A stretch of 64,000 nucleotides of DNA from Gilvimarinus polysaccharolyticus (GTDB lineage: Bacteria > Pseudomonadota > Gammaproteobacteria > Pseudomonadales > Cellvibrionaceae), in NCBI RefSeq assembly GCF_001187555.1, contig NZ_LFIJ01000001.1:1-64000 (forward strand). Reading direction: 5' to 3'. Shown here one piece after another: positions 1-64,000 of this stretch (position 1 is the stretch's first letter; each line of letters opens with the position of its first letter). The notes beneath the pieces were generated by a model. That model was not told the origin of the DNA, ran no database searches, and saw only the letters and a list, made by a program, of their open reading frames with translations. Both the position numbers and the translations under genes were made by a program.

Positions 1-432
1 ATACTCACCTAATATCGCCGTGCTGCGGTCACATTCGTTGTTTTAACTCTCCATAGCCGGCGCTTGGACGAGGCCTAGTTTATCTACCGCTGTTTCCGAC
101 CTACGATTATCAAGCATACTCGGTGGTATTTTGTTGCAAGAGATTGATTTTACGCACCGCTCGCAAAACGCTTTTGGGAGAGCTTTATGCTTAAACTTCA
201 AAGTGTGTATTGGCGTGTCGGTGCGTTCTCCCTTCAGGCAGCATCGCTGTATTAATCTGCACCGGGTAAATTAGTCGGCTATCTAAAACGACAATTCTCG
301 GAAATTGTTCCTTCGTAGCTGACATTGAAGGTTTGATCAGAACAGACTGTGATATGCCAGAGCTAATCGTATTTGTTATCTCACTCTAGGTTGTTATAGT
401 CAGTCATTTACACTGATACACTTCGAGGGTTC
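1..432. other. Gene-free left edge upstream of otsB
   Basis: No open reading frame with coding character is seen on either strand in these 432 bases, and no RNA gene is recognised. The only supportable element is the candidate promoter at 373-400 listed separately. The stretch may hold the end of a regulatory region that starts before the window. Confidence 0.5.
373..400 (+). promoter_or_regulatory. Candidate sigma-70 promoter of the trehalose operon
   Basis: TTGTTA (373-378) and TATAGT (395-400) are separated by 16 bases and lie 33 bases before the otsB start. A GAGGG ribosome-binding site is at 425-429. Each hexamer differs from consensus at two positions or fewer. This is a prediction by eye. 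Confidence 0.45.
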
Positions 433-1203
433 ATGAAAATTGCACAGATTGATAAAGTCGCTTTATTTCTTGATTTTGACGGTACGTTGGTTAATTTTGC
501 TACTACGCCCGAGGGGGTGCATGTATCTGTGGAGCTGAAGGATATGCTGGCTCAGATTTCCTTGCACCTTAATGGTGCGTTAGCTTTAGTGTCTGGTCGT
601 TCTATAAGCTCATTGAGCGGTCTACTCGACCTACCTTTGACCATGGCGGGTAGCCATGGAGCCGAATGGTGTTACAGCGGTGGGCCTGTTCAGAGAGTGG
701 ATCTGAATAATAATACCTTTGCTGAGATTCGTTCTGCGTTATTAACCTTTGCGAATAAACACGACTTAATTGCCGAAGATAAAGGTCATGCGGTGGCACT
801 CCATTACCGTACCAAGATGGAGACGCAACCATTACTAGAGACCTATATTGCTGATGAACTGGAGCTGGATAAAAGCGAAGCTATACGAGTTATCAGGGGT
901 AATTGTGTTTATGAAGTCCAGCCGGTTGGAGTTGATAAAGGCGTTGCTATAGCGCGATTTATGAGTGATGCGCCATTTAAGGGGCGCCAACCTGTTTATA
1001 TTGGTGATGACGCAACCGATGAAGATGGCTTTGCCTGGGTCAACGCTCATGATGGGATATCTATCAAAGTTGGAGACGGTTCCAGTTGTGCAAAAGCGCG
1101 TATTGCCAATACTGGCGAGGTTCTTGCATTTTTGAAGTTACAGCTGGATAAGTTGAGGCATCAAAATGACAGAACGAAACCTAGAGTTGGCATTAATCGG
1201 TAA
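433..1203 (+). CDS. otsB: Trehalose-6-phosphate phosphatase
   Basis: Cytoplasmic HAD-superfamily phosphatase of 256 residues that removes phosphate from trehalose 6-phosphate, the last step of OtsAB trehalose synthesis. Motif I DFDGTLV (nucleophilic Asp with the acid/base Asp two residues on) is near residue 14, motif II VSGR near 54, and motif III GDDATDEDGF near residues 194-203. Length matches the family (about 250-270). It is the first gene of a three-gene operon and overlaps the GH15 gene by 38 bases, which suggests translational coupling. Trehalose made here is most likely a compatible solute for marine salinity; that role is inferred. Identity is secure. Confidence 0.93.
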   Translation: MKIAQIDKVALFLDFDGTLVNFATTPEGVHVSVELKDMLAQISLHLNGALALVSGRSISSLSGLLDLPLTMAGSHGAEWCYSGGPVQRVDLNNNTFAEIRSALLTFANKHDLIAEDKGHAVALHYRTKMETQPLLETYIADELELDKSEAIRVIRGNCVYEVQPVGVDKGVAIARFMSDAPFKGRQPVYIGDDATDEDGFAWVNAHDGISIKVGDGSSCAKARIANTGEVLAFLKLQLDKLRHQNDRTKPRVGINR

Positions 1204-2962
1204 TTGCACCATTGGTGCATTAGTCGATAAAAACGCAGAAATTGTATGGAATTGCTTGCCGAGGTTTGACGGAGAGCCGGTATTTAGCTCATTGCTCAAA
1301 ACCGATGACCCGGAAATAATTTTGGGGACGTACGCTATAGATTTAGAAGACTATAGCCATAGCGAGCAACATTACGAAAAGAATACCGCAATACTACAGA
1401 CCCACCTTTATGACAGCCACGGCAATGGAGTCACCGTAACTGACTTTGTTCCACGCTTTATGCAGCACGGACGTACTTTCCGGCCGATGATGCTAGTGCG
1501 TAAGCTAACGCCAATTGGCTCACCTAAAGTTCGTATTCGCTTGCGGCCCGCTTGCGAGGACGGTTCACAAGCGTACCGAAAAATTCAGGGCAGCAATCAT
1601 ATTCGCTACCTTGGTTGCGATACCATGCTGCGATTGACAACCAGCCTGTCAGTCACCGCCATCATGGATGAAACCTGGTTTATTTTAGATGGCGAACACT
1701 ATCTTATTTTTGGCGACGATCATTCAATTAATGAGCCAATTAAGCAGCTAGTTGAGCGTTTTTTAATCGAGACCGAATCGTATTGGTTAGAGTGGTCTCG
1801 CTATTTAGCGATTCCCTTTGAGTGGCAAGTTGAGGTTATTCGGGCCGCAATCACTTTAAAGCTAAGTGCCTATGAAGACACTGGCGCGATCATAGCGGCG
1901 ATGACCACCTCGGTACCCGAAGCGCGAGACTCCGAGCGTAATTGGGACTACCGGTTCTGCTGGGTGCGCGACAGCTACTTTACCGTTCACGCACTGAATA
2001 GGCTTGGTGCTACCCGCACGATGGAGCAATATTTACAATATCTTGTAAACATAGTGGCAGGGTTGGATGAAGAGCATCTGCAGCCGGTATTTTGTATTAA
2101 TGGTTCCAAGCAAATGCCCGAACGTCAGGCGGATAAGTTGTCAGGTTACCGTGGCATGGGGCCGGTAAGAATTGGCAATCAAGCCGCCGAACAAGTGCAG
2201 CATGATGTCTATGGCGCGATTGTTCTGTCGGCAACGCAAATGTTTTTTGATGAGCGTATCCGCCGACCGGGCAATAAAGAGCTATTTGCGTTGCTCGAAA
2301 CAATGGGCGAAAAAGCTTATACCTATTACAACCAACCCGATGCAGGGTTGTGGGAGTTGCGCGGTAGTAAGCATGTACACACTTTTTCTAGCATGATGTG
2401 TTGGGCGGCAGCTGATCGTTTGGCTAAAATCGCACGCAAATTAGAATTACCACAACGTTTTGATTATTGGCAACAAGCGGCAGACGAGATACGTGCGGCT
2501 ATCGAAGAGTATGGGTTTAACCAACAGCTTAATGCCTATACCGCGACTTGGGGTGGCGAGACAATGGATGCCAGCTTGTTGCTTGCTTGTGAGCTGGGTT
2601 ATATCAACGGTGAAGATACTCGCTTTACCGGCACTATTGCCGAGATAGAAAAACGGCTTATGCCCAAAGGTAGTCGTTATTTGTTTCGCTACGTTGTCGA
2701 AGACGATTTTGGCATGCCCGAAAACGCTTTTACTATTTGTACGTTCTGGTATATCGATGCGCTGGCAGCGGCTGGGCGTACCGATGAGGCACGTGATTTA
2801 TTCGAAGATTTACTCTCTAAGCGTAACCATTTGGGTTTGCTGTCAGAAGATTTAGACCCAGAGACCGGGGAGTTATGGGGGAATTTTCCGCAAACTTACT
2901 CGATGGTGGGTATTATTAACAGCGCCCGGATACTCAGTAAAAAATGGGAGACCGAACTATGA
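1166..2962 (+). CDS. Glycoside hydrolase family 15 protein (glucoamylase/trehalase-like)
   Basis: A 598-residue cytoplasmic GH15 protein without signal peptide. The family block NWDYRFCWVRDS lies near residues 259-270, the general-acid block GLWELRG has Glu397, and the general-base block LLSEDLDP has Glu561, so both catalytic carboxylates appear present. The start is supported by GAGG at 1155-1158, seven bases before ATG. It lies inside the trehalose operon, overlapping otsB by 38 bases and otsA by 4. Bacterial GH15 members include glucoamylases and trehalases. Its position suggests trehalose or an alpha-glucoside as substrate, but specificity cannot be read from sequence alone. Confidence 0.85.
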   Translation: MTERNLELALIGNCTIGALVDKNAEIVWNCLPRFDGEPVFSSLLKTDDPEIILGTYAIDLEDYSHSEQHYEKNTAILQTHLYDSHGNGVTVTDFVPRFMQHGRTFRPMMLVRKLTPIGSPKVRIRLRPACEDGSQAYRKIQGSNHIRYLGCDTMLRLTTSLSVTAIMDETWFILDGEHYLIFGDDHSINEPIKQLVERFLIETESYWLEWSRYLAIPFEWQVEVIRAAITLKLSAYEDTGAIIAAMTTSVPEARDSERNWDYRFCWVRDSYFTVHALNRLGATRTMEQYLQYLVNIVAGLDEEHLQPVFCINGSKQMPERQADKLSGYRGMGPVRIGNQAAEQVQHDVYGAIVLSATQMFFDERIRRPGNKELFALLETMGEKAYTYYNQPDAGLWELRGSKHVHTFSSMMCWAAADRLAKIARKLELPQRFDYWQQAADEIRAAIEEYGFNQQLNAYTATWGGETMDASLLLACELGYINGEDTRFTGTIAEIEKRLMPKGSRYLFRYVVEDDFGMPENAFTICTFWYIDALAAAGRTDEARDLFEDLLSKRNHLGLLSEDLDPETGELWGNFPQTYSMVGIINSARILSKKWETEL

Positions 2963-4347
2963 GCCGTTTAATTGTAGTATCCAATCGCGTAGCTAAAAGT
3001 GATGCTACTAGTAAAGGCTCAGAGGGTGGCTTAGCTGTTGGCGTTATGGCCGCGATGGAAAAAGATGGGGGCATATGGTTTGGCTGGAGCGGAAAGATCG
3101 ATAACCGTAATGAAGAGCCCAAGACCGAGACTCGCGGTAATATTGAGTACGTCACCATTAATTTGCGTCAGTCAGAGTATAACCAATACTACAAAGGCTA
3201 TGCCAATAGTGTGCTGTGGCCGTTGTTTCATCAGCGTCCCGAGTTAATGAGATACAGAGATATTGATTTATCGGGTTACTTGCAGGCCAATCAAAAATTC
3301 GCTGATGAACTATTAAAAATCATTCAGCCGGGCGACACCATTTGGGTTCATGATTATCATTTAATTCCGCTGGGAAAAATGTTGCGTGAAGCTGGCATTA
3401 AAAATCCGATTGGTTTTTTTCTTCACACGCCATTTCCATCGTTGGATTTATTGCGCACAGTGCCAGGTTACACAAAAACCCTTAAAGACTTAATGCGTTA
3501 CGATTTGGTCGGTTTTCAAACCGAAGGCGATCACATGGGTTTTTGCATGGGGATTGCGCAAGGGCTTGGCGGGGAAATTTTAAAGAACGATAAGCTGCGG
3601 TTGGGCAGTTTACATTGTACCAGTCGCGTATATCCCATCAGTGTAGAAACCTCGGTGCTAAATGGTGCAGCACATGCGGGAATGCATACCGATGAGTACC
3701 GTCGTTTACATAGCAGCCTTGGGGATCGCAGCTTAATTATTGGTGTAGACCGGCTGGATTATTCCAAAGGCTTGGTGCAGCGCTGCCAAGCTTACGATAA
3801 GTTGTTAGGACAAAACCAAGAATTTATTCGCAATGTAGTTTACCTACAGATATCGCCCACCTCACGCGGCGACGTGCAAGCTTATGGTGATCTGGCGAAA
3901 CGCATCGATAGTGAAGTAGGCCATATCATTGGCACTTATGCCGACTTTGATTGGATGCCAATGCGTTACTTAAACCGAGGTTTTCGACGTCGCACTATTC
4001 TTGCCATGTACAACCTTGCTCGCGTGGGTTTGGTTACGCCGTTAAAAGACGGCATGAATTTAGTGGCTAAAGAGTATGTAGCAGCACAAAATCCCGAAGA
4101 CCCCGGCGTATTGGTGCTGTCCGAACTAGCCGGTGCGGCCGATGAGCTGGATTCTGCGGTTATTATTAATCCTTACGATGTCTGCGCAACGACTGGCGCA
4201 CTGGCCCAGGCGCTTAAGATGCCTTTGAATGAGCGTATAGACCGTTGGCGTAAAATGATGGATGTATTAGAAAATCATGATATCCATGCTTGGCAGAGCA
4301 AGTTTTTAGGTGATTTGCAGCAAGTGACTAGCAGTGCGGTGTCTTAA
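2959..4347 (+). CDS. otsA: Trehalose-6-phosphate synthase (GT20)
   Basis: Glycosyltransferase of 462 residues that joins UDP-glucose (or another NDP-glucose) and glucose 6-phosphate into trehalose 6-phosphate. Family motifs visible are WVHDYHLIPL, FFLHTPFPS, VDRLDYSKG and the donor-site stretch PLKDGMNLVAKEY. The start at 2959 (MSRLIVVSN) is preferred over an in-frame ATG at 2944: it forms an ATGA overlap with the GH15 stop and has GGGAG at 2946-2950, eight bases upstream. It is the last gene of the otsB-GH15-otsA operon. No terminator with a U tract is obvious after it. Confidence 0.93.
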   Translation: MSRLIVVSNRVAKSDATSKGSEGGLAVGVMAAMEKDGGIWFGWSGKIDNRNEEPKTETRGNIEYVTINLRQSEYNQYYKGYANSVLWPLFHQRPELMRYRDIDLSGYLQANQKFADELLKIIQPGDTIWVHDYHLIPLGKMLREAGIKNPIGFFLHTPFPSLDLLRTVPGYTKTLKDLMRYDLVGFQTEGDHMGFCMGIAQGLGGEILKNDKLRLGSLHCTSRVYPISVETSVLNGAAHAGMHTDEYRRLHSSLGDRSLIIGVDRLDYSKGLVQRCQAYDKLLGQNQEFIRNVVYLQISPTSRGDVQAYGDLAKRIDSEVGHIIGTYADFDWMPMRYLNRGFRRRTILAMYNLARVGLVTPLKDGMNLVAKEYVAAQNPEDPGVLVLSELAGAADELDSAVIINPYDVCATTGALAQALKMPLNERIDRWRKMMDVLENHDIHAWQSKFLGDLQQVTSSAVS

Positions 4348-4699
4348 GTCACCCGCAGTTTAGCTTGGCACGGCATGTGTATTGATCATGGATATCCCAG
4401 CGCCATGGATGGCGGAGCAGATCCTACCATATGAGCGAATGGTCAACCTGAGTTGTCTGTTAATCAAGATATATCGTGCGCCACATTCTCTGCGGCTTAA
4501 GCGACTTTCCTACGGTTCGGCACGCTTGCCGACTCTCCGTAATAATGCAGGCATACCGAGTAACAGCAGGTTTTGCTATATTTATCTTTCTTTGCTGGGC
4601 TCGATTTGTCTGCGTGGTAGGTTTCCGGCGTGGGACACTTTATAATGCGCAAATGGACTAACGCCTTAAAGGCGCATTAATGCATTGCCGGGAATCAGT
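4348..4699. other. Intergenic region before leuA
   Basis: Short overlapping open frames here have no recognisable product or ribosome-binding site and are treated as non-coding. The right part holds a perfect TATAAT at 4641-4646, an inverted repeat around CGCCTTAAAGGCG (4662-4674) and the palindrome GCATTAATGC (4674-4683). The palindromes sit between the probable transcription start and the gene, so they could bind a regulator or form a short leader hairpin. No leucine-rich leader peptide was found. Confidence 0.4.
4641..4646 (+). promoter_or_regulatory. Candidate -10 box of leuA
   Basis: A perfect TATAAT lies 54 bases before the chosen leuA start. The -35 at 17-base spacing is TAGGTT, a weak match, so an activator may be needed. 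Confidence 0.4.
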
Positions 4700-6247
4700 A
4701 TGACCAGTAAAGACAAACTTTATATTTTTGATACCACCTTGCGCGACGGTGAGCAGAGCCCCGGCGCATCAATGACTCGTGATGAGAAAATTCGCATTGC
4801 TAAAATGTTAGAAAAAATGCGAGTCGATGTGATTGAAGCCGGCTTTGCCATTGCCAGTAAGGGTGATTTTGAATCTATTCAGGCGATTGCTAAAGTCGTT
4901 AAAGACAGTACGATTTGCTCACTGGCGCGGGCCGTTCCTGGCGATATAGAGCGTGCGGCCGAGGCGATTAAGCCTGCCAATAGTGGCCGAATTCACACGT
5001 TTATCGCTACCTCGCCGATCCATATGCAGTACAAATTAAAAATGGAGCCCGCGAAGGTGCTAGAGCAAGCGGTAGCGGCGGTAAAGTTAGCGCGTAACTA
5101 TACCGATAATGTTGAATTTTCACTGGAAGATGCCAGCCGTTCAGAATTTGATTTTATGTGCCAAATTATCGAGGCTGTGATTAACGCCGGTGCCGGCACC
5201 ATTAACCTGCCGGATACTGTTGGTTATGGTGAGCCAGGCGAGTATGGACAAATGTTTGGCCGCTTAATTGGCAATATCCCTAACGCTGACAAAGCGATAT
5301 TTTCAACTCATTGTCACAACGATTTAGGCTTGGCTGTGGCCAACTCGTTGTCTGCTGTTATGCATGGGGCGCGTCAAGTAGAGTGTACGATTAACGGTTT
5401 GGGCGAGCGCGCTGGTAACGCTGCACTAGAAGAGATCGTCATGGCTGTGCGCACTCGACAAGACATGATGCCGGTTGAAACATTTATTGACCCGCAGCAC
5501 ATCGTGCCAACGTCTCGTTTGGTTAGTAGTATTACTGGGTTTCCAGTACAGCCTAATAAGGCCATTGTTGGCGCTAATGCATTTGCTCATGAGTCTGGTA
5601 TTCACCAGGACGGGGTACTTAAACATCGCGAAACTTACGAGATCATGCGCGCCGAAGATGTTGGCTGGAACACCAACAAATTAGTATTGGGTAAACATTC
5701 GGGGCGCGCTGCCGTAAAAGCACGCTTTGAGGCGCTGGGGATTACCTTCGAAAATACCGAAGCTCTAGGCGCCGCATTTGCGCGTTTTAAAGATTTGGCC
5801 GATAAAAAGCATGAGATTTTTGACGAGGATTTACAAGCGCTAGTCAGTGATGTTCGTCCACAAGCCGTGTTAGAGACATACCAGTTGGGTGAAATGGAAG
5901 TGCATTCTAAAAGCGGCCAGCAACCGACCACTACCATTAATCTGCATATTAATGGTAAATCGCATGTCTGCACCGCCAGCGGTAGCGGTCCAGTTGACGC
6001 TACTTATAAAGCCATCGAAAGCGCGGTTAACAGCGGCGCAACGCTTAAGCTGTACTCGGTTAATGCCATTACCCAAGGTACTGACTCGCAAGGCGATGTA
6101 ACGGTACGGCTTGAAAAAGATGGTCACATAGTCAACGGTGTGGGCGCCGATACAGATATCGTGGTGGCCTCGGCCAAAGCGTATTTACATGCACTCAACC
6201 TATTGGTTGCCCCCGAACGCTCACACCCGCAGCGCGAAGGCATTTAA
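4700..6247 (+). CDS. leuA: 2-isopropylmalate synthase
   Basis: A 515-residue enzyme that condenses 2-ketoisovalerate with acetyl-CoA, the first committed step of leucine synthesis. The N-terminal TIM-barrel signature [15 protein letters not shown] is near residue 11, the metal-binding HCHNDLG stretch follows, and a C-terminal regulatory domain (from about residue 390) is the leucine-feedback dimer domain. The length is close to E. coli LeuA (523). ATG at 4700 is chosen over an upstream in-frame TTG at 4685 because it has GGGAA just upstream and begins at the conserved [12 protein letters not shown]. It stands alone, away from leuBCD. Confidence 0.95.
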
Positions 6248-6255
6248 ACCGGTCT

Positions 6256-7095
6256 ATGAATGAGCTACAGCGTCAGCGTTATTTGTCTGCTCTTGGTATT
6301 GATAGCTTTGTTCCGCGGTTAATTTTACCGTGGGCACAGCCATCGGCGCCTTGTGAGCTGCCGCTGCCGCAAGCGCCGGTAGCCGCAGTTCATAAGATTA
6401 CCGCTCAGCCGCCTGTCCTCACGAGTGCTCCCCAAGGCCAAACCGGTGGCGCTGAAACGGTAGGCCAAGTACTGCGAGATATGGGTGCGGTCAAGCCAAC
6501 AGCGGTGCGTAAAGAGCCTTTAAAAACGCTACTGCCGAAACAAGTCGAGAAGCTCGAGACGATACATCTACGCCTCTGGCGCCCCGCTGATGATTTAATC
6601 GTCATCGATCATTATCACCCCGGCGCCGGACTACCTACCGATACATTGCTGCACAACATTCTGCGTTTACTGTGGCGGGCCGATATCCGAGTAGACGCCG
6701 GTGATGCTATTCGCTGCCCCATCAGTGATAAAGTCGCGAGTCTATATACTCGCCAAGATATGCAGCTTGAGCTGCAAGCTTGGTTTTCAGAAGTGCTGCA
6801 AAAAACACCCACAGCGAAAGTTTGGCTGCTGGGTGCTAGCGCGGCTAAATACCTTCTTCGCACTGACTCAGTGAGTGCTGATGTTACGAAGTCCAATGTC
6901 GAGGAGGCCGTGGCAGATGCTGATACCCCGCCAGGCGAGTTATCGCAAGGTTTGCTCTTTAAGCGATTTCCTTTAGCTATAAGTTCAGAGGCAAAGATAA
7001 CCGCTGATGCGTTAGTTCTGCCGAGCTTAACTGAGATGCTAAATACCCCCGAGTTAAAAAATAAATTGTGGTATGCGGTACACGATGATGCCTGA
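6256..7095 (+). CDS. HolD-like protein (DNA polymerase III psi subunit candidate)
   Basis: A 279-residue soluble protein. The N terminus (RQRYLSALGIDSFVPR) resembles the psi segment that contacts the chi subunit. The C-terminal block (LPSLTEMLNTPELKNKLW) reads like the end of E. coli psi (LTDLRANPTARAALW). Between them are a low-complexity Pro/Ala linker and a central domain near residues 95-220, making it twice the length of E. coli HolD (137). The gene sits directly before rimI, with their ends overlapping, as holD does in E. coli. In the cell psi bridges the clamp loader and the chi/SSB interaction. The assignment rests on the two end blocks and synteny; residue-level homology in the middle is not visible. 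Confidence 0.5.
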   Translation: MNELQRQRYLSALGIDSFVPRLILPWAQPSAPCELPLPQAPVAAVHKITAQPPVLTSAPQGQTGGAETVGQVLRDMGAVKPTAVRKEPLKTLLPKQVEKLETIHLRLWRPADDLIVIDHYHPGAGLPTDTLLHNILRLLWRADIRVDAGDAIRCPISDKVASLYTRQDMQLELQAWFSEVLQKTPTAKVWLLGASAAKYLLRTDSVSADVTKSNVEEAVADADTPPGELSQGLLFKRFPLAISSEAKITADALVLPSLTEMLNTPELKNKLWYAVHDDA

Positions 7096-7588
7096 ACAAA
7101 AGCGGCTACCCGATCACTTAAACGGCACCGGAACAACTCGGACGGGTGAGCTCTTAGAGTATGGTTTGCTGGATGAAAGTCAGTTAGACGCCATTTGGGA
7201 GCTAGAACAACAAGCGCACAGCTACCCTTGGACCCGAAAACTATTTGGCGATTGTTTGGGGGTTCGGCAGCCTTGTGTTGTCGTTTATAATCGTGCGCAA
7301 ATCGTCGGTTATGCGGTCGTAAGCGCCGCTGCCGGCAACGCCGAGCTACTTAACTTAGTGGTTGCCCCCAATTCTCGTCGTCAAGGTATTGCCCACGCCT
7401 TGATGCGGCATGTCATTGGCGCAGTAGCGTCCTACGCCGATACGCTTTACCTAGAGGTGCGTCAATCTAATGCGCCAGCTATCGCGCTTTATGAAGAAAT
7501 CGGTTTCGTTGAGGTGGGTATTCGGCCTAATTATTATCCGGCCGCCAAAGGCCGAGAAGACGCTTTAATTTTAGCTTACACACTTTAA
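7085..7588 (+). CDS. rimI: Ribosomal protein S18 alanine N-acetyltransferase (GNAT)
   Basis: GNAT acetyltransferase of about 167 residues, expected to acetylate the N terminus of ribosomal protein S18. The acetyl-CoA loop SRRQGIAHALM follows the strand LLNLVVAP. The C-terminal RimI signature ALYEEIGFVEVGIRPNYY is visible. The start is uncertain: in-frame ATGs occur at 7073, 7085 and 7088, none with a clear ribosome-binding site, and all overlap or abut the end of the HolD-like gene, implying coupling. The N-terminal 15-20 residues before the fold are not typical of RimI. Confidence 0.87.
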   Translation: MMPEQKRLPDHLNGTGTTRTGELLEYGLLDESQLDAIWELEQQAHSYPWTRKLFGDCLGVRQPCVVVYNRAQIVGYAVVSAAAGNAELLNLVVAPNSRRQGIAHALMRHVIGAVASYADTLYLEVRQSNAPAIALYEEIGFVEVGIRPNYYPAAKGREDALILAYTL

Positions 7589-7653
7589 GCTACGCACTCC
7601 CCTTAAAGGTATAACGGTCGTGAGTTGTGGCGCTATAGCGTCTTGCGTGAGAG

Positions 7654-8187
7654 TTAACTTTTCACCGGCCGCTTGGTTAGCTTGCGTTGCAGTGTGCGCC
7701 GGTGCATACCCAATGAGCGCGCTGTTGCCGATACGTTGCCGTTATTCTCCAGCAATACTTTTTGTATGTGTTCCCATGCAACGCGGTCCACTGACGGAGG
7801 ACGATCGGGGATGGTTGGTTGGCTTGCGGCACTGATTCCCAGTGCACTGAGCAGTTCATCGGTATCGGCCGGTTTGCATAAATAATTTTTTGCGCCCAAC
7901 TTTATCGCTTGTACGGCGGTGGCAATGCTTGAGTAGCCAGTTAGCACAACAATCACAACAGATGGTTGTGCTTGCAGCAGCAGTTTAATAACCTCAAGCC
8001 CAGAGTCGTCCCCGAGTTTTAAATCGACAATCGCGTAGTGATACGCCTGAGTCTGTGCACACTGCTGCGTGGCCGCCGCCGAATGAGCCACATCGGCGTT
8101 ATACCCACGGCGAATTAATGAGCGCTGCAACGCTGCCGCGAACACGGTGTCATCGTCCACAATTAAAAAGTGGTTGGGGTTAGTCAT
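7654..8187 (-). CDS. RegA/PrrA/RoxR-family response regulator
   Basis: A 177-residue two-domain regulator. The receiver domain has the acidic pair in VDDD near residue 11, phospho-acceptor Asp55 in YAIVDLKLG, and Lys in LCKPAD. A short Pro-rich linker leads to a Fis-type helix-turn-helix (GNVSATARSLGMHRRTLQRKL) at the C terminus, the RegA/PrrA/ActR architecture. An upstream in-frame start at 8229 was rejected because the fold begins at MTNPNHFLIVDDD. The start overlaps the stop of the partner kinase by 8 bases, so the two are one operon. Known family members control respiration and redox balance; targets here are unknown. Confidence 0.88.
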   Translation of the reverse strand: MTNPNHFLIVDDDTVFAAALQRSLIRRGYNADVAHSAAATQQCAQTQAYHYAIVDLKLGDDSGLEVIKLLLQAQPSVVIVVLTGYSSIATAVQAIKLGAKNYLCKPADTDELLSALGISAASQPTIPDRPPSVDRVAWEHIQKVLLENNGNVSATARSLGMHRRTLQRKLTKRPVKS

Positions 8188-9466
8188 GCTGTGCGTCCAA
8201 CGGTAAAGTAATGGTAGTGGTGGTGCCACCTTCCGGGCGGGATGTTAGCACGACTGTTCCGCCAAAACGTTGAATGCTGGCATGAGTTAAAAATAAGCCT
8301 AAACCCATGCCGTTAGGTTTGCTCGAAAAAAATGTTTTTCCGGCTGCGTTGCGTGCAGCTTCGGGCAAGCCTTCACCGCGATCATCCACTTGCCACACTA
8401 AAGAGTCGTTTTGACTGCTAACAGTTATGGTTAAGTGCTCAGGACAAGCGTCGGCGGCATTATTAAGTACGTTAATAATAGCCTGCTCAATGGTGGCATG
8501 AAAGCACACTTGTCGTTTAGTCAGATTGGTGTCCAAACAAATCTCGGGGCGTGCCTCTGGGCGTAGTAACTGCCAGTGCTCCAGCAGTGTGGTGCAATAT
8601 TGTTGTGCTGGCATTGGCTGTGGCTGATGCAAACGACTTAGATCAGAGCGCGCCCGCAACCCCGTTAAAATCTCTGCACAGTGATTAACTTGTCGGTACA
8701 GTACGTCAAGATCATCGCCACAGGCTTTACGTGCTTGTGTATCTTGGCGCAAATCAGCTAATAGCACTTTCATGGTACTTAGTGGTGTGCCTAGCTCGTG
8801 CGCAGTGCCGGCTGCTTGAGCTGCGACTGCCAGCAGTTGTTCATCGCGCAAGTCTTCTTCACGGCGACGGTTAAGCTCGTTTTGTTGTACGCGTACGGCT
8901 CCAGCCATACGAGCCACAAAGAAACTGATCAATACCGCACTTAAGGCAAAATTTAACCACATGCCAAGTACATGTAAGTTGAGGCCGTTGGTACTGTGAT
9001 GCGCGTGTGCGTCGCCGGGAGGCGCAAGCCATTGTAACGGTACATACCAATGCAGTAATAAGCCGTACAAAATGATACCTACGGCACTCACTGCCCAAGC
9101 ATTTCTGGATGGCAGTGTGGCGGCCCCGATACATACCGGCACCAAGACATAACTTAAAAAGGGGTTGGTTGCACCGCCAGTAAAGTAAGCAACCGCTGCC
9201 ACCGCAATAATATCAATAAGCAATTGCACGCTTAGCTCGCCCGCGGTGACGCTTTTAGAGTGCCCCAGGCGCAAAAAGGCTCCGCCATTGATGATGGACA
9301 ATAACAGCAGTAGCAACAGTATCGGAGTGAGAGGTAAGTGCGTTACACCGGAGCGATTGATCAATAAGGCGGCAACAATCAAAGTAATAATGACTACCCA
9401 GCGCATCATGATTAGCTGACGGTAGTGCTCGGAGGGTGCTTTTAATGTTAGGTAGGGTGTTTTCAT
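8180..9466 (-). CDS. RegB/PrrB/RoxS-family redox sensor histidine kinase
   Basis: Inner-membrane histidine kinase of 428 residues with about six membrane segments in the first 190. The quinone-associated motif GGATNPF is at residues 97-103. The H-box AGTAHELGTPLSTM has the phospho-accepting His223, and Cys263 in VNHCAEIL lies where RegB carries its redox-active cysteine. ATPase motifs follow (NNAADA, DDRGEGLP, GMGLGLFL). The start at 9466 is preferred over 9496: a promoter at 9473-9501 would place transcription initiation at this ATG. It phosphorylates the adjacent RegA-like regulator. Confidence 0.9.
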   Translation of the reverse strand: MKTPYLTLKAPSEHYRQLIMMRWVVIITLIVAALLINRSGVTHLPLTPILLLLLLLSIINGGAFLRLGHSKSVTAGELSVQLLIDIIAVAAVAYFTGGATNPFLSYVLVPVCIGAATLPSRNAWAVSAVGIILYGLLLHWYVPLQWLAPPGDAHAHHSTNGLNLHVLGMWLNFALSAVLISFFVARMAGAVRVQQNELNRRREEDLRDEQLLAVAAQAAGTAHELGTPLSTMKVLLADLRQDTQARKACGDDLDVLYRQVNHCAEILTGLRARSDLSRLHQPQPMPAQQYCTTLLEHWQLLRPEARPEICLDTNLTKRQVCFHATIEQAIINVLNNAADACPEHLTITVSSQNDSLVWQVDDRGEGLPEAARNAAGKTFFSSKPNGMGLGLFLTHASIQRFGGTVVLTSRPEGGTTTTITLPLDAQHD

Positions 9467-9472
9467 GGCGCT

Positions 9473-9501
9473 ATTATACGGACAAGGTTTAACCATGACA
9501 G
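9473..9501 (-). promoter_or_regulatory. Promoter of the RegB/RegA operon, possibly leaderless
   Basis: On the minus strand, CTGTCA (9496-9501), a 17-base spacer and a perfect TATAAT (9473-9478) precede the ATG at 9466. Seven bases past the -10 box is the A of that ATG, so the mRNA may begin at the start codon. There is no ribosome-binding site between the -10 and the ATG. Confidence 0.55.
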
Positions 9502-9627
9502 CTGCGGTTTATTGTCGCAGCTAATAGTGATGGCATCTCGGCGCTCATTAACAAACTCTCGGCCCGCCGCAAGTTTATCTTTTATCTGTTGCGAGAATAT
9601 ACCGCCGCACATAAAGGGAGTGGTGCG

Positions 9628-11025
9628 ATGGTGTATACTGCCACAGCCCCAATTCACCTGAGTACAGGCCCATTTATGCCCCCCATGCCCGCGACCATGA
9701 CAGAAGGCTCCGTACCCCGGCAGCTTCGCTCTCTGGCGCTGCCTATGGTGTGGGGGCTATTGGCGACTATGTCGTTTAATGTGGTGGACACTTTTTTTGT
9801 CGCTCAGCTGGGTAAAGCTCCGCTGGCGGCGATGAGTTTTACTTTTCCTGTAGTGATGTTGCTTACCAGTATGGGTATTGGCTTAGGGGCGGGCACCTCA
9901 TCGGCGGTAGCGCGTGGCGTGGGTGCCGGCGACTCCAATCGCGCCCAGCGTTTATCTACCGATGCTGTCACTTTGACGTTACTACTTTCTGTAACGGTTT
10001 GTCTGCTCGGCTGGTTAACCATCGATCCACTGTTTACCTTGCTGGGAGCTTCGCCCGAGTTACTGCCGTTAATCCATCAATACATGAGTGTTTGGTATAT
10101 CAGTGCCCCATGCTTATTGGTCCCTATGGTGGCGTTAGCTTCACTTAGAGCGATGGGCTTAAGCCAAATCCAAGGCACTTTAATGGGAGTTGCGGCATTG
10201 TTTAATGCCGCACTCGATCCGATTTTAATTTTTGGCTTACTGGGCGCGCCAAGGCTCGAGTTGGCGGGAGCAGCTTGGGCGACGCTTATTACTCGTAGTG
10301 TCACGCTAGTGGTGGCACTGTATGTTTTGCGCGCTCGGGTTGGCTTGTTGGTCAATCCGATTGCCCCTTGGGAGAAATTATTAAAATCTTGGCGCGCGGT
10401 TGTACACGTGGGATTGCCGGCTATGGCCGCCAACATGATTATTCCGTTGGCCAGCGCAATCGTGGTTATGATGGTGGCCCGTTATGGCAATGATGCCGTG
10501 GCCGGCTTGGGTATTGCGGTACGTATCGAACCGGTCGCGCTGATCGCTTTTTACGCTTTGTCGGGGGTTGTCGGCCCATTTTTTGGCCAAAATCACGCGG
10601 CGGGTAAGCGCGCTAGGTTGGTCGAGGCGCAGCGTATATTACTGGTATTTTGTCTTGGTTTTGGAGTGTTGCTCGCGACCATACTGTTGTTGTTTGGTCC
10701 GCTTATTGCCGGAATGTTCACCGACCATCCGGAGGTCGCTGCCGTAGCTGTGCGTTACCTTGCAATAGTGCCATTTAGTTATGGCGCCTACGGGTTAGTT
10801 ATGTCCTGTAACGCCGCCTTTAATGGTTTGGGTACTCCTTGGCCGGCGATGTTGTTATCGCTGTGTCGGGTGTTGGTTATATTTTTGCCGCTGGCGGGCT
10901 TGTTGCAATACCTTTGGGGGCTGGATGGTTTATTTATGGCTGCAGCCATTACCAATGTCATCGTTGGCATTTGGGCGTGGCGGTGGCTGCGGTGGCAGTT
11001 AAAACATGAGCAGCCGAATTATTAG
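9628..11025 (+). CDS. MATE-family efflux transporter
   Basis: Inner-membrane antiporter of 465 residues with about twelve hydrophobic segments in two repeated halves. Typical MATE features are the early ALPMVWGLLATMSFNVVDTFFV helix region (helix 1, quoted in part) and the Pro/Gly-rich stretch ASLRAMGLSQIQG. Such proteins export cationic drugs or metabolites using a Na+ or H+ gradient; the substrate is unknown. AAAGGGAG at 9613-9620 lies seven bases before ATG 9628, so this start was chosen over the upstream 9589. It is transcribed divergently from the RegB/RegA operon. Confidence 0.88.
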   Translation: MVYTATAPIHLSTGPFMPPMPATMTEGSVPRQLRSLALPMVWGLLATMSFNVVDTFFVAQLGKAPLAAMSFTFPVVMLLTSMGIGLGAGTSSAVARGVGAGDSNRAQRLSTDAVTLTLLLSVTVCLLGWLTIDPLFTLLGASPELLPLIHQYMSVWYISAPCLLVPMVALASLRAMGLSQIQGTLMGVAALFNAALDPILIFGLLGAPRLELAGAAWATLITRSVTLVVALYVLRARVGLLVNPIAPWEKLLKSWRAVVHVGLPAMAANMIIPLASAIVVMMVARYGNDAVAGLGIAVRIEPVALIAFYALSGVVGPFFGQNHAAGKRARLVEAQRILLVFCLGFGVLLATILLLFGPLIAGMFTDHPEVAAVAVRYLAIVPFSYGAYGLVMSCNAAFNGLGTPWPAMLLSLCRVLVIFLPLAGLLQYLWGLDGLFMAAAITNVIVGIWAWRWLRWQLKHEQPNY

Positions 11026-11179
11026 CATTAAGTGGTAAATTTGAAGCCTCGAGTTAGTTTGGGGCGTTTTTGACACGCCTCGCTGTGGCGTTGTAATTGT
11101 GAATTAGTGCGTTTTCATGGAGAATGACGCGCTTACTGTATCGGCCCGTAAGGGCTGCCAAGCCTTAAGATCTAAAACT

Positions 11180-12763
11180 ATGTCTAACCCTACGCATCTT
11201 AAAAACGTCCAAAAACGCCGCACGTTTGCGATTATCTCGCATCCCGATGCGGGTAAAACCACGATTACTGAAAAACTATTGCTGTTTGGTAATGCCATTC
11301 AAGTAGGTGGCTCGGTTAAAGGTAAACGTGGGCCGCACGCAAAATCGGACTGGATGACGATGGAGCAGGAGCGGGGTATTTCGGTGACCTCGTCGGTGAT
11401 GCAGTTTCCCTATAAAGAGCGAATCGTTAATTTGCTGGATACACCGGGGCACGAAGATTTCTCGGAGGATACTTACCGGACGTTAACGGCAGTGGATTCA
11501 GTGCTAATGGTGATTGACGGCGCGAAAGGTGTCGAGGATCGGACGATTAAGCTGATGGAGGTGTGTCGCCTACGAGACACCCCTATTTTATCGTTTATTA
11601 ACAAAATGGATCGCGATATTCGCGACCCCATTGAAGTGTTAGACGAAGTTGAGGATGTGCTAAAAATTGCCGCCGCACCGATCAATTGGCCATTGGGTAT
11701 GGGGCGTGATTTCAAAGGCGTTTATAACTTATATACCGATACGATACATGTGTTTGCTTCGGGTTTTGGTCATACAATCCCCCCTGATACGCTTATTAAA
11801 GGGCTCAACAGCCCTGAGGCGAGTGAGTTGTTAGGCAGCGATGCTGATGATATTCGCGAAGAGCTGGAGCTGGTGCGTGGCGCGACTCACAAATTTGATT
11901 TAGATGAATATATGGCTGGGCGTTTAACGCCGGTATTTTTTGGCACGGCGCTGGCCAATTTTGGTGTGCGTGAGATGTTGGACGGTTTTGTTGAATTTGC
12001 TCCTAAGCCTATTGGTCGCGAGACTAAAAGCCATTTTGTGGAAGCCTCGACTGAGGCGTTCAGTGGTTTCGTATTTAAAATTCAGGCCAATATGGATCCG
12101 CGCCACCGTGATCGCATTGCATTTATGCGCGTCTGTTCAGGTGTGTACAGCAAAGGCATGAAGATGCGTCATGTGCGTTTAGGCAAAGACGTTAAAATAT
12201 CCGACGCCGTTACTTTTATGGCGGGCGATCGTGAATCGGTAGAAGAGGCCGTGGCCGGTGATATTATTGGGCTGCACAATCACGGGACTATTCAGATCGG
12301 TGATACTTTTACCGAAGGCGAAGATTTAAAATTTACCGGGATACCACACTTTGCGCCTGAGCTGTTTCGGCGTATTCGATTAAAAGACCCTCTTAAGACC
12401 AAGGCGCTGCAAAAAGGTTTGCAGCAGTTGTCTGAGGAAGGCTCGACACAGGTATTCTTTCCGCTCAACAATAACGATATTGTGGTCGGAGCTGTGGGTG
12501 TATTGCAGTTTGAGGTTGTGGCCTATCGTTTAAAAGACGAGTACAAGGTAGAGGCTATTTACGAGCCGGTTAACATTGCTACCGCGCGCTGGACTGACTG
12601 CGATGACGCTAAGAAACTAGAGGAGTTTAAGCACAAGTGTGCTGACAACCTCAGTATTGACGGCGGTGGTCACTTAACCTACCTAGCGCCTACGCGAGTT
12701 AATTTGTCGCTCGCCGAAGAGCGTTACCCCAGTGTAGAGTTTAGATCAACGCGGGAACATTAA
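11180..12763 (+). CDS. prfC: Peptide chain release factor 3
   Basis: Translational GTPase of 527 residues that removes RF1/RF2 from the ribosome after peptide release. G1 HPDAGKTT, G3 DTPGHEDF and G4 NKMD are present, and the protein ends in STREH, matching the E. coli QTREH terminus. ATG 11180 ([10 protein letters not shown]) gives the family length (E. coli 529); an in-frame upstream ATG at 11117 would add 21 non-conserved residues. It stands alone and is followed by a strong palindromic terminator. Confidence 0.95.
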
Positions 12764-12814
12764 GTTAAGCATTAGCGTCATGTGGACGTTTGATTTAGCG
12801 GGTTACCCTAAGAC

Positions 12815-12850
12815 AACCAAAAAGCGCGGCCTAGGCCGCGCTTTTTGGTT
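12815..12850. terminator. Bidirectional terminator, perfect 36-base palindrome
   Basis: Bases 12815-12850 are an exact palindrome with an AAAAAGCGCGGCC / GGCCGCGCTTTTT stem, giving a U tract on both strands. It terminates prfC on the plus strand and the convergent TonB-domain gene on the minus strand, whose stop codon overlaps its last base. Confidence 0.9.
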
Positions 12851-14082
12851 TAGTTTTGTTGCAAGGTAAACGTGATGGGAATGGTGAATTCGTGAACTTG
12901 ACCCGTAATGAGTGCAGGCACTTCGGGGAAAGGCACAGCATCTTGTACGGCGCCTAGTGCCTCATTGTTTAGAAGTTTATGATCAGTTTCTTCAATTAGC
13001 ATCGAATTCAGTAGCTCACCATTGCGATTAATGGTGATAGCAATACGAATAGAGCCCTCGTAGCCGCGTTGCATAGCGCGACGTGGGTAGCTAATTTCCG
13101 CTTGAATTTGACGTACTAAGTTTGAGAAGTAACGCTGGTTGGCCAGCAGTGATTCGGCGGTAAAGATTGGTACGAAATCTTCATCACTTTCATCAAGCGG
13201 CTCAGGCTCATTAAGCGCAATCGGTGCGACGCTGCTTGATGAGCTACTAGAGATCGGTGCGGGGCCTTCAATTTGCGCTATATCATCGCTGGTGCTGCTA
13301 GCGGAAGCGGCAGTATTGGCGGTTGGTGCGGCTGGAATTTCAATTTTTGGAACACTGATCTGTGCAGTATCAGGAATACTAACGGGCGCGCTTGCCACGA
13401 CTGGTGCAGGTGTAGGCTCTGGCGCAGGTGCTGGTACAGGCTCTGGTTTAGGCGCTGGTTTAGGCGCTGGAGCCCCCCACAATGCAACTTGATCGACTCG
13501 TGCAGGCGTTGGGTTAATGCTGTCGTAACGGTCGACGAGTGAGGCGCTAACATCACCGCTGACCAATAGTTGTTCCCGATAGGTTGATGAAAGCGGTACT
13601 CGACCGAGCCATGTGCTTAGCAGTAAGCCAAAGAAGTCGTCATCGGCAATAGTGCCAAGGTTAACGTCATCGACACTAATAACAACGCCTTGGCCTGGAG
13701 TTAAGGAAAACACCACATGGTCGTCTTTTTGCAGACGCTCTTGAAAAAGCTTAGTGAAGCTCACCATATTGTCCGCTTGCTCGGTGAGGGCGTTGCCGCG
13801 AATATTGATGGCCATGCCTTCTATCCACATGCGACTAAACTTACGCGCGGCAATACCTCTATCCGCGGTAATCTTTAGCTCCATGCGCATAGCTTGGTTG
13901 GCGGCCATGAGTGTGCTGGCATCGCTGCTGAGCGTATCGCTGTATATGGCACCAATAAACTGATCTCGACCGAGTTCTTGGTGTAGCGCCATGCCGTTTA
14001 ATAAAGGGGCTGCCTGTACTAGATTAGCACCTAGTACAAACAGTGATAGAATCCAAAAAACAGGGGCTCTGAGTATGCACAT
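12850..14082 (-). CDS. Chalcone-isomerase-like domain fused to a TonB C-terminal domain
   Basis: A 410-residue exported protein. Residues 1-24 are a signal peptide. Residues 25-200 resemble the chalcone-isomerase-like domain of bacterial envelope proteins (block RMELKIT...RKFSRMWIEGMAIN). Residues 205-310 are a Pro/Ala/Ser-rich spacer with PAPKPAPKPEP repeats, as in TonB. Residues 320-410 are a TonB C-terminal fold (ISYPRRAMQRGYEGSIRI, then VPFPEVP). Normal TonB has an N-terminal membrane anchor that binds ExbBD; here the N terminus is a cleavable signal followed by a globular domain, so it may act in the periplasm without the proton-motive complex. Function is not established. Confidence 0.7.
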   Translation of the reverse strand: MCILRAPVFWILSLFVLGANLVQAAPLLNGMALHQELGRDQFIGAIYSDTLSSDASTLMAANQAMRMELKITADRGIAARKFSRMWIEGMAINIRGNALTEQADNMVSFTKLFQERLQKDDHVVFSLTPGQGVVISVDDVNLGTIADDDFFGLLLSTWLGRVPLSSTYREQLLVSGDVSASLVDRYDSINPTPARVDQVALWGAPAPKPAPKPEPVPAPAPEPTPAPVVASAPVSIPDTAQISVPKIEIPAAPTANTAASASSTSDDIAQIEGPAPISSSSSSSVAPIALNEPEPLDESDEDFVPIFTAESLLANQRYFSNLVRQIQAEISYPRRAMQRGYEGSIRIAITINRNGELLNSMLIEETDHKLLNNEALGAVQDAVPFPEVPALITGQVHEFTIPITFTLQQN

Positions 14083-14392
14083 AGGTTTTGCTTCGCTTTA
14101 ATTGGGTGGTCGCAAATGCCTGCTGGCCGGGCATGACGTACAGGCTTGTATAAGTCTGATGAAAGTCATTATTGTAAGCAGCACTTTGCTTACAATTCAC
14201 TTCATTCAGAATCGCTTTTTTAGTTGCAACCCTTACTCTACCTAAAAACGGCTGTACAGAAAAGATTAAAGCGCCAAAAGGCCTCGAAGTTTTACGTATA
14301 ACCAATATCGTCGATATATAATGTAAGGAGCTGCTATCATTAGAGCTTATTAGCCGTGTTTTCGGTTAAAACGATGGTTGTCGACAGGGGAG
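14083..14392. other. Divergent intergenic region
   Basis: No coding sequence is supported. It separates the minus-strand TonB-domain gene from the plus-strand cyclic-nucleotide-binding gene. A perfect TATAAT at 14317-14322 is the probable plus-strand -10 box, with only a weak -35. Confidence 0.4.
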
Positions 14393-15097
14393 ATGATCGG
14401 CCGGCGTATGGATATAAAGCTAATTCAAAAATTTCAACGTGAAACTGTCGATCAGTTGCTTTCGGCCATCCCTTTCTTTAAAGCCGTGCGACAACACGAT
14501 TTGGCCCAGTTTGAGGTGTTACTGGAGCATTCTAGTATTATCACCTATCGGCCAGGTGAGATCGTTGTGAACCGCGGTGACGGTGATCAGAGCCTATATT
14601 TTTTACTGAGAGGCTGTCTGGCGGTATACCCTAATGAGGCTCTTAAAGGCGAGCCCGTGAATATGATTACCCCCGGCGAGGTATTTGGCGATCTGGCTCG
14701 GCTGACGCATCAACCCCGCTCTGCGACAATAGTGGCCGATCATAACAGCCGTGAGGTAGTGGTGTTTGCCTCCGATTTTGGTGTATTTGGTGACCTTGAG
14801 TCTACTTACCCCATTAGTTTGCATACTAAGCTGCTTTACTATCGCAACACTGTACACAACTTGCGCTGGAAGCTAGAGGTGTACCGCACGACTCATTCTG
14901 ATGCCGAACTTGCTAATCAGCACCGTGCAATCAAACTGTATATTGGCCCTAAAGATTGCTTGCAAGAACTCTTGTCGTTGCATGATCAGGCTTGTAAATT
15001 GGCGGCACTATTGCTCAGTTGGAACGATCGATTTGGTTCCATAAGCCATGATGAGGCGCCTGTTAACGATCAATTGGTTAATGCCCTTGAGCATTAA
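14393..15097 (+). CDS. Cyclic-nucleotide-binding domain protein
   Basis: A soluble protein of about 234 residues with one CAP-like nucleotide-binding fold near residues 20-135 (GDGDQSLYFLLRGCLAVY, then the phosphate-cassette region PGEVFGDLARLTHQPRSATIV). The cassette has FGD-LA-LT and PRSAT, close to the cAMP-binding consensus, so binding is plausible but not assured. There is no helix-turn-helix after it, only a helical tail, so it is not a CRP-type transcription factor. The start is uncertain: TTG 14378, ATG 14393 and ATG 14408 are all in frame, and AGGGGAG at 14386-14392 is badly spaced for each. Confidence 0.65.
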   Translation: MIGRRMDIKLIQKFQRETVDQLLSAIPFFKAVRQHDLAQFEVLLEHSSIITYRPGEIVVNRGDGDQSLYFLLRGCLAVYPNEALKGEPVNMITPGEVFGDLARLTHQPRSATIVADHNSREVVVFASDFGVFGDLESTYPISLHTKLLYYRNTVHNLRWKLEVYRTTHSDAELANQHRAIKLYIGPKDCLQELLSLHDQACKLAALLLSWNDRFGSISHDEAPVNDQLVNALEH

Positions 15098-15254
15098 TTT
15101 GCCGTACGGGTAATAACTAAGTGATACTAGCGGTTGTTGTGGTAAGCCCGTGCGTCTTTTTGGTTAAACGTCGGTATATCTGCGCTGCAACGCTGCCCCT
15201 AAAATTCATTGTTACGCGCCGGCGTAATCACCTCGCACTTAATAAAAGTACGTT

Positions 15255-15938
15255 ATGGACTTTGCTGACTTAAAACTACCCTACGGTACATCGTTGCAAC
15301 TACAAGCTACCAGTAGTAGTGGTCAACCAGAGAAATTCGCGTCGCGTTTAGTGGGCGCCGTGCCTGGGCGTAGCTTAATCTTTAGTGTGCCTCGCGCTGC
15401 AAATAAAGCCGTGCGTTTTCGCCCTGGGCAAAAGCTTGCCGTACGTTTAATGGTGGCTAATGGTGTGGGCTTATTTGCTGCCGTGGTCGAGGCGCAAAGT
15501 GCCGAACCCTACCCACTACTTTATGTAAGTTACCCCGAAACGGTTACTTTTAAAGGTATACGTGGTGCCACTCGGGTAACGGTAGGGTTACCGGTGATTA
15601 CCACCAACCGAGACGATCTAAGCGGCATTAAATCCGAAGGCTGTATCGCCGATATCAGTACCTCGGGAGCGCGGCTTGAATTGCGTGATGCTATTGTCAG
15701 TGTCGGGGATAACCTGACCATAGACGCCGAGGTTAAAATTGCCGAACTCACGCGTCACTTGTCAGTAACCGCAGTGGTGCGCGCCCGTATCGAGCGTAGC
15801 ACCAAGGAGCGAGATCAAGACTTACCTGCCGTTTACGGTGTTGAATTTATCGAGCGCAATCAAGATGCTCTGCTGGTACTTTACGCTTATGTCTTTGCAC
15901 AAATCCTTAAAGAACAGATGCCTCACGAAATCTCTTAA
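15255..15938 (+). CDS. PilZ-domain c-di-GMP-binding protein, YcgR-like
   Basis: A 227-residue cytoplasmic protein. The N-terminal half (residues 5-100) has the YcgR-type PilZN fold pattern. The C-terminal half is a PilZ domain with the c-di-GMP contacts RGATR (Arg pair) near residue 103 and DISTSGARLEL (the D/NxSxxG motif) near 133. YcgR-family proteins act as c-di-GMP-dependent brakes on flagella or as adaptors for surface functions. No motility gene is next to it. Its 3' end overlaps the start of the following secreted-protein gene by about 50 bases. Confidence 0.82.
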   Translation: MDFADLKLPYGTSLQLQATSSSGQPEKFASRLVGAVPGRSLIFSVPRAANKAVRFRPGQKLAVRLMVANGVGLFAAVVEAQSAEPYPLLYVSYPETVTFKGIRGATRVTVGLPVITTNRDDLSGIKSEGCIADISTSGARLELRDAIVSVGDNLTIDAEVKIAELTRHLSVTAVVRARIERSTKERDQDLPAVYGVEFIERNQDALLVLYAYVFAQILKEQMPHEIS

Positions 15939-16842
15939 ACCGCACAGTCTAACGGTTGCTCCTGTGGCTTTAGGCGTATTGCTTGTAACTCTTTGCGCAG
16001 CTAATGCGCCGGCTGCAGTAGCGACAACCGATGTTGATGTGCAGCAGTTGCACTTACCTCGCAGTTACCTTCGTTACCTTCCCTCTATGCTCGACGGTGC
16101 TAGGCTTATGGCGGCCGACGAGCAATGCGCGCAATTTTTGGCGGGTGACCTGAATATCGATCAAAGTACGTTATCGCACCCAGTATTTCGCTATCAGTGT
16201 CGAGACCCTAATGGGGCTACTTATCGTTGGTATATCGATGGTGATACTTTAGAGGTGATCGATAATACGCGTCCCAATGGACGTATAAGTTTTGCCGACT
16301 TGGCGGCACAGTACGAGCACGAGCGCGAGCTGGCGCGACAATTGGCCGCCGAGCGTCAAGCAAAAATTGACGCATTACAGCGTGAGCGTCAAGAAGTGGC
16401 TGAGCAGCGTCAGGCAGAGCAGTTAGCGCGCGAGCAGTTAGAGGCCGAGCGACAAGAGCAGGCCCGCCGCCAGCGGTTGTGGCAAGAGTGCCAAACACAA
16501 TTGGCTAAGCAAACGGCTGATATGATCGAGCGCGAATGGCTTACTCTTACCCAGCCCGAGGCCGAGGTGACTGAGACTCGGCTGCGCTTTAGTGTGGATT
16601 TTAACGCGCTTAATTTAAATGGTGTTGAGTTGAAGTATCGCGCCTATTGCGATGCACAAAACCCAGTCGAGCCGCAAACCCCAAATGAGGCGCCTGTTAA
16701 CCTTAACGGAGAGGATGGCGAGCAGTTAACCATTGAAATTCACCCGCGGGCATTGGTGCAGTCGACATCGAGCTCGACTACATCTGTTATGTCGGCAAGT
16801 GAGCCGATGAGTGTATCAACGTCTAGCTCGTCACAGCGCTAA
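15889..16842 (+). CDS. Secreted coiled-coil protein of unknown function
   Basis: A protein of about 317 residues that I do not recognise. With ATG 15889 it begins with a charged leader and hydrophobic core (VAPVALGVLLVTLCAA) fitting a signal peptide near residues 18-42. A small domain with cysteines follows (DEQCAQFLAGDLNI, then FRYQCRDPNGATYRWYIDGDTL). Then comes a long Arg/Glu/Gln coiled coil (about 140-225), a short beta-rich domain with two cysteines and a Ser/Thr-rich tail. The YRWYID stretch is reminiscent of DUF4124-type periplasmic domains, which is weak evidence. It overlaps the PilZ gene, so it is probably cotranscribed with it. Confidence 0.6.
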   Translation: MSLHKSLKNRCLTKSLKPHSLTVAPVALGVLLVTLCAANAPAAVATTDVDVQQLHLPRSYLRYLPSMLDGARLMAADEQCAQFLAGDLNIDQSTLSHPVFRYQCRDPNGATYRWYIDGDTLEVIDNTRPNGRISFADLAAQYEHERELARQLAAERQAKIDALQRERQEVAEQRQAEQLAREQLEAERQEQARRQRLWQECQTQLAKQTADMIEREWLTLTQPEAEVTETRLRFSVDFNALNLNGVELKYRAYCDAQNPVEPQTPNEAPVNLNGEDGEQLTIEIHPRALVQSTSSSTTSVMSASEPMSVSTSSSSQR

Positions 16843-16895
16843 GGGAGTATATGCGATGTAGGTAAGGTCGCTGTAGCTGGCTGAACTTGTCTAGG

Positions 16896-16932
16896 AAAAA
16901 CCCCGTGGCAACTCAGTTGCCACGGGGTTTTT
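16896..16932. terminator. Bidirectional Rho-independent terminator
   Basis: AAAAACCCCGTGGCAACT (16896-16913) pairs with the following AGTTGCCACGGGGTTTTT around a very short loop. U tracts form on both strands, serving the secreted coiled-coil gene on the plus strand and the convergent AlgP-like gene on the minus strand. Confidence 0.9.
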
Positions 16933-16956
16933 ATTTAACCGAGTTAGCGAGTAGCT

Positions 16957-17745
16957 TTACTTGGCTTTTGACTTGCGGCCGCGTTTAGCAGGCGCTTTTT
17001 TTGCTGCGGCTTTAGCTGGAGCTTTTTTCGCTGCAGGCTTAGCTTTAGGGGCTGCTTTGGCTTTGGCTGGAGCTTTTTTAGGCTTAGCTTTGGCGGTCGC
17101 TTTCTTAGGCTTAGCTTTAGCAGCGGCTTTTTTGGCAGCTAGTTTAGCTTTGGCAGCGGCTTTTTTCTCGGCCATTTTTTGCTTGGCGGCGGCCTTTTTG
17201 GCGGCAGCTTGGGCGCGAGCAGCCGCTTTCTTGGCGGCCAACTTGGCTTTAGCGGCGGCTTTTTTAGCGGCGGCTTTTTCGCGGATAGCGGCTTTTTTAG
17301 CAGCTAGCTTAGCTTTGGCTGCTTCTTTACGCTCTGCAGCTTTTTGCTTTTTGGCAACTTCGGCTTGGGCTTTGGCGTTTGCTTTGGCGTGTTGCGCCGC
17401 GACACGGTTAGCAGCCTTGATCGCGCTTAAGGTTTGCTTTAACGCGCTCAGGTCAGCTTTGGCGTTAGTAGCTTCTGTTTGTGCTTTGCGTACTGCTGCG
17501 TTAGCGGCAGTTACTTGCTTGGCAGCAGCAGCTGTACTCTTTTTCTTTTTAGCACTGGCCAATTTGGTGCGTGCGGCTTTAAGAGCATTGTTTGCTTTTG
17601 TTACTGCTTTTTGTTGGGATTCAACAGCCTTGGCCGCAGCTGTTTCTTCTGCGGTGCGGGCTTTGGTTAACTGGTTTTGTAATTGAGCCAGTTCTTTTTC
17701 CAATTGTGCAACTGTGTTAACAGCTTTAGTTTTGCGAGCAGCCAT
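16957..17745 (-). CDS. AlgP-like histone-H1-like Lys/Ala-rich protein
   Basis: A 262-residue very basic protein. Residues 10-125 are a predicted coiled coil (QLEKELAQLQNQLTKARTA). Residues 130-262 are built from KAKLAAKKAAA-type repeats ending in KKAPAKRGRKSKAK, the composition of histone H1 tails and of Pseudomonas AlgP. It probably binds DNA as a nucleoid-associated protein; AlgP affects alginate gene expression in Pseudomonas, but that role is not inferred here. AAGGAAG lies six bases before the ATG. The reverse strand carries a long Ala-rich open frame that is only a shadow of this composition. Confidence 0.8.
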   Translation of the reverse strand: MAARKTKAVNTVAQLEKELAQLQNQLTKARTAEETAAAKAVESQQKAVTKANNALKAARTKLASAKKKKSTAAAAKQVTAANAAVRKAQTEATNAKADLSALKQTLSAIKAANRVAAQHAKANAKAQAEVAKKQKAAERKEAAKAKLAAKKAAIREKAAAKKAAAKAKLAAKKAAARAQAAAKKAAAKQKMAEKKAAAKAKLAAKKAAAKAKPKKATAKAKPKKAPAKAKAAPKAKPAAKKAPAKAAAKKAPAKRGRKSKAK

Positions 17746-18062
17746 GGTGAGCTTCCTTTATTATCAGAACAAAAAAGCGAACGGTGTATGTTCGAGTGGG
17801 TAATACGTTAAAACTTTGCGTATGAATTTCAAGCATTTTACGACATTTTTACAAAAAAAATTGGATTTTTAGTGAAAATTAATCGCTTTATATGGTTTTT
17901 TTTATAGTTTAAGCGCATTTTTTTTAATTTATTGCTTGGTCGACCACCTTTATCGGTCATTTAACCAAATAAAATTTTGTTGTCCGCTTAAGCTGGTGCC
18001 GAGTTTAACTCTTACTTTATACTGGCTTTATATACAGTTTTTTTGGTTGGTATGAGGCAGGT
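17746..18062. other. AT-rich divergent intergenic region between algP-like gene and dinB
   Basis: This 317-base stretch is distinctly AT-rich (runs of A and T near 17850-17935) and contains no gene. It must hold the promoter of the AlgP-like gene on the left and the LexA-controlled dinB promoter on the right (separate entry). Confidence 0.5.
18020..18039 (+). promoter_or_regulatory. LexA (SOS) box of dinB
   Basis: TACTG, ten mostly AT bases, then CAGTT matches the gammaproteobacterial LexA consensus TACTG-N10-CAGTA with one mismatch. It ends 23 bases before dinB and overlaps a TATACT at 18018-18023 that would serve as the -10 box, the normal geometry for SOS repression. Confidence 0.82.
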
Positions 18063-19133
18063 ATGAGCAAAACAATTATCCATTGCGATGCCGATTGTTT
18101 TTTTGCTGCGATTGAAATCCGTGATAATCCCGATTTGCAGGGACGTCCTGTTGCCGTAGGTGGGCATCCAGAGCGTCGTGGTGTTATTTCTACCTGTAAT
18201 TATCCAGCAAGAAAATTTGGTGTCCGCTCGGCGATGGCGTCGGCTTATGCGTTACGGTTGTGTGCGGGACTTATCATCTTGCCGCATCGTATGGCGCACT
18301 ATCGGCAGATCTCGCAAAAAATCATGATGATATTTCATCAGTTTACCGATTTAGTCGAGCCGTTATCGTTAGATGAGGCTTTCTTGGATGTAACAGAGCA
18401 GGTTAATATTAATGTCAGTGCCCGTGATATTGCTGCCAGCATTCGTAAACAAGTGTCCGATGAGTTGGGTATCACAGTGTCGGCGGGCGTGGCACCCAAT
18501 AAATTTTTGGCTAAAGTCGCGAGCGATTGGCACAAGCCTGATGCGTTGTTTGAAATTGCCCCCAGCCAAGTGTCGACATTTGTGGCTCAACTCCCCGTAA
18601 CCTGCATTCCGGGGGTAGGCCGTGTTACCGCCGAGCGGTTGGCACGCCTGCATGTAAAAACCTGTGCCGACCTGTTGGCTTTTAGTGAGCAGGAGCTGTG
18701 TGAGCACTTTGGTCAGTTTGGTTCACGGCTATATCACTGCAGTCGTGGCTCTGATACCCGTATGGTGCGCAGCGAGCGACAGAAAAAATCTGTGAGTGTC
18801 GAGCAAACGTTTGATTGCGATTTACCCGCGAGGGAGGCCTGCGATTTGTATCTGTCAGAGTTAATATGCCGCTTACAAGAGCGTATTGATAAGCTGGCCG
18901 ATAGCTATAGCGCGGGTAAGGCGTTTGTAAAAGTAAAGTTTGCAGATTTTTCGAGCACCACTTTGGAGCGTGCAGGAGGCGAGTTTACTCGTAATAGCTT
19001 TGCTGAGCTGATTCTTGAGGCCGCCAGCAGAAATGAAGGCTTGGTGCGATTATTGGGGGTGGGAGTTCGGCTTAATAAAGCCGACTCGGTGCCGCCTACC
19101 GAGGTTGATCAGTTGGGATTGTTCGAGAATTAA
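18063..19133 (+). CDS. dinB: DNA polymerase IV (Y-family)
   Basis: Translesion polymerase of 356 residues. Catalytic carboxylates appear in HCDADCFFAAIE (residues 7-18) and SLDEAFLDVT (about 102-111). A helix-hairpin-helix (TCIPGVGRVTAERL) and a little-finger domain follow. The C terminus QLGLF is the beta-clamp-binding motif. The start has GAGGCAG upstream. A LexA box lies just before it, so it should be induced by DNA damage. Monocistronic. Confidence 0.96.
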   Translation: MSKTIIHCDADCFFAAIEIRDNPDLQGRPVAVGGHPERRGVISTCNYPARKFGVRSAMASAYALRLCAGLIILPHRMAHYRQISQKIMMIFHQFTDLVEPLSLDEAFLDVTEQVNINVSARDIAASIRKQVSDELGITVSAGVAPNKFLAKVASDWHKPDALFEIAPSQVSTFVAQLPVTCIPGVGRVTAERLARLHVKTCADLLAFSEQELCEHFGQFGSRLYHCSRGSDTRMVRSERQKKSVSVEQTFDCDLPAREACDLYLSELICRLQERIDKLADSYSAGKAFVKVKFADFSSTTLERAGGEFTRNSFAELILEAASRNEGLVRLLGVGVRLNKADSVPPTEVDQLGLFEN

Positions 19134-19412
19134 TCCTTAAATATCCGCGCCATCGGCTGGATAGTAATAAATGCAGCGGTCCTTTGGTTTGTTTGTCCCC
19201 TACGCAGCTTTTATCGTATAGCAATGCTGCAAGCTTTACTTGGCTGCTAATGATTGAGTCATGTTAGGTAAATATCGAGCAATAGTTTTCATTAACATTG
19301 CAAATTGCTTTGAGCGCACGGAGGTCGCGTGGATAACCTTGTTTTTAGGTCAATATCTCCTGTTTGCGGATGTCATTATTGTTCCCAACAATTTATTTAA
19401 CCGAGGTACATT

Positions 19413-20063
19413 ATGTGTGGCCGACTTTTTATAGCGCCTTCTAAAGCCGCTCAAACCTTAATGGCCAGTCTTGGCTTGCCTGATGTCAATCTGCCTACGG
19501 TTAATAACATCGCACCCACCGAGGCGGTTCCTGTTTTGTTTCGTGATGAAGAGGGTACACACATGGGGCCGATGCGTTGGTGGTTGCACCCACATTGGTC
19601 ACCCGACCCGCCCAATCAACGCTTTGCTATGTTTAATGCCAGGCTTGAAAGCGTGCTATCGAGCCGCGCTTACAAAGACCCTGTGCGATACCGGCGTGCC
19701 ATTGTGCCTGCGGCGGGGTTTGTAGAATGGAAAACGGAGCAAGGCGAGAAGCAACCCTATTACGTCGAGACCGATGGCGTTCTTAAACTCGCGGCCATTT
19801 GGGATTGTTGGAAAGAAGAGCTGTGGAGCTGCTCAATCCTCACTCAGCCTGCATCGTCAAGCTTTAGCGTTATTCATGGCAGAATGCCGGTTAGTTTAAG
19901 CGATGACTTAGTCTACCAATGGATGGATCCGAGAGCGGATGTAAAAACATTGCTATCCAGCGTCAGAGGCGCCTCGCAACACTTGCGGGCAACAAAAATC
20001 GATAGCGCGATTAATAATGTGCGTTATAAAGGATGTGTTGATCCGGAATCTAACAGGGGTTAG
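19413..20063 (+). CDS. SRAP-domain protein (YedK/HMCES family)
   Basis: A 216-residue protein that in characterised homologues forms a covalent thiazolidine link with abasic sites in single-stranded DNA. The catalytic Cys2 (MCGR), FNARLES near residue 75, GFVEW near 108 and the IHGRMPV histidine near 158 are all present, so it should be active. Homologues protect abasic sites during replication, a fit with dinB two genes away, but no promoter is shared: 279 gene-free bases separate them. The sequence after about residue 195 is less conserved. Confidence 0.9.
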   Translation: MCGRLFIAPSKAAQTLMASLGLPDVNLPTVNNIAPTEAVPVLFRDEEGTHMGPMRWWLHPHWSPDPPNQRFAMFNARLESVLSSRAYKDPVRYRRAIVPAAGFVEWKTEQGEKQPYYVETDGVLKLAAIWDCWKEELWSCSILTQPASSSFSVIHGRMPVSLSDDLVYQWMDPRADVKTLLSSVRGASQHLRATKIDSAINNVRYKGCVDPESNRG

Positions 20064-20175
20064 CCGAAGATTATAAGTTAATAGGGTGTTAACAATATTT
20101 GGGATGAATTGTTGGTATGACAAATAGAGCTTTATAGTATCAACTTAAAAGACTAACGCAGGATAGGCAGAGCAG

Positions 20176-20810
20176 GTGAGGATACACTCTAAAAGCTTTT
20201 TATGCGCGATATGCTGTATTCCACCATTGGCTGGCATTTGGGGTGGTGAATACCCCAGAGCAACACCCAGAGATCGCCATTGACGCGGACAAGGGGCTGT
20301 GTGATAACTTACTTGGAGTCATTGCAATAACTGCTGGGCCGATTGTCATACGCTCGGCCTATCGCAGTCCAGCGGTTAATGAATTGGGCAATAAGTAAGG
20401 GCTTAACTGCGCTAAGAACAAAAGCAGCTACGCTCGTCATATATGGGACTGCAAAGATGCGGATGGTTATCTGGGCACAACGGCTTGCATCGTTGTCCCT
20501 AGTTTTATTGAGTATTACGAAAAATCGGTGATTAGACCGCATTGGCGTGGGGGGTACACAATAACTTGCCGAGTTACGCGAGTTTATACTTCTTTCCACA
20601 ATGTGCGGTTTTTATATTCGCTGGAGCGAAAACCCCACGACTAAGCCGTCTATAGAACGCTACATCACCAATCCCCACACTGGCACTAAAAAATCGTTAG
20701 TGTTTGATGACAAGGTGGTGGAGGCGTGGACCACCAAGCGGTTTATTAACCTTGGTTGGAGAGTGTTAGTAACGCGTAGGGGCTTGGTATGCGTAAGTGA
20801 TTTTTATTAA
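20176..20810 (+). pseudogene. Degraded peptidase-M15-like gene (multiple frameshifts and stops)
   Basis: Consecutive segments of one protein can be read across all three plus frames. RIHSKSF starts near 20179 and MRDMLYSTIGWH starts at 20202. A long segment then runs from about 20230 through TAGPIVIRSAYRSPAVNELGNK, a TAA stop (20396-20398) and SYARHIWDCKDADG to FIEYYE. DxTALAWGVHNNLPSYASLYFF follows with a TAG (20533-20535) where Trp is expected. Last is FYIRWSENPTTKPSIERYITNP from 20607. IRSAYRSPAVN and the His/Asp of ARHIWDCKDADG resemble M15-type (D-Ala-D-Ala carboxypeptidase-like) proteins. At least four frame changes and two stops make it non-functional. A TTGTTG/TATAGT promoter pair remains at 20109-20138. 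The family call is from memory of such proteins. Confidence 0.7.
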
Positions 20811-20898
20811 AGCATGTCATATGCCCTATACCTGCAGGCCATACCAATGGAAACTTTCCGAGAAACAACCCAGCTTAAAGGTAGAATCTTCTCATGCT

Positions 20899-20947
20899 AA
20901 CCCTGAACGAGGTACTGCTTGGAAGTACCTCGTTCAGGGTTGTTTTT
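20899..20947 (+). terminator. Rho-independent terminator after the pseudogene
   Basis: An 18-base perfect stem (20899-20916 pairing with 20924-20941) with a 7-base loop is followed by GTTTTTA. The U tract is on the plus strand only, so it belongs to the decayed gene rather than to the minus-strand P450 operon that ends at 20997. Confidence 0.8.
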
Positions 20948-20996
20948 AGTACGCTGAAGCTGCGGCGTTAGTTACAAAATAATACGCGGGAAAGAT

Positions 20997-22268
20997 TTAG
21001 CTGTCTGTATTGGCGTTGATCAAGTGCTCTAGAGTCAAATCTACCTGTTCATCCATAAGTGTATTCTGGTCTATCTTTATTGCCCCTTTAATTATTTTAG
21101 TGGCAAGAACATAAGCTTTTGCGTGGTTGACGGTATCGACAGCGAGTAAACGCTCATTTAGAAAATACCATACCGAGAACTTATGCCCTGACGCATCAGG
21201 CTCATGCCTAGTGATGATTGTGTTGTGGCCGGCAGATAGCCCCACCATTTGTAGCTTTATGTCGTATTGATCAGACCAAAACCACGGAATGGCATTATAG
21301 CTGGGTTGTTTTTTGGTGATAGCCGCGGCGACCACCTTGGCTTGATCAACAGCATTTTGTACAGACTCTAGGCGGACGTAGCGATCGTACAGTGGGTTGT
21401 GGTGATAAGTGCAGTCGCCCACCGCGTAAATGTGTTCGTCGCTGGTGCGGGCACAGGTGTCCACTACGATACCGTTGTCGACATGCAGGCCGGCCTCTTG
21501 CGCCAGTTCTTGGTTTACTTTAATGCCTACCCCAACGATGATCACGTCCGCAGAGTACTGGCTGCCATCGCTGCATTGCACCCAGGATGTTGAGTTTTCT
21601 TGGTTGATGGAGGTAACATTTTTACCCGTGTGAATAGCGACTCCATGTTGTGAATGTAATGTGTTAAAAAACTCAGACATATAAGGCGTTGTTACGCGGG
21701 CCAGTAATCGGTCTTCGCGTTCGAGTACGGTAACCTCTACTCCAATTTTGGTGAGTGAGGCGGCGGTCTCAAGGCCTATATAGCCTCCGCCAATAATAAC
21801 CGCGCGGGGCTTTTCTATAACTTTAATTGTGTTACGTATACCATCGATATCGGCAAGAGTACGCACGGCAAAGAGGTTGCTTGCCGTATCAATACCCGCT
21901 ATTGGCGGGATGATGGGGCGTGCGCCTAGCGCTAACACCAGTTTGTCGTAGTGGAGGGTCGATCCATCGGACAAAGTAACCACATGCTGCTCTTTGTCGA
22001 TTTGGCTCACCTCGACACCTAGGTGCAAAGTAATATCTTGCTCAAGATAGCTTGGTACAGGTTTAAGTAGAATTTTTTGAGGGTCGCGCTCGTTGAGTAA
22101 GTAGGTTTTAGACAGCGGCGGCCGGTGATATGGGTAATTCGGATCTCGATCAATTAAAATAATGCGTCCTTTCCAGCCCTCTTTTCTTAAGGAAAAAGCA
22201 ACATTTACACCGCCATGACTGGCGCCAATGACTATGCAAGTTTGTTGTGCTGCTGTGGTATGGGACAT
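20997..22268 (-). CDS. NAD(P)H-ferredoxin reductase (putidaredoxin-reductase type)
   Basis: FAD-dependent reductase of 423 residues that passes electrons from NAD(P)H to the adjacent [2Fe-2S] ferredoxin. The FAD site IVIGASHGGVNVAF is at the N terminus, followed by YPYHRPPLSKTYL, the NAD(P) site VIIGGGYIGLETAASL near residue 151, and the second FAD contact IYAVGDCTYH near 280, all hallmarks of the PdR/rhodocoxin reductase family. It is the third gene of a P450-ferredoxin-reductase operon, 60 bases after the ferredoxin. Cytosolic. Confidence 0.92.
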   Translation of the reverse strand: MSHTTAAQQTCIVIGASHGGVNVAFSLRKEGWKGRIILIDRDPNYPYHRPPLSKTYLLNERDPQKILLKPVPSYLEQDITLHLGVEVSQIDKEQHVVTLSDGSTLHYDKLVLALGARPIIPPIAGIDTASNLFAVRTLADIDGIRNTIKVIEKPRAVIIGGGYIGLETAASLTKIGVEVTVLEREDRLLARVTTPYMSEFFNTLHSQHGVAIHTGKNVTSINQENSTSWVQCSDGSQYSADVIIVGVGIKVNQELAQEAGLHVDNGIVVDTCARTSDEHIYAVGDCTYHHNPLYDRYVRLESVQNAVDQAKVVAAAITKKQPSYNAIPWFWSDQYDIKLQMVGLSAGHNTIITRHEPDASGHKFSVWYFLNERLLAVDTVNHAKAYVLATKIIKGAIKIDQNTLMDEQVDLTLEHLINANTDS

Positions 22269-22328
22269 GGTGATGACCTTATTGATGTTGTCGGTTTGCC
22301 TGTGGCGCTTGGCAGATTTAACAAAATG

Positions 22329-22637
22329 TTAGTGCGCAACGTTTAATACAATGCCGTCTAGCTCTTCTGAGATCTCCATTTGGCAGCATAAACGGCTGTA
22401 TTCATTGGCATTATCATCCAGCTCTAACATGTCTTGTTCGATCTCGCTGGGCGCACCGATTTTGCTAACGTCTTTAGGCGCAACATGAACGTGGCAAGTC
22501 GCACACGAGCAAACGCCACCGCAGTCGCCATCGATGCCTGACACGGAGTTTTGTACTGCCAACTCCATTACCGAGCCAGAACTTGCCTCTAGAGTTATTG
22601 CTTGTTGGTCACGGGTGATAAAAGTGATTTTAGCCAT
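22329..22637 (-). CDS. [2Fe-2S] ferredoxin, putidaredoxin/adrenodoxin type
   Basis: A 102-residue ferredoxin with cluster ligands Cys39, Cys45, Cys48 and Cys85 (Cys-x5-Cys-x2-Cys, then SRLCCQ), the vertebrate-type spacing used with bacterial class I P450s. It carries single electrons from the reductase to the P450. It lies 24 bases after the P450 stop and 60 before the reductase start. Cys43 and Cys84 are additional cysteines near the cluster, as also seen in putidaredoxin. Confidence 0.94.
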   Translation of the reverse strand: MAKITFITRDQQAITLEASSGSVMELAVQNSVSGIDGDCGGVCSCATCHVHVAPKDVSKIGAPSEIEQDMLELDDNANEYSRLCCQMEISEELDGIVLNVAH

Positions 22638-22661
22638 GTTTTTCTCGCTTGTTATAAGTTG

Positions 22662-23819
22662 TTAACGGGCGTTAAAGGTTAAGTGTAATTTGTGATAGCC
22701 AACTTTGCGTTTAGAGTCGCCCCACTGCTCGATGTTTTCCTCGGCATTGATAAAATCTATGTGGTCAACCTTGCTGACCAGTTGCTCAATTAGGATGTGC
22801 ATAATGGTGCGAGCGTGAGTGGCACCCAAGCAGTTATGGTGGCCAAAGCCAAAGGCTACATGTGGGTTTAATTTTCGATCTAGCACCACCTCATTAGGGT
22901 TTTCAAACACGGTCTCGTCACGGTTGGCCGAGGCCCAGCAAAGCGAGATACGGCTGTCGGCCTTAACGGCATGCTCACACACTTGAGCATCTTCTGTCGC
23001 CACCCGGCCCATGTGGGTTAGGGGCGAGAAATAGCGAATTAATTCTTCGATGGCGCGGGTGTGAATCTCGGGCTCGTCACGCAAACGTTGTAAGGACTCA
23101 GGGTGATCGGCCAGATACGCCAGGGTATTGGTGACCATATTAATCACGGTATCGCGGCCGCCGGCGAAGGTGAGGATAATAATGCCTTTGATTTGTTCGC
23201 GGGCGAGTCTCTCTCCATCTACCTCAGCTGCCAGTAGGGTCGAGAACAAATCGTCACTGGGGTTGGCTTCGGCTTCATCAATTTTTTGGTCGATGTAGTC
23301 ATACAGTTGCTGTGCTTTAGCGGCATCCAGTGGGTCGTCTTCGCTGCGAAAAACGTGGGTGCCCCAGCTGATAAAAGTTTCGGCTTCCGACTCGGGCGTA
23401 TTCATTAAAACGGTCAGAGCGCGTGACTGTAACAGTAGCGAGAAGTTGTAAATGGCTTCGATGCTGTCCTGCTGATTAACGTCGTCAATCAGTGTGCTGA
23501 TTTGCTTGCGCAGCTTGTCGCGGTACTTGTCTTGCAGTGGGCGCTTAAACCAGGGGTCCAGCAGCTCGCGAAAGGCGCTGTGCTTCGGAGGGTCTACCTC
23601 AAACGGTATTTGCCGAGTATCGCGAATATTCACCTCGGAGGGCACAACAATGCGTCCCGGGGTGGCTTCGGAGGAGTAGGTCTTCCAGTTGTGGGCGCAT
23701 TTGCGCACGTCTTTTAAACGCAGCACCATATTAACAGGGTCGTTTTGGTCGTCGATCTTACTAACGCCTTGCTCGGTGCGGGCTTGTTGAAAGGGGTCTA
23801 GATGATCGGATGGCTTCAC
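22662..23819 (-). CDS. Cytochrome P450, candidate 6-O-methyl-D-galactose demethylase
   Basis: Soluble P450 of 385 residues. The I-helix oxygen-activation site is FAGGRDTVIN, the K-helix ExxR is EELIRY, and the heme-thiolate loop FGFGHHNCLG has Cys330. GTG 23819 is the start, with GGGAG eight bases upstream. A ferredoxin and reductase follow in the operon, and a GH86 enzyme is immediately upstream. In marine porphyran degraders, a P450 of this three-component type oxidatively removes the 6-O-methyl group of porphyran galactose, releasing formaldehyde and D-galactose. That function is inferred from context. P450 class is certain, substrate is not. Confidence 0.8.
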   Translation of the reverse strand: MKPSDHLDPFQQARTEQGVSKIDDQNDPVNMVLRLKDVRKCAHNWKTYSSEATPGRIVVPSEVNIRDTRQIPFEVDPPKHSAFRELLDPWFKRPLQDKYRDKLRKQISTLIDDVNQQDSIEAIYNFSLLLQSRALTVLMNTPESEAETFISWGTHVFRSEDDPLDAAKAQQLYDYIDQKIDEAEANPSDDLFSTLLAAEVDGERLAREQIKGIIILTFAGGRDTVINMVTNTLAYLADHPESLQRLRDEPEIHTRAIEELIRYFSPLTHMGRVATEDAQVCEHAVKADSRISLCWASANRDETVFENPNEVVLDRKLNPHVAFGFGHHNCLGATHARTIMHILIEQLVSKVDHIDFINAEENIEQWGDSKRKVGYHKLHLTFNAR

Positions 23820-23939
23820 TGTTTACGCTCCCGCATGATTTTTGCTCTATCGGGTTAATGTCAATTTGGTGACATGGTATTGCAGTGATCCTGTGACAAA
23901 TAGACGGCCGACGGATAAAAATATCAAATATATGCTCTT

Positions 23940-24176
23940 TTAGCTGTGCAGGCGATAATTTTCCAGCATTTGTACCAGCTCGGGTGCGATACCTAAATAA
24001 ACGGCGGCGTGTAGGTATCGCTCTGGTGCTACGCTCGGGTCATTGTCAGCCATGCGCAAAAGCTCTTGGCAGGGTAGCCCCAATTGCGCGCTAAGGTGCT
24101 CGGGTGTCGCTTGTGGTTGTCCCGCCAAGTGGTGTTGCAACTCGCGGATCATGCTGTGAATTAAGTCGGGATCCAT
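23940..24176 (-). CDS. Small hypothetical protein upstream of the P450 operon
   Basis: A 78-residue protein not recognised. ATG 24176 (MDPDLIHSMIREL) is the plausible start; the longer frame reaches into the GH86 gene and is unlikely. It is predicted all-helical with two helix pairs (HLSAQLGLPCQELLRMAD looks helix-turn-helix-like) and no membrane segment. It lies between the GH86 terminator (24199-24222) and the P450, 120 bases from the latter, so it needs its own promoter. It could be a small regulator of the demethylase, which is speculation. The ribosome-binding site is weak. Confidence 0.45.
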   Translation of the reverse strand: MDPDLIHSMIRELQHHLAGQPQATPEHLSAQLGLPCQELLRMADNDPSVAPERYLHAAVYLGIAPELVQMLENYRLHS

Positions 24177-24198
24177 GTCGGTCACCGTTTTATTGTTA

Positions 24199-24222
24199 TA
24201 AAAAGGCAGCCCGAAGGCTGCC
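24199..24222 (-). terminator. Rho-independent terminator of the GH86 gene
   Basis: On the minus strand GGCAGCC-TTCG-GGCTGCC followed by TTTTTATAA is a 7-bp stem with a stable UUCG tetraloop and U tract. It directly follows the GH86 stop codon at 24232. Confidence 0.92.
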
Positions 24223-24231
24223 ACAGATTTT

Positions 24232-26352
24232 TTATAGTGTGTCGAGTGCTTGCTCTGACTCGTATAACTCCAGCACGGCCGAGCTAACATGACCGCCGTC
24301 GTCGCCAAAGTTAAGAGTCAAGGTGTTGTCGGCCTGTAAGAGATCCAGCGGGAGCGGGATCTCCAGGGTGCCAAAGAAGCTCTCACGACCTTTGCCATCC
24401 AGGTACTGGTCGTCCCCGCGGATATCCTCGGGTGCCGCCAGGCTCTGGCCATTAAAGCTAATGCTGGGTGCTAGCGATAAACCGTGGTCGCGCCCCAGGC
24501 TTAGCCGCAGTGTCACTTTGCCGTTGGCCGGTGGCGTTAACCCGTTGAACTGAAAGTTAATGTCCTCGCCGCTGCTAATGGCTTGCTTATAGCGATCGGC
24601 GTAGGCAAAGCGCTTGTCGACAGTGTAGTCGGCGTTGCTGTCGTTGACCGTAAAGCTAATAACCATGCTGGCCTCTGGCGCAATGACTACGGTGTCGGTA
24701 AAGCTATCAAGGCCGCTCAGTTCAACTATCGGAGCACGCTGCTCTTGGGCCTCCGCCTCGTCGCCTAAATACAAGTGCTTAACCTCGATGCTGTCGGCCT
24801 GGATATTGTCGGGCAAGTTGACGCTAAAAGGCTGCTCGGTAAAGTCGAGATTGGTGAGTGCCAGATAGTGAGTGTCGCCATCGACGTAGGCATCTACCAG
24901 AAGGTCCCGATCAGAGCTGGCGGAGTAAAGGCGCTCGCCTTTAACGTCTTTCCAGAGCTCAAAAAAGTCGATGAGTTCGGAGTAAACCCACTGCTCACCG
25001 GTTTCGCCTTCGCCCTCTTTTTGCTGACGCATCAGGCGTGAGGGGTAGGGGGTATCGGCCGATTTGCGGCCCCACTCGGCTTTAACCGTAAAAAAGGGTA
25101 TCGCCATTTCGATTTGATCGGCGCGCTGCATAAACTGCATCATCATGGCGTTGGCCGACTTTACGATTAACCAGTCGCGGTACGGTACCCAGGGGCCGTT
25201 GTCCAGAGCGTGCGTTTGTGCGCTGTACTCTGAGATCATCAGCGGTTTCACCTCGCCCTCGGTCATTACGCTGTACTGGTTCAGCATGTCAAAGGTGGCC
25301 TCGAGGTTGGAGCCTTTGCGGTAGCGTTGTACCAAAGCCCCATTGGCGCCACCGGGGAAGATCGGAAAGTCGTAAAAGTGCAGCGATATAAAATCCATGT
25401 TCTCGCCGGCGATATCCATAAATAGCTTGTCGCGCTCTTCCCAGCGCTGGAAGTTGTCTTTCTCAAAATCCGGGAAGGCGGCGGTGTAGCCGCCGAGCAG
25501 TACATCGGGGTTAAGCTTACGCACGGCGTCGGCCACGGCGTTGTGGAACTCAAAGATCTTGGCGGGATCTTCGGGGGTGTCGGCGGCCGTTATCAGGTCG
25601 TACAGCGGCTCGTTCATTACCTCGACGTACTTAGGCTTAGGTTGCCCCGGCTCGCCCTCGCTTTGGCGGAAGTAGTTTGCCAGAAACAGACCCATGTAAT
25701 CCCCGGTGGCGGTACCAAAGGGGGCGTCGGCGGTATTGGCCTGAGAGAACGCCCAGCCTTGCCCGGTTAAGGTGCCATTGGGCCAGTAGGGGTGTTGTTG
25801 TGCAGCTACCACCATTTGGCTGTTACGGTGTTCTTGAGCACGCATTTGCAGGCCTTGTTCGTCGGTGCGAAAGTCGTACCAGCCGGTAGTGTCACCGCCG
25901 ATTTGCTCGGCATCAGCAGAGCTGGCGTAACCTGGCCGCGCCGGGTCTTCGGCGATTTGTGACAGCTGCCAGGCCATGCCGCCTGTGTCTCGGCCAAAGT
26001 AGACGTCGTAGGTTTCAACAAACTCAGGCATTAGGGCGCTGCCGCCTAGGCTTGCGTCGTTGGTGCCCAGCCACCAGTCGTTTTCGGTGTGTGAGGCGTG
26101 CAAGGTAATAAATTTTTCCCGCTCAAAGGTCGTCGAGTCGCCAATATGCAGACGGCTGCTCGGATCGACAAACACCTGGGTGTGACTAACACTTGAAGAG
26201 CTAGAGCTAGAGCTAGAGCTAGAGCTAGAGCTAGAGCTAGAGCTAGAGCTAGTATTTGAGTTATCAGAGTCGGATGAGCCGCACCCAACTAAGCTTAAGT
26301 TGCAGGCGATTAATGCGGATAAATACAGTTTTTTATAAGGGGTTATAGTCAT
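24232..26352 (-). CDS. GH86 beta-agarase/porphyranase lipoprotein
   Basis: A 706-residue outer-envelope enzyme. A lipoprotein signal ends at lipobox LVGC (Cys24), followed by about 20 serines (residues 35-54), the polyserine linker common in Cellvibrionaceae. The catalytic GH86 domain spans roughly 58-560, with acid/base Glu248 in EVMNEP and nucleophile Glu375 in MISEYS. A beta-sandwich C-terminal region follows. GH86 contains both agarose- and porphyran-specific endo-enzymes. Being next to the P450 demethylase tilts toward porphyran, but this is inference. It diverges from the MFS porter across a shared control region with a GntR operator. Confidence 0.85.
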   Translation of the reverse strand: MTITPYKKLYLSALIACNLSLVGCGSSDSDNSNTSSSSSSSSSSSSSSSSSSSSVSHTQVFVDPSSRLHIGDSTTFEREKFITLHASHTENDWWLGTNDASLGGSALMPEFVETYDVYFGRDTGGMAWQLSQIAEDPARPGYASSADAEQIGGDTTGWYDFRTDEQGLQMRAQEHRNSQMVVAAQQHPYWPNGTLTGQGWAFSQANTADAPFGTATGDYMGLFLANYFRQSEGEPGQPKPKYVEVMNEPLYDLITAADTPEDPAKIFEFHNAVADAVRKLNPDVLLGGYTAAFPDFEKDNFQRWEERDKLFMDIAGENMDFISLHFYDFPIFPGGANGALVQRYRKGSNLEATFDMLNQYSVMTEGEVKPLMISEYSAQTHALDNGPWVPYRDWLIVKSANAMMMQFMQRADQIEMAIPFFTVKAEWGRKSADTPYPSRLMRQQKEGEGETGEQWVYSELIDFFELWKDVKGERLYSASSDRDLLVDAYVDGDTHYLALTNLDFTEQPFSVNLPDNIQADSIEVKHLYLGDEAEAQEQRAPIVELSGLDSFTDTVVIAPEASMVISFTVNDSNADYTVDKRFAYADRYKQAISSGEDINFQFNGLTPPANGKVTLRLSLGRDHGLSLAPSISFNGQSLAAPEDIRGDDQYLDGKGRESFFGTLEIPLPLDLLQADNTLTLNFGDDGGHVSSAVLELYESEQALDTL
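26197..26250. repeat. Tandem hexamer (AGAGCT)9 coding polyserine
   Basis: Nine head-to-tail copies of AGAGCT on the plus strand encode alternating serine codons AGC/TCT on the minus strand within the linker of the GH86 lipoprotein. The copy number can vary by slippage in 6-base steps without breaking the frame. Confidence 0.9.
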
Positions 26353-26477
26353 AGCTACCTCTGTGAAAGGCTCGGCGGCTGCGCCGGCCGGTATGTTGTG
26401 GTTATGCTCGCCCTTGTTAAGCGGGTAAACCGTTGCTCCGTGCTTTTTTGCTCTGTGTACAGCTCAAAACGATTACT

Positions 26478-26515
26478 TTGCTATCGGGGTGAGTGTATAG
26501 TATATTGTATACAAT
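26478..26515 (+). promoter_or_regulatory. Promoter of the sugar porter with overlapping GntR operator
   Basis: TTGCTA (26478-26483), a 17-base spacer and TATATT (26501-26506) form a sigma-70 promoter. The perfect palindrome ATTGTATACAAT (26504-26515) overlaps its -10 box and start point, and also lies between the divergent GH86 and porter genes, so one repressor could control both. Confidence 0.7.
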
Positions 26516-26601
26516 CGCCAATGTGCGAGTGTTTAAAGCAAGTGCGTAAGCGTGCCTAGCTTTTACGCGTTACCCATAATAATTAGGCTTTGGTGATCTC
26601 T

Positions 26602-28167
26602 ATGACCTCCTATCAGCGTGCCGCTGTTCGTTATGCCGCCATAGTGGCTTTTGGTGGATTTATTTTTGGCCTAGATGCCGCGCTTATCTCTGGGGTGGTG
26701 CGGGATATCACCGAAGTGTTTGACTTGTCCTCATTTCAGGTGGGGCTGGTGGTAGGTTCGCCCGGATATGGGGTGTTGTTTGCCCTGTTTTTGGCAGGCT
26801 ATTTGGCCGATAAGTTAGGTCGTAAAAAAACCCTGCAAATCATTGCTTCTTTATATGTTGTCTCGGCCATAGCCTCGGCCATTGCCCCAGGCTATGAGGC
26901 GCTGGTGGCCGCTCGGTTCCTGGGTGGGCTGGCGTTTACCTCGCTATCGTTGGCTTCGATGTATATCGGCGAAATAGCCCCGCCCAAGGCGCGCGGCAAG
27001 CTGGTGGCCATGAACCAAATGGCGATTGTGGTGGGCTTGTCGGCGGCTTATTTGTCGGTGTTTGCGGTGCATCAAATTTCTGAGCTAGACGCGTCATGGG
27101 TCAGCTCGTTGTTGATCGATACGCAAACGTGGCGCTGGATGTTGGGGGTTGAAATAGTACCCGCCTTGGTTTGGGTGCTGTTGTTATTCTCGATCCCCGA
27201 AAGTCCGCGCTGGCTGGTGTTGCGTGGTCGTATCGATGACGCCGAAGCGGTCATGGCCAAGTTGGTGCCGCCACAAGAGTTGGCAATTGAGATGCAGGGC
27301 ATTCGCGAGAGCTCGGTACACGGCCATAAAGATCACAGTGTGTGGCATCAGCTGCAAGATTTATTTTCTCCTGCTATTCGTAAGGCGCTGATTATTGCGG
27401 TAGTGATTGCGTTCTTTCAGCAAACCGTAGGTATTAACGCGGTGATGTTCTACGCACCGATTATCTTTGAGCAGGTGGGGCTTGGTACTAGTGCCGCTTT
27501 GTTTAACGGTGTGTATATCGGCTTGATTAGTGTGTTGGCTACCGCTTTGGCACTGGCGCTGATCGATAGGTTGGGGCGCCGGGTGTTGATTATTGTGGGC
27601 TTGGTGGTAGCGGGTGTCAGCTTGTTGTCCTGCGCGTGGGCATTTAACCAGGCCACTTATAGTTTAAACGCGGGGGCGTTAGTTAGTTTAGCGGAGCACT
27701 TGGATGTTTCTCAGTTGCAGGCGCTGGCGGGGCAAACTTACGATAGCGATTTAAGCTTTAAGGCGGCCCTAGTGGAGCAGTTGGGTCCTAGGGTGGCTCG
27801 TGATAACGAAGCGGTATTGTTTCAGTATGCAGCCAATATGAATGCCACGGTGATTTTGTTTGGGGTGTTGGCCTTTATTGCGGCTTTCCAGTTTTCCATT
27901 GGTCCGGTGATGTGGGTGCTGTTCTCTGAGCTGTTTCCTATTCATGTGCGCAGTGTGGCAATACCAGCCATGGCGCTGGTGGCAAGTATTGTCAGTGCCA
28001 TGGTGCAGCAGCTGTTCCCTATTCAACTTGAGCTGATGGGCTCCTCTGGCGTGTTTTTGAGCTACGGCGTCAGTGCCGTACTTGCTTTGATACTGCTCGC
28101 ATGGCTAATGCCCGAGACTAAGGGCAAGAGTATCGAAGAGATTGAGCAAATGCTTGCGGCAAAATAA
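26602..28167 (+). CDS. MFS sugar porter (sugar:H+ symporter family)
   Basis: Inner-membrane transporter of 521 residues with twelve hydrophobic segments. Sugar-porter signatures are GYLADKLGRKKT after helix 2, PESPRWLVLRG before the central loop, DRLGRR after helix 8 and PETKGKSIEEIE at the C terminus. The loop between helices 9 and 10 (about residues 350-415) is longer than in XylE/GalP. ATG 26602 is chosen over an upstream TTG at 26590. It is expected to carry D-galactose, 3,6-anhydro-L-galactose or a neoagaro-disaccharide into the cytoplasm; which one is not decided by sequence. It heads the cluster of anhydrogalactose genes. Confidence 0.88.
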   Translation: MTSYQRAAVRYAAIVAFGGFIFGLDAALISGVVRDITEVFDLSSFQVGLVVGSPGYGVLFALFLAGYLADKLGRKKTLQIIASLYVVSAIASAIAPGYEALVAARFLGGLAFTSLSLASMYIGEIAPPKARGKLVAMNQMAIVVGLSAAYLSVFAVHQISELDASWVSSLLIDTQTWRWMLGVEIVPALVWVLLLFSIPESPRWLVLRGRIDDAEAVMAKLVPPQELAIEMQGIRESSVHGHKDHSVWHQLQDLFSPAIRKALIIAVVIAFFQQTVGINAVMFYAPIIFEQVGLGTSAALFNGVYIGLISVLATALALALIDRLGRRVLIIVGLVVAGVSLLSCAWAFNQATYSLNAGALVSLAEHLDVSQLQALAGQTYDSDLSFKAALVEQLGPRVARDNEAVLFQYAANMNATVILFGVLAFIAAFQFSIGPVMWVLFSELFPIHVRSVAIPAMALVASIVSAMVQQLFPIQLELMGSSGVFLSYGVSAVLALILLAWLMPETKGKSIEEIEQMLAAK

Positions 28168-28175
28168 ATGTGTAT

Positions 28176-28187
28176 ATTGTTGACAAT
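28176..28187 (+). promoter_or_regulatory. GntR operator before the anhydrogalactose operon
   Basis: ATTGTTGACAAT, identical to the site before galE, begins 9 bases after the porter stop and precedes the cycloisomerase gene. TATATT at 28173-28178 overlaps its left edge as at the other sites, but no good -35 is visible here, so this may control an internal promoter or only modulate read-through. Confidence 0.6.
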
Positions 28188-28239
28188 TTACAATGGTTGG
28201 GGGTAGTCTGTGACTATTGTGAAAAGTGCAGGTAATTCA

Positions 28240-29382
28240 ATGAAAAATCAGGTGGCGGAACAAGCACGGCACGTTGCGAGCGCAACGCAGAATATTGCCG
28301 AGGTTAAAGTGGAGTACTATCGGGTGCCCTTGAAAGAGGTGCTGGCCGATGCCAAACACGGAACCCATACCCACTTTGAGTTGGTGTTGTGCCGCGTTAT
28401 TTGTGATGACGGCCTTGAAGGTGTGGGCTACACCTACACTGGGGGTACTGGTGGTCGCGCTATTTATTCGCTGTTGGCCGATGAGCTGGCGCCGATGCTT
28501 AAAGGTATGGATGCCGGCAAAATACAGGCTATTTGGGAAAAAATTCAGTGGCATCTACATTATGTTGGTCGCGGTGGCCTGGTAAGTTTTGCCCAGTCGG
28601 CGGTGGATATCGCCCTGTGGGATATTCGCTGTAAAAGGCTTGAGCAACCTCTGTGGAAGGTGGCTGGCGGGATGAGCAATACAACTCGCTGTTACGCGGG
28701 TGGAATCGATCTAAATTTTACTCAGGATCGGTTGTTGGAGAATATTCAAGGTTATCTCGATCGCGGCTTTAATGCGGTAAAAATTAAAGTAGGTAAGGAA
28801 GATTACCGTGAAGACGTAGCTCGTGTGCGTGCGGTGCGTGAGCTAATTGGTGATGACGCTACCTTTATGGTGGATGCGAATTATTCGATGACTGTAGCCG
28901 ATGCAATTCGCTTCTCAAACGCCATCAGTGATCAGGATATTACCTGGTTTGAAGAGCCGACTATTCCGGATGATTATCAAGGTTACGCCAAGATAGCTAA
29001 AGCAACTGATATCGCTTTGGCTATGGGTGAAAACCTACACACAGTACACGAATTTACCTACGCTATTAATCAAGCTTCTCTTGGTTATTTACAGCCAGAT
29101 GCTTCTAATATTGGTGGTATTACGGGTTGGTTAAAAGTTGCCGATATGGCGCAAGCGTTTAACTTGCCGGTATGTAGCCACGGTATGCATGAGTTGCATG
29201 TATCGCTTATGGCTTCGCAGCCCAATGCGGGCTATTTAGAGGTGCACTCATTTCCCATCGACTCCTACACCACACACCCTATTAAGTTGGTAAATGGTCT
29301 GGCGAAAGCACCTGATATTCCTGGCACAGGTGTTTGTTTTGATGATGATCTATTGCGGGACCACTTAATTCAACATTCTTGA
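28240..29382 (+). CDS. 3,6-anhydro-L-galactonate cycloisomerase (enolase superfamily)
   Basis: A 380-residue enolase-superfamily enzyme of the mandelate-racemase subgroup. Catalytic Lys181 and Lys183 lie in KIKVG. Metal ligands begin with Asp212 in VDAN and continue with FEEP and GEN. His314 lies in SHGMHEL. In agar-degrading bacteria this family opens the anhydro ring of 3,6-anhydro-L-galactonate to give 2-keto-3-deoxy-L-galactonate. ATG 28240 has an AGGT element upstream and is preferred over GTG 28210. The gene heads a run of four catabolic genes in the order cycloisomerase, Zn-dehydrogenase, SDR, aldehyde dehydrogenase, which supports the assignment. Confidence 0.85.
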   Translation: MKNQVAEQARHVASATQNIAEVKVEYYRVPLKEVLADAKHGTHTHFELVLCRVICDDGLEGVGYTYTGGTGGRAIYSLLADELAPMLKGMDAGKIQAIWEKIQWHLHYVGRGGLVSFAQSAVDIALWDIRCKRLEQPLWKVAGGMSNTTRCYAGGIDLNFTQDRLLENIQGYLDRGFNAVKIKVGKEDYREDVARVRAVRELIGDDATFMVDANYSMTVADAIRFSNAISDQDITWFEEPTIPDDYQGYAKIAKATDIALAMGENLHTVHEFTYAINQASLGYLQPDASNIGGITGWLKVADMAQAFNLPVCSHGMHELHVSLMASQPNAGYLEVHSFPIDSYTTHPIKLVNGLAKAPDIPGTGVCFDDDLLRDHLIQHS

Positions 29383-29394
29383 TCGAGGTTTAAT

Positions 29395-30420
29395 ATGAAA
29401 GCTGCCCAATATACTGGTAATAAAGGCTTCAGCATTGTCGATGGCGAAAAAGTTTCTCCTAAAGCGGACGAGGTTTGTATTCAGGTGGGGTTCGCGGGTA
29501 TCTGTGGCACAGATATGCACATTTACCATGGTGTAATGGATAAGCGTGTTTCTATTCCGCAAACTATTGGCCATGAAATGTCTGGCACGGTTGCCGAGGT
29601 GGGAGAGGGCGTTAGTGATTACGCTGTAGGCGATCGTGTGGTCGTGCGACCGTTAGATTACTGTGATGATTGCCCAGCATGCGATGCGGGTCATTCACAC
29701 GTATGCCACAACTTAAAATTTATGGGAGTGGATACTCCCGGTGCGTTTCAAAGCTACTGGACGGTAAAAGCTCGTACCTTACACCGTCTGCCTGAAAGCG
29801 TGAGCCTAAAGCAGGGCGCTTTGGTTGAGCCGCTCTCGGTTGCTTGTCACGATGTGTCACGCGTGGGCTTAAAGGCCGGTGAGAAAGCTGTCATCTTAGG
29901 TGGCGGTCCAATTGGTCAGCTGATCGCGGCAGTGGCTAAAAGTATTGGCGCCGAGGTGATGGTCTCTGAAGTGAACTCCGAACGCTTGAAGTTCTCTCGT
30001 GACTTGGGTGTTGCTACGGTGAATCCGTTAGAGCAAGACATAGAGGCTGTTGTTAAAGAGTGGACTGCCGGTAAAGGCGCTGATGTCGTTTTTGAAGTTA
30101 GTGGCGTTAAAGCGGCCGTTGACACTATGACACAAATTGCAGCGGTACGTGGTCGTATTTGTATGGTAGCTATTCATTCGCAAAAGCCAGAGGTCGATTT
30201 GTTTCAGTTTTTCTGGAAGGAGTTGGAGCTGGTGGGTGCCCGTGTGTATGAGGCAAAAGATTTTGATCAGGCGATCGAGCTGATTTCGAGCAAAAAAATA
30301 TCGATTGATAATTTTATCAGCAGTGTGGCACCGCTATCGCAAATTGGCGATATCTTTAGCGGTATCGACAGCAACCCTGCAGGCATGAAGTCTCTTATTG
30401 ATTGTGGAGCAAGCGAATGA
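29395..30420 (+). CDS. Zn-dependent dehydrogenase, probable 2-keto-3-deoxy-L-galactonate 5-dehydrogenase
   Basis: Medium-chain zinc dehydrogenase of 341 residues. The catalytic-zinc region GICGTDMHIYHG and GHEMSG are at residues 36-63, four structural-zinc cysteines lie in CDDCPACDAGHSHVC near 90-105, and the NAD(P) site GGGPIGQL is near 169. In the known anhydrogalactose route a dehydrogenase of this type oxidises C5 of 2-keto-3-deoxy-L-galactonate to a 2,5-diketo acid, which the next enzyme reduces. Specificity rests on gene order. The stop overlaps the following SDR start (ATGA). Confidence 0.75.
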   Translation: MKAAQYTGNKGFSIVDGEKVSPKADEVCIQVGFAGICGTDMHIYHGVMDKRVSIPQTIGHEMSGTVAEVGEGVSDYAVGDRVVVRPLDYCDDCPACDAGHSHVCHNLKFMGVDTPGAFQSYWTVKARTLHRLPESVSLKQGALVEPLSVACHDVSRVGLKAGEKAVILGGGPIGQLIAAVAKSIGAEVMVSEVNSERLKFSRDLGVATVNPLEQDIEAVVKEWTAGKGADVVFEVSGVKAAVDTMTQIAAVRGRICMVAIHSQKPEVDLFQFFWKELELVGARVYEAKDFDQAIELISSKKISIDNFISSVAPLSQIGDIFSGIDSNPAGMKSLIDCGASE

Positions 30421-31181
30421 ACCAGTATTTTAATTTAGATGGTAAAGTAGCATTAGTTACCGGCTGTAAGCGTGGTATTGGTAAAGGCATGGCAGTTGCG
30501 CTGGCCGAAGCCGGAGCAGATATTATTGGCGTTTCTGCCACTTTAGAGCTGTCTGGCTCTGAGGTGGCGAAAGAAGTTGAGGCAACTGGTCGTCGTTTTA
30601 GTGCGTATCAGTGTGACTTTTCTAATCGCGAAAGCCTGTACAAATTTATTGCCGAAGTTAAAGCGCAGCATCCGCGCATTGATATCTTAGTGAACAATGC
30701 TGGAACAATTAAGCGTGCCCCTGCGGTTGAGCATGGTGATGATATTTGGGATGAAGTGATGGAGGTTAACCTCAACTCTCAGTTTGTTCTAAGCCGCGCT
30801 TTTGGTAAAGGTATGGTAGAGCAAGGCTCTGGGAAAATTATCTTTACCGCATCTTTATTAACTTTCCAAGGTGGTATTACTGTGCCGGGTTATGCGGCAA
30901 GTAAAGGTGCTATTGGTCAGCTGACAAAAGCGCTAGCCAACGAGTGGGCCGCCCATGGCGTGAACGTTAATGCCATTGCCCCTGGATATATTGCTACCGA
31001 CAACACTCAAGCGTTGCGAGACGACGAGGGTCGTTCTAAGTCGATCCTTGAGCGCATTCCTCAGGGGCGCTGGGGAACTCCCGAGGACTTTAAAGGCCCG
31101 ATTGTGTTTTTGGCTTCTAAAGCGTCTGATTATATGAATGGTAGTGTCGTCTTGGTAGATGGCGGTTGGATGGGGCGCTAG
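30417..31181 (+). CDS. KduD-like short-chain reductase (2,5-diketo-3-deoxygluconate step)
   Basis: A 254-residue SDR with [12 protein letters not shown] (cofactor loop), NNAG, the YAASKG catalytic Tyr/Lys and the C-terminal VDGGWMGR, all as in KduD. It should reduce 2,5-diketo-3-deoxy-L-galactonate to 2-keto-3-deoxy-D-gluconate, thereby inverting C5 and joining the Entner-Doudoroff branch. ATG 30417 overlaps the upstream stop and has GGAG at 30406-30409. The aldehyde dehydrogenase follows two bases after its stop. Confidence 0.8.
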
Positions 31182-31183
31182 GC

Positions 31184-32626
31184 ATGATTAAGAATAGTGT
31201 AAATTTTATCGATGGTAAGTATGTCAAGTCTTCAGCTACTGAAACGCTAGATGTGCTTAATCCAACTACGGGTGAACTGGTTGGAAAAATTCCGGCCGGT
31301 ACCATTCAAGATGCAGAGCAAGCTCTAGAAAGCGCTAAGGCCGCGCAAAAAAGCTGGGCAAAACGTACCGCGCGCGATCGGGCAAGTTTACTGCGAAAAT
31401 TTGCGGCCGCTATTCGGGCTAAAACTGACGGGTTAGCTGAATTGCTGGTGGCCGAGCAAGGTAAGTTGCTCTCGGTTGCTAAGGCCGAGGTGAACGCAAC
31501 AGCTACGTTTATTGAGTATGCCTGTGATAACGCGTTAACTATAGAGGGAGATATTTTACCGTCTGATAATATCGGTGAAAAAATATATATCCATAAGGTT
31601 CCACGGGGCGTTGTCGTGGCGATTACGGCATGGAACTTCCCTCTTGCCTTGGCTGGCCGAAAAATTGGTCCGGCTCTGATTACTGGTAATACGATTGTCG
31701 TTAAACCGACGCAAGAAACTCCATTAGCGACTTTAGCGTTAGGTGAAATAGCTAATGAGGTTGGTTTACCCGCTGGAGTTTTAAATATCGTTAACGGTGT
31801 GGGCTCTGTCGTGGGACAGCACTTATGTGAGAGTCCCATTACTCGCTTGATTACTATGACAGGTAGTACACCTGCCGGTCAGCGTATTTATCGCACCAGT
31901 GCCGATCAGCTTACTCCGGTAATGTTAGAGCTGGGCGGTAAGGCACCCTTTATTGTGATGGATGACGCCGACCTTGATGAGGCGGCCAATGCTGCATTTG
32001 TCACACGCTTTAGTAATTGCGGCCAAGTGTGTACGTGTGCCGAGCGACTGTATGTGCACGAGGCTGTATATGACGCGTTCTTAGATAAACTTTTACCAAT
32101 GGTAAAAGCGATTAAAGTCGGCAATCCAATGGATCCAGAAACCACCATGGGGCCAAAAGTTAATGCCAGAGAAATTGAAAATATAGATCGACTGGTTAAA
32201 GAAGGTATTGCTCAGGGAGCCACCTTGCTGAGCGGCGGTGATATTGCCGTGGTTGACGGTTACCCTAATGGCCATTGGTATCAGCCCACTGTTTTGGGGG
32301 ATGTTCAGCAAGACAATATCTTAGTTCATGAAGAAACCTTTGGGCCGATTTTGCCTGTTGTAAAAATTAAAAATATTGATGAAGCTATTGCTTACTCCAA
32401 CGACAGTGAATATGGGTTATCTACCTACTTATTTACTCAAAATCTAAACTCTATCCACCGTTATATTGACGAGGTGGAAAGCGGCGAGGTTTACGTCAAT
32501 CGTGGTATTGGCGAGCAACATCAGGGTTTCCATAACGGTTGGAAACTCAGTGGTGCCGGTGGCGAAGATGGTCGGTACGGGCTCGAACAGTACTTAGAGA
32601 AAAAAACTGTTTACCTTCAGGAATGA
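31184..32626 (+). CDS. Aldehyde dehydrogenase, probable 3,6-anhydro-L-galactose dehydrogenase
   Basis: NAD(P)-dependent aldehyde dehydrogenase of 480 residues. [16 protein letters not shown] and the GSTPAGQ cofactor loop are present, as are the general base Glu in [10 protein letters not shown] and the catalytic Cys in [12 protein letters not shown]. Related lactaldehyde/succinate-semialdehyde-type enzymes in agar degraders oxidise 3,6-anhydro-L-galactose to its aldonate, which feeds the cycloisomerase three genes upstream. Start 31184 is preferred over 31166, which would overlap the SDR. A weak hairpin (32641-32661) lies after the operon. Confidence 0.8.
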
Positions 32627-32792
32627 AAAGGGCCGGTAGGGGAGTCGTTAACAGCGGCTCCTTTATCGTATGCGTCGGGTGAAAACCAGAAATTAACGCT
32701 CCTCGACCGCATCACCATAGGGTGTATCTAGCGAGATTGCTCAGCGTGTATACGTAATATTTACTTAGACTTATTAAAATAAAGTGGTAGCT

Positions 32793-35153
32793 ATGAACGT
32801 CTATAAAACTATAACTCCATTCGTTTTATTATTCTCACTGTTTCTTTCAGCGTGCAACACAGAAGAGGCTCCAACGGTTGCGGCTAGCAACGAGGCGGCG
32901 CAAGAGAAGGCCGATACCGATCAGCCATTGGCGGTTTTGTATAACTTCGATGATGCGCTTGATTCAACCATTAAATCCGCTTCTGCCAACTTAGACTTGG
33001 TCGGTTATGGCTCAGATAAAGCTATTAAAATTGACTTTCTGTCAAAAGAGAACGGTTACTCGGGGATTACCTTTAAGCCTGAGAAACCCTGGGATTGGAG
33101 TGAGTTTGATAGCTTTAGTCTGAGTATGGACTTGGCTAATGATGGCGACCAGTCGACGCAAATCTACCTGAATTTAAAAGACGGTAACGGCAACGTGGCA
33201 ACCCGCAGTGTGGTAGTGCCCCGAGGCGACTTTAAAACCTATTACGCGAAGTTAGCCGGCCACGATATCGAAGCCACCGGTGATGACGATGCCACCGAGC
33301 TTAATTTCTCATCTGGATTGCGCTCAAACCCACCCACTTGGAGCGGTGAAGATAGCCACTTTATCTGGATGTGGGGGGTTAAGAGTTTGGATGTCTCGCA
33401 GATCACCGAGATCTCGTTAAGTGTGCAGGGCGCGGTGAGCAACAAAACCATCAGTGTTGACAATGTTCGGTTAACGCCTAACCCTAAAATGGACGAAGAA
33501 TTTTTGGTGGGTATCGTCGACGAGTTCGGCCAAAATGCCAAGTACAACTACGCCGATAAAATTGATAGCCTGGAAGAACTGCACCAGGTGCGCGACGCCG
33601 AGCTGGCCGAGTTGGACGGTAAAGCCATGGCCGATCGCTCTAAATTTAGCGGCTGGAAAAGCGGCCCAAAACTTGAGGCTACCGGTTACTTTCGCACCGA
33701 AAAGGTCGATGGTAAATGGGCGTTGGTAGATCCAGAGGGCTATCTCTACTTTGCCACCGGTTTGGATATTATTCGTCTTTCCAATTCCACGACCATGACC
33801 GGTTATGATTACGATCAGGATAAAATCAATCAGCGCGATGAGCATGACCTGACTCCAGAAGATTCCATTGGCATGCTTAAAGTCAGTGATGAAGCCAAGA
33901 AGACCCGTTTTGTGGCCTCCAAAACCCGCGCCGATATGTTTAGCTGGTTGCCCGAGATGGACGGTGAGCTGGCAAACCATTACAGCTACCGTCGCGCGGC
34001 TCACTCTGGGCCACTTAAGCACGGTGAAACGTTTAGTTTTTATCAGGCCAACCTCGAGCGAAAATACGGCGAAGAGCACCCCAATAGCTTTTTAGATCAA
34101 TGGGAAGATGTGACTAAAAAACGTATGCTCAACTGGGGCTTTACCTCTTTAGGAAACTGGACCGATCCGCACTTTTACAGCAATAAACAGATTCCATTTT
34201 TTGCCAATGGCTGGATCATTGGTGACTTTAAAAAGGTCTCTAGTGGTAACGATTTTTGGGGCCCACTGCCCGACGTATTCGACCCTAAGTTTTCCGAGCG
34301 TGCCAACGTAACCGCTAAGCAAGTGGCCGCCGAGGTGCAAAATACCCCTTGGTGTGTAGGTGTGTTTATCGACAATGAAATGAGCTTTGGCCGCTCCGAA
34401 TCGGATCAGCTGCGCTACGGCATTGTGATTAACACCCTGGGGCGCGATGCCTCAACCGTGCCCACCAAAGCACAATTTAGTCAGTTGATGAAGGCCAAAT
34501 ATGAAAGTATTGGGGCTTTTAACCAAGCGTGGAATCTAAAGCTGACAGACTGGAGTGAGTTTGACAATGGCTTTGCGCCGGGCGAGATCACCAAAGCCCA
34601 GCGTGTGGATTACGCCGATATGCTAGAGCACTACGCTACTCAGTATTACCGTGTGGTACACGATGCAGTGCAGGAGCACTTGCCCAATCATCTATACCTA
34701 GGGTCACGTCTGCCCGATTGGGGTATGCCCATCGAGGTGGTGCGAGCTGCGGCTAAGTACGCGGATGTGGTTAGCTACAATGTTTATAAAGAAGGCCTGA
34801 ATAAGAAAAAGTGGGAGTTTTTGGCCGAGATCGATAAGCCCAGTATTATTGGTGAGTTCCACATGGGCGCTATGGATCGCGGTTTGTATCACCCAGGCTT
34901 GATTCACGCCGAAGATCAGGATGACCGGGCGCAAATGTATCTGCGTTATATGGATACGGTCGTCGAGAACCCATACTTTGTCGGGGCGCACTGGTTTCAG
35001 TATATGGATTCGCCGCTGACTGGCAGGGCTCACGATGGTGAAAATTACAACGTCGGTTTTGTTGATGTGACCGATACTCCCTATCCAGAAATGGTAGAAG
35101 CGGCGAAAGAACTTGGCCGTAATCTTTATGACGAACGCTACGGAGACAAATAA
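32793..35153 (+). CDS. GH50 beta-agarase lipoprotein
   Basis: A 786-residue enzyme with a lipoprotein signal (LFLSAC, Cys21). An N-terminal beta-sandwich (about 45-230) resembles the carbohydrate-binding module of GH50 enzymes and is followed by a TIM barrel. Acid/base Glu529 lies in GVFIDNEMSFG and nucleophile Glu688 in IIGEFHMG, at positions close to those of the characterised exo-agarase of Saccharophagus. Exo-acting GH50 enzymes release neoagarobiose. Start ATG 32793 is chosen over GTG 32784. The stop codon abuts the next ATG, so the PhoD-like gene is translationally coupled. A weak GntR-like site is at 32745-32756. Confidence 0.88.
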   Translation: MNVYKTITPFVLLFSLFLSACNTEEAPTVAASNEAAQEKADTDQPLAVLYNFDDALDSTIKSASANLDLVGYGSDKAIKIDFLSKENGYSGITFKPEKPWDWSEFDSFSLSMDLANDGDQSTQIYLNLKDGNGNVATRSVVVPRGDFKTYYAKLAGHDIEATGDDDATELNFSSGLRSNPPTWSGEDSHFIWMWGVKSLDVSQITEISLSVQGAVSNKTISVDNVRLTPNPKMDEEFLVGIVDEFGQNAKYNYADKIDSLEELHQVRDAELAELDGKAMADRSKFSGWKSGPKLEATGYFRTEKVDGKWALVDPEGYLYFATGLDIIRLSNSTTMTGYDYDQDKINQRDEHDLTPEDSIGMLKVSDEAKKTRFVASKTRADMFSWLPEMDGELANHYSYRRAAHSGPLKHGETFSFYQANLERKYGEEHPNSFLDQWEDVTKKRMLNWGFTSLGNWTDPHFYSNKQIPFFANGWIIGDFKKVSSGNDFWGPLPDVFDPKFSERANVTAKQVAAEVQNTPWCVGVFIDNEMSFGRSESDQLRYGIVINTLGRDASTVPTKAQFSQLMKAKYESIGAFNQAWNLKLTDWSEFDNGFAPGEITKAQRVDYADMLEHYATQYYRVVHDAVQEHLPNHLYLGSRLPDWGMPIEVVRAAAKYADVVSYNVYKEGLNKKKWEFLAEIDKPSIIGEFHMGAMDRGLYHPGLIHAEDQDDRAQMYLRYMDTVVENPYFVGAHWFQYMDSPLTGRAHDGENYNVGFVDVTDTPYPEMVEAAKELGRNLYDERYGDK

Positions 35154-37493
35154 ATGCAACGCCGACAATTTATCAAGTTGACAGCGTCAGCTGGGCTGGG
35201 TGCGAGCATCGTGCCCAGCTTGGCTGCACTTGCCGCCGCTGAACGATCCTCTGCGGTGGCTATGCCCACCGACTTTTTAGCCATCGAAAACAATCACCAA
35301 ACGTGGCTGGGCCGCGACTTTTGGGCTAACCGCTTGCAGGACTGGCAGGCGAATAGTGGCCGTATCGAGTGTGTGCAAAGTGATGAGAGTTACGAGGTGC
35401 GCACGGTATCGCTGTTAACCCGCGAGTTAACCGAGGCGCACAAGCCGGCCCGTATTCGCTTAACGGTAGGTGCCTTACAGCCGGGCAAAGCGGGCTTTTG
35501 TGGCCTGTTGCTGGGCGTGGGAACAGGTCAGCTAGATTACCGCGCCAGTGCTTTGGCGCAGCGCTTTTCTGGTGCTGGCGGCGGTTTTATGGCTACGCTT
35601 AACAGTCAGGGCGAACTGGGTTTTCAGGATTTTTCGGAGGCCAAAAACACCTTGGCGTTTGAGTCACTAACGCGCCCTGGGGCATCACCGATTGGTGAGT
35701 TAGGGGATCGGGCAGTGGTGCTCGACTGCCATATTGACCCTGTCGCTGACGGCCGATTTGATGTGCGGTTAATTGCGTTGGATGCAAAAACCGAGCTCGA
35801 AATCGGTTTCGCCGTACGCACTGATGTGTCGCCTGACGAATTAATGGGCGGGGTTATGCTGGTGTCTTCGACACCGGCTAAGCAGCCGGGTACGGGCTGG
35901 TGGTTTAAAAACATTGCCACCGCCGGCGATAAAATTCTTGTCGAACCTAACCGTGCTGAAGGCCCGGTGTTAGGTTGTTTGTATAGCCTAAACCAGCGTG
36001 TGATGAAGCTAACCGCGCAGTTTTTTCCGCTCAATACGGACGCGTATCCCAACGCCCAACTACAGCTTAAAAGTGCCTCGGGCGAGTGGCAAACACGGGC
36101 TGTTGCGGCGATTGAAGATGGTTTTGTGGCGCGCTTTCGGGCCGACGATTGGGATGCTTCGCAGGCGGTAGATTATCGAATTGTAATCCCTGGAGATAAT
36201 CAGTATCCAGCTTTTACCGGACAGTTTAAACAAGATAGCGCGAGCCCCGACGAGCTAAAAGTGGGGCTGTACTCTTGTATTATCCCGACGGCCAAATCAC
36301 TTGATGAAGGCCATTATAAAAAGCTGATTCCCGAAGAGCGCGAGTTGGGCCGCTATACCCCAGACAATATTTTCTTTCCCCATAACGAGCTGGTTAGCAA
36401 CAGTGCTACGCACGACCCCGACCTCTGCTTGTTTGTCGGTGACCAGTACTACGAGACTTATCCGACGCGCTACGGCCGCGATACGCCCCAAGCCAAGTTA
36501 GATACCTTATACCGTTGGTATTTGTGGCTGTGGGCGTTTCGCGATATGGCCCGCAATCGGCCCTCGATTGTGTTGGTGGACGATCACGATGTGCTGCAGG
36601 GCAATCTGTGGGGTAATGCCGGTGTATCCGGTGGCCCTAAAGAGGAGGACGGCGGCTTTAAATGGGATTTAGATTTGATGCGGATGGTGTACCGCGTGCA
36701 GTGCAGCCATAATCCTGATGCCTATGATCCTACCCCCATTAACGGTTGTATCCCCGTGTACTACGGTTCGTTTGTGTACGGTGGGGTTAACTTTGCGTTT
36801 GTAGAAGATCGCAAATTTAAAACCGCGCCCGATTACGAGCCCGACCCCGAAACCACCAGTGGCGTGCTTTTGGGTACACGTCAGGAGCAGTTTTTAGAGA
36901 ACTGGGCGAACTCGCGCCCAGGTATGCCTAAAGCGATTATTACTGCGTCCATGTGGGGTTCACCGCAAACGGACGAAAAAGGCGAGCCGTTGCTTGATTA
37001 TGATGCCAATGGTTATCCACCCGACGGCCGCCGGCGCGCTATTGCTTTGGCGAAAAAAGCGCAGGCGGTAGTGCTATCGGGCGATCAGCATTTGGGCATG
37101 TTAGCCGAGCAGTGCCTCGACTCGTTTGACGACGGCGTGTTGTTCTTTTCCGGGCCGGCTTCGGCGGCTTTTTGGCAGCGTTGGTTTGAACCGGCTAGAG
37201 CGCTCGACAATCAGCGCAATGACGATCCAAACACAGGTAATTTTGTCGATACCTTTGGCAATAAAATGCGAGTGTTGGCCGTCGCCAACCCCAAAATTAG
37301 CCACGCCGACTTTCAGGACGATAACACTACCTGGGGCAAATTTTTGGCAGATCGGCAATTAAAAAGTGAAGGTTATGGTTTGGTTCGATTCAGACCGGCC
37401 AAAGGCGAAGTCACTTTTGAATGCTGGCCTTGGGATGCGGACCCGTCACGTGATCAGCAATTTTCCGGTTGGCCATACCGATATAAGTATTAA
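35154..37493 (+). CDS. Tat-exported PhoD-like metallophosphoesterase
   Basis: A 779-residue protein with an N-terminal twin-arginine signal (QRRQFIKL, then a hydrophobic stretch to about residue 30). The N-terminal half has a beta-rich domain of unknown role (about 40-350). The C-terminal half is a PhoD-like metallophosphoesterase: FVGDQYYETYPTRYG, VLVDDHDVLQGN and VVLSGDQHLGM supply Asp/His metal ligands. It starts at the first base after the GH50 stop. PhoD proteins are Ca/Fe phosphodiesterases, but the tight coupling to an agarase suggests a polysaccharide-linked substrate. No experimental function is known to me for this arrangement. Confidence 0.75.
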   Translation: MQRRQFIKLTASAGLGASIVPSLAALAAAERSSAVAMPTDFLAIENNHQTWLGRDFWANRLQDWQANSGRIECVQSDESYEVRTVSLLTRELTEAHKPARIRLTVGALQPGKAGFCGLLLGVGTGQLDYRASALAQRFSGAGGGFMATLNSQGELGFQDFSEAKNTLAFESLTRPGASPIGELGDRAVVLDCHIDPVADGRFDVRLIALDAKTELEIGFAVRTDVSPDELMGGVMLVSSTPAKQPGTGWWFKNIATAGDKILVEPNRAEGPVLGCLYSLNQRVMKLTAQFFPLNTDAYPNAQLQLKSASGEWQTRAVAAIEDGFVARFRADDWDASQAVDYRIVIPGDNQYPAFTGQFKQDSASPDELKVGLYSCIIPTAKSLDEGHYKKLIPEERELGRYTPDNIFFPHNELVSNSATHDPDLCLFVGDQYYETYPTRYGRDTPQAKLDTLYRWYLWLWAFRDMARNRPSIVLVDDHDVLQGNLWGNAGVSGGPKEEDGGFKWDLDLMRMVYRVQCSHNPDAYDPTPINGCIPVYYGSFVYGGVNFAFVEDRKFKTAPDYEPDPETTSGVLLGTRQEQFLENWANSRPGMPKAIITASMWGSPQTDEKGEPLLDYDANGYPPDGRRRAIALAKKAQAVVLSGDQHLGMLAEQCLDSFDDGVLFFSGPASAAFWQRWFEPARALDNQRNDDPNTGNFVDTFGNKMRVLAVANPKISHADFQDDNTTWGKFLADRQLKSEGYGLVRFRPAKGEVTFECWPWDADPSRDQQFSGWPYRYKY

Positions 37494-37511
37494 CTGTTTA
37501 GTGTTTACGTA

Positions 37512-37533
37512 AGGGGCATTTGCCCCTTTTTTT
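37512..37533 (+). terminator. Rho-independent terminator after the PhoD-like gene
   Basis: AGGGGCA-TT-TGCCCCT (37512-37527) followed by six further T residues closes the GH50-PhoD unit. Confidence 0.92.
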
Positions 37534-37861
37534 GTGCCTGCCGTTTGACGCCTTACTCTTCCATGTACTCTCAAATTGTGAGCTGCTTAGCTTTTTTGGC
37601 TAGTTTTCACTCAACAACCTTTACTTAAATTATCGTTAACAGTAGATTGTTTACAAGTCGCGTAAAGCAAGAAGCTTTTTAGTGTCAGTGTGGTTTTCAA
37701 ACACAGGCGATAGAGCGCAGGATGCGTAGGAGCGCGTTTGTGCCAGATGTCCTCTCCCTAGGCTGCCATTTCCGCGCGGCCGCTTCGCTTGCAAATACCG
37801 CCATCGGACTGGGCAGGTTTGTCGGCATACCTAGATAATAAAACAATTGGAGGTTATTCCT
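37534..37861. other. Control region before the large GH86
   Basis: No gene is supported. It contains the GntR-like operator ATTGTTTACAAG (37646-37657) and a strong GGAGG ribosome-binding site at 37849-37853. A short open frame across the gene start is a shadow. Confidence 0.5.
37646..37657 (+). promoter_or_regulatory. GntR operator candidate before the large GH86
   Basis: ATTGTTTACAAG matches the island-wide palindrome ATTGTNNACAAT at nine of the ten specified positions and lies 205 bases before the gene start, leaving room for a long leader. Confidence 0.55.
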
Positions 37862-40800
37862 GTGAGAGTCAAACGTTTTTCCCGATTGACACTGGCCTGC
37901 GCAGTTTCGGCTGTGGTGGCTGGTACAGTGGCGTCACATGCATTAGCGCAAACGGTACATATTCAGGCCGAAAACTTTACGGCCGTTGGTGGTAGTTATG
38001 CCGATGGCCAACCTCAGGCCGTAAGTACTTACGCGGTTAATGGCGTGCAGGCCATCAACTATGTTAACCGTGGTGACTATGTAGAGTACGAGGTAAATAT
38101 CGCCCAAGCTGGTGTTTACACCGTGCAGTATTTAATTGGTACCGCGGTGCCCAGCGGCGCCGCGGTGGAGTTGTCGGTTAAAAACGGCAACACCTGGCAA
38201 AGCCAGGACACTACCACTGTACCCACCGGTGGCTGGGACAACTTTCAGCCATTGGACGGTACTCACGAAATCACACTGCCGGCGGGCAATGTCAGCATTC
38301 GTTTAACCGGCAGCGGCGCCAACGATTGGCAGTGGAACCTAGATGAGTTTGCGCTGACTTTAACCCAATCTGAAGTTGAACCCGAAATCCCTTCAGACAT
38401 CAGTCAAGAGGCAGAAGACTATCACGCGGTAAGCGGCACCTTTGCCGATGGTCAGACAGCTCCTGTTAGCACCTATTCAGTTAATGGTGGCACCGCGCTA
38501 AATTACATTAACCGTGGCGACGCGATCGAGTATCAAATAGCGGTTGATCGCGCCGGCATTTATGATTTGACCTATTTTATTGGCACCGCTATTACCTCGG
38601 GTGCACAGGTTGAATTTCAGGTTAAACAAAACGGCAACTGGGTGTCTCAGGGTGTCGAAAGTGTTACTGCCAACGGCTGGGACAACTTTCAGGCGCAGAG
38701 CGCAGGTCATACCGTTCAGTTGCCTGCCGGTGTGGTTGAGGTGCGTTTATTGGCTTCTGGCAGCAGCGATTGGCAGTGGAACATTGATAAGTTCGACTTG
38801 GTGTTTGTCAGTGACAACGGTGCCAGCTCTAGCTCGTCGGTCAGCAGCTCAAGTAGCTCTGTAAGTAGCACGAGCAGTTCTGTAAGCAGCTCCAGCTCTG
38901 TGAGTAGCACCAGTAGCTCCAGTTCATCGGTTAGCTCTGGTAGCTCGAGCTCGCAAGTGCCTGGCGGCGTCGTTACCGTATCGGGTGACTTTTCACTTGA
39001 GGCCGAAAGTTTTAACGCGGTGGGTGGCTCGGTAGAAATTTACAGCGTTAATGGCGGTCGCGCGGTTAATTACTTTAACGCTGGTGATTACCTCGAGTTT
39101 GATATTGATAACGCTCAGGGCGGTTTGTACGAAGCGGTTTACCGCGTAGGCACAGGCAATACCAGTGGCACTGCGGTGGGCTTAATGCTGACCGATCATC
39201 AAGGGAATTTGGTGCTTAAAAACACCACTGATGTGGTTAGCCAGGGGGGCTGGGATACATTTTATGACTTAACCTCAAGCACACGTTTTAATATTTACCC
39301 CGGCACTAGCAAAATTAGGATTACCGGCGCTGGCAGCCAAGATTTTCAGTTTAATATCGACAATATCGTCTTTAAATATTTGGGGACTGTCGATAATAAC
39401 CTCGATGGTGACGGTGATGGCGTCGCGGATATTAATGATAGTTGCTCCGGTACGCCGAGTGGTGAAGCGGCCAACGGCGAAGGGTGCTCTCCCTCACAGC
39501 TGGATACCGATGTTGATGGTATCAATGATGCCGAAGACCAGTGCCCCAGCAGTGCAATAGACGCCTTTGTAAACTCCGTCGGTTGTGCTACCAGTGGCGG
39601 CGATGACGATGATTTTGACGGTGTGTTTAACTGGGACGATCAGTGCCCCAACACCTTCCGCATGAATGTTGGCCCCGATGGCTGTCTCGCCTCGGGTCGC
39701 GATAGTGACGGCGATGGTGTGGTAAATAGTGTTGATGTTTGTCCTGCCACCCCGGGCAGCGAGTTTGCCAATGGGCAGGGTTGTTCATCGTCGCAAGTTA
39801 GCACCGTCGAGTCGGTAGACGTTCACGTGAATGCCAATATCGAGCATATTGTTAACGGCGTTTCTGATTTTGGTCGCGACCGTCATATGACGGTTCACAG
39901 CACCGTATATGAGCAGGATTGGGACGGTCACGCTGACAAGCTGAACTATCTTTTGAACGAGCTCGATGTGTATATGGGGCGCGATAACGGCTCGGCTACC
40001 TGGAAGTTTCAAGACACTCAGGAAGATCCAAACCGCCCCAATATGGCCGATTTGGCATGGATGGAAGGTCGTGGCGCAGAGCTGCGTCAAGTCCATGAAG
40101 ACAACCCTTTCTACTCACGCTTCCCCGATTCTAAAACGCAGATGATTGCCGGAACTAACCCGCATCCTTTGTACCCGACCTTAAGCTGGTACGACAATGG
40201 TAAGACTTGGTCGGGTTGGCAGCCGATGAATATTGAAACCTCGGCCGAGTGGGTGGGTAAATACCTGGAAAGCTACTTTGCCAATAGCCGCAATGGCGAT
40301 ATTGGCGAGCCTACGCCCACATTCTGGGAGGTGATTAACGAACCGGACATGAAGATGAAGACTGGTCAGTTTATGGTGACCAACCAAGAGCAAATTTGGG
40401 AGTATCATAATCTGGTGGCGCAAGAGATTCGCTCGCGTCTGGGCAACGAGGCGCCGTTGATTGGTGGTATGACCTGGGGACAGCACGACTTCTATCGTCG
40501 TGATGGTATCTCGCGTTTTGCCGATGATTCTTACGATCAGTGGATCGTGGCGGATGATCCGGCGGTAGAAGCAGAGTCGGAAGCGTTTTTCGAAAGCCGC
40601 ATGGCGACTACCGTGGATGACACGCGCGCGTTGGATTGGTATCAGTGGGACGTGATGTGGAAAGGCTTTATGGACGCCGCCGGCGACAGCATGGACTTTT
40701 ATGCTGTGCATATATACGACTGGCCCTCCGCCAATGAGGGAGGTAAGGGCAGCTTGCGCCGTGGTGGTCACGTGCAGGGCATGCTGGACATGATGGAGTG

Positions 40801-41908
40801 GTACGACGTGCACGAAAACGGCATGAACAACCGCAAGCCCATCGTGTTATCGGAGTACGGCGCTGTGCAAGGTGGCTGGGATAACCTGCCGCACAACCCG
40901 CGATACGAATCTGAAGTCCTGAAATCATTTAACGGCATGTTGATGCAGTTTTTGGAACGCCCAGATTACGTTATTAAGTCTATGCCCTTTACGCCAGCTA
41001 AACCGCTATGGGGTTATGTTGGTGCGCAAGATGGTTATACCACTGTGGGGGTTTGTGGCTACAAAGAGGTGCCAGATTGCAATGTGCGTTATCACTACGC
41101 CATGATGATCGAAGAGAATCTCAACCAAGGTGATTGGGTCTGGTCGGACTATATCCGTTTTTACGAGCTGTGGGACGACGTTGACGGTACTCGTGTGGAT
41201 ACCCGATCATCGGATGCGGATGTGCAGATCGAATCCTACGTAGATGGCGATGAAGTATTCGTTATTCTGAACAACCTAGAAGACGAATCTACCACCGTAA
41301 ATCTTAACTTGCATGGTCTGTCGTTGGGCAATGTATCCAAGGTTGAAATGCGTGACATGCACTTTGATGCCAGTCACAAAACTCAGTTGGATCGTCGCTT
41401 TATGGACTCGGCGCCAAGCACGGTAACGCTCGCACCCGACGGTACTGTCGTGTTGCGCTACACCATGAGTAACAATGTGGCGGTTAACGAGCAAGTGCAA
41501 GAGAAGAAGTATTTTGGTAGCAGTGTTAGTGGTGGCAGTGAGCCGCATCGTGTGTCAATTGCTGGCGGTGACATTCCAGTGTCTATCAATAATGTGCAGG
41601 TGCCTAGTGGCCCAGCAGAGGCAATGTTGCGCTTAACCGTTGCAATGTTTATGAGTGAAGACGATGTGCCAAACGGCAATCTCACCATTAACACTCTGAC
41701 TATCAATGGTGTAGAAGTGGCGACGCCAATCGACTGGCGCGGACCGGCTGATTATCAGGCCGATCGCTACTTTGCGACGCTGGAGATTCCTGTGCCGGTT
41801 AACACCTTACAAGCCAACAACGACATTAAGGTGGATTTTCGTCACAACGGTGAGCTGACCGTGGTAAACCTTGTGGTGTGGGAGTTCTCAACCGAACCAC
41901 AGCGGTAA
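37862..41908 (+). CDS. Modular secreted GH86 agarase/porphyranase with three CBM6 and TSP3 repeats
   Basis: A 1348-residue secreted enzyme. The signal peptide is 1-30. CBM6 modules lie at about 31-170, 182-316 and 376-505 (each starting QAENF/QEAEDY/LEAESF and ending near DWQWN or DFQFN). A Ser-rich linker is at 318-368, and Ca-binding thrombospondin type-3 repeats (DGDGDGVADIND) at about 515-650. The GH86 barrel follows, with acid/base Glu827 in EVINEP and nucleophile Glu998 in VLSEYG, then a C-terminal beta domain. The start is GTG 37862 with GGAGG eight bases upstream. The CBM6 modules should bind agar chain ends and keep the enzyme on the polymer. Confidence 0.9.
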   Translation: MRVKRFSRLTLACAVSAVVAGTVASHALAQTVHIQAENFTAVGGSYADGQPQAVSTYAVNGVQAINYVNRGDYVEYEVNIAQAGVYTVQYLIGTAVPSGAAVELSVKNGNTWQSQDTTTVPTGGWDNFQPLDGTHEITLPAGNVSIRLTGSGANDWQWNLDEFALTLTQSEVEPEIPSDISQEAEDYHAVSGTFADGQTAPVSTYSVNGGTALNYINRGDAIEYQIAVDRAGIYDLTYFIGTAITSGAQVEFQVKQNGNWVSQGVESVTANGWDNFQAQSAGHTVQLPAGVVEVRLLASGSSDWQWNIDKFDLVFVSDNGASSSSSVSSSSSSVSSTSSSVSSSSSVSSTSSSSSSVSSGSSSSQVPGGVVTVSGDFSLEAESFNAVGGSVEIYSVNGGRAVNYFNAGDYLEFDIDNAQGGLYEAVYRVGTGNTSGTAVGLMLTDHQGNLVLKNTTDVVSQGGWDTFYDLTSSTRFNIYPGTSKIRITGAGSQDFQFNIDNIVFKYLGTVDNNLDGDGDGVADINDSCSGTPSGEAANGEGCSPSQLDTDVDGINDAEDQCPSSAIDAFVNSVGCATSGGDDDDFDGVFNWDDQCPNTFRMNVGPDGCLASGRDSDGDGVVNSVDVCPATPGSEFANGQGCSSSQVSTVESVDVHVNANIEHIVNGVSDFGRDRHMTVHSTVYEQDWDGHADKLNYLLNELDVYMGRDNGSATWKFQDTQEDPNRPNMADLAWMEGRGAELRQVHEDNPFYSRFPDSKTQMIAGTNPHPLYPTLSWYDNGKTWSGWQPMNIETSAEWVGKYLESYFANSRNGDIGEPTPTFWEVINEPDMKMKTGQFMVTNQEQIWEYHNLVAQEIRSRLGNEAPLIGGMTWGQHDFYRRDGISRFADDSYDQWIVADDPAVEAESEAFFESRMATTVDDTRALDWYQWDVMWKGFMDAAGDSMDFYAVHIYDWPSANEGGKGSLRRGGHVQGMLDMMEWYDVHENGMNNRKPIVLSEYGAVQGGWDNLPHNPRYESEVLKSFNGMLMQFLERPDYVIKSMPFTPAKPLWGYVGAQDGYTTVGVCGYKEVPDCNVRYHYAMMIEENLNQGDWVWSDYIRFYELWDDVDGTRVDTRSSDADVQIESYVDGDEVFVILNNLEDESTTVNLNLHGLSLGNVSKVEMRDMHFDASHKTQLDRRFMDSAPSTVTLAPDGTVVLRYTMSNNVAVNEQVQEKKYFGSSVSGGSEPHRVSIAGGDIPVSINNVQVPSGPAEAMLRLTVAMFMSEDDVPNGNLTINTLTINGVEVATPIDWRGPADYQADRYFATLEIPVPVNTLQANNDIKVDFRHNGELTVVNLVVWEFSTEPQR

Positions 41909-42120
41909 GTATGAAAGTGTTATAGGTGAAAGGGTAACGGTGTGGCTTTAATGTCATACCGTTACCCGCGACAGTTTTACTTAATATCAATGACCCATTT
42001 GTAGTGGGTCACCTTTTTATGGCAATTACCCGAAAGATAAGGTTAACAACTTGGGTCTAGCTTGTGGTAAAACTCATCTTGAGTAGAGCACTTTAATTAG
42101 ATACTTGACAAATAATTTAC

Positions 42121-42162
42121 AAGCATAAAAAAACGAGCCTCAAGGCTCGTTTTTTTATGCTT
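42121..42162. terminator. Bidirectional terminator between the large GH86 and the GntR gene
   Basis: The stem AAAAAAACGAGCCT / AGGCTCGTTTTTTT with a two-base centre, extended by GCAT/ATGC arms, gives U tracts on both strands and serves the convergent GH86 and GntR genes. Confidence 0.92.
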
Positions 42163-42180
42163 GCATAGGTCAACAGGTTG

Positions 42181-42786
42181 TTACTTAATGTTGGCCATTA
42201 AACACTTTTTGGCCAGTGTAACGTTTTTCGCTCGTAGCGCATCAAGAATCGCTTGGTGTTCTTCTACGCACGCTTTGGGGGTTGATAAGCGTTTGTAGTT
42301 CATGCGCATTCGTAAAACGATAGGGTACCAAAGATTTACCAGCTCGTTGCCGCCGGCTTTAAATACCAAAAACCGATGAAAATCGATATCGGCTTTGGTG
42401 ACCTCGTTAAAGTCTTCACTGCTAAAGGCATCTTGGATGCGCGCTAGAATACTCTCGGCTTGAGCAAAGTCCTCTTCGGTAAAGCTATTTTTAATGGTCG
42501 AGATCGCATAGGTCTCGATCTTTCGGCGGATGTCGATCATGAGCGCTTGCATGCTTGGGTCTAATGCGCTGTTAACCGATACGCCGCAGTTATTTTTGGA
42601 GACCAACAAGCCTTCTTTGGTTAGCTGCAGCAGCACCTCGCGGATTGGCCCGCGGGAAACGCCAAAACGCTCTGAAAGCGTTTGTTCGCTTAGTTTGGTG
42701 CTAGGGGCCAAGGCGCCGGAAATAATATCCGAGCGTAGCTGATCGGCTATTTGGTCTTTAACGGATATAATTTTGTTATTAAACAT
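42181..42786 (-). CDS. GntR-family (FCD) transcriptional regulator of the island
   Basis: A 201-residue repressor-type protein. The N-terminal winged helix (QLRSDIISGALAPSTKLSEQ, then RFGVSRGPIREVL) is near residues 13-60. The C-terminal FCD ligand domain carries the metal/acid-ligand pattern DIDFHRF and EEHQAIL. FCD regulators bind TNGTNNNNACNA-type palindromes and are usually released by sugar acids. The island-wide motif ATTGTNNACAAT fits this, and degenerate copies lie before this gene (42847-42900). A plausible effector is an anhydrogalactonate or 2-keto-3-deoxy sugar acid; this is inferred. The final 10-20 residues are shorter than usual for the family. Confidence 0.85.
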   Translation of the reverse strand: MFNNKIISVKDQIADQLRSDIISGALAPSTKLSEQTLSERFGVSRGPIREVLLQLTKEGLLVSKNNCGVSVNSALDPSMQALMIDIRRKIETYAISTIKNSFTEEDFAQAESILARIQDAFSSEDFNEVTKADIDFHRFLVFKAGGNELVNLWYPIVLRMRMNYKRLSTPKACVEEHQAILDALRAKNVTLAKKCLMANIK

Positions 42787-42846
42787 AAGTTTTAACTTTC
42801 AATAATGATACCGCTTTTAGTGTATAGCAGCTTTGCTAAATTGTCT

Positions 42847-42900
42847 ATTGTAGACATGTTACAGCTTAGCTCTCAGTGCTGGCAAGCGCCAGTATACAAT
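42847..42900 (-). promoter_or_regulatory. Two degenerate GntR-like sites upstream of the GntR gene
   Basis: At 42889-42900 the minus strand reads ATTGTATACTGG, and at 42847-42858 the plus strand reads ATTGTAGACATG, each 9 of 12 against ATTGTATACAAT. The second lies inside the inverted repeat TGTCTA-TTG-TAGACA (42842-42856). Autoregulation is a reasonable reading. Confidence 0.45.
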
Positions 42901-43077
42901 AATATAGTTGGATTGACTCTAGCTAAAGAGGTAAGTGTAACGCTTTACATGGCGCAAACTTAAACTCCGCAGGGTAATAGCGGACATTTGAGTGGGAGCT
43001 ATGAAGTAAATAAAGGCGTTAAGATGCTTTTGGCGCCTGTTGCGGGGCAATTTGAACCCGTACAGCCGGCGCCGTAG

Positions 43078-43884
43078 TTATTGAGGCGGATGCTCTAAGT
43101 TTTGAAAAAACAGCAAACTGCGTTCGACGTTGGTGTTCCAGTAGGACCACTCGTGGGCGCCTTCTAGCGAAGTAAAGCTATGCTTGATGTTGTCGTGCTT
43201 TAGCTGTTGGCTAAACGCCAAGTTGCCACTGTGCAACGGGTCATCTTGACCGCAGTCGAAGCGCAGCGGTGGTAGTTGATGCCGATGGCGTTGCATCCAG
43301 TAAAGGATGTCGGGCTCGCGACTTGCCTCACAGCGATAAATCGATAAGGCTTCATTAATGAATAGGCTGAGCTCTTGCAGTTGAGTAATGGCTGAGTGCG
43401 CAGAAATACCTTGAAATTTATCGGGGTACTTTGCTCCCAGCCGTAAGGCGCCATACCCCCCCATGGATAACCCCGAAAGATAAACATTGGAGTTTTTACT
43501 GGCGCCGTGGATAGAGCGTATTACCGCCTCGAGCACGTCTGTAACAATCCATTGTTCGGCATTAGGCCCTGCTTGCAATGGTAGATACCCCGAGCCGGCA
43601 TAATAACTACCATCTCCAGGCATCACTAATATCATATCGTCCAGCTGGCCATTGGCACGCAGACGTTGATACACCTGGTGTACCCCACCCAATTCATTCC
43701 ATACCCAGTGATCGCCATAAACGCCGTGCAATAGGATGACAATGGGAATGTCTTGCTGTTTGCTATTAACGTTGTAACAGCTGATGGTGCCGCGTCCATT
43801 AAGGGAGGAGGCATGCACCGTTAGTATTGCTTGGTTGGTAGCGCTAAGGCTTGAGCCCGACTGTTCAATTTGCTGGAGCGACAT
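43078..43884 (-). CDS. Alpha/beta-hydrolase esterase (FrmB/esterase-D-like)
   Basis: A 268-residue alpha/beta hydrolase without a signal peptide. The oxyanion region ILLHGVYGDHWVW is near residue 50, the nucleophile Ser lies in GLSMGGYGALR near 145, and the Asp (DCGQDDPL) and His (GAHEWSYW) complete the triad. The pattern is that of esterase family proteins that include S-formylglutathione hydrolase FrmB and acyl esterases. It follows the zinc alcohol dehydrogenase by 45 bases on the same strand, echoing the frmA-frmB pairing. It could hydrolyse S-formylglutathione or de-esterify a sugar; the sequence does not decide. Confidence 0.72.
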   Translation of the reverse strand: MSLQQIEQSGSSLSATNQAILTVHASSLNGRGTISCYNVNSKQQDIPIVILLHGVYGDHWVWNELGGVHQVYQRLRANGQLDDMILVMPGDGSYYAGSGYLPLQAGPNAEQWIVTDVLEAVIRSIHGASKNSNVYLSGLSMGGYGALRLGAKYPDKFQGISAHSAITQLQELSLFINEALSIYRCEASREPDILYWMQRHRHQLPPLRFDCGQDDPLHSGNLAFSQQLKHDNIKHSFTSLEGAHEWSYWNTNVERSLLFFQNLEHPPQ

Positions 43885-43929
43885 TACCGATTCCTAACTA
43901 AACGTATGGAGGGTGAGAGTTAACCTTTA

Positions 43930-45045
43930 TTAAGGGGTGGGGTCGATAATCACAACCCCTTTGGCGAGTTTTCCTGCCAGCATATCGGCTAGTCCGTCGG
44001 CTAAGGTTTCTAAGGTATAGGTGTTGCTAATCAGTTCGTCGAGCAACAACTGGCCGTTGCGGTACAGCGCTAAAATACGTGGAAAGTCTCGCTCGGGGTT
44101 GCACTGGCCGTACAGTGGGTTGAGGTAGAGTTTATCCCACTCAAATAATTCACAATCAAAATCAATGCGTTGTTCGATACCGCTGGCTTGAATTGCGGTG
44201 CCGGCACTGCGTATTAATTTTAATGGTGCCGATCCCAAGGCGGGGATTGCGCTGCACTCAAAGGCGTAATCAGCCATGCGACCACCATTAAGCGCTTTAA
44301 CTTGCTGTGCTACAGCAACAAAATCGACATCGCTAGGGCTGGCTAACACGGTTTGGTTGGCGCCAAAGCGACGAGCTTGGGTCAGGCGCTGCTCGGCAAT
44401 ATCAATGGCGATGATGGTGGCCGCGCCGGACAGCTTAGCGGCTTGAATTACGTTTAATCCCACGCCGCCACAGCCAATTACGCAGACACTTGAGCCAGCC
44501 TTTACGTTAGCGGCGTTAACCACAGAGCCCCATCCTGTCATAACTCCGCAAGCGGTAATTGCTGCTACGGGGTAGGGGATGGCTGAGTCGATGCGGGTTA
44601 CAGCCTCTCGCTTAACGACGGTGTATTCGGCCATGGTTCCTAGATGAAAGGAGCGTTCGATTGGTTGCTCTTGGTGTAAGCACGCCTCTGGGTGAGCGTG
44701 ACCTGCGAGGCCGCTTGAGCAAACCGGTGAGTGTTGTTCGCAAATATGGGGATTGCCCTCAAGGCACTGAAAGCACTGCCCGCAAGGGATTGCCCAGTTC
44801 AGTAAGACTCGCTCACCTACGGCTAAATCCTTTACCTCAGAACCCACGGCGTGTACGACACCTGCGCCCTCGTGTCCCACCACAAAAGGTTTGTTCCAGT
44901 GTTGGATGGAGTCCCAGTCGGTATGGCAAATGCCGGCGGCTTTAATTTTCACCCGAACCTCTTTGGGCCCCGGTGCGCCTACCTTAATGGTGCTGAGTTG
45001 AAAGTTTCCCTGACCGTCAGAGACGATTGCTTTTGCGTTAATCAT
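43930..45045 (-). CDS. Zinc alcohol dehydrogenase, class-III-like
   Basis: Zinc-dependent alcohol dehydrogenase of 371 residues. Catalytic zinc ligands lie in GICHTDWDS and GHEGAGVV, structural-zinc cysteines in CGQCFQCLEGNPHIC near 88-102, and the NAD site GCGGVGLNV near 190. The long insertion after the structural zinc (SGLAGHAHPEACLHQ) resembles class III (glutathione-dependent formaldehyde) and aryl-alcohol dehydrogenases. ATG 45045 (MINAKAIVSD) follows a GAGG element; the longer frame from 45102 is unlikely. It diverges from an AraC regulator. A role in formaldehyde or methyl-sugar alcohol metabolism is inferred. Confidence 0.78.
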   Translation of the reverse strand: MINAKAIVSDGQGNFQLSTIKVGAPGPKEVRVKIKAAGICHTDWDSIQHWNKPFVVGHEGAGVVHAVGSEVKDLAVGERVLLNWAIPCGQCFQCLEGNPHICEQHSPVCSSGLAGHAHPEACLHQEQPIERSFHLGTMAEYTVVKREAVTRIDSAIPYPVAAITACGVMTGWGSVVNAANVKAGSSVCVIGCGGVGLNVIQAAKLSGAATIIAIDIAEQRLTQARRFGANQTVLASPSDVDFVAVAQQVKALNGGRMADYAFECSAIPALGSAPLKLIRSAGTAIQASGIEQRIDFDCELFEWDKLYLNPLYGQCNPERDFPRILALYRNGQLLLDELISNTYTLETLADGLADMLAGKLAKGVVIIDPTP

Positions 45046-45274
45046 GTATGCCTCGCAGAAAATTCTGTTACCGCATTTAATCACCACCAGGTATCGCTTC
45101 ACTACAACGGGGGGAATAAAAGTGTCAGATATATGCGCTTTCCTGTAGTGTCGTCATAAAAAGAGCTAGCCTGACCCTTGAGTCACGAAAATGCTAACTA
45201 CCGTATTCTTGGCTCTAGCTTAAATCGAGAAAAGTACGGTAAATTAAGAGGAAATAAATATTTGAGGTGTGGGC
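45046..45274. promoter_or_regulatory. Divergent control region between alcohol dehydrogenase and AraC genes
   Basis: A 229-base region with a 7-bp inverted repeat CACTACA (45100-45106) / TGTAGTG (45144-45150) that could hold a regulator site or fold in the dehydrogenase leader. No GntR-type palindrome is present, so this unit is probably controlled by the AraC protein instead. Confidence 0.35.
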
Positions 45275-46150
45275 GTGAGCGTTAAAAACAGCTTGATTCA
45301 CTGTGAGCCTTTTTGTATTCAAAAGGGGTATAACTTTGAAATACACCACGTGGTGTATCAGCAAAATGACCCATACTCGTGTTTTATGCACTTCCATGAG
45401 GTGCATGAGCTGATTGTTTTTGAGCATATTGAAGGGACTTTTTTTTATAACCAAGGTGAGTCGGCACTGAACGATTATGATCTCGTTTTTACTCCGGCAC
45501 TGGAGACCCATGACTTTGAAATATCTGAGCGCCCAAAATCTTGGTACATAATTCAGTTTTTACCCGAGGTGCTCGACGATGTCAGTTTGAGTGCGGTGGC
45601 CAGTTTTTTTCAGTACGGAATGCACCTGCGGCAAGACTCGGCGGCAAAGCAAGAAGTCATGCAGTTGGTGCGGTGGCTGCACCAAAGCTACCAGTGTGAC
45701 CCCTATAGCGAAAAGTCGCAGTTGTTATTGCGATTATTACTGTGTTGGGTGGCCGATAGCGCCAAGCCGGTACAGCTACCCCATACCGCACCGCTGCAAA
45801 AAAACTTAGGTTACGAAAAGCTCACCCCAGTTATTAATTTGTTTCGTTATCAGCGTTGCGTCGAGCTGCCACTTGCTGAGGCCGCGGGCTTATGTGATTT
45901 ATCTCCCTCGTACTTTTCGCGTCTGTTTAAACGGGTGTTCCGTTACAGCTATAGTGAATACGGTATTCGACACCGTTTGTATAGTGCGGCGCGAATGCTT
46001 AGTCAAGCTGAGCATTCAGTGACGGACATTGGTTACGAGCTGGGTTTTTCTAGCCCTTCTCATTTTATTTCACTGTTTAAAAAGCAGTTTGGCGTAACCC
46101 CTAAAAAGTACCAAGGTCAGGTGGTATTACGCGCCCGACGCGTCGAGTAA
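45275..46150 (+). CDS. AraC-family transcriptional regulator
   Basis: A 291-residue regulator with an N-terminal cupin-like sugar-sensing domain (MHFHEVHELIVFE, residues 40-52) and two C-terminal helix-turn-helix motifs (LAEAAGLCDLSPSYFSRLFK and VTDIGYELGFSSPSHFISLF, positions about 205-265). GTG 45275 is chosen over GTG 45269 because TGAGG at 45263-45267 is correctly spaced for it. It diverges from the alcohol dehydrogenase-esterase pair, its most likely target, and lies upstream of galETK. The inducer is unknown. Confidence 0.85.
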   Translation: MSVKNSLIHCEPFCIQKGYNFEIHHVVYQQNDPYSCFMHFHEVHELIVFEHIEGTFFYNQGESALNDYDLVFTPALETHDFEISERPKSWYIIQFLPEVLDDVSLSAVASFFQYGMHLRQDSAAKQEVMQLVRWLHQSYQCDPYSEKSQLLLRLLLCWVADSAKPVQLPHTAPLQKNLGYEKLTPVINLFRYQRCVELPLAEAAGLCDLSPSYFSRLFKRVFRYSYSEYGIRHRLYSAARMLSQAEHSVTDIGYELGFSSPSHFISLFKKQFGVTPKKYQGQVVLRARRVE

Positions 46151-46189
46151 TCACGCTGGGGCAATGCGCTTGGTCGGTGGCGTTTTTTC

Positions 46190-46227
46190 TTGTAATCTAT
46201 GCAGTTAATGGATATATTGTTGACAAT
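46190..46227 (+). promoter_or_regulatory. Promoter of galETK with overlapping GntR operator
   Basis: TTGTAA (46190-46195), a 17-base spacer and TATATT (46213-46218) form the promoter. ATTGTTGACAAT (46216-46227) overlaps the -10 box exactly as at the porter promoter. The 12-base operator is identical to the one at 28176. Confidence 0.7.
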
Positions 46228-46249
46228 AAACAATAGATTTGGTGTTTAA

Positions 46250-47275
46250 ATGTCACAATCCAACAAGGTCCTAGTTACTGGCGGCGCAGGCTATATCGGC
46301 AGTCACGTGTGTGTTGCTCTGATAGAGGCAGGTTTTGAGCCGATTATTATCGACAATTTCTGCAATAGTAGCCCGTTGGTGCTCGAGCGTATCGCGACAA
46401 TATCGGGTGTGAAGCCGGTGTTGTATCAAGCGGATATTAACGATGTCGTGGCGCTGCAACGCATTTTTGATGAGCACGACATTACCGCAGTAATGCATTT
46501 TGCTGGATTAAAAGCGGTGGGCGAATCGACGGAAATTCCGCTGTCGTATTATCGCGCTAATGTGGCCGGCTCTATTGCACTGTTTGAAGCGATGGCGGCA
46601 AACCAAGTGTGGAGCTTGATCTTTAGTTCATCGGCTACAGTTTATGGCAACCCTAAAAGCGTGCCTATCGATGAAGGCTTTCCCTGTTCGGCGACCAATC
46701 CCTATGGTCGGAGTAAGCTGATTGTTGAGGATATCTTACGAGACTTATCGGCAGCACCCGGAGCCGACTGGAAGATCTCATTGCTGCGATACTTTAATCC
46801 GATCGGTGCCCACAGCTCTGGCTTGATCGGTGAAAACCCCAACGGGATTCCCAACAATTTACTGCCCTTTGTCTCGCAAGTGGCAATTGGTCGGCTGCCC
46901 CAGTTAAAAGTGTTTGGTGACGATTACGACACACTCGATGGTACCGGTGTGCGTGATTATATTCATGTGGTCGATTTAGCGTTAGGCCATGTGGCAGCGT
47001 TACAGCAATTGCGTAGCTCCACGCCCGCTTGCCAGGTTTATAACTTAGGCACTGGGGTTGGTTATTCGGTGCTGCAAATTATTAATGCTTTCTCGCAAGC
47101 CAGCGGTGTTGAGATCCCCTACAGTATTGAACCCCGTCGCGCAGGCGATATTGCTGAGTGTTACGCCAAGCCTGATTTGGCGTTGTCGGAGCTAGGCTGG
47201 AAGGCCGAGCGCGGCTTAACCGAAATGATGCAAGACACTTGGCGTTGGCAAAAAAGCAATCCTAAAGGCTATTGA
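46250..47275 (+). CDS. galE: UDP-glucose 4-epimerase
   Basis: Extended SDR of 341 residues that interconverts UDP-galactose and UDP-glucose. The NAD loop TGGAGYIGSHV is at residues 9-19, the catalytic Ser in FSSSATVYG and the Tyr/Lys in YGRSK near 154. Length equals the family. First gene of a galE-galT-galK operon; it recycles UDP-glucose for GalT in the Leloir pathway, handling the D-galactose half of agar. Confidence 0.96.
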   Translation: MSQSNKVLVTGGAGYIGSHVCVALIEAGFEPIIIDNFCNSSPLVLERIATISGVKPVLYQADINDVVALQRIFDEHDITAVMHFAGLKAVGESTEIPLSYYRANVAGSIALFEAMAANQVWSLIFSSSATVYGNPKSVPIDEGFPCSATNPYGRSKLIVEDILRDLSAAPGADWKISLLRYFNPIGAHSSGLIGENPNGIPNNLLPFVSQVAIGRLPQLKVFGDDYDTLDGTGVRDYIHVVDLALGHVAALQQLRSSTPACQVYNLGTGVGYSVLQIINAFSQASGVEIPYSIEPRRAGDIAECYAKPDLALSELGWKAERGLTEMMQDTWRWQKSNPKGY

Positions 47276-47303
47276 TTCCGCTAAGGTGGGTGAGTAAAAA
47301 ATT

Positions 47304-48347
47304 ATGAGTTTGTTATCCGATAAAAGTCATCGACGCTATAACCCGCTACTTGGTGAGTGGGTGCTGGTATCTCCCCACCGAGGTAAACGACCTTGGCAGG
47401 GGCAACAAGAGGCGCCGGCTAGTAATGCAGCGGCCTCTTACGACGACAAATGCTATCTTTGTCCAGGTAACACCAGAATTACCGGTGATACAAACCCTGC
47501 TTATACTGGCACTTATGTGTTTCAAAATGACTTTCCAGCTTTGCAGAATGAGGGCGATAGTAGCGCTGACGAGTTGCGCGAGCCGGACCCGTTGTTTCAC
47601 TACCGGGCGGTAACGGGGGAGTCGCGGGTAATTTGTTTTTCGCCCGATCACTCAAAGAGTTTACCACAGCTGTCCTGCGCCGAAATTGTTGGTGTGATTA
47701 ATACTTGGACAACCCAGATGGCAGAGCTTGCGCAGCACTACCAATGGGTACAGGTGTTTGAAAATAAAGGCGCGGTAATGGGGTGCTCTAACCCCCATCC
47801 CCACGGCCAGATCTGGGCACAAAATCAGTTGCCTACCGAGGCGGCCAAAATCGACGCTAATTTAAAGGCTTACCAGCTTAAATACGATAACAATTTGTTG
47901 TTGGATTACGTGGCGCGGGAGCTGGAAAGCGGCGAGCGTTTGGTCGATGTTAATGATGACTGGGTGACCTTGGTACCTTTTTGGGCTTGTTGGCCTTTTG
48001 AGTTGATGCTTTTACCGCGCTTTAAGGTGGAGGATTTTGGTCAATTATCGACCGCTCAAAAAGCCTCGTTAGCGGAGATATTAAAAGCTAGTTTAAGCCG
48101 TTACGACAATCTTTTTCAGTGTAGTTTTCCATACTCTATGGGGTGGCGCACCGCGCCATTTAACGCTGAGAATAATCAACACTGGCAGTTGCATGCGGTG
48201 TTTTTCCCGCCGTTATTACGCAGTGCCAGTGTTAAAAAGTTTATGGTGGGCTATGAAATGTTGGCCGAAGCGCAGCGCGACATTACCCCAGAACAGGCCG
48301 CCCAACGTTTGCGTGATTGCAGCACCACGCACTATTTAGAGAGTTAA
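47304..48347 (+). CDS. galT: Galactose-1-phosphate uridylyltransferase
   Basis: A 347-residue enzyme that swaps UMP between UDP-glucose and galactose 1-phosphate. The active-site block GCSNPHPHGQIWA with the nucleophilic His of HPH is near residue 165. The zinc ligands CYLCPGN near residue 52 and the N-terminal RRYNPLLGEWVLVSPHR match the family. It lies 28 bases after galE and 4 before galK. Confidence 0.96.
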   Translation: MSLLSDKSHRRYNPLLGEWVLVSPHRGKRPWQGQQEAPASNAAASYDDKCYLCPGNTRITGDTNPAYTGTYVFQNDFPALQNEGDSSADELREPDPLFHYRAVTGESRVICFSPDHSKSLPQLSCAEIVGVINTWTTQMAELAQHYQWVQVFENKGAVMGCSNPHPHGQIWAQNQLPTEAAKIDANLKAYQLKYDNNLLLDYVARELESGERLVDVNDDWVTLVPFWACWPFELMLLPRFKVEDFGQLSTAQKASLAEILKASLSRYDNLFQCSFPYSMGWRTAPFNAENNQHWQLHAVFFPPLLRSASVKKFMVGYEMLAEAQRDITPEQAAQRLRDCSTTHYLES

Positions 48348-48351
48348 CGCT

Positions 48352-49494
48352 ATGAAAAAGCAAATAGCCGAACGTTTTTTATCTATCTATCAAGTGCCGT
48401 ATAAAAGCCTTTATTTTGCGCCGGGGCGGGTTAACTTGATCGGTGAGCATACCGATTACAATGATGGTTTTGTGTTTCCTTGCGCGCTAGAGTTTGGCAC
48501 TTATGTGGCAATTTCATTGCGGTCAGATCAGGTGATACGTGTTTGTGCGGGTAATTTTTCTGACGAGTTTAATCAGTGGCAAATAAGCTCCGAGGTGCCG
48601 ACTGATCCGGATTGTTTGTGGTCAAACTACTTGCGAGGTGTGTGTGCGGTTTTGCGACAGCAAGGCCATCAGCTGCAGGGTATGGATGTGTATATCGAAG
48701 GTAATGTGCCCCGTGGTGCAGGACTTAGCTCATCGGCCTCGCTGTCGGTCGCGTTTGCTAAAGCATTAAGTGATACAAATAATTTAGGGTTGTCGGTCAG
48801 CGAGCTGGCGCGTATTGCGCAGTCGGCCGAAAACGATTTTGCCGGTTGTAGTTGCGGCATTATGGATCAGTTGGCCTCCGCTGGAGGTAAAGAGGGCCAT
48901 GCGCTGCTGCTTGATTGTCGTGATCTGTCGTTTACCTTGGTAGGGATTCCCGCGCATTTAGATATTCTGATTATCGACTCTCGGGTAGAGCGCAATTTGG
49001 TGGGTAGTGAATATAACGATCGTCGCGCCGATTGTGAAAAGGCGGCACAAGCTCTGGGGGTGAGAACCTTGCGTGAGACAACGCTCGAAGCGTTAGAGCA
49101 AAAGCGCAATGAGCTGGACTTATTAGTTTATCGGCGGGCGCGACATGTCCTGACTGAGAACGAGCGCACCGAACGTTGTGCTGCAGCTTTAAAAAGTGGT
49201 GATATGGCTGTAGTGGCCGAGACGATGCACAACTCCCATGTGTCTATGCGCGACGATTTTGAAATAACCGTGCCAGAGATCGATTTTATTGTTGAGACTG
49301 TGGCGGCGCAGCTCAATAATGACGGAGGTGTACGTATGACCGGCGGTGGTTTTGGTGGCTGTGTGGTGGCTTTGGTGCCAAATGCAAAATCAAACGCAAT
49401 TGAGGCGGATGTTAAAGCGCGTTATTTGGCGGAGTTTGGTAAAGAGCCCAATGTGTATCACTGTAAAGCAAAAGATGGTGCTCGGGTGCTGTAA
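48352..49494 (+). CDS. galK: Galactokinase
   Basis: GHMP-family kinase of 380 residues that phosphorylates alpha-D-galactose at C1. The galactokinase signature GRVNLIGEHTDYNDGFVFP is near residues 26-44, the ATP loop RGAGLSSSASLSVA near 121-134, and GGGFGGCVVAL near 331. Last gene of the galETK operon, followed by a bidirectional terminator. Confidence 0.96.
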   Translation: MKKQIAERFLSIYQVPYKSLYFAPGRVNLIGEHTDYNDGFVFPCALEFGTYVAISLRSDQVIRVCAGNFSDEFNQWQISSEVPTDPDCLWSNYLRGVCAVLRQQGHQLQGMDVYIEGNVPRGAGLSSSASLSVAFAKALSDTNNLGLSVSELARIAQSAENDFAGCSCGIMDQLASAGGKEGHALLLDCRDLSFTLVGIPAHLDILIIDSRVERNLVGSEYNDRRADCEKAAQALGVRTLRETTLEALEQKRNELDLLVYRRARHVLTENERTERCAAALKSGDMAVVAETMHNSHVSMRDDFEITVPEIDFIVETVAAQLNNDGGVRMTGGGFGGCVVALVPNAKSNAIEADVKARYLAEFGKEPNVYHCKAKDGARVL

Positions 49495-49522
49495 ATACCA
49501 AATGCGTTTGTATGTTGTTAAT

Positions 49523-49555
49523 AAAAAAGCCAGCAAGAGTTTTGCTGGCTTTTTT
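49523..49555. terminator. Bidirectional terminator between galK and the GH117 gene
   Basis: AAAAAAGCCAGCAA pairs with TTGCTGGCTTTTTT around a short loop, giving U tracts on both strands for the convergent galETK and KDG kinase-GH117 operons. Confidence 0.92.
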
Positions 49556-49567
49556 ATTGCGAAGCGA

Positions 49568-50680
49568 TTAAATCCCCGAACCTCCAGTTTGCTGAAAGGT
49601 TCCCGCATCCAATATTTGGCGGCGCGCTTTATACTGGCAAATATAATTCCAGTTCCAGCTGCTGTCGTATTTGTGGCACAGCCCCCAAGTAATACCCGTT
49701 AGCGGATCATCTGAAGATTCATAGCCAGGCTTGCGGTACAGCCCCATGGCCTCTGGCGCGCCTTTTATGTGCGACATAATGTCAAAGTTTTCACCATCCG
49801 GCGCCCACTGGCAGGTGTTTTTCTCTGGTCCATCGGTTGTGAGGATACAGGCAATACCATTTTGGTAGTGCCATACAGCAACTTCGTGACCACTATTGGT
49901 GATCGGGTTGAGCGGTGACTTGACGTAAGGCCCAAGGATGTTGTCGGCAACGGCAACGCCGTGCTTGATTTCGCGCCCACCAAAGTTCATGCCTTCACCC
50001 ATAATTTCACCCTTGTAGTATAGGTAAAACTTTCCTTGATAGAACATTAGGCAAGGGTCGTGCACTTTATGGCTGTCAAAATCACCGCGCTCGATAACAT
50101 GAAACCGGTTATCCTCATCGCCGCGCCAGATGCCGTTATCAGCAGGACTTAAGATGGGCTCGGCCGAGGTGTGCCAAGGACCGAATGGTGAGTCACTGTG
50201 GGCAATGGCAATGTGTTCTTTGCTGCGATTTAGGTAGGGCGCCTGAACAGTTTGGTATACCAAATAGTAACGGTTATCGTGAGCTAGTACTTCGGGGGTA
50301 AATACCGCGCGGTCGTCGTGTCGGCCTGCTGGACCTGGTTGCACAGCCGGGCCTTGCTCATCCCAGTGGTAACCGTCTTTGGATGTCGCATGCCAGACTT
50401 CGGTTTTATCCCAGGGAAAGACTTTATCTTCTGGGTTGCTACTGCCAAAGCCTACGGTCTCGCCTTCGCCTTTGGTGTACCACACATGGAGTAGCTTGCC
50501 GACTTTGATAACCGCACTTGGGTCGCGGCGAATAACGCCCTCTTGATAGGCGAAGTCGCCAGCTAGCGGGCTAATATCAAACTCGACGACCCAGTGGGCG
50601 TCTTTGTTGTCGTAGCCGCGTTCAATGGCTCGCAGACTGGCTTTGCTTAGAGGCTTATCGATGGATAGATTGTTTGACAT
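49568..50680 (-). CDS. GH117 neoagarobiose hydrolase (alpha-1,3-(3,6-anhydro)-L-galactosidase)
   Basis: A 370-residue five-bladed beta-propeller enzyme without a signal peptide, so cytoplasmic. It cleaves the alpha-1,3 bond of neoagarobiose to D-galactose and 3,6-anhydro-L-galactose. Family blocks are [15 protein letters not shown] (residues 29-43), [28 protein letters not shown] with its Asp, and [15 protein letters not shown] with the His thought to be the acid. The N-terminal arm ([13 protein letters not shown]) is the segment swapped between subunits in known dimers. Its start overlaps the KDG kinase 3' end by 26 bases, tying release of the anhydro sugar to its last dedicated step. Confidence 0.92.
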
Positions 50681-51626
50681 GGAAACCTTCTATTGAATTA
50701 GCTGATTGAACTGAATCCAGGGGTGATGGCATTGATTGTTTGGGAATAATAGCACCAGTTTGGCTGATTACCTTGGCGGATAATCGGCACCCTTCGGTAA
50801 GGGCTTGGGGGATACTGCCCCCGCTGATACGGCTAGCCAAATAGCCGGCATTAAATGAATCGCCAGCAGCGGTTGTATCTACTACGGTGGCAACCTTAGG
50901 TACGGCAAAGGTGCCACGTTTGCCTGCATGAATATAAACGATAGTATCGGGGCCGTTTTTAATAATAAGCTCTTGAATATTGTAGGGCTCAAGTAGTTGG
51001 CAAACTTGTTTTTCGGTTGATACATTAAAGAGTTTGTGTAAGTCATCCATGCTAGGCAGTGCTATATCGGCAACGCTAAAAGCCCACTGATAAGTTTCTT
51101 CGGCTTCGCTCGGTGTGCTCCATAGCGTGGGTCGAAAATTAGCATCAAAGATGATCTGTGTCCCCTGGGCCTTTATGCCTTCAGTCCAGCGTTTAAAGGT
51201 GGTCCGACTCTGCACATCCAAAATGGCAAGACTGATACCGCTAAAGTATAAGTATTCGGGGCGGACTAACGAGGCTAAATCGATGAGGTTAACCGTTTCG
51301 CGTGCGGCTGACTGATTGCGCCAGTAAAAAAATTCACGTTCACCCTGTTCATCGTTATCGATCAAATATACCCCGAGATGTTTATGCGGGTGAGTGGCAA
51401 GGTGGCTAGTGTTGACGCCTTCAGACTGTAACGATTGGCGCAACCCTGCACTGAGTTTGTCGCCACCAATTGCCGACAGCATGCTAACTTGTACCTCAGT
51501 GGCGACGAGTCGAGCAAGATATACTGCAACGCTAAAAACATCGCCGGCATAAGCCTTGCGCAACAGGGAGCCCTGCTGGGAGGTTAGTTCTAGCATTGGC
51601 TCGCCAAAAATCATGATGTTGCTCAT
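50655..51626 (-). CDS. 2-keto-3-deoxygluconate kinase (PfkB family)
   Basis: PfkB-family sugar kinase of 323 residues. The ATP/anion-hole motif [15 protein letters not shown], with the catalytic Asp, is near residue 250. The substrate-side blocks GEPMLEL and [10 protein letters not shown] are as in KdgK. It should make 2-keto-3-deoxy-6-phosphogluconate from the KDG formed by the SDR at 30417; the KDPG aldolase is not in this window. ATG 51626 is chosen over a TTG at 51632. Upstream is a perfect GntR operator. It is the first gene of the KDG kinase-GH117 operon. Confidence 0.85.
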
Positions 51627-51693
51627 AGACAAGAGGTCCTAACAGTTTGCTGCATTGTTGGCTGCGCGATAGTTAATATTTCTATATTTGTTA

Positions 51694-51708
51694 ATTGTAT
51701 ACAATATA
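51694..51708 (-). promoter_or_regulatory. GntR operator at the KDG kinase promoter
   Basis: ATTGTATACAAT (51694-51705) is a perfect palindrome identical to the sites at 26504 and 62520. On the minus strand it overlaps TATATT (51703-51708), the likely -10 box of the kinase operon. It is also 7 bases from a plus-strand TTGACA (51712-51717), so it could affect the outward transcript as well. Confidence 0.7.
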
Positions 51709-51747
51709 TAGTTGACATGCGAGGGGTGAATGTTGGATTATAGCAAC

Positions 51748-51933
51748 TGTAAGTTAAGTGTGATTACCGCAAGTACGGTATGGGCAAAAGACCGTTACTT
51801 AAGTTGTAGATCATGCTGAGCTGCTATCCTCATCTCCGGGGTGTTCTTCGATAGCTTAGTGATATCGAAGAGCGTTTATACATGGGCTCCACTTATTTTG
51901 GCCACAACTGCTTAGGAGTTGTGGCTTTTTTTT
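51748..51933 (+). ncRNA. Candidate small RNA or galM leader with orphan terminator
   Basis: TTGACA (51712-51717) and GATTAT (51736-51741, 18-base spacing) could start a transcript near 51748. About 185 bases without an open frame follow, with a hairpin TACCG/CGGTA (51765-51780), a 9-bp hairpin TCTTCGATA/TATCGAAGA (51845-51871) and an intrinsic terminator (51900-51933). galM starts 53 bases later. It could be a stand-alone small RNA controlled with the KDG kinase, or an attenuating leader of galM. Existence is predicted only from the promoter and terminator. Confidence 0.4.
51900..51933 (+). terminator. Intrinsic terminator in front of galM
   Basis: GCCACAACT (51901-51909) pairs with AGTTGTGGC (51917-51925) and is followed by eight T residues. 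No protein gene ends here on the plus strand, which is why a small RNA or attenuator is proposed. Confidence 0.85.
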
Positions 51934-51986
51934 GTTCAAAATAAAGGCTGGCTGACGCCCCGCAACGACAATGTAGAGTAATAATT

Positions 51987-53072
51987 ATGACGATAACTTC
52001 CTCTCGCGTTACCACCTCGGTGGTGGGCCACTTAAATGATGGTCAAAAAATCTGTGCTTATACACTTAATAATCATCATGGTGTGCAGGCGCGTATTATC
52101 GATTTTGGTGCAACCTTAATGGAATTGTTGGTGCCAGATCGCACGGGGAGCGTGAATAATGTCGTGTTAGGCTATGACACGCCGGAGGATTATCAGAAAG
52201 GCAGTTCTTACTTGGGGGCGGTAGTGGGACGAGTGGCAAACCGTATTAAAGACGGACGTTTTAGTTTGGCGGGTAAAGCCTATTCTTTGGTTAAAAATGA
52301 CAACAACCTTAACCATTTGCACGGCGGTGAGGTTGGTTTTGATAAACGTCTGTGGCGGGCCGAGATATTAAATGAGCCTGCTGTTGCGGCTGTGGCTTTT
52401 CATTTAACCAGTGATGATGGTGATGAGGGGTATCCCGGGACTTTGTCTGTTAGTGTGATTTATCGGCTACACAATGATAATACCTTGAGTGTTGAGTATC
52501 AGGCGAGCACCACCGCGACCACAGTTGTTAATCTGACTCAGCACAGTTATTTTAATTTGGCAGGGGCTCCTTTTGCTCATGTAGGTGGCCACGAGTTACA
52601 GCTTAATGCAAGTCGTTTTACTCCTACTGATGATCATGGCATCCCAACCGGTGAGCAGCTACCGGTTCCAGAGGTTTTGGATTTTTGTGTGGCCAAACCA
52701 TTAAGTTGTGCTCTTGATAGTGGAGATGCGCTACTGCAAGCCAGCCGAGGCTTGGACCATAACTTTTGCATTGATATCGAGCCTGGGACTAGTCGTAAAA
52801 GGCGAGTGGTACGTGCGGTGGCTGAAGTGTACGACCCTAGCTCTGGCCGCCGTATGACGGTTAGGTCCAGCTATCCCGGAGTACAATTGTATACCGGCAA
52901 CTACTTAGCTGAAGACGCTTGTCATGAGCGCCAACCATTTTTGCCTCAGAGTGGTTTTTGTCTAGAGTGTCAGTATTATCCTGATGCGCCCAATCGGTCC
53001 GAATTTGACAGCATTGAGCTGCGCGCGGGGCAGTTGTACCGTGAGCTTACCAGCTACCATTTTTCTTGGTAG
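51987..53072 (+). CDS. galM: Aldose 1-epimerase (galactose mutarotase)
   Basis: A 361-residue mutarotase that converts beta-D-galactose to the alpha form used by GalK. Substrate-binding NRIKDGRFSLAG, LNHLHGGEVGFDKRLW and the catalytic His of LTQHSYFNLAG near residue 190 are visible, and the catalytic Glu is in CLECQYYPDAPN near 330. It is separate from galETK but in the same island. A few extra residues at the N terminus and no signal peptide point to the cytoplasm. Confidence 0.92.
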   Translation: MTITSSRVTTSVVGHLNDGQKICAYTLNNHHGVQARIIDFGATLMELLVPDRTGSVNNVVLGYDTPEDYQKGSSYLGAVVGRVANRIKDGRFSLAGKAYSLVKNDNNLNHLHGGEVGFDKRLWRAEILNEPAVAAVAFHLTSDDGDEGYPGTLSVSVIYRLHNDNTLSVEYQASTTATTVVNLTQHSYFNLAGAPFAHVGGHELQLNASRFTPTDDHGIPTGEQLPVPEVLDFCVAKPLSCALDSGDALLQASRGLDHNFCIDIEPGTSRKRRVVRAVAEVYDPSSGRRMTVRSSYPGVQLYTGNYLAEDACHERQPFLPQSGFCLECQYYPDAPNRSEFDSIELRAGQLYRELTSYHFSW

Positions 53073-53093
53073 CTGGCATTGCAATACAGAGCT

Positions 53094-54122
53094 TTATCGT
53101 TTAGTTAGTTTTAGGCCCATCAGGGTGTCGTGCGCTGTGATATATAAATAATCTTCCTTGGTATTTAATGCGCAGTTAGAGGTTAGGCGTCCGGTGTTTA
53201 TTTTAGCCAGTAGTTTTCCCGACTGATTAAATAGCCAGACGCCTCCGGGTGCGCTGGCAAAAATTGCTCCGCTACTGTGTACAGCCATGCCATCGGGCAC
53301 GCCATCCGTGTTTTCTTGTTTGCTATTGTTGGCATTAAAAAATACGCGCTTGTTGCTAAGCGAGCTGTCTTCAGGGTTTATGTCGTAAGCAAGCCAGATA
53401 GGGTTTTCCCGATCAGATAAAGCCACATAAAGTGTTTTGTTGTCGGGGGATAGGGCGATACCGTTAGGTGCGCCGACCGAGTCGTCGAGCAGGATTAACT
53501 CGCCATCGGAAGTTAATCGGAAGATTCCATAGTATTCAAGTTCGCGCCGTGGATCGCTAGCTCCGCCCATTAAACCGTATGCAGGGTCGGTAAAATAGAT
53601 GCTGCCATCAATTGCCAGTACCGCATCATTAGGGCTGTTTAAACGCGAGCCTTGAAAGTCGCCAGCGAGGGTTCGGTAGTTAGCGCTAGGCGTTGCAAGC
53701 GGCGCTTTCATGACCGCGACTCGTCGATCACCTTGTTGCAGTAGCACTAGTTGGCCGTTGCTGTCTAACAGTAAGCCGTTAGACCCGCCGTTGTCGTCAT
53801 GCTCAAACATATTGGTTGCACCGGAGCGTGCAAGATATTGACTGGTGCCTTCCCCTGGTGTGTATTTATGAATGACATTATTGGGGATGTCTGAGAATAA
53901 TAGGTAACCCTCATCGATCCAAAGCGGACCTTCGGACCAGGCATAGCCCTCGCCCAAAATATCAAGAGACGCTTGTGGGTTAAGGTATTGTAGTGCTTCA
54001 GGTGACAGTATCTCGATTACGTTCAACGGTTTTGCTTTTTCATTGTGTGAGCTATTAATACAGCCGCTAAGCAATACCGAGCTGATAAGTGATGCTGCGC
54101 ACAGTAGTAAATACTTTTTCAT
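53094..54122 (-). CDS. SMP-30/gluconolactonase-family lipoprotein
   Basis: A 342-residue six-bladed propeller protein with a lipoprotein signal (VLLSGC, Cys21), so envelope-located. Metal ligands of the SMP-30 family are recognisable in WSEGPLW, NSPNDAVL and GAPNGIALSPDN. Family members hydrolyse sugar lactones. In this setting it might open an aldonolactone formed outside the cytoplasm, which is inferred. Its start overlaps the SapC-like stop by four bases (ATGA), making it the last gene of the halogenase-SapC-SMP30 unit. Confidence 0.78.
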   Translation of the reverse strand: MKKYLLLCAASLISSVLLSGCINSSHNEKAKPLNVIEILSPEALQYLNPQASLDILGEGYAWSEGPLWIDEGYLLFSDIPNNVIHKYTPGEGTSQYLARSGATNMFEHDDNGGSNGLLLDSNGQLVLLQQGDRRVAVMKAPLATPSANYRTLAGDFQGSRLNSPNDAVLAIDGSIYFTDPAYGLMGGASDPRRELEYYGIFRLTSDGELILLDDSVGAPNGIALSPDNKTLYVALSDRENPIWLAYDINPEDSSLSNKRVFFNANNSKQENTDGVPDGMAVHSSGAIFASAPGGVWLFNQSGKLLAKINTGRLTSNCALNTKEDYLYITAHDTLMGLKLTKR

Positions 54123-54841
54123 TCGTGTGATTCCTGTTTTTTATCAATAAGCTTGCTGATGTTGCCCATAGAGGCAAGCATTAAGTAACACGCTTGTAAG
54201 TAGCCAAGCTTGTGAAGTTCGCTAACAGCCTCGGGCTCTAAGGTTGCTAAAGTTTGCTCGTTAATGGTGTATAAGCCTTCGTAGTTCTTTTGCTCGCCGG
54301 AGGCTAAAGTGATGTTGATTTTTGCGGCCTCAAGCAGGTTTTTATCTGCTAGGGTTTGAATAAACCTTGAGGTGATTTGGCTGCCTTCGATAAGCTTGGC
54401 GAGTAAACGTTGCATCTGCTTAAAATATTCCGTGGGCTGGCCTGCATCATCAAAGATGGCCTCGCCTTGATCGGCAGATTGGCTAATCCGAGCGCTATCC
54501 ATATCCACCATGGCAACACTGCGGGAACTGTTGTCGTTTAGCGTATGGTTGGCAACTAAAAACGGTTGGCGTCGTACATGCAGTGGGATATAGCTGGCAT
54601 GCCAGTTGTCACCATTAAGGTAGAGGTTCTCACCTTCACCAAATCCCAGTAAAGCGTACAGTCCAAACTGTCCGGTTTCGGTGTCTTTGATAAAACAGAT
54701 TGGGTAGTCCAGCACAAGGCTGCGTAGCTCGTCGGCGATAACCGGCACAAGGTGTACGGCCTCGCCAAATTGAGCCCCGCGTTTGGTAATAACTCGTAAG
54801 TCGTGATGTTTTTTTGCGTCTAACACTACAGGGTTGGCCAT
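54119..54841 (-). CDS. SapC-family protein
   Basis: A 240-residue cytoplasmic protein of the SapC family (HHDLRVITKRGAQFGEAVHLVPV near the start, here quoted in part by position 13-36; then YPICFIKD and LYALLGFGEGENLYL). The name comes from a Campylobacter S-layer locus, but most proteobacterial members sit beside TonB receptors and flavin halogenases and have no proven function. AAGGAGG five bases before ATG 54841 fixes the start over 54862. It lies 26 bases after the halogenase and overlaps the SMP-30 gene. Confidence 0.78.
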   Translation of the reverse strand: MANPVVLDAKKHHDLRVITKRGAQFGEAVHLVPVIADELRSLVLDYPICFIKDTETGQFGLYALLGFGEGENLYLNGDNWHASYIPLHVRRQPFLVANHTLNDNSSRSVAMVDMDSARISQSADQGEAIFDDAGQPTEYFKQMQRLLAKLIEGSQITSRFIQTLADKNLLEAAKINITLASGEQKNYEGLYTINEQTLATLEPEAVSELHKLGYLQACYLMLASMGNISKLIDKKQESHE

Positions 54842-54867
54842 GTTAGCCTCCTTAATTAACAAATAAT

Positions 54868-56415
54868 TTATACTTGTGACAGGCCGTGCTGATAAATCTT
54901 ATTTAGTAGTTCTCGGTGATCGGGCAGGGCGCGGGCAAGTTGTTGGCTTGTCTGTCGATTTTGGATAAATTCAAATTCAGCACGCTGCTGTTGCTCTTTA
55001 GATAGCCCTCGTTTCCCCATGTCGGTTGTAAAACCCATGCCGTACAGTACGTATTGGTAGCTGGCGGCGGGAAACACTTCTATCGCCTGATCAAAGTCAC
55101 TGTCCCAAGGGGCTTGAAATTGCCATAACGCTAATAACTCTTGTAAATCTGAGGGAATGTTGCTGCGGTTATCGCGCCAAAAGTCACTGTCGTCGCGTTT
55201 GCTGAGACAATAATGTAATTTAAGAAAATCAATAATCCTTTGCCAGCGGTACAAAAAAGTTTTGTTAAAACGCTTGGCGACGATATCCATAGTGCTGCGA
55301 GTTGCTGGTAATTGACTGGCAATCATATCGGCTGAAATTTCCACCAACACTAACGCGGAGGCTTCTAACGGTTCTAAAAAACCGGCCGACAAACCTACTG
55401 CGACACAGTTGTTTTGCCAAAACTTAGTCCTGTGACCTGGTTCTATGGGAATTTCGCGCACGCTTAATTTGTCTATATCGTGTCCTGACTGAGCCGCGTA
55501 ACGGGCAAGATTTTGATACGCTTGCTCGGCACTGCCGTGAGCGCTAGAGAATACGTGTCCAACCCCGCGTCTTGTAGGTAAACCTATATCCCAGATCCAG
55601 CCGTTATCCTGCGCCGTAGAGATAGTATAAGAGGCAATGGGAGTGTCGGGGCTGGGGGAGGGGAGGTGGACCGCAAGAGCTCGGTCAATAAATAAAACAT
55701 CTTTGCAGGATTTAAACGGAACTTGGTAGTGTTGCCCTAATAAACGAGATCTAAAACCACTGCAGTCAATAAATAATTCGCCGCTTATAGCGCCGTGGTT
55801 ATCGGTGGTTAGCGAGCTAATGTCGCCATTGTCGTGGCTGTTTACCTGAGTAACCTCATCGCTAATATGCCGGACACCTAAAGTGTTTACACAATGACGG
55901 CGCAAAAAGTTGGCAAAGGCGCCAGCATCCAAATGATAGGCGTAATTGGCCACTGCAGCGTACTCTGGGGTGGTAATATTTTTGGGTGCGAGCCCATTAA
56001 TGCAAAGTGTGTCTTGGGGGCAAACAGCATCGGCAAACGATGTGCCGGTGTTGCCATTAAGCCAATGTGGCGCAAGATTAATGTCACTGAAACTACGCGG
56101 CAGCATTAAAGGGTGAAAGTAGCTGTCTTTGTGCTCGCCGGTGGTCCATTGGTTAAATTGTGCACCTTGCTTAAAGGCTACGTGGCACTCGCGAATAAAA
56201 TCTGTCTCGCGGATTCCCATTTTACGCAGGGTTGCTCGCATGGTCGGCCAAGTGCCTTCGCCCACCCCTACGGTAGGTACTTTAGGAGATTCTATTAAGG
56301 TGATGGTGGGTGGTGTTGCATGTTCTTTTTTGACTCGGGCGGCGATCGTTCCTGCGCACAGCCAGCCTGCGGTTCCTCCTCCTAAGATAACGATAGAGTG
56401 TATAGGTTGGTGCAT
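54868..56415 (-). CDS. Flavin-dependent tryptophan-halogenase-family protein
   Basis: A 515-residue flavoprotein of the tryptophan halogenase family. The FAD loop GGGTAGWLCAG starts near residue 12, then VGVGEGTWP near 51. The Lys of AFKQGAQFNQW matches the catalytic Lys79 of PrnA/RebH, the WxWxIP-like motif reads WIWDIGLP, and GFLEPLEAS supplies the conserved Glu. The key residues suggest a working enzyme, but members found next to TonB receptors have no established substrate, and no natural-product genes are nearby. It is first in a three-gene unit with SapC and SMP-30 and lies 148 bases after the TonB receptor. Confidence 0.82.
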   Translation of the reverse strand: MHQPIHSIVILGGGTAGWLCAGTIAARVKKEHATPPTITLIESPKVPTVGVGEGTWPTMRATLRKMGIRETDFIRECHVAFKQGAQFNQWTTGEHKDSYFHPLMLPRSFSDINLAPHWLNGNTGTSFADAVCPQDTLCINGLAPKNITTPEYAAVANYAYHLDAGAFANFLRRHCVNTLGVRHISDEVTQVNSHDNGDISSLTTDNHGAISGELFIDCSGFRSRLLGQHYQVPFKSCKDVLFIDRALAVHLPSPSPDTPIASYTISTAQDNGWIWDIGLPTRRGVGHVFSSAHGSAEQAYQNLARYAAQSGHDIDKLSVREIPIEPGHRTKFWQNNCVAVGLSAGFLEPLEASALVLVEISADMIASQLPATRSTMDIVAKRFNKTFLYRWQRIIDFLKLHYCLSKRDDSDFWRDNRSNIPSDLQELLALWQFQAPWDSDFDQAIEVFPAASYQYVLYGMGFTTDMGKRGLSKEQQQRAEFEFIQNRQTSQQLARALPDHRELLNKIYQHGLSQV

Positions 56416-56563
56416 AGTGGCAGCCTCTTATCATTGTTTTTAATTGCCGGCGTTTAATAAATACTTCTTTCTGAAAAGCATTTATTAAACTCGCTGATAA
56501 AAAGAGGGTCGACGCTGCAGCGACGCCCCTTAAGTCAGTTACGGCTTACTTTAACCCAAATGG

Positions 56564-59362
56564 TTAGAAGCGAGCACGTACGCCAATGTTATAACGCGCA
56601 CCAAACTGTTGTGCGGCTAATAACTGCTCGCTATAACGACCATGACTGCGGGTGGTTTCTTCGGTAATGTTTAACCCCTCCACAAATACTGAAATATTGT
56701 CGTTAATATCGTAGCTGGCATTGATGTCCCACTGACCGTAGGCCTCAGTAAAGGTTGGCTCATTAAAGTTTTGTGGTTGACCGGTACTTAGCAAGAAGTC
56801 ATCGCGCCAGTTGTAGGCTAGTCGAGCTTGGAACGAATCAGTTTCATAAAACCCGATTAAGTTGGCTGAATCACTTAAGCCAGTTAATGCTAAGGTTTGA
56901 TCGAAACTGCTAATGTCGTACTTGGCATCGCTGTTAACCAATGTGGCGTTGACGATGGCACCAAAGCCGGAGTCGCCAAACATGTGCTGTACGTTTAGCT
57001 CCCAACCATTGATCTCAGTGCTGTCTAAGTTACCTGGGGTACCAACATCCCAAGTGACGATTGGATCGCCAGCTTGTGATAAACAGGCCGGATTTGGTGT
57101 GCTGCCGCCATCGGGGCAACCTGGTCTAGCGTTCACACTTGAGTCACGTAATGGTTCACCGTTAACGTCGAGAATCTGACGTTTTTCGACGGTTGAGCCG
57201 ATGAAGTTATCAACAAACTTTTTAAAGTAGCCGATAGAAGCGTAGCTGCCATCATCGTAGTACCACTCAACAGCCAAGTCGAGGTTTTCAGACTCATAGG
57301 GTAATAAACCTGGATTACCTTGGGTCGCGTTAAACGGGCCGTTGGGGCGCGCTACGCTGATTTGAGTGGCTGGAAACATGGCGGAAACGTCTGGACGAGC
57401 CAGGGTTTTGCTGTACGAGAAGCGGCCTACCAAGCTTTCGTTTAAATCGATTTTTACGTCTAAGTTGGGCAAAAAGCGTGTGTAGCCACCGGTTAACGTT
57501 TGAGCCGATGGCGTGTCATCGTACAGTACTTGCAGCTCTTCTGTGTTGCGGTAGTTTAGATTCGTAATACCGTTTTGTATGGAGGTGCCGCTGGTGTCGG
57601 TATCTTCGTAGCGAACTCCGGCGTTAAGCGCAATAGGGAATCCGTTAAACTCGGTTTCAAAATTAAAGGTAACATAGGCTGCGAGAGTTTCTTCTTCTAC
57701 CTTGTTGATCGTCGGTGGTGCTACGTAGTAATCGCCTTGAGCGTCAAGAATATCAATGAATTCTTTAGCGTCGTAGCTAACAAGGAACGGCAGTAACTGA
57801 TCGGCACCGTCTAATTGATCACCAAAGTCTCCTAGTGGGTTAACATCTAAATCTAGGCTTGAAATGTCGGCGTTAACAAACTCAAAGGTAAGAGTGCTGT
57901 ATGCGTCAACATCGTAAGTGGTGTTTTCTAAGCCAAAATGAATCGAACGTAGGGCGCCACCGTCACCGTTGTCCCATTTTCCGCCAATTTTAAACTGCGA
58001 AATAGTGTTTTCAATTTCGTTGCCACGGCGTTGGTATAAATCGGTAACGATGTTTTGGGAGTCAAAAGCACCCGCACCGGTTGCCGCAATTAAGTCTGAG
58101 TCATCATAGGTGATTGTAGGTAATGATGTGCCGTTGAGTTGAGCGCCAATGTCAACCATGCCTACGCCATCGATGCGGGGGTTTTTTAGGTTGGCAATAG
58201 TTTCTGCTTGTATGCCATCGGGTTGCGAGTGTGACGTTGAGTTGTGGGCATCAAAAGTCAGTTGTAGATTCTCAGTTGCCTCCCACTCAACGTTTAAGCC
58301 AATGGAGTCGTTCTCGGTATAGTAGTGATAGTCCCAAGCCCAAAAATTTAATTCATCGTTAGCGTTTGCAATGCTAGTGGAGGTACCGTTGCTGTCGGTA
58401 ACGCTGGTTGGGTTATCAAACCAATAACTGGTTCGAGTCATCGCGATGTTTTCTTCATAGCGCGACAGATTGTAATCTAAGGTGGCACGCAAGTTATCGA
58501 GTGGTGCAAATTGTAAAACTACCTGGGCATTTTCACGAGTGCGTTCGTGATTGGATACATCTGCGTCAAAAGTGTACGGAGTCCAAAAGGATTTTGTTGG
58601 ATTGGTCTCGGTATTGATGGCGCTGGTGTCGGCAGAGCCAAGGTTGCGAACCCACGCTTGTGTGCCAACACGTTGAATTTGGCTGTCGCGTTCAGAATAA
58701 GAGCCCGAAACTAAGATGCCGAACATGTCATCAGCGAAAGTGGTGCTGATCATGCCAGAGACTTCTGGGGTGACGTCGTCGCCAGTTTTATTACTGGTAT
58801 CCATAACGCCTTTGACGCTAGCGGCGGCGGTAAAACCATCGTAATCAAAAGGGCGAGCTGTCTTGATATTGATAGTCGCACCAATGCCACCGGAGCTAAT
58901 ATCGGCACGACCAGTTTTGTAAACTTCCACACCAGAGACACTTTCGGCGGCTAGTTCTTGGAAGTTAAAGCTGCGGTTTACACCATCCGATGCAAGTGCT
59001 GAGGAGTTTGGCATTTGGCGACCATTCATGGTCACTAAGTTAAATGATGGTCCAAAACCACGAACAGTAACTTGGTTACCTTCGTTGTTTGAGCGGTCGA
59101 TAGATACCCCAGTAATGCGCTGGAGTGACTCCGCCAAATTCGTGTCGGGAAACTTACCGATGTCTTCCGCCGAAATAGCGTCGACGACACCGCTGGCATC
59201 GCGTTTGATATCCATAGCGTCGGTAAGAGACCCGCGAATGCCAGTAACTACGACTTCTTCGAGCATTTCTATGTCGTTACTTTGTGCGGATGCATTGAAG
59301 CTCGATACGGCCAGTATTGCGGCCGATAGGGCACTTAAGTTGAATCGCGTGTGTGTAGCCAT
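56564..59362 (-). CDS. TonB-dependent receptor (Xanthomonas/Caulobacter type), copy 1
   Basis: A 932-residue outer-membrane receptor with a signal peptide to about residue 27, a plug domain starting at the TonB-box-like EEVVVTGIRGS, SAEDIGKFPDTNLAESLQRITGV, then a 22-strand barrel ending in an aromatic RVRARF terminus. ATG 59362 is preceded by GGGAGAG; the longer frame to 59533 runs through the promoter. It should take up agaro- or porphyran-oligosaccharides. It is paralogous to the receptor at 59625-62429. Tandem GntR-type sites lie in its upstream region. Confidence 0.9.
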   Translation of the reverse strand: MATHTRFNLSALSAAILAVSSFNASAQSNDIEMLEEVVVTGIRGSLTDAMDIKRDASGVVDAISAEDIGKFPDTNLAESLQRITGVSIDRSNNEGNQVTVRGFGPSFNLVTMNGRQMPNSSALASDGVNRSFNFQELAAESVSGVEVYKTGRADISSGGIGATINIKTARPFDYDGFTAAASVKGVMDTSNKTGDDVTPEVSGMISTTFADDMFGILVSGSYSERDSQIQRVGTQAWVRNLGSADTSAINTETNPTKSFWTPYTFDADVSNHERTRENAQVVLQFAPLDNLRATLDYNLSRYEENIAMTRTSYWFDNPTSVTDSNGTSTSIANANDELNFWAWDYHYYTENDSIGLNVEWEATENLQLTFDAHNSTSHSQPDGIQAETIANLKNPRIDGVGMVDIGAQLNGTSLPTITYDDSDLIAATGAGAFDSQNIVTDLYQRRGNEIENTISQFKIGGKWDNGDGGALRSIHFGLENTTYDVDAYSTLTFEFVNADISSLDLDVNPLGDFGDQLDGADQLLPFLVSYDAKEFIDILDAQGDYYVAPPTINKVEEETLAAYVTFNFETEFNGFPIALNAGVRYEDTDTSGTSIQNGITNLNYRNTEELQVLYDDTPSAQTLTGGYTRFLPNLDVKIDLNESLVGRFSYSKTLARPDVSAMFPATQISVARPNGPFNATQGNPGLLPYESENLDLAVEWYYDDGSYASIGYFKKFVDNFIGSTVEKRQILDVNGEPLRDSSVNARPGCPDGGSTPNPACLSQAGDPIVTWDVGTPGNLDSTEINGWELNVQHMFGDSGFGAIVNATLVNSDAKYDISSFDQTLALTGLSDSANLIGFYETDSFQARLAYNWRDDFLLSTGQPQNFNEPTFTEAYGQWDINASYDINDNISVFVEGLNITEETTRSHGRYSEQLLAAQQFGARYNIGVRARF

Positions 59363-59522
59363 TACAGCTCTCCCTTGGTTTAAGATGATTATTGTATTGG
59401 ACTTGCAATGTGCGACAGTTGGTACTGTCAGGTTACCGCCAACCCAGTGCTCGCGCGAAAGAGCTCCGAGGTTGAGAGGTGCGGATTTCACTGTCGAGGT
59501 TATAATCTCGTCCATCGACCAC

Positions 59523-59548
59523 ATTGTCAACAAGATATTGTAAACAAT
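59523..59548 (-). promoter_or_regulatory. Tandem GntR operators before TonB receptor 1
   Basis: CTTGTTGACAAT on the minus strand (59523-59534) and ATTGTAAACAAT on the plus strand (59537-59548) are centred 14 bases apart. The first contains TTGACA (59525-59530), which with GATTAT at 59502-59507 (17-base spacing) makes a good minus-strand promoter, so the operator would cover the -35 box. Confidence 0.65.
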
Positions 59549-59577
59549 GTGGTGTTATGGGAGCGGTGATAGGAGGT

Positions 59578-59606
59578 GTGCGGGGCAGTGTGTTACTGCC
59601 CCGCAC
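59578..59606. other. Strong hairpin after TonB receptor 2
   Basis: GTGCGGGGCAG (59578-59588) and CTGCCCCGCAC (59596-59606) form an 11-bp GC-rich stem with a 7-base loop, 18 bases past the stop of the receptor-2 gene. There is no T tract on the minus strand, so it may stabilise the mRNA end or slow polymerase rather than terminate alone. Confidence 0.6.
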
Positions 59607-59624
59607 GTAGAGCGGAGTTAAAGT

Positions 59625-62429
59625 TTAGAAGGTGGTGCGCACGCCGACGGTATAGCGTGAACCGTACTGTTCGGCATCGATTAATTGCTCGCTGTAGCGG
59701 CCGTGTCGTCTAACGCTTGCCTCGCCGACATTTAGCCCTTCGATAAACACCGAAATGTGCTCGTTAAGTTCATAGCTGGCGTTAATATCAATCTGGCCAT
59801 ATTCTTCAGTGAAGGTGGGTTCCGTACCGCTTTGATGTTGGCCAGTACTTAATAAGAACTGATCACGCCAGTTGTATGCGACACGAAGTTGCAGGCCGTT
59901 TTTCTCGTAAAAACCAATCAGATTGGCTGTGTCACTTAAGCCAGGTAGTACTAGGCTCTGATTGTACGAGTTGACGTCATATTCAGCCTCGCTGTCGACC
60001 ATGGTTGCATTAGCAATAAGGCCAAAGCCGCTCTCGCCAAACATGTGCTGCAGGTTTAGCTCGATACCATCTACCGAGGTGCTATCGGCGTTGGTCGGGG
60101 TGATGGTTGACCAGCTTATGATTGGGTCTTGTGGCTGAGATAAGCAGGCCGAGCTGGATGTGTCAGGGCATCCGGGACGCGGATTGATGCTCGGGTCGCG
60201 CAGTGGCTCACCATTTACATCGTTAATTTCAGTCGGTATCTGGAACGCGGTGAGGAAGTTATCCACTTTTTTGTTGAAGTAGCCTGCCGATACATAGCTA
60301 CCCGAGGCGTAGTACCACTCCAGCGATAGGTCGATGTTCTGTGCCTCGTAGGGCGATAGCTGGATATTACCTTGAGTGGCATAGTAAGGGCCACCGGGGC
60401 GCGCGCTGGTAATGTTGAGCGATGGAAACAGTCCGGATAAATCAGCTCGTGCCAATGCTTCACTATAAGACAGTCGCGTTACCCAGTCGGAGGTTAAATC
60501 AATTTTGATATCTAGGTTTGGCAGCGTGTGTGAATAGCTGAACTCGTCCGAGTAAGTGATGTTAGTGTCGCTGTAAATGGGTGTGAGTCCACTTTTGTTG
60601 GTGTACTCTATGGCGCTGATGCCAGGCTGAATTACTTGGCCGGTTACGGTGGTGTCTTCATAGCGTAGTCCGGCGTTAATGGTGACCGGCAGACGCATTA
60701 AAAAGGTATCGATATTCAGCGATACAAAGGCGGCTACGGTGTCTTCTTCCACACGGTTCTGGTTGGCGGGAGACTGGATTAATTGATCCTGTGTCGCAAT
60801 AAGCGCTAAAAGTTCGTCGGCGCTGTAATTGATGAGCATAGGAAATAGGTTTTCGGGGTTATCAAGCTGATCACCAAAGCCTCCTAATGAATAGAATTCG
60901 ACGGCTAGGTCACTGATGTCCATATTGAGCCCGTAATTGGCATCGGTGGTGTGAAGCGCCTTAATGTCGTAAACGGTGTTCTCGATACCTAATTCTATAC
61001 TGCGTAAGCCATTTTCAACATCGATGTTCCAAGTACCTGAAAGCTGGTACTGCTTGATATTATTTTCAACTTCGTAGCCGCGTTGCTGGTAAAGGCCTGC
61101 AGATACATTGTTTTTATCAAACGCGCCCGCGCCGGTCTGGCTGATCAGGGCCGAGTCATCGTAAATGAGCTTAGGCAGTGCTGTGCCCTCGATGTCTGCA
61201 CCAATATCCACTAGGCCAACTGGTGGTACCGCATACCAGTCGATAGGGGTGTTAAGGCTGGTGAGGGTTTCGGCGGGTAGACCATCAGGTTGCGAGTGAG
61301 AGGTGGAGTCGTGCGCGTCAAACTTAATGGCCAGTTGATCGTTGACATCCCACTCGATGTTTAACCCTAGTGACTCGTTTTCAGTGCGGAAATGATAATC
61401 CCAGGCCCAAAAGTTAAGTTGGTCGTTAGGGTTGCGAATTTGGATTGCAGTGCCATTGGTGTCGGTTACGCTCTGTGGGTTGTCGAACCAAAAGCTGGTG
61501 CGATTCATGTCAATGTCTTCTTCATAGGTAGACATGACATAGTCAAGCGACGCGGTGAGTGAATCAGAAGGCGCAAACTGCAAAACGACTTGACCATTCT
61601 CGCGGGTGCGGTAGTGGTTAGCTACTTCTACTTCAAATGTATAAGGTGCCCAGTAGTCACGTGCAGGGTTTTGTTCTGTGTTGATGGCGCTGGTGTCTGC
61701 CGTCCCCAAGCCTTTAACCCAGCCTTGGCTTCCCACTCGCTGGCTCTGACTGTCGCGTTCGGCGTAGGAGCCAGCAACTAATACACCTAGCATATCGTCA
61801 AAGAAGGTGGTGCTGATCATACCCGATACTTCTGGGGTTACGTCGCTGCCTTTTTCATTGCTGGTATCCATCATACCTTTTAGGCTGATCGTAGATGTAA
61901 ACTCATCGTAGTCAAATGGGCGAGCGGTTTGAATATCGATAGTGGCGCCGATTCCTCCCGATGGGAGTTCTGCGCGACTGGATTTGTAAACTTCGACTCC
62001 AGATACACTTTCGGCGGCAATCTCTTTAAAGTTAAAGCTGCGGTTAACGCCTTCGGAATTAAGTGCCGCAGAGGTAGGCATGTGTCGCCCGTTTAAGGTC
62101 ACTAGATTGAAGGTGGGGCCAAAGCCTCGAACGGTAATTTGCTTGCCTTCATTGTTTGAGCGGTCGATGGATACGCCGGTTAAGCGCTGCATCGATTCGG
62201 CCAGATTGGTATCAGGGAGTTTACCAATATCTTCAGCCGAGATGGCCTCTACGACACCATTTGAGTCGCGTTTAATATCCATAGATTCGGTCAAAGCGCT
62301 GCGGATACCCACAACGATAACTTCGTCAAGTAGGGCTGGGTTGTCTTGCTGTGCCCAGCCATTATTTGCGGTCATAGTCATAAGCGCTGCGAACAGCGCT
62401 GTTAATTTAAAGCGTACGGATGTATCCAT
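59625..62429 (-). CDS. TonB-dependent receptor (Xanthomonas/Caulobacter type), copy 2
   Basis: A 934-residue outer-membrane receptor. The signal peptide is about 1-26, the plug starts at LLDEVIVVGIRSA with SAEDIGKLPDTNLAESMQRLTGV, and the barrel ends in VGVRTTF. It is closely similar along its length to receptor 1 (shared blocks include FGPTFNLVTLNGR vs FGPSFNLVTMNGR and the WAWDYHFRTENES region), so the pair arose by duplication. The GAGGAGAG ribosome-binding site and short leader are also alike. It follows the partial GH50 gene; two GntR sites sit between them. Confidence 0.9.
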   Translation of the reverse strand: MDTSVRFKLTALFAALMTMTANNGWAQQDNPALLDEVIVVGIRSALTESMDIKRDSNGVVEAISAEDIGKLPDTNLAESMQRLTGVSIDRSNNEGKQITVRGFGPTFNLVTLNGRHMPTSAALNSEGVNRSFNFKEIAAESVSGVEVYKSSRAELPSGGIGATIDIQTARPFDYDEFTSTISLKGMMDTSNEKGSDVTPEVSGMISTTFFDDMLGVLVAGSYAERDSQSQRVGSQGWVKGLGTADTSAINTEQNPARDYWAPYTFEVEVANHYRTRENGQVVLQFAPSDSLTASLDYVMSTYEEDIDMNRTSFWFDNPQSVTDTNGTAIQIRNPNDQLNFWAWDYHFRTENESLGLNIEWDVNDQLAIKFDAHDSTSHSQPDGLPAETLTSLNTPIDWYAVPPVGLVDIGADIEGTALPKLIYDDSALISQTGAGAFDKNNVSAGLYQQRGYEVENNIKQYQLSGTWNIDVENGLRSIELGIENTVYDIKALHTTDANYGLNMDISDLAVEFYSLGGFGDQLDNPENLFPMLINYSADELLALIATQDQLIQSPANQNRVEEDTVAAFVSLNIDTFLMRLPVTINAGLRYEDTTVTGQVIQPGISAIEYTNKSGLTPIYSDTNITYSDEFSYSHTLPNLDIKIDLTSDWVTRLSYSEALARADLSGLFPSLNITSARPGGPYYATQGNIQLSPYEAQNIDLSLEWYYASGSYVSAGYFNKKVDNFLTAFQIPTEINDVNGEPLRDPSINPRPGCPDTSSSACLSQPQDPIISWSTITPTNADSTSVDGIELNLQHMFGESGFGLIANATMVDSEAEYDVNSYNQSLVLPGLSDTANLIGFYEKNGLQLRVAYNWRDQFLLSTGQHQSGTEPTFTEEYGQIDINASYELNEHISVFIEGLNVGEASVRRHGRYSEQLIDAEQYGSRYTVGVRTTF

Positions 62430-62519
62430 TTACAGCTCTCCTCTATTTGCTGATATGGTTCTTAACAATCGGGGGTGTCAAAACAGTATTGTTTTTATAG
62501 GGGGGTAGTTTTCGGGCGC

Positions 62520-62552
62520 ATTGTATACAATAAACTATTTATTGTATACGCC
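62520..62552 (-). promoter_or_regulatory. Tandem GntR operators before TonB receptor 2
   Basis: A perfect ATTGTATACAAT (62520-62531) and a half-degenerate ATTGTATACGCC (62541-62552) are centred 21 bases (two helical turns) apart between the GH50 stop and the receptor-2 start. The spacing suggests cooperative binding by two dimers. Confidence 0.65.
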
Positions 62553-62573
62553 GCAAAGTGGATATTAAGAGGA

Positions 62574-64000
62574 TTATTTAAAACGTAAAGTGTATAGCTT
62601 GTTGTTGATTCTTTTTGCGGCATTGACTAACGGGCTGTACGGTACATCCGCGACTGAAACAAAGCCTACGTTATAATTTTCGCCATCGTAGGCGCGACCA
62701 GTGATGGGGGAGTCTAGGTATTGAAACCAGTGCGTGCCAACGAGGTAGGGGTTTTCTATTGCGCTTGTCACATAGTTGGTGTACATCTCACCGCGATCGG
62801 TTTGCGATTCTGAATGAATCAGGCCGGGGTTAAAAACGCCAGAGTCGGCGGCACCGTTGTGAAACTCGCCAATAATCGAAGGTTTATCCAGCTCGGCCAA
62901 GAAGTCAAAATAAGGCTGGTTAATGCCTTCTTTGTAATAATTGTAACTCACCACGTCGGCATATTTGGCTGCGGCTCGGCGTATTTCAGGAGTCATACCC
63001 CAGTCGGCAAAGCGCGCTCCCATATAAAGATGGTCCGGCATATAGCGTTCTAGGGTGTTGTGTACCACCTTGAAATATTGCTCGGCGTACAGCTGTAATA
63101 GTTGAGAAAAATCGGCCAGTTGTGCCGGTGAATAAACGTTTATTGTTATGCCGTTATGTAGTGCTTGCCAGTCGGTTAAGTTTGTCCCCCAGGCTCGATT
63201 AAACGCTTCGATATCGTTGTATTGCTGTTGTAGCCACTGACTAAAGGCGGCCTTGGTGGGGCTGTCGGTGTCGGCACGACTTAACGTGTTGAGTACTATG
63301 CCGTATTGGGACTCGATCGATCCCATTGCGCCCCAGCTTTTTTCGTTATCGATAAAAACCCCGACACACCATCGGTTGTTGTCGACCTCCTGAGCGATAC
63401 GCTCAATGGTAGCGGCAGCACGTTCTGCAAATATCGGGTCAAAAGGGTCGGGTAGAGGGCTCCAGTAATCATTGCCACTTGATACGGTGTTAAAGTCACC
63501 GATAATCCAGCCGTTGGCAAAGTAGGGGATACGATCCATCTGATAAAACTCTGGATCAATCCAGTTGCCAAATGAGGTAAAGCCCCATTGCAGCATGCGG
63601 TCTACGGTGACTTCTCGCCAAGTGGCCATATAGTCGGGAGCGGTGTCGGTTTGGTATTTTCGTTCGAGGTTGGCGCGATAAAAGCTGTATGTTTCACCGC
63701 GCGCCACAGGTCCAGAGTGTACAGAGCGACGGTAGCCAAAATGTGCGCCCAGAGGGTCGTTGTATTTCGGTAGTGAGGTAAACATTCCTGCACGTAGAGG
63801 CGATACTACTTGGCGTGAGGGTAGCGCATTATCGCTTACCCGGTTAAGGCCTTTGGAGTCTTCTGGCGTTAAGTCATTACCCGCGCGCTCATCTAGTAGT
63901 GTGTGATCAAAATCGTAACCGGTTAGGGTGCTGGTGTTTGACATGCGTACATTGGCAATACCATTGGAGTAAAACAGGTAGCCGTCTGGATCTACCAAGC
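62574..64000 (-). CDS. GH50 beta-agarase, second copy (5' end outside the window)
   Basis: The C-terminal 475 or so residues of a GH50 enzyme; the frame stays open through the right edge. The apparent first Met is an internal TTG Leu codon aligned with ALVDPEGY of the other GH50. The acid/base Glu of GVFIDNEKSWG and nucleophile Glu of IIGEFHNGAAD are present, so the catalytic domain is intact as far as seen. It is clearly homologous to the GH50 at 32793-35153 (for example TGRAYDGENYNVGFV vs TGRAHDGENYNVGFV). Localisation signals lie beyond the window. Confidence 0.88.
   Translation of the reverse strand, partial: LVDPDGYLFYSNGIANVRMSNTSTLTGYDFDHTLLDERAGNDLTPEDSKGLNRVSDNALPSRQVVSPLRAGMFTSLPKYNDPLGAHFGYRRSVHSGPVARGETYSFYRANLERKYQTDTAPDYMATWREVTVDRMLQWGFTSFGNWIDPEFYQMDRIPYFANGWIIGDFNTVSSGNDYWSPLPDPFDPIFAERAAATIERIAQEVDNNRWCVGVFIDNEKSWGAMGSIESQYGIVLNTLSRADTDSPTKAAFSQWLQQQYNDIEAFNRAWGTNLTDWQALHNGITINVYSPAQLADFSQLLQLYAEQYFKVVHNTLERYMPDHLYMGARFADWGMTPEIRRAAAKYADVVSYNYYKEGINQPYFDFLAELDKPSIIGEFHNGAADSGVFNPGLIHSESQTDRGEMYTNYVTSAIENPYLVGTHWFQYLDSPITGRAYDGENYNVGFVSVADVPYSPLVNAAKRINNKLYTLRFK

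Follow-up and report, generated by a model that had tools for sequence, protein, structure and literature searches.

Introduction

Conserved operons that join a TonB-dependent receptor to an oxygenase have been described as CciT-CciO, PiuA-PiuC and Fiu-YbiX, and the function of the oxygenase is unsettled (PMC12004943). In the sections of that source that deal with these pairs, PiuC is proposed to act on a siderophore monosulfactam imported by PiuA, and the same is considered for CciO (PMC12004943). Flavin halogenases of group C are grouped apart from the tryptophan halogenases; one of them, MibH, acts on a tryptophan-bearing lanthipeptide, according to the parts of PMC8269204 concerned with this group. 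The substrate sites of BrvH and Xcc4156 are open, and the natural substrates of BrvH and of three Xanthomonas halogenases are reported as unknown in the corresponding parts of PMC7336383.

Here we describe a module of TonB receptor, halogenase-type enzyme (HalA) and SapC in an agar locus of Gilvimarinus polysaccharolyticus. Among the matches listed in the open-access literature, we did not find it in print. The receptor gene, HalA and SapC constitute one inherited unit, and we tentatively propose that this unit serves the receptor.

Results

The window, i.e. the whole stretch of 64,000 nucleotides analysed, contains 51 open reading frames (ORFs) of at least 150 residues. Gene calls are mechanical ORFs, and families were assigned with profiles built for this analysis. 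Scans for families covered 22 of the window's proteins. Four genes lie on the minus strand between 53094 and 59362. The receptor (TIGR01782; 56564..59362) counts 932 residues from its likely ATG in an ORF that opens at 59533, and scores 640.7 bits against a curated cut-off of 310. HalA (PF04820; 54868..56415; 515 residues; 399.7 bits, cut-off 21) lies 148 bases away. SapC (PF07277; 54119..54841; 240 residues) covers profile positions 1-220 of 220 with 239 bits, against a cut-off of 28.9; it is separated from HalA by 26 bases from its ATG, or by 5 if a possible upstream TTG at 54862 is the start. Its frame shares 4 bases, 54119-54122, with that of a 342-residue SMP-30/gluconolactonase-like lipoprotein (53094..54122; SMP-30/SGL 140.5 bits, cut-off 26.3). 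A second, tandem TIGR01782 receptor (59625..62429, minus strand; 627.3 bits, cut-off 310) belongs to the same clade and carries the same tryptophan, discussed below. An earlier note on this DNA had named these four genes, and the profiles bear it out; it had also called SapC and SMP-30 coupled to the halogenase by overlaps, but only SapC and SMP-30 share bases.

The surroundings agree with the polysaccharide locus that the note had recognized. By profile search, two porphyranase-domain proteins, an Agarase_CBM protein, an MFS sugar transporter, an enolase-superfamily enzyme and dehydrogenases are encoded within 24232..41908, and the agar/porphyran locus also includes a GH43/GH32-like hydrolase and Agarase_CBM proteins. 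Closer to the module are a GH117-like gene (49568-50680, minus strand), a KDG-kinase-like gene (50655-51632, minus strand) and an aldose epimerase gene (51987-53072, plus strand). The pfkB kinase best matches the KDG kinase model, with 275.9 bits, under that model's cut-off of 400. The names GH50, GH86 and GH117 and the agar-pathway roles of the window's proteins are labels that we presume to apply. No natural-product family is listed among the 22 scanned proteins, as the note had also claimed, and we set aside a natural-product halogenase cluster. The same holds for the idea that a gene for a precursor peptide generally lies between receptor and HalA, where the gaps are mostly 30-250 bases, and for special promoter or terminator signals (promoter-like sites number 10, with a mean of 13.0 after shuffling; terminator-like sites number 16, against 11.3, sd 3.0).

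The FAD loop of HalA, GGGTAGW, satisfies the GxGxxG of flavin-dependent halogenases. Its catalytic-type residues Lys82 (codon 56170..56172, minus strand) and Glu351 (55363..55365, minus strand) are kept in 106/106 HalA sequences, so that loop, lysine and glutamate are all as previously noted. The WxWxIP signature is altered to WIWDIG, with Gly278 (codon 55582..55584, minus strand) in the place of the proline. This position is G in 93, P in 7, A in 5 and S in 1 of the 106 sequences. All 91 HalA adjoining SapC have G, A or S there, and none of the seven with proline has SapC within 5 kb. Because it departs from WxWxIP, we class the window gene as halogenase-type only: by its sequence it encodes a candidate halogenase that may instead hydroxylate.

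No signal peptide is evident by eye in HalA. Counting HalA itself, 15 paralogues in its genome keep the lysine and the glutamate, besides one further, decayed copy. The nearest solved chain is 2pyx_A, with 575 bits. QhpG is a flavin monooxygenase that acts on protein tryptophan; profile similarity to its family is weak (31.1 bits, far under the cut-off of 240) and HalA is not a member. A free-tryptophan halogenase was likewise rejected: the HPFER and YHG.E-type motifs, printed for 5-halogenases in the part of PMC8269204 that treats them, are unmatched, and the window HalA has HPLML. The action of MibH on a tryptophan-bearing peptide and the open sites of BrvH and Xcc4156, as far as these sources describe them, were counted in favour of a receptor-directed role.

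The module recurs. Among the best 80 of 584 confirmed relative loci, a sample thereby biased to close relatives, receptor and SapC both lie within 6 kb of HalA in 73, which strongly supports the note's statement that such clusters recur beside TonB receptors. Patristic distances over 71 triples correlate at 0.82 for HalA and receptor, 0.80 for HalA and SapC and 0.87 for receptor and SapC; permuted for the HalA-receptor pair alone, they reached a maximum of 0.12 among 500 permutations. The 13 agar-branch members, chosen from the receptor tree and including the Sphingopyxis locus L036, form one clade in the trees of HalA (0.998), receptor (1.0) and SapC (0.982), with no foreign row inside.

The catabolic surroundings do not follow the module. 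Genes similar to window proteins by at least 100 bits, taken as agar genes, occur in 9/10 agar-branch loci versus 0/70 others (best 80 of 584). Non-agar branches adjoin different sugar-degradation genes, including locus groups with plant-polymer or beta-glucan type hydrolases that contain sphingomonads, a Caulobacter, Massilia and Duganella. These Pfam tallies cover 68 of 83, 72 of 73 and 69 of 75 ORFs, with 25 of 46, 111 and 96 families listed, respectively; the ORFs dropped were antisense- or spurious-looking frames and all of locus L084. The option, offered in the earlier note, that HalA halogenates an algal compound is therefore unlikely as the general role. That the trio is co-inherited across bacteria using quite different sugars suggests instead a service to the receptor itself.

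The SMP-30 gene does not recur with the cluster as had been thought. It is found in 3 of the best 80 of 584 loci, all agar-branch, and in loci of three same-genus genomes, and we rejected it as a core part of the module. It comes after SapC in the three same-genus loci and in L033. Its best solved chain is 3dr2_A, an exported gluconolactonase, and its protein has a lipobox-like LSGC. We place it with agar use and not with HalA; its role is probably catabolic. Of the same best 80 of 584 loci, 63 carry a 2-oxoglutarate-oxygenase-like gene of either the Cupin_8 or the DUF6445 type within 6 kb, the two never together within that distance. Neither occurs within 4 kb of HalA in the 13 agar-branch members, nor at the window locus.

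The receptor sample comprised 195 receptors of at least 800 residues in 185 loci, taken from the own genome, the best-80 HalA loci and hand-picked places in seven of 22 other genomes. A single clade of 112 receptors (support 0.999) takes in 95/96 SapC-neighbouring receptors. In the AlphaFold2 model (mean pLDDT 88.6), Trp314 (371 in the long ORF; codon 58421..58423, minus strand), a clade-specific aromatic residue, ends the long barrel strand 291-314; by our reading of the model it would sit on the extracellular side, at the outer rim. Tryptophan occupies this position in 95/96 SapC-neighbouring receptors versus 1/83 receptors outside the clade. One receptor set had been chosen by having the tryptophan, and the rows of alignment A3 came from it; invariance there is circular and was not used.

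As proof of receptor modification, Trp314 failed the phylogenetic contrast test: in 10 independent contrasts in SapC presence, the tryptophan changes alongside in 2 and is unchanged in 8 (p = 0.5). It is still carried by 14/17 clade receptors without SapC nearby, and one receptor with SapC-HalA (L181) falls outside the clade and is without it. Plain ancestry can suffice to explain Trp314 as a clade marker. We counted the contrast test, the tryptophan kept without SapC, L181 and the orphan SapC described below against a receptor-directed module.

The AlphaFold2 model of SapC (mean pLDDT 96.7) gave no match against the PDB with Foldseek at E 0.001, none among 997 chains with VIA-align at Z 2 and none against BFVD at E 0.001. 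We fetched 17 SapC loci without HalA and excluded two of them (L228, L229), which proved to hold a receptor and HalB. A frame of at least 1000 codons, counted stop to stop, is present in 11/15 of the remainder, one of which (L227) may be a chance frame, versus 5/20 control stretches, whose places were hand-set in 8 of the genomes (p = 0.006). The association weakens as the threshold is raised, to 9/15 versus 4/20 at 1200 codons or more (p = 0.019) and 4/15 versus 1/20 at 1500 (p = 0.09). In a tally of 36 hand-chosen ORFs of 65, with 25 of 80 families listed, SapC's neighbours away from HalA include two-partner-secretion (TPS-domain) exoproteins, ShlB, HlyD, SecA-like and outer-membrane efflux proteins. 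The own genome also holds an orphan SapC (L022), with no receptor or halogenase detected alongside; its longest frame is 793, and it was assessed separately from the 15 loci. The association of SapC with large exported proteins was counted for a receptor-directed module, and its fading at higher thresholds against it.

Discussion

We favour, as a tentative reading that leads the others, a module in which receptor, HalA and SapC form an inherited unit serving the receptor through oxidative chemistry. The best reading, though not a proven one, is that HalA and SapC act in the maturation or the export of the receptor. Where the earlier note had suggested maturation or sensing for the receptor, co-inheritance and the unrelated sugar-degradation genes in the loci favour the part that concerns the receptor. 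We infer the location in the cytoplasm, the client-factor role of SapC, the choice of the receptor as substrate, the type of chemistry and the sugar that is imported. HalA and SapC would act in the cytoplasm, before export, on the new receptor or on its constant partner protein. SapC would bind the exported client and help to present or export it, and HalA, with FADH2 and O2, would put a halogen or a hydroxyl group on an aromatic side chain that lies exposed. A second modification would come, in most relatives, from the Cupin_8 or DUF6445 oxygenase-like protein. The modified receptor would then import agar oligosaccharides.

Co-inheritance of receptor and HalA would also result if HalA, with the 2-oxoglutarate oxygenase where present, modified a compound imported by the receptor; we counted this against the receptor-directed module. 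Such ligand processing is the strongest alternative, if an unlikely one. In its favour, receptor-oxygenase pairs are in print, with the proposal made for PiuC and the PiuA-imported monosulfactam in the sections cited above (PMC12004943). It has to contend with catabolic neighbours that vary by branch while both catalytic-type residues stay in all 106 HalA, and with the large exported proteins near SapC elsewhere. Agar sugars, moreover, have no aromatic ring. The narrower idea of an algal phenol halogenated or oxidised by HalA, with SMP-30 as a lactonase of the same pathway, draws on the 4-base overlap and on the position of SMP-30 after SapC in four loci; its scarcity among the best 80 of 584 and the modules beside plant-polymer or beta-glucan type hydrolases make it very improbable.

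HalA might also produce an indole-like small molecule, an aromatic bearing a halogen or a hydroxyl group, that reports receptor expression or occupancy. BrvH shows a weak bromination of indole, which may not be what it acts on in nature, in the passages of PMC5945002 that bear on it; FecR-type regulators stand beside the DUF6445 branch (11/72 scanned proteins, 25 of 111 families listed). Yet the regulators differ by branch (GntR/FCD 3/68, FecR 11/72, LacI 3/69, within the first 25 families of each), and 15 paralogues in one genome would need many signals, so that we find this improbable. Equally doubtful to us is a chaperone-like assistance of SapC and HalA to receptor biogenesis, with no covalent mark and with incidental redox chemistry. 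The large exported proteins near SapC would suit it, as would conserved pseudo-halogenases beside other receptors, where the fold is retained without catalysis; the 106/106 conservation of both residues in HalA speaks against it.

A more specific form of the receptor-directed module is rather unlikely: that bacteria covalently mark outer-membrane sugar receptors before export, HalA and SapC, often with a 2-oxoglutarate oxygenase, modifying the rim tryptophan (Trp314) of one receptor clade. If true, this halogenase branch would have its native substrate there, and nutrient receptors would be subject to a new kind of post-translational modification. More generally, a halogenase branch related to BrvH and the Xanthomonas enzymes is tied to one receptor clade, to SapC and often to one of the two oxygenase-like types, whatever the local sugar genes. 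This turns the search for its substrate away from small aromatics and to the protein of the receptor. SapC, for its part, is proposed to assist surface proteins that are exported.

The SapC family takes its name from Campylobacter fetus, where SapC belongs to an S-layer type I secretion locus; here, in contrast, it accompanies a TonB receptor. HalA shares its superfamily with the group-C enzymes BrvH, Xcc4156, MibH and VirX1. BrvH retains WxWxIP, unlike the SapC-adjoining HalA with G, A or S for the proline. The closest solved chains, 2pyx (a tryptophan halogenase, structural-genomics entry), 9lu2 and 9ltb, have WxWDIG or WxWDIA at the motif; 2pyx is cited as an unnamed halogenase from unpublished work where PMC7336383 refers to it. 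The sections of PMC12004943 on the CciT-CciO-type pairs mention no flavin halogenase or SapC, and the agar branch differs from these pairs in having no Cupin_8 or DUF6445 gene within 4 kb of HalA. CciT serves as a receptor for iron, and PiuA for a siderophore compound; the likeness to the module lies in the conserved receptor-oxygenase operon (PMC12004943).

A conserved receptor-HalA-SapC module

The four genes follow one another on the minus strand, each with a family score far above the cut-off: a TonB-dependent receptor (TIGR01782; 56564-59362), the flavin halogenase-type enzyme HalA (PF04820; 54868-56415), SapC (PF07277; 54119-54841) and an SMP-30 protein (53094-54122). The coupling by overlaps proposed in the earlier note holds for SapC and SMP-30, which share 4 bases, and not for the remaining neighbours. 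Upstream lies a second TIGR01782 receptor (59625-62429) with an identical rim tryptophan; the tandem pair is seen again in same-genus loci L162 and L189. Beyond it stands an Agarase_CBM protein (L021:575-2878). The genes are surrounded by an agar/porphyran utilisation locus, whose GH numbers and pathway roles we assign presumptively. This locus also holds a PhoD-like phosphatase of 779 aa (35154-37493), as does L045.

Among the best 80 of 584 confirmed HalA-relative loci (GTDB species), a receptor lies within 6 kb of HalA in 74, SapC in 77 and both in 73, bearing out the recurrence of such clusters beside TonB receptors; several loci with a partner missing end at a contig edge. SapC occurs in 18 of 140 sampled genomes of the class and HalA-type matches above 600 bits in three, including our own, all three of which have SapC. 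Across 71 triples, pairwise correlations between the patristic distances for HalA, the receptor and SapC range from 0.80 to 0.87, with a HalA-receptor permutation maximum of 0.12 (500 permutations). The module is real, widespread and co-inherited; the shared trees may reflect vertical descent or co-transfer alike.

Of the same best 80 loci, 47 carry only Cupin_8 within 6 kb of HalA, 16 carry only DUF6445 and 17 have neither; no locus has the two together at this distance (p = 4e-8 for mutual exclusion, uncorrected for kinship). One locus, L100, has both farther out, in two successive modules. DUF6445 (PF20043, of unknown function in Pfam; L010:6502-7203, L012:11352-12065) substitutes for Cupin_8 in the module. 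An HxD motif followed farther on by a His is conserved across 65 Cupin_8 proteins, and PHxD with later LHS and RL across 27 DUF6445 proteins, motifs that we take to be of the 2-oxoglutarate oxygenase type.

HalA and its paralogues

The catalytic-type Lys and conserved Glu reported earlier are found as Lys82 and Glu351 in 106/106 HalA; a search of the window HalA for tryptophan-halogenase motifs gave no match. At the proline position of the signature WxWxIP, 93 HalA have Gly, five Ala, one Ser and seven Pro. The proline is absent from all 91 HalA with SapC within 5 kb; the seven that keep it have no SapC, and eight have neither (p = 3e-7, uncorrected for kinship). These seven may form one lineage, and hence not seven independent cases. 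It has been suggested that WxWxIP blocks monooxygenase action (PMC5945002); since it is altered in most HalA, hydroxylation is possible.

The genome contains 19 PF04820 matches, 22 TIGR01782 receptors above cut-off (two rows being one frame) and five SapC genes. Sixteen proteins align as halogenases; Lys and Glu are intact in 15 of them, whereas the remaining one has lost both together with the FAD loop. According to the gene lists, a receptor resembling the window's lies near 13 of these 15, the exceptions being L015 and L016.

A full-length PF04820-type protein without Glu, in 8 of 9 cases also without Lys, is conserved in nine clusters of seven genomes, between two Lys/Glu-keeping halogenases and downstream of a TonB receptor (L009:10817-12265, L151:2697-4208, L151:11490-13007, L164:11386-12846, L174:10792-12345, L194:10832-12331, L205:10980-12437, L207:10728-12260 and L219:3177-4658). 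Because dN/dS is 0.16 for one ortholog pair (0.095 and 0.043 for the flanking active genes; two further pairs are saturated), this pseudo-halogenase is under purifying selection.

Receptor and SapC

SapC lies within 5 kb of 96 receptors, 95 of which fall in one clade of 112 (support 0.999). Trp314 is present in 109/112 clade receptors versus 1/83 outside, a single case with a doubtful alignment; L148, L190 and L201, which lack it, also lack the module, and 14 clade receptors keep it without SapC. Independent contrasts of Trp against SapC were not significant (2 changing together, 8 unchanged, p = 0.5), and further receptor positions also appear clade-specific. In the receptor model, strand 291-314 ends at Trp314, which our own placement, judged from how short turns and long loops alternate, would put on the extracellular side. 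Trp314 is a candidate modification target. Outside the clade, a halogenase lies within 5 kb of 35/83 receptors, so the pairing of halogenases with receptors extends beyond the SapC module.

No solved fold matching the SapC model, itself of high confidence (mean pLDDT 96.7), was found. In 15 SapC loci without HalA, compared with 20 control stretches of about equal length, frames of at least 1000 codons occur in 11 versus 5 (p = 0.006), of at least 1200 in 9 versus 4 (p = 0.019) and of at least 1500 in 4 versus 1 (p = 0.09). In wider stretches, five SapC-adjoining frames span 3,536 to 5,298 codons, minimum sizes cut by the stretch end. RTX-like repeats occur in L247, L248 and L249, and TPS-domain exoproteins adjoin SapC in L243, L246 and L251. 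Among 36 neighbour proteins scanned, ShlB was found in two, HlyD in three and SecA-like in two. An outer-membrane efflux protein is a further SapC neighbour; the remaining loci of the 15 gave no secretion or exoprotein neighbour of these kinds. L243 combines SapC with a two-partner-secretion exoprotein and HlyD-like, PqqD-domain and SecA-like genes. The gene sets of L243, L246 and L251 may form a route devoted to the export of giant adhesins. From its neighbours, SapC would serve exported surface proteins.

Sugar context and possible role

The 13-member agar branch, chosen from the receptor tree (window, two same-genus loci, Cellvibrio, Neiella, Paraglaciecola, Pseudocolwellia, Colwellia, two Shewanella, Thalassotalea, Pseudoalteromonas and Sphingopyxis loci), forms a single clade in the HalA, receptor and SapC trees; among the best 80 of 584 loci, agar genes were found in 9/10 of its loci versus 0/70 others. 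SMP-30 occurs in only three of these 80 (L033, L037, L047), all of this branch, and at the loci from three genomes of the same genus. Among solved structures its best relative is an exported gluconolactonase, and it is best read as a predicted lactonase of sugar catabolism.

Flanking proteins of three locus groups were scanned with Pfam, and the families named are among the first 25 listed per group. Eleven sphingomonad-type and Caulobacter loci (68 proteins) have GH3 (6), GH43 (5), alpha-galactosidase (5), arabinofuranosidase (3), GH9 (3) and GH95 (2); a group of twelve, most of them carrying Cupin_8 and HalB (69 proteins), has GH16 (5), GH3 (4), LacI (3) and GH9 (2). The first 25 families listed for twelve DUF6445 loci (72 proteins) include FecR (11) and sugar transporters (6) and no glycoside hydrolase family. 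FecR-type genes recur beside the receptors of this branch (e.g. L038, L042, L044), so these may be involved in signalling.

The neighbour genes suggest which sugars each group uses, and since the flanking catabolic genes differ among groups, an algal phenol is unlikely as the common substrate of the module. The earlier proposal of halogenation or oxidation of an algal compound is therefore not upheld as a general role. Its alternative, a role directed at the receptor, fares better: co-inheritance and the varied sugar context make receptor-directed action the likeliest reading, held tentatively at somewhat below an even chance, with ligand processing by HalA as the main rival.

Among the papers listed in our searches of the open-access literature, we found no description of a receptor-HalA-SapC module. 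The nearest published kind found is the receptor-oxygenase pair CciT-CciO, with its relatives PiuA-PiuC and Fiu-YbiX; this type of oxygenase has no settled role (PMC12004943). Unlike CciT-CciO as described there, the window module has a flavin enzyme, SapC and, judging by context, sugar receptors.
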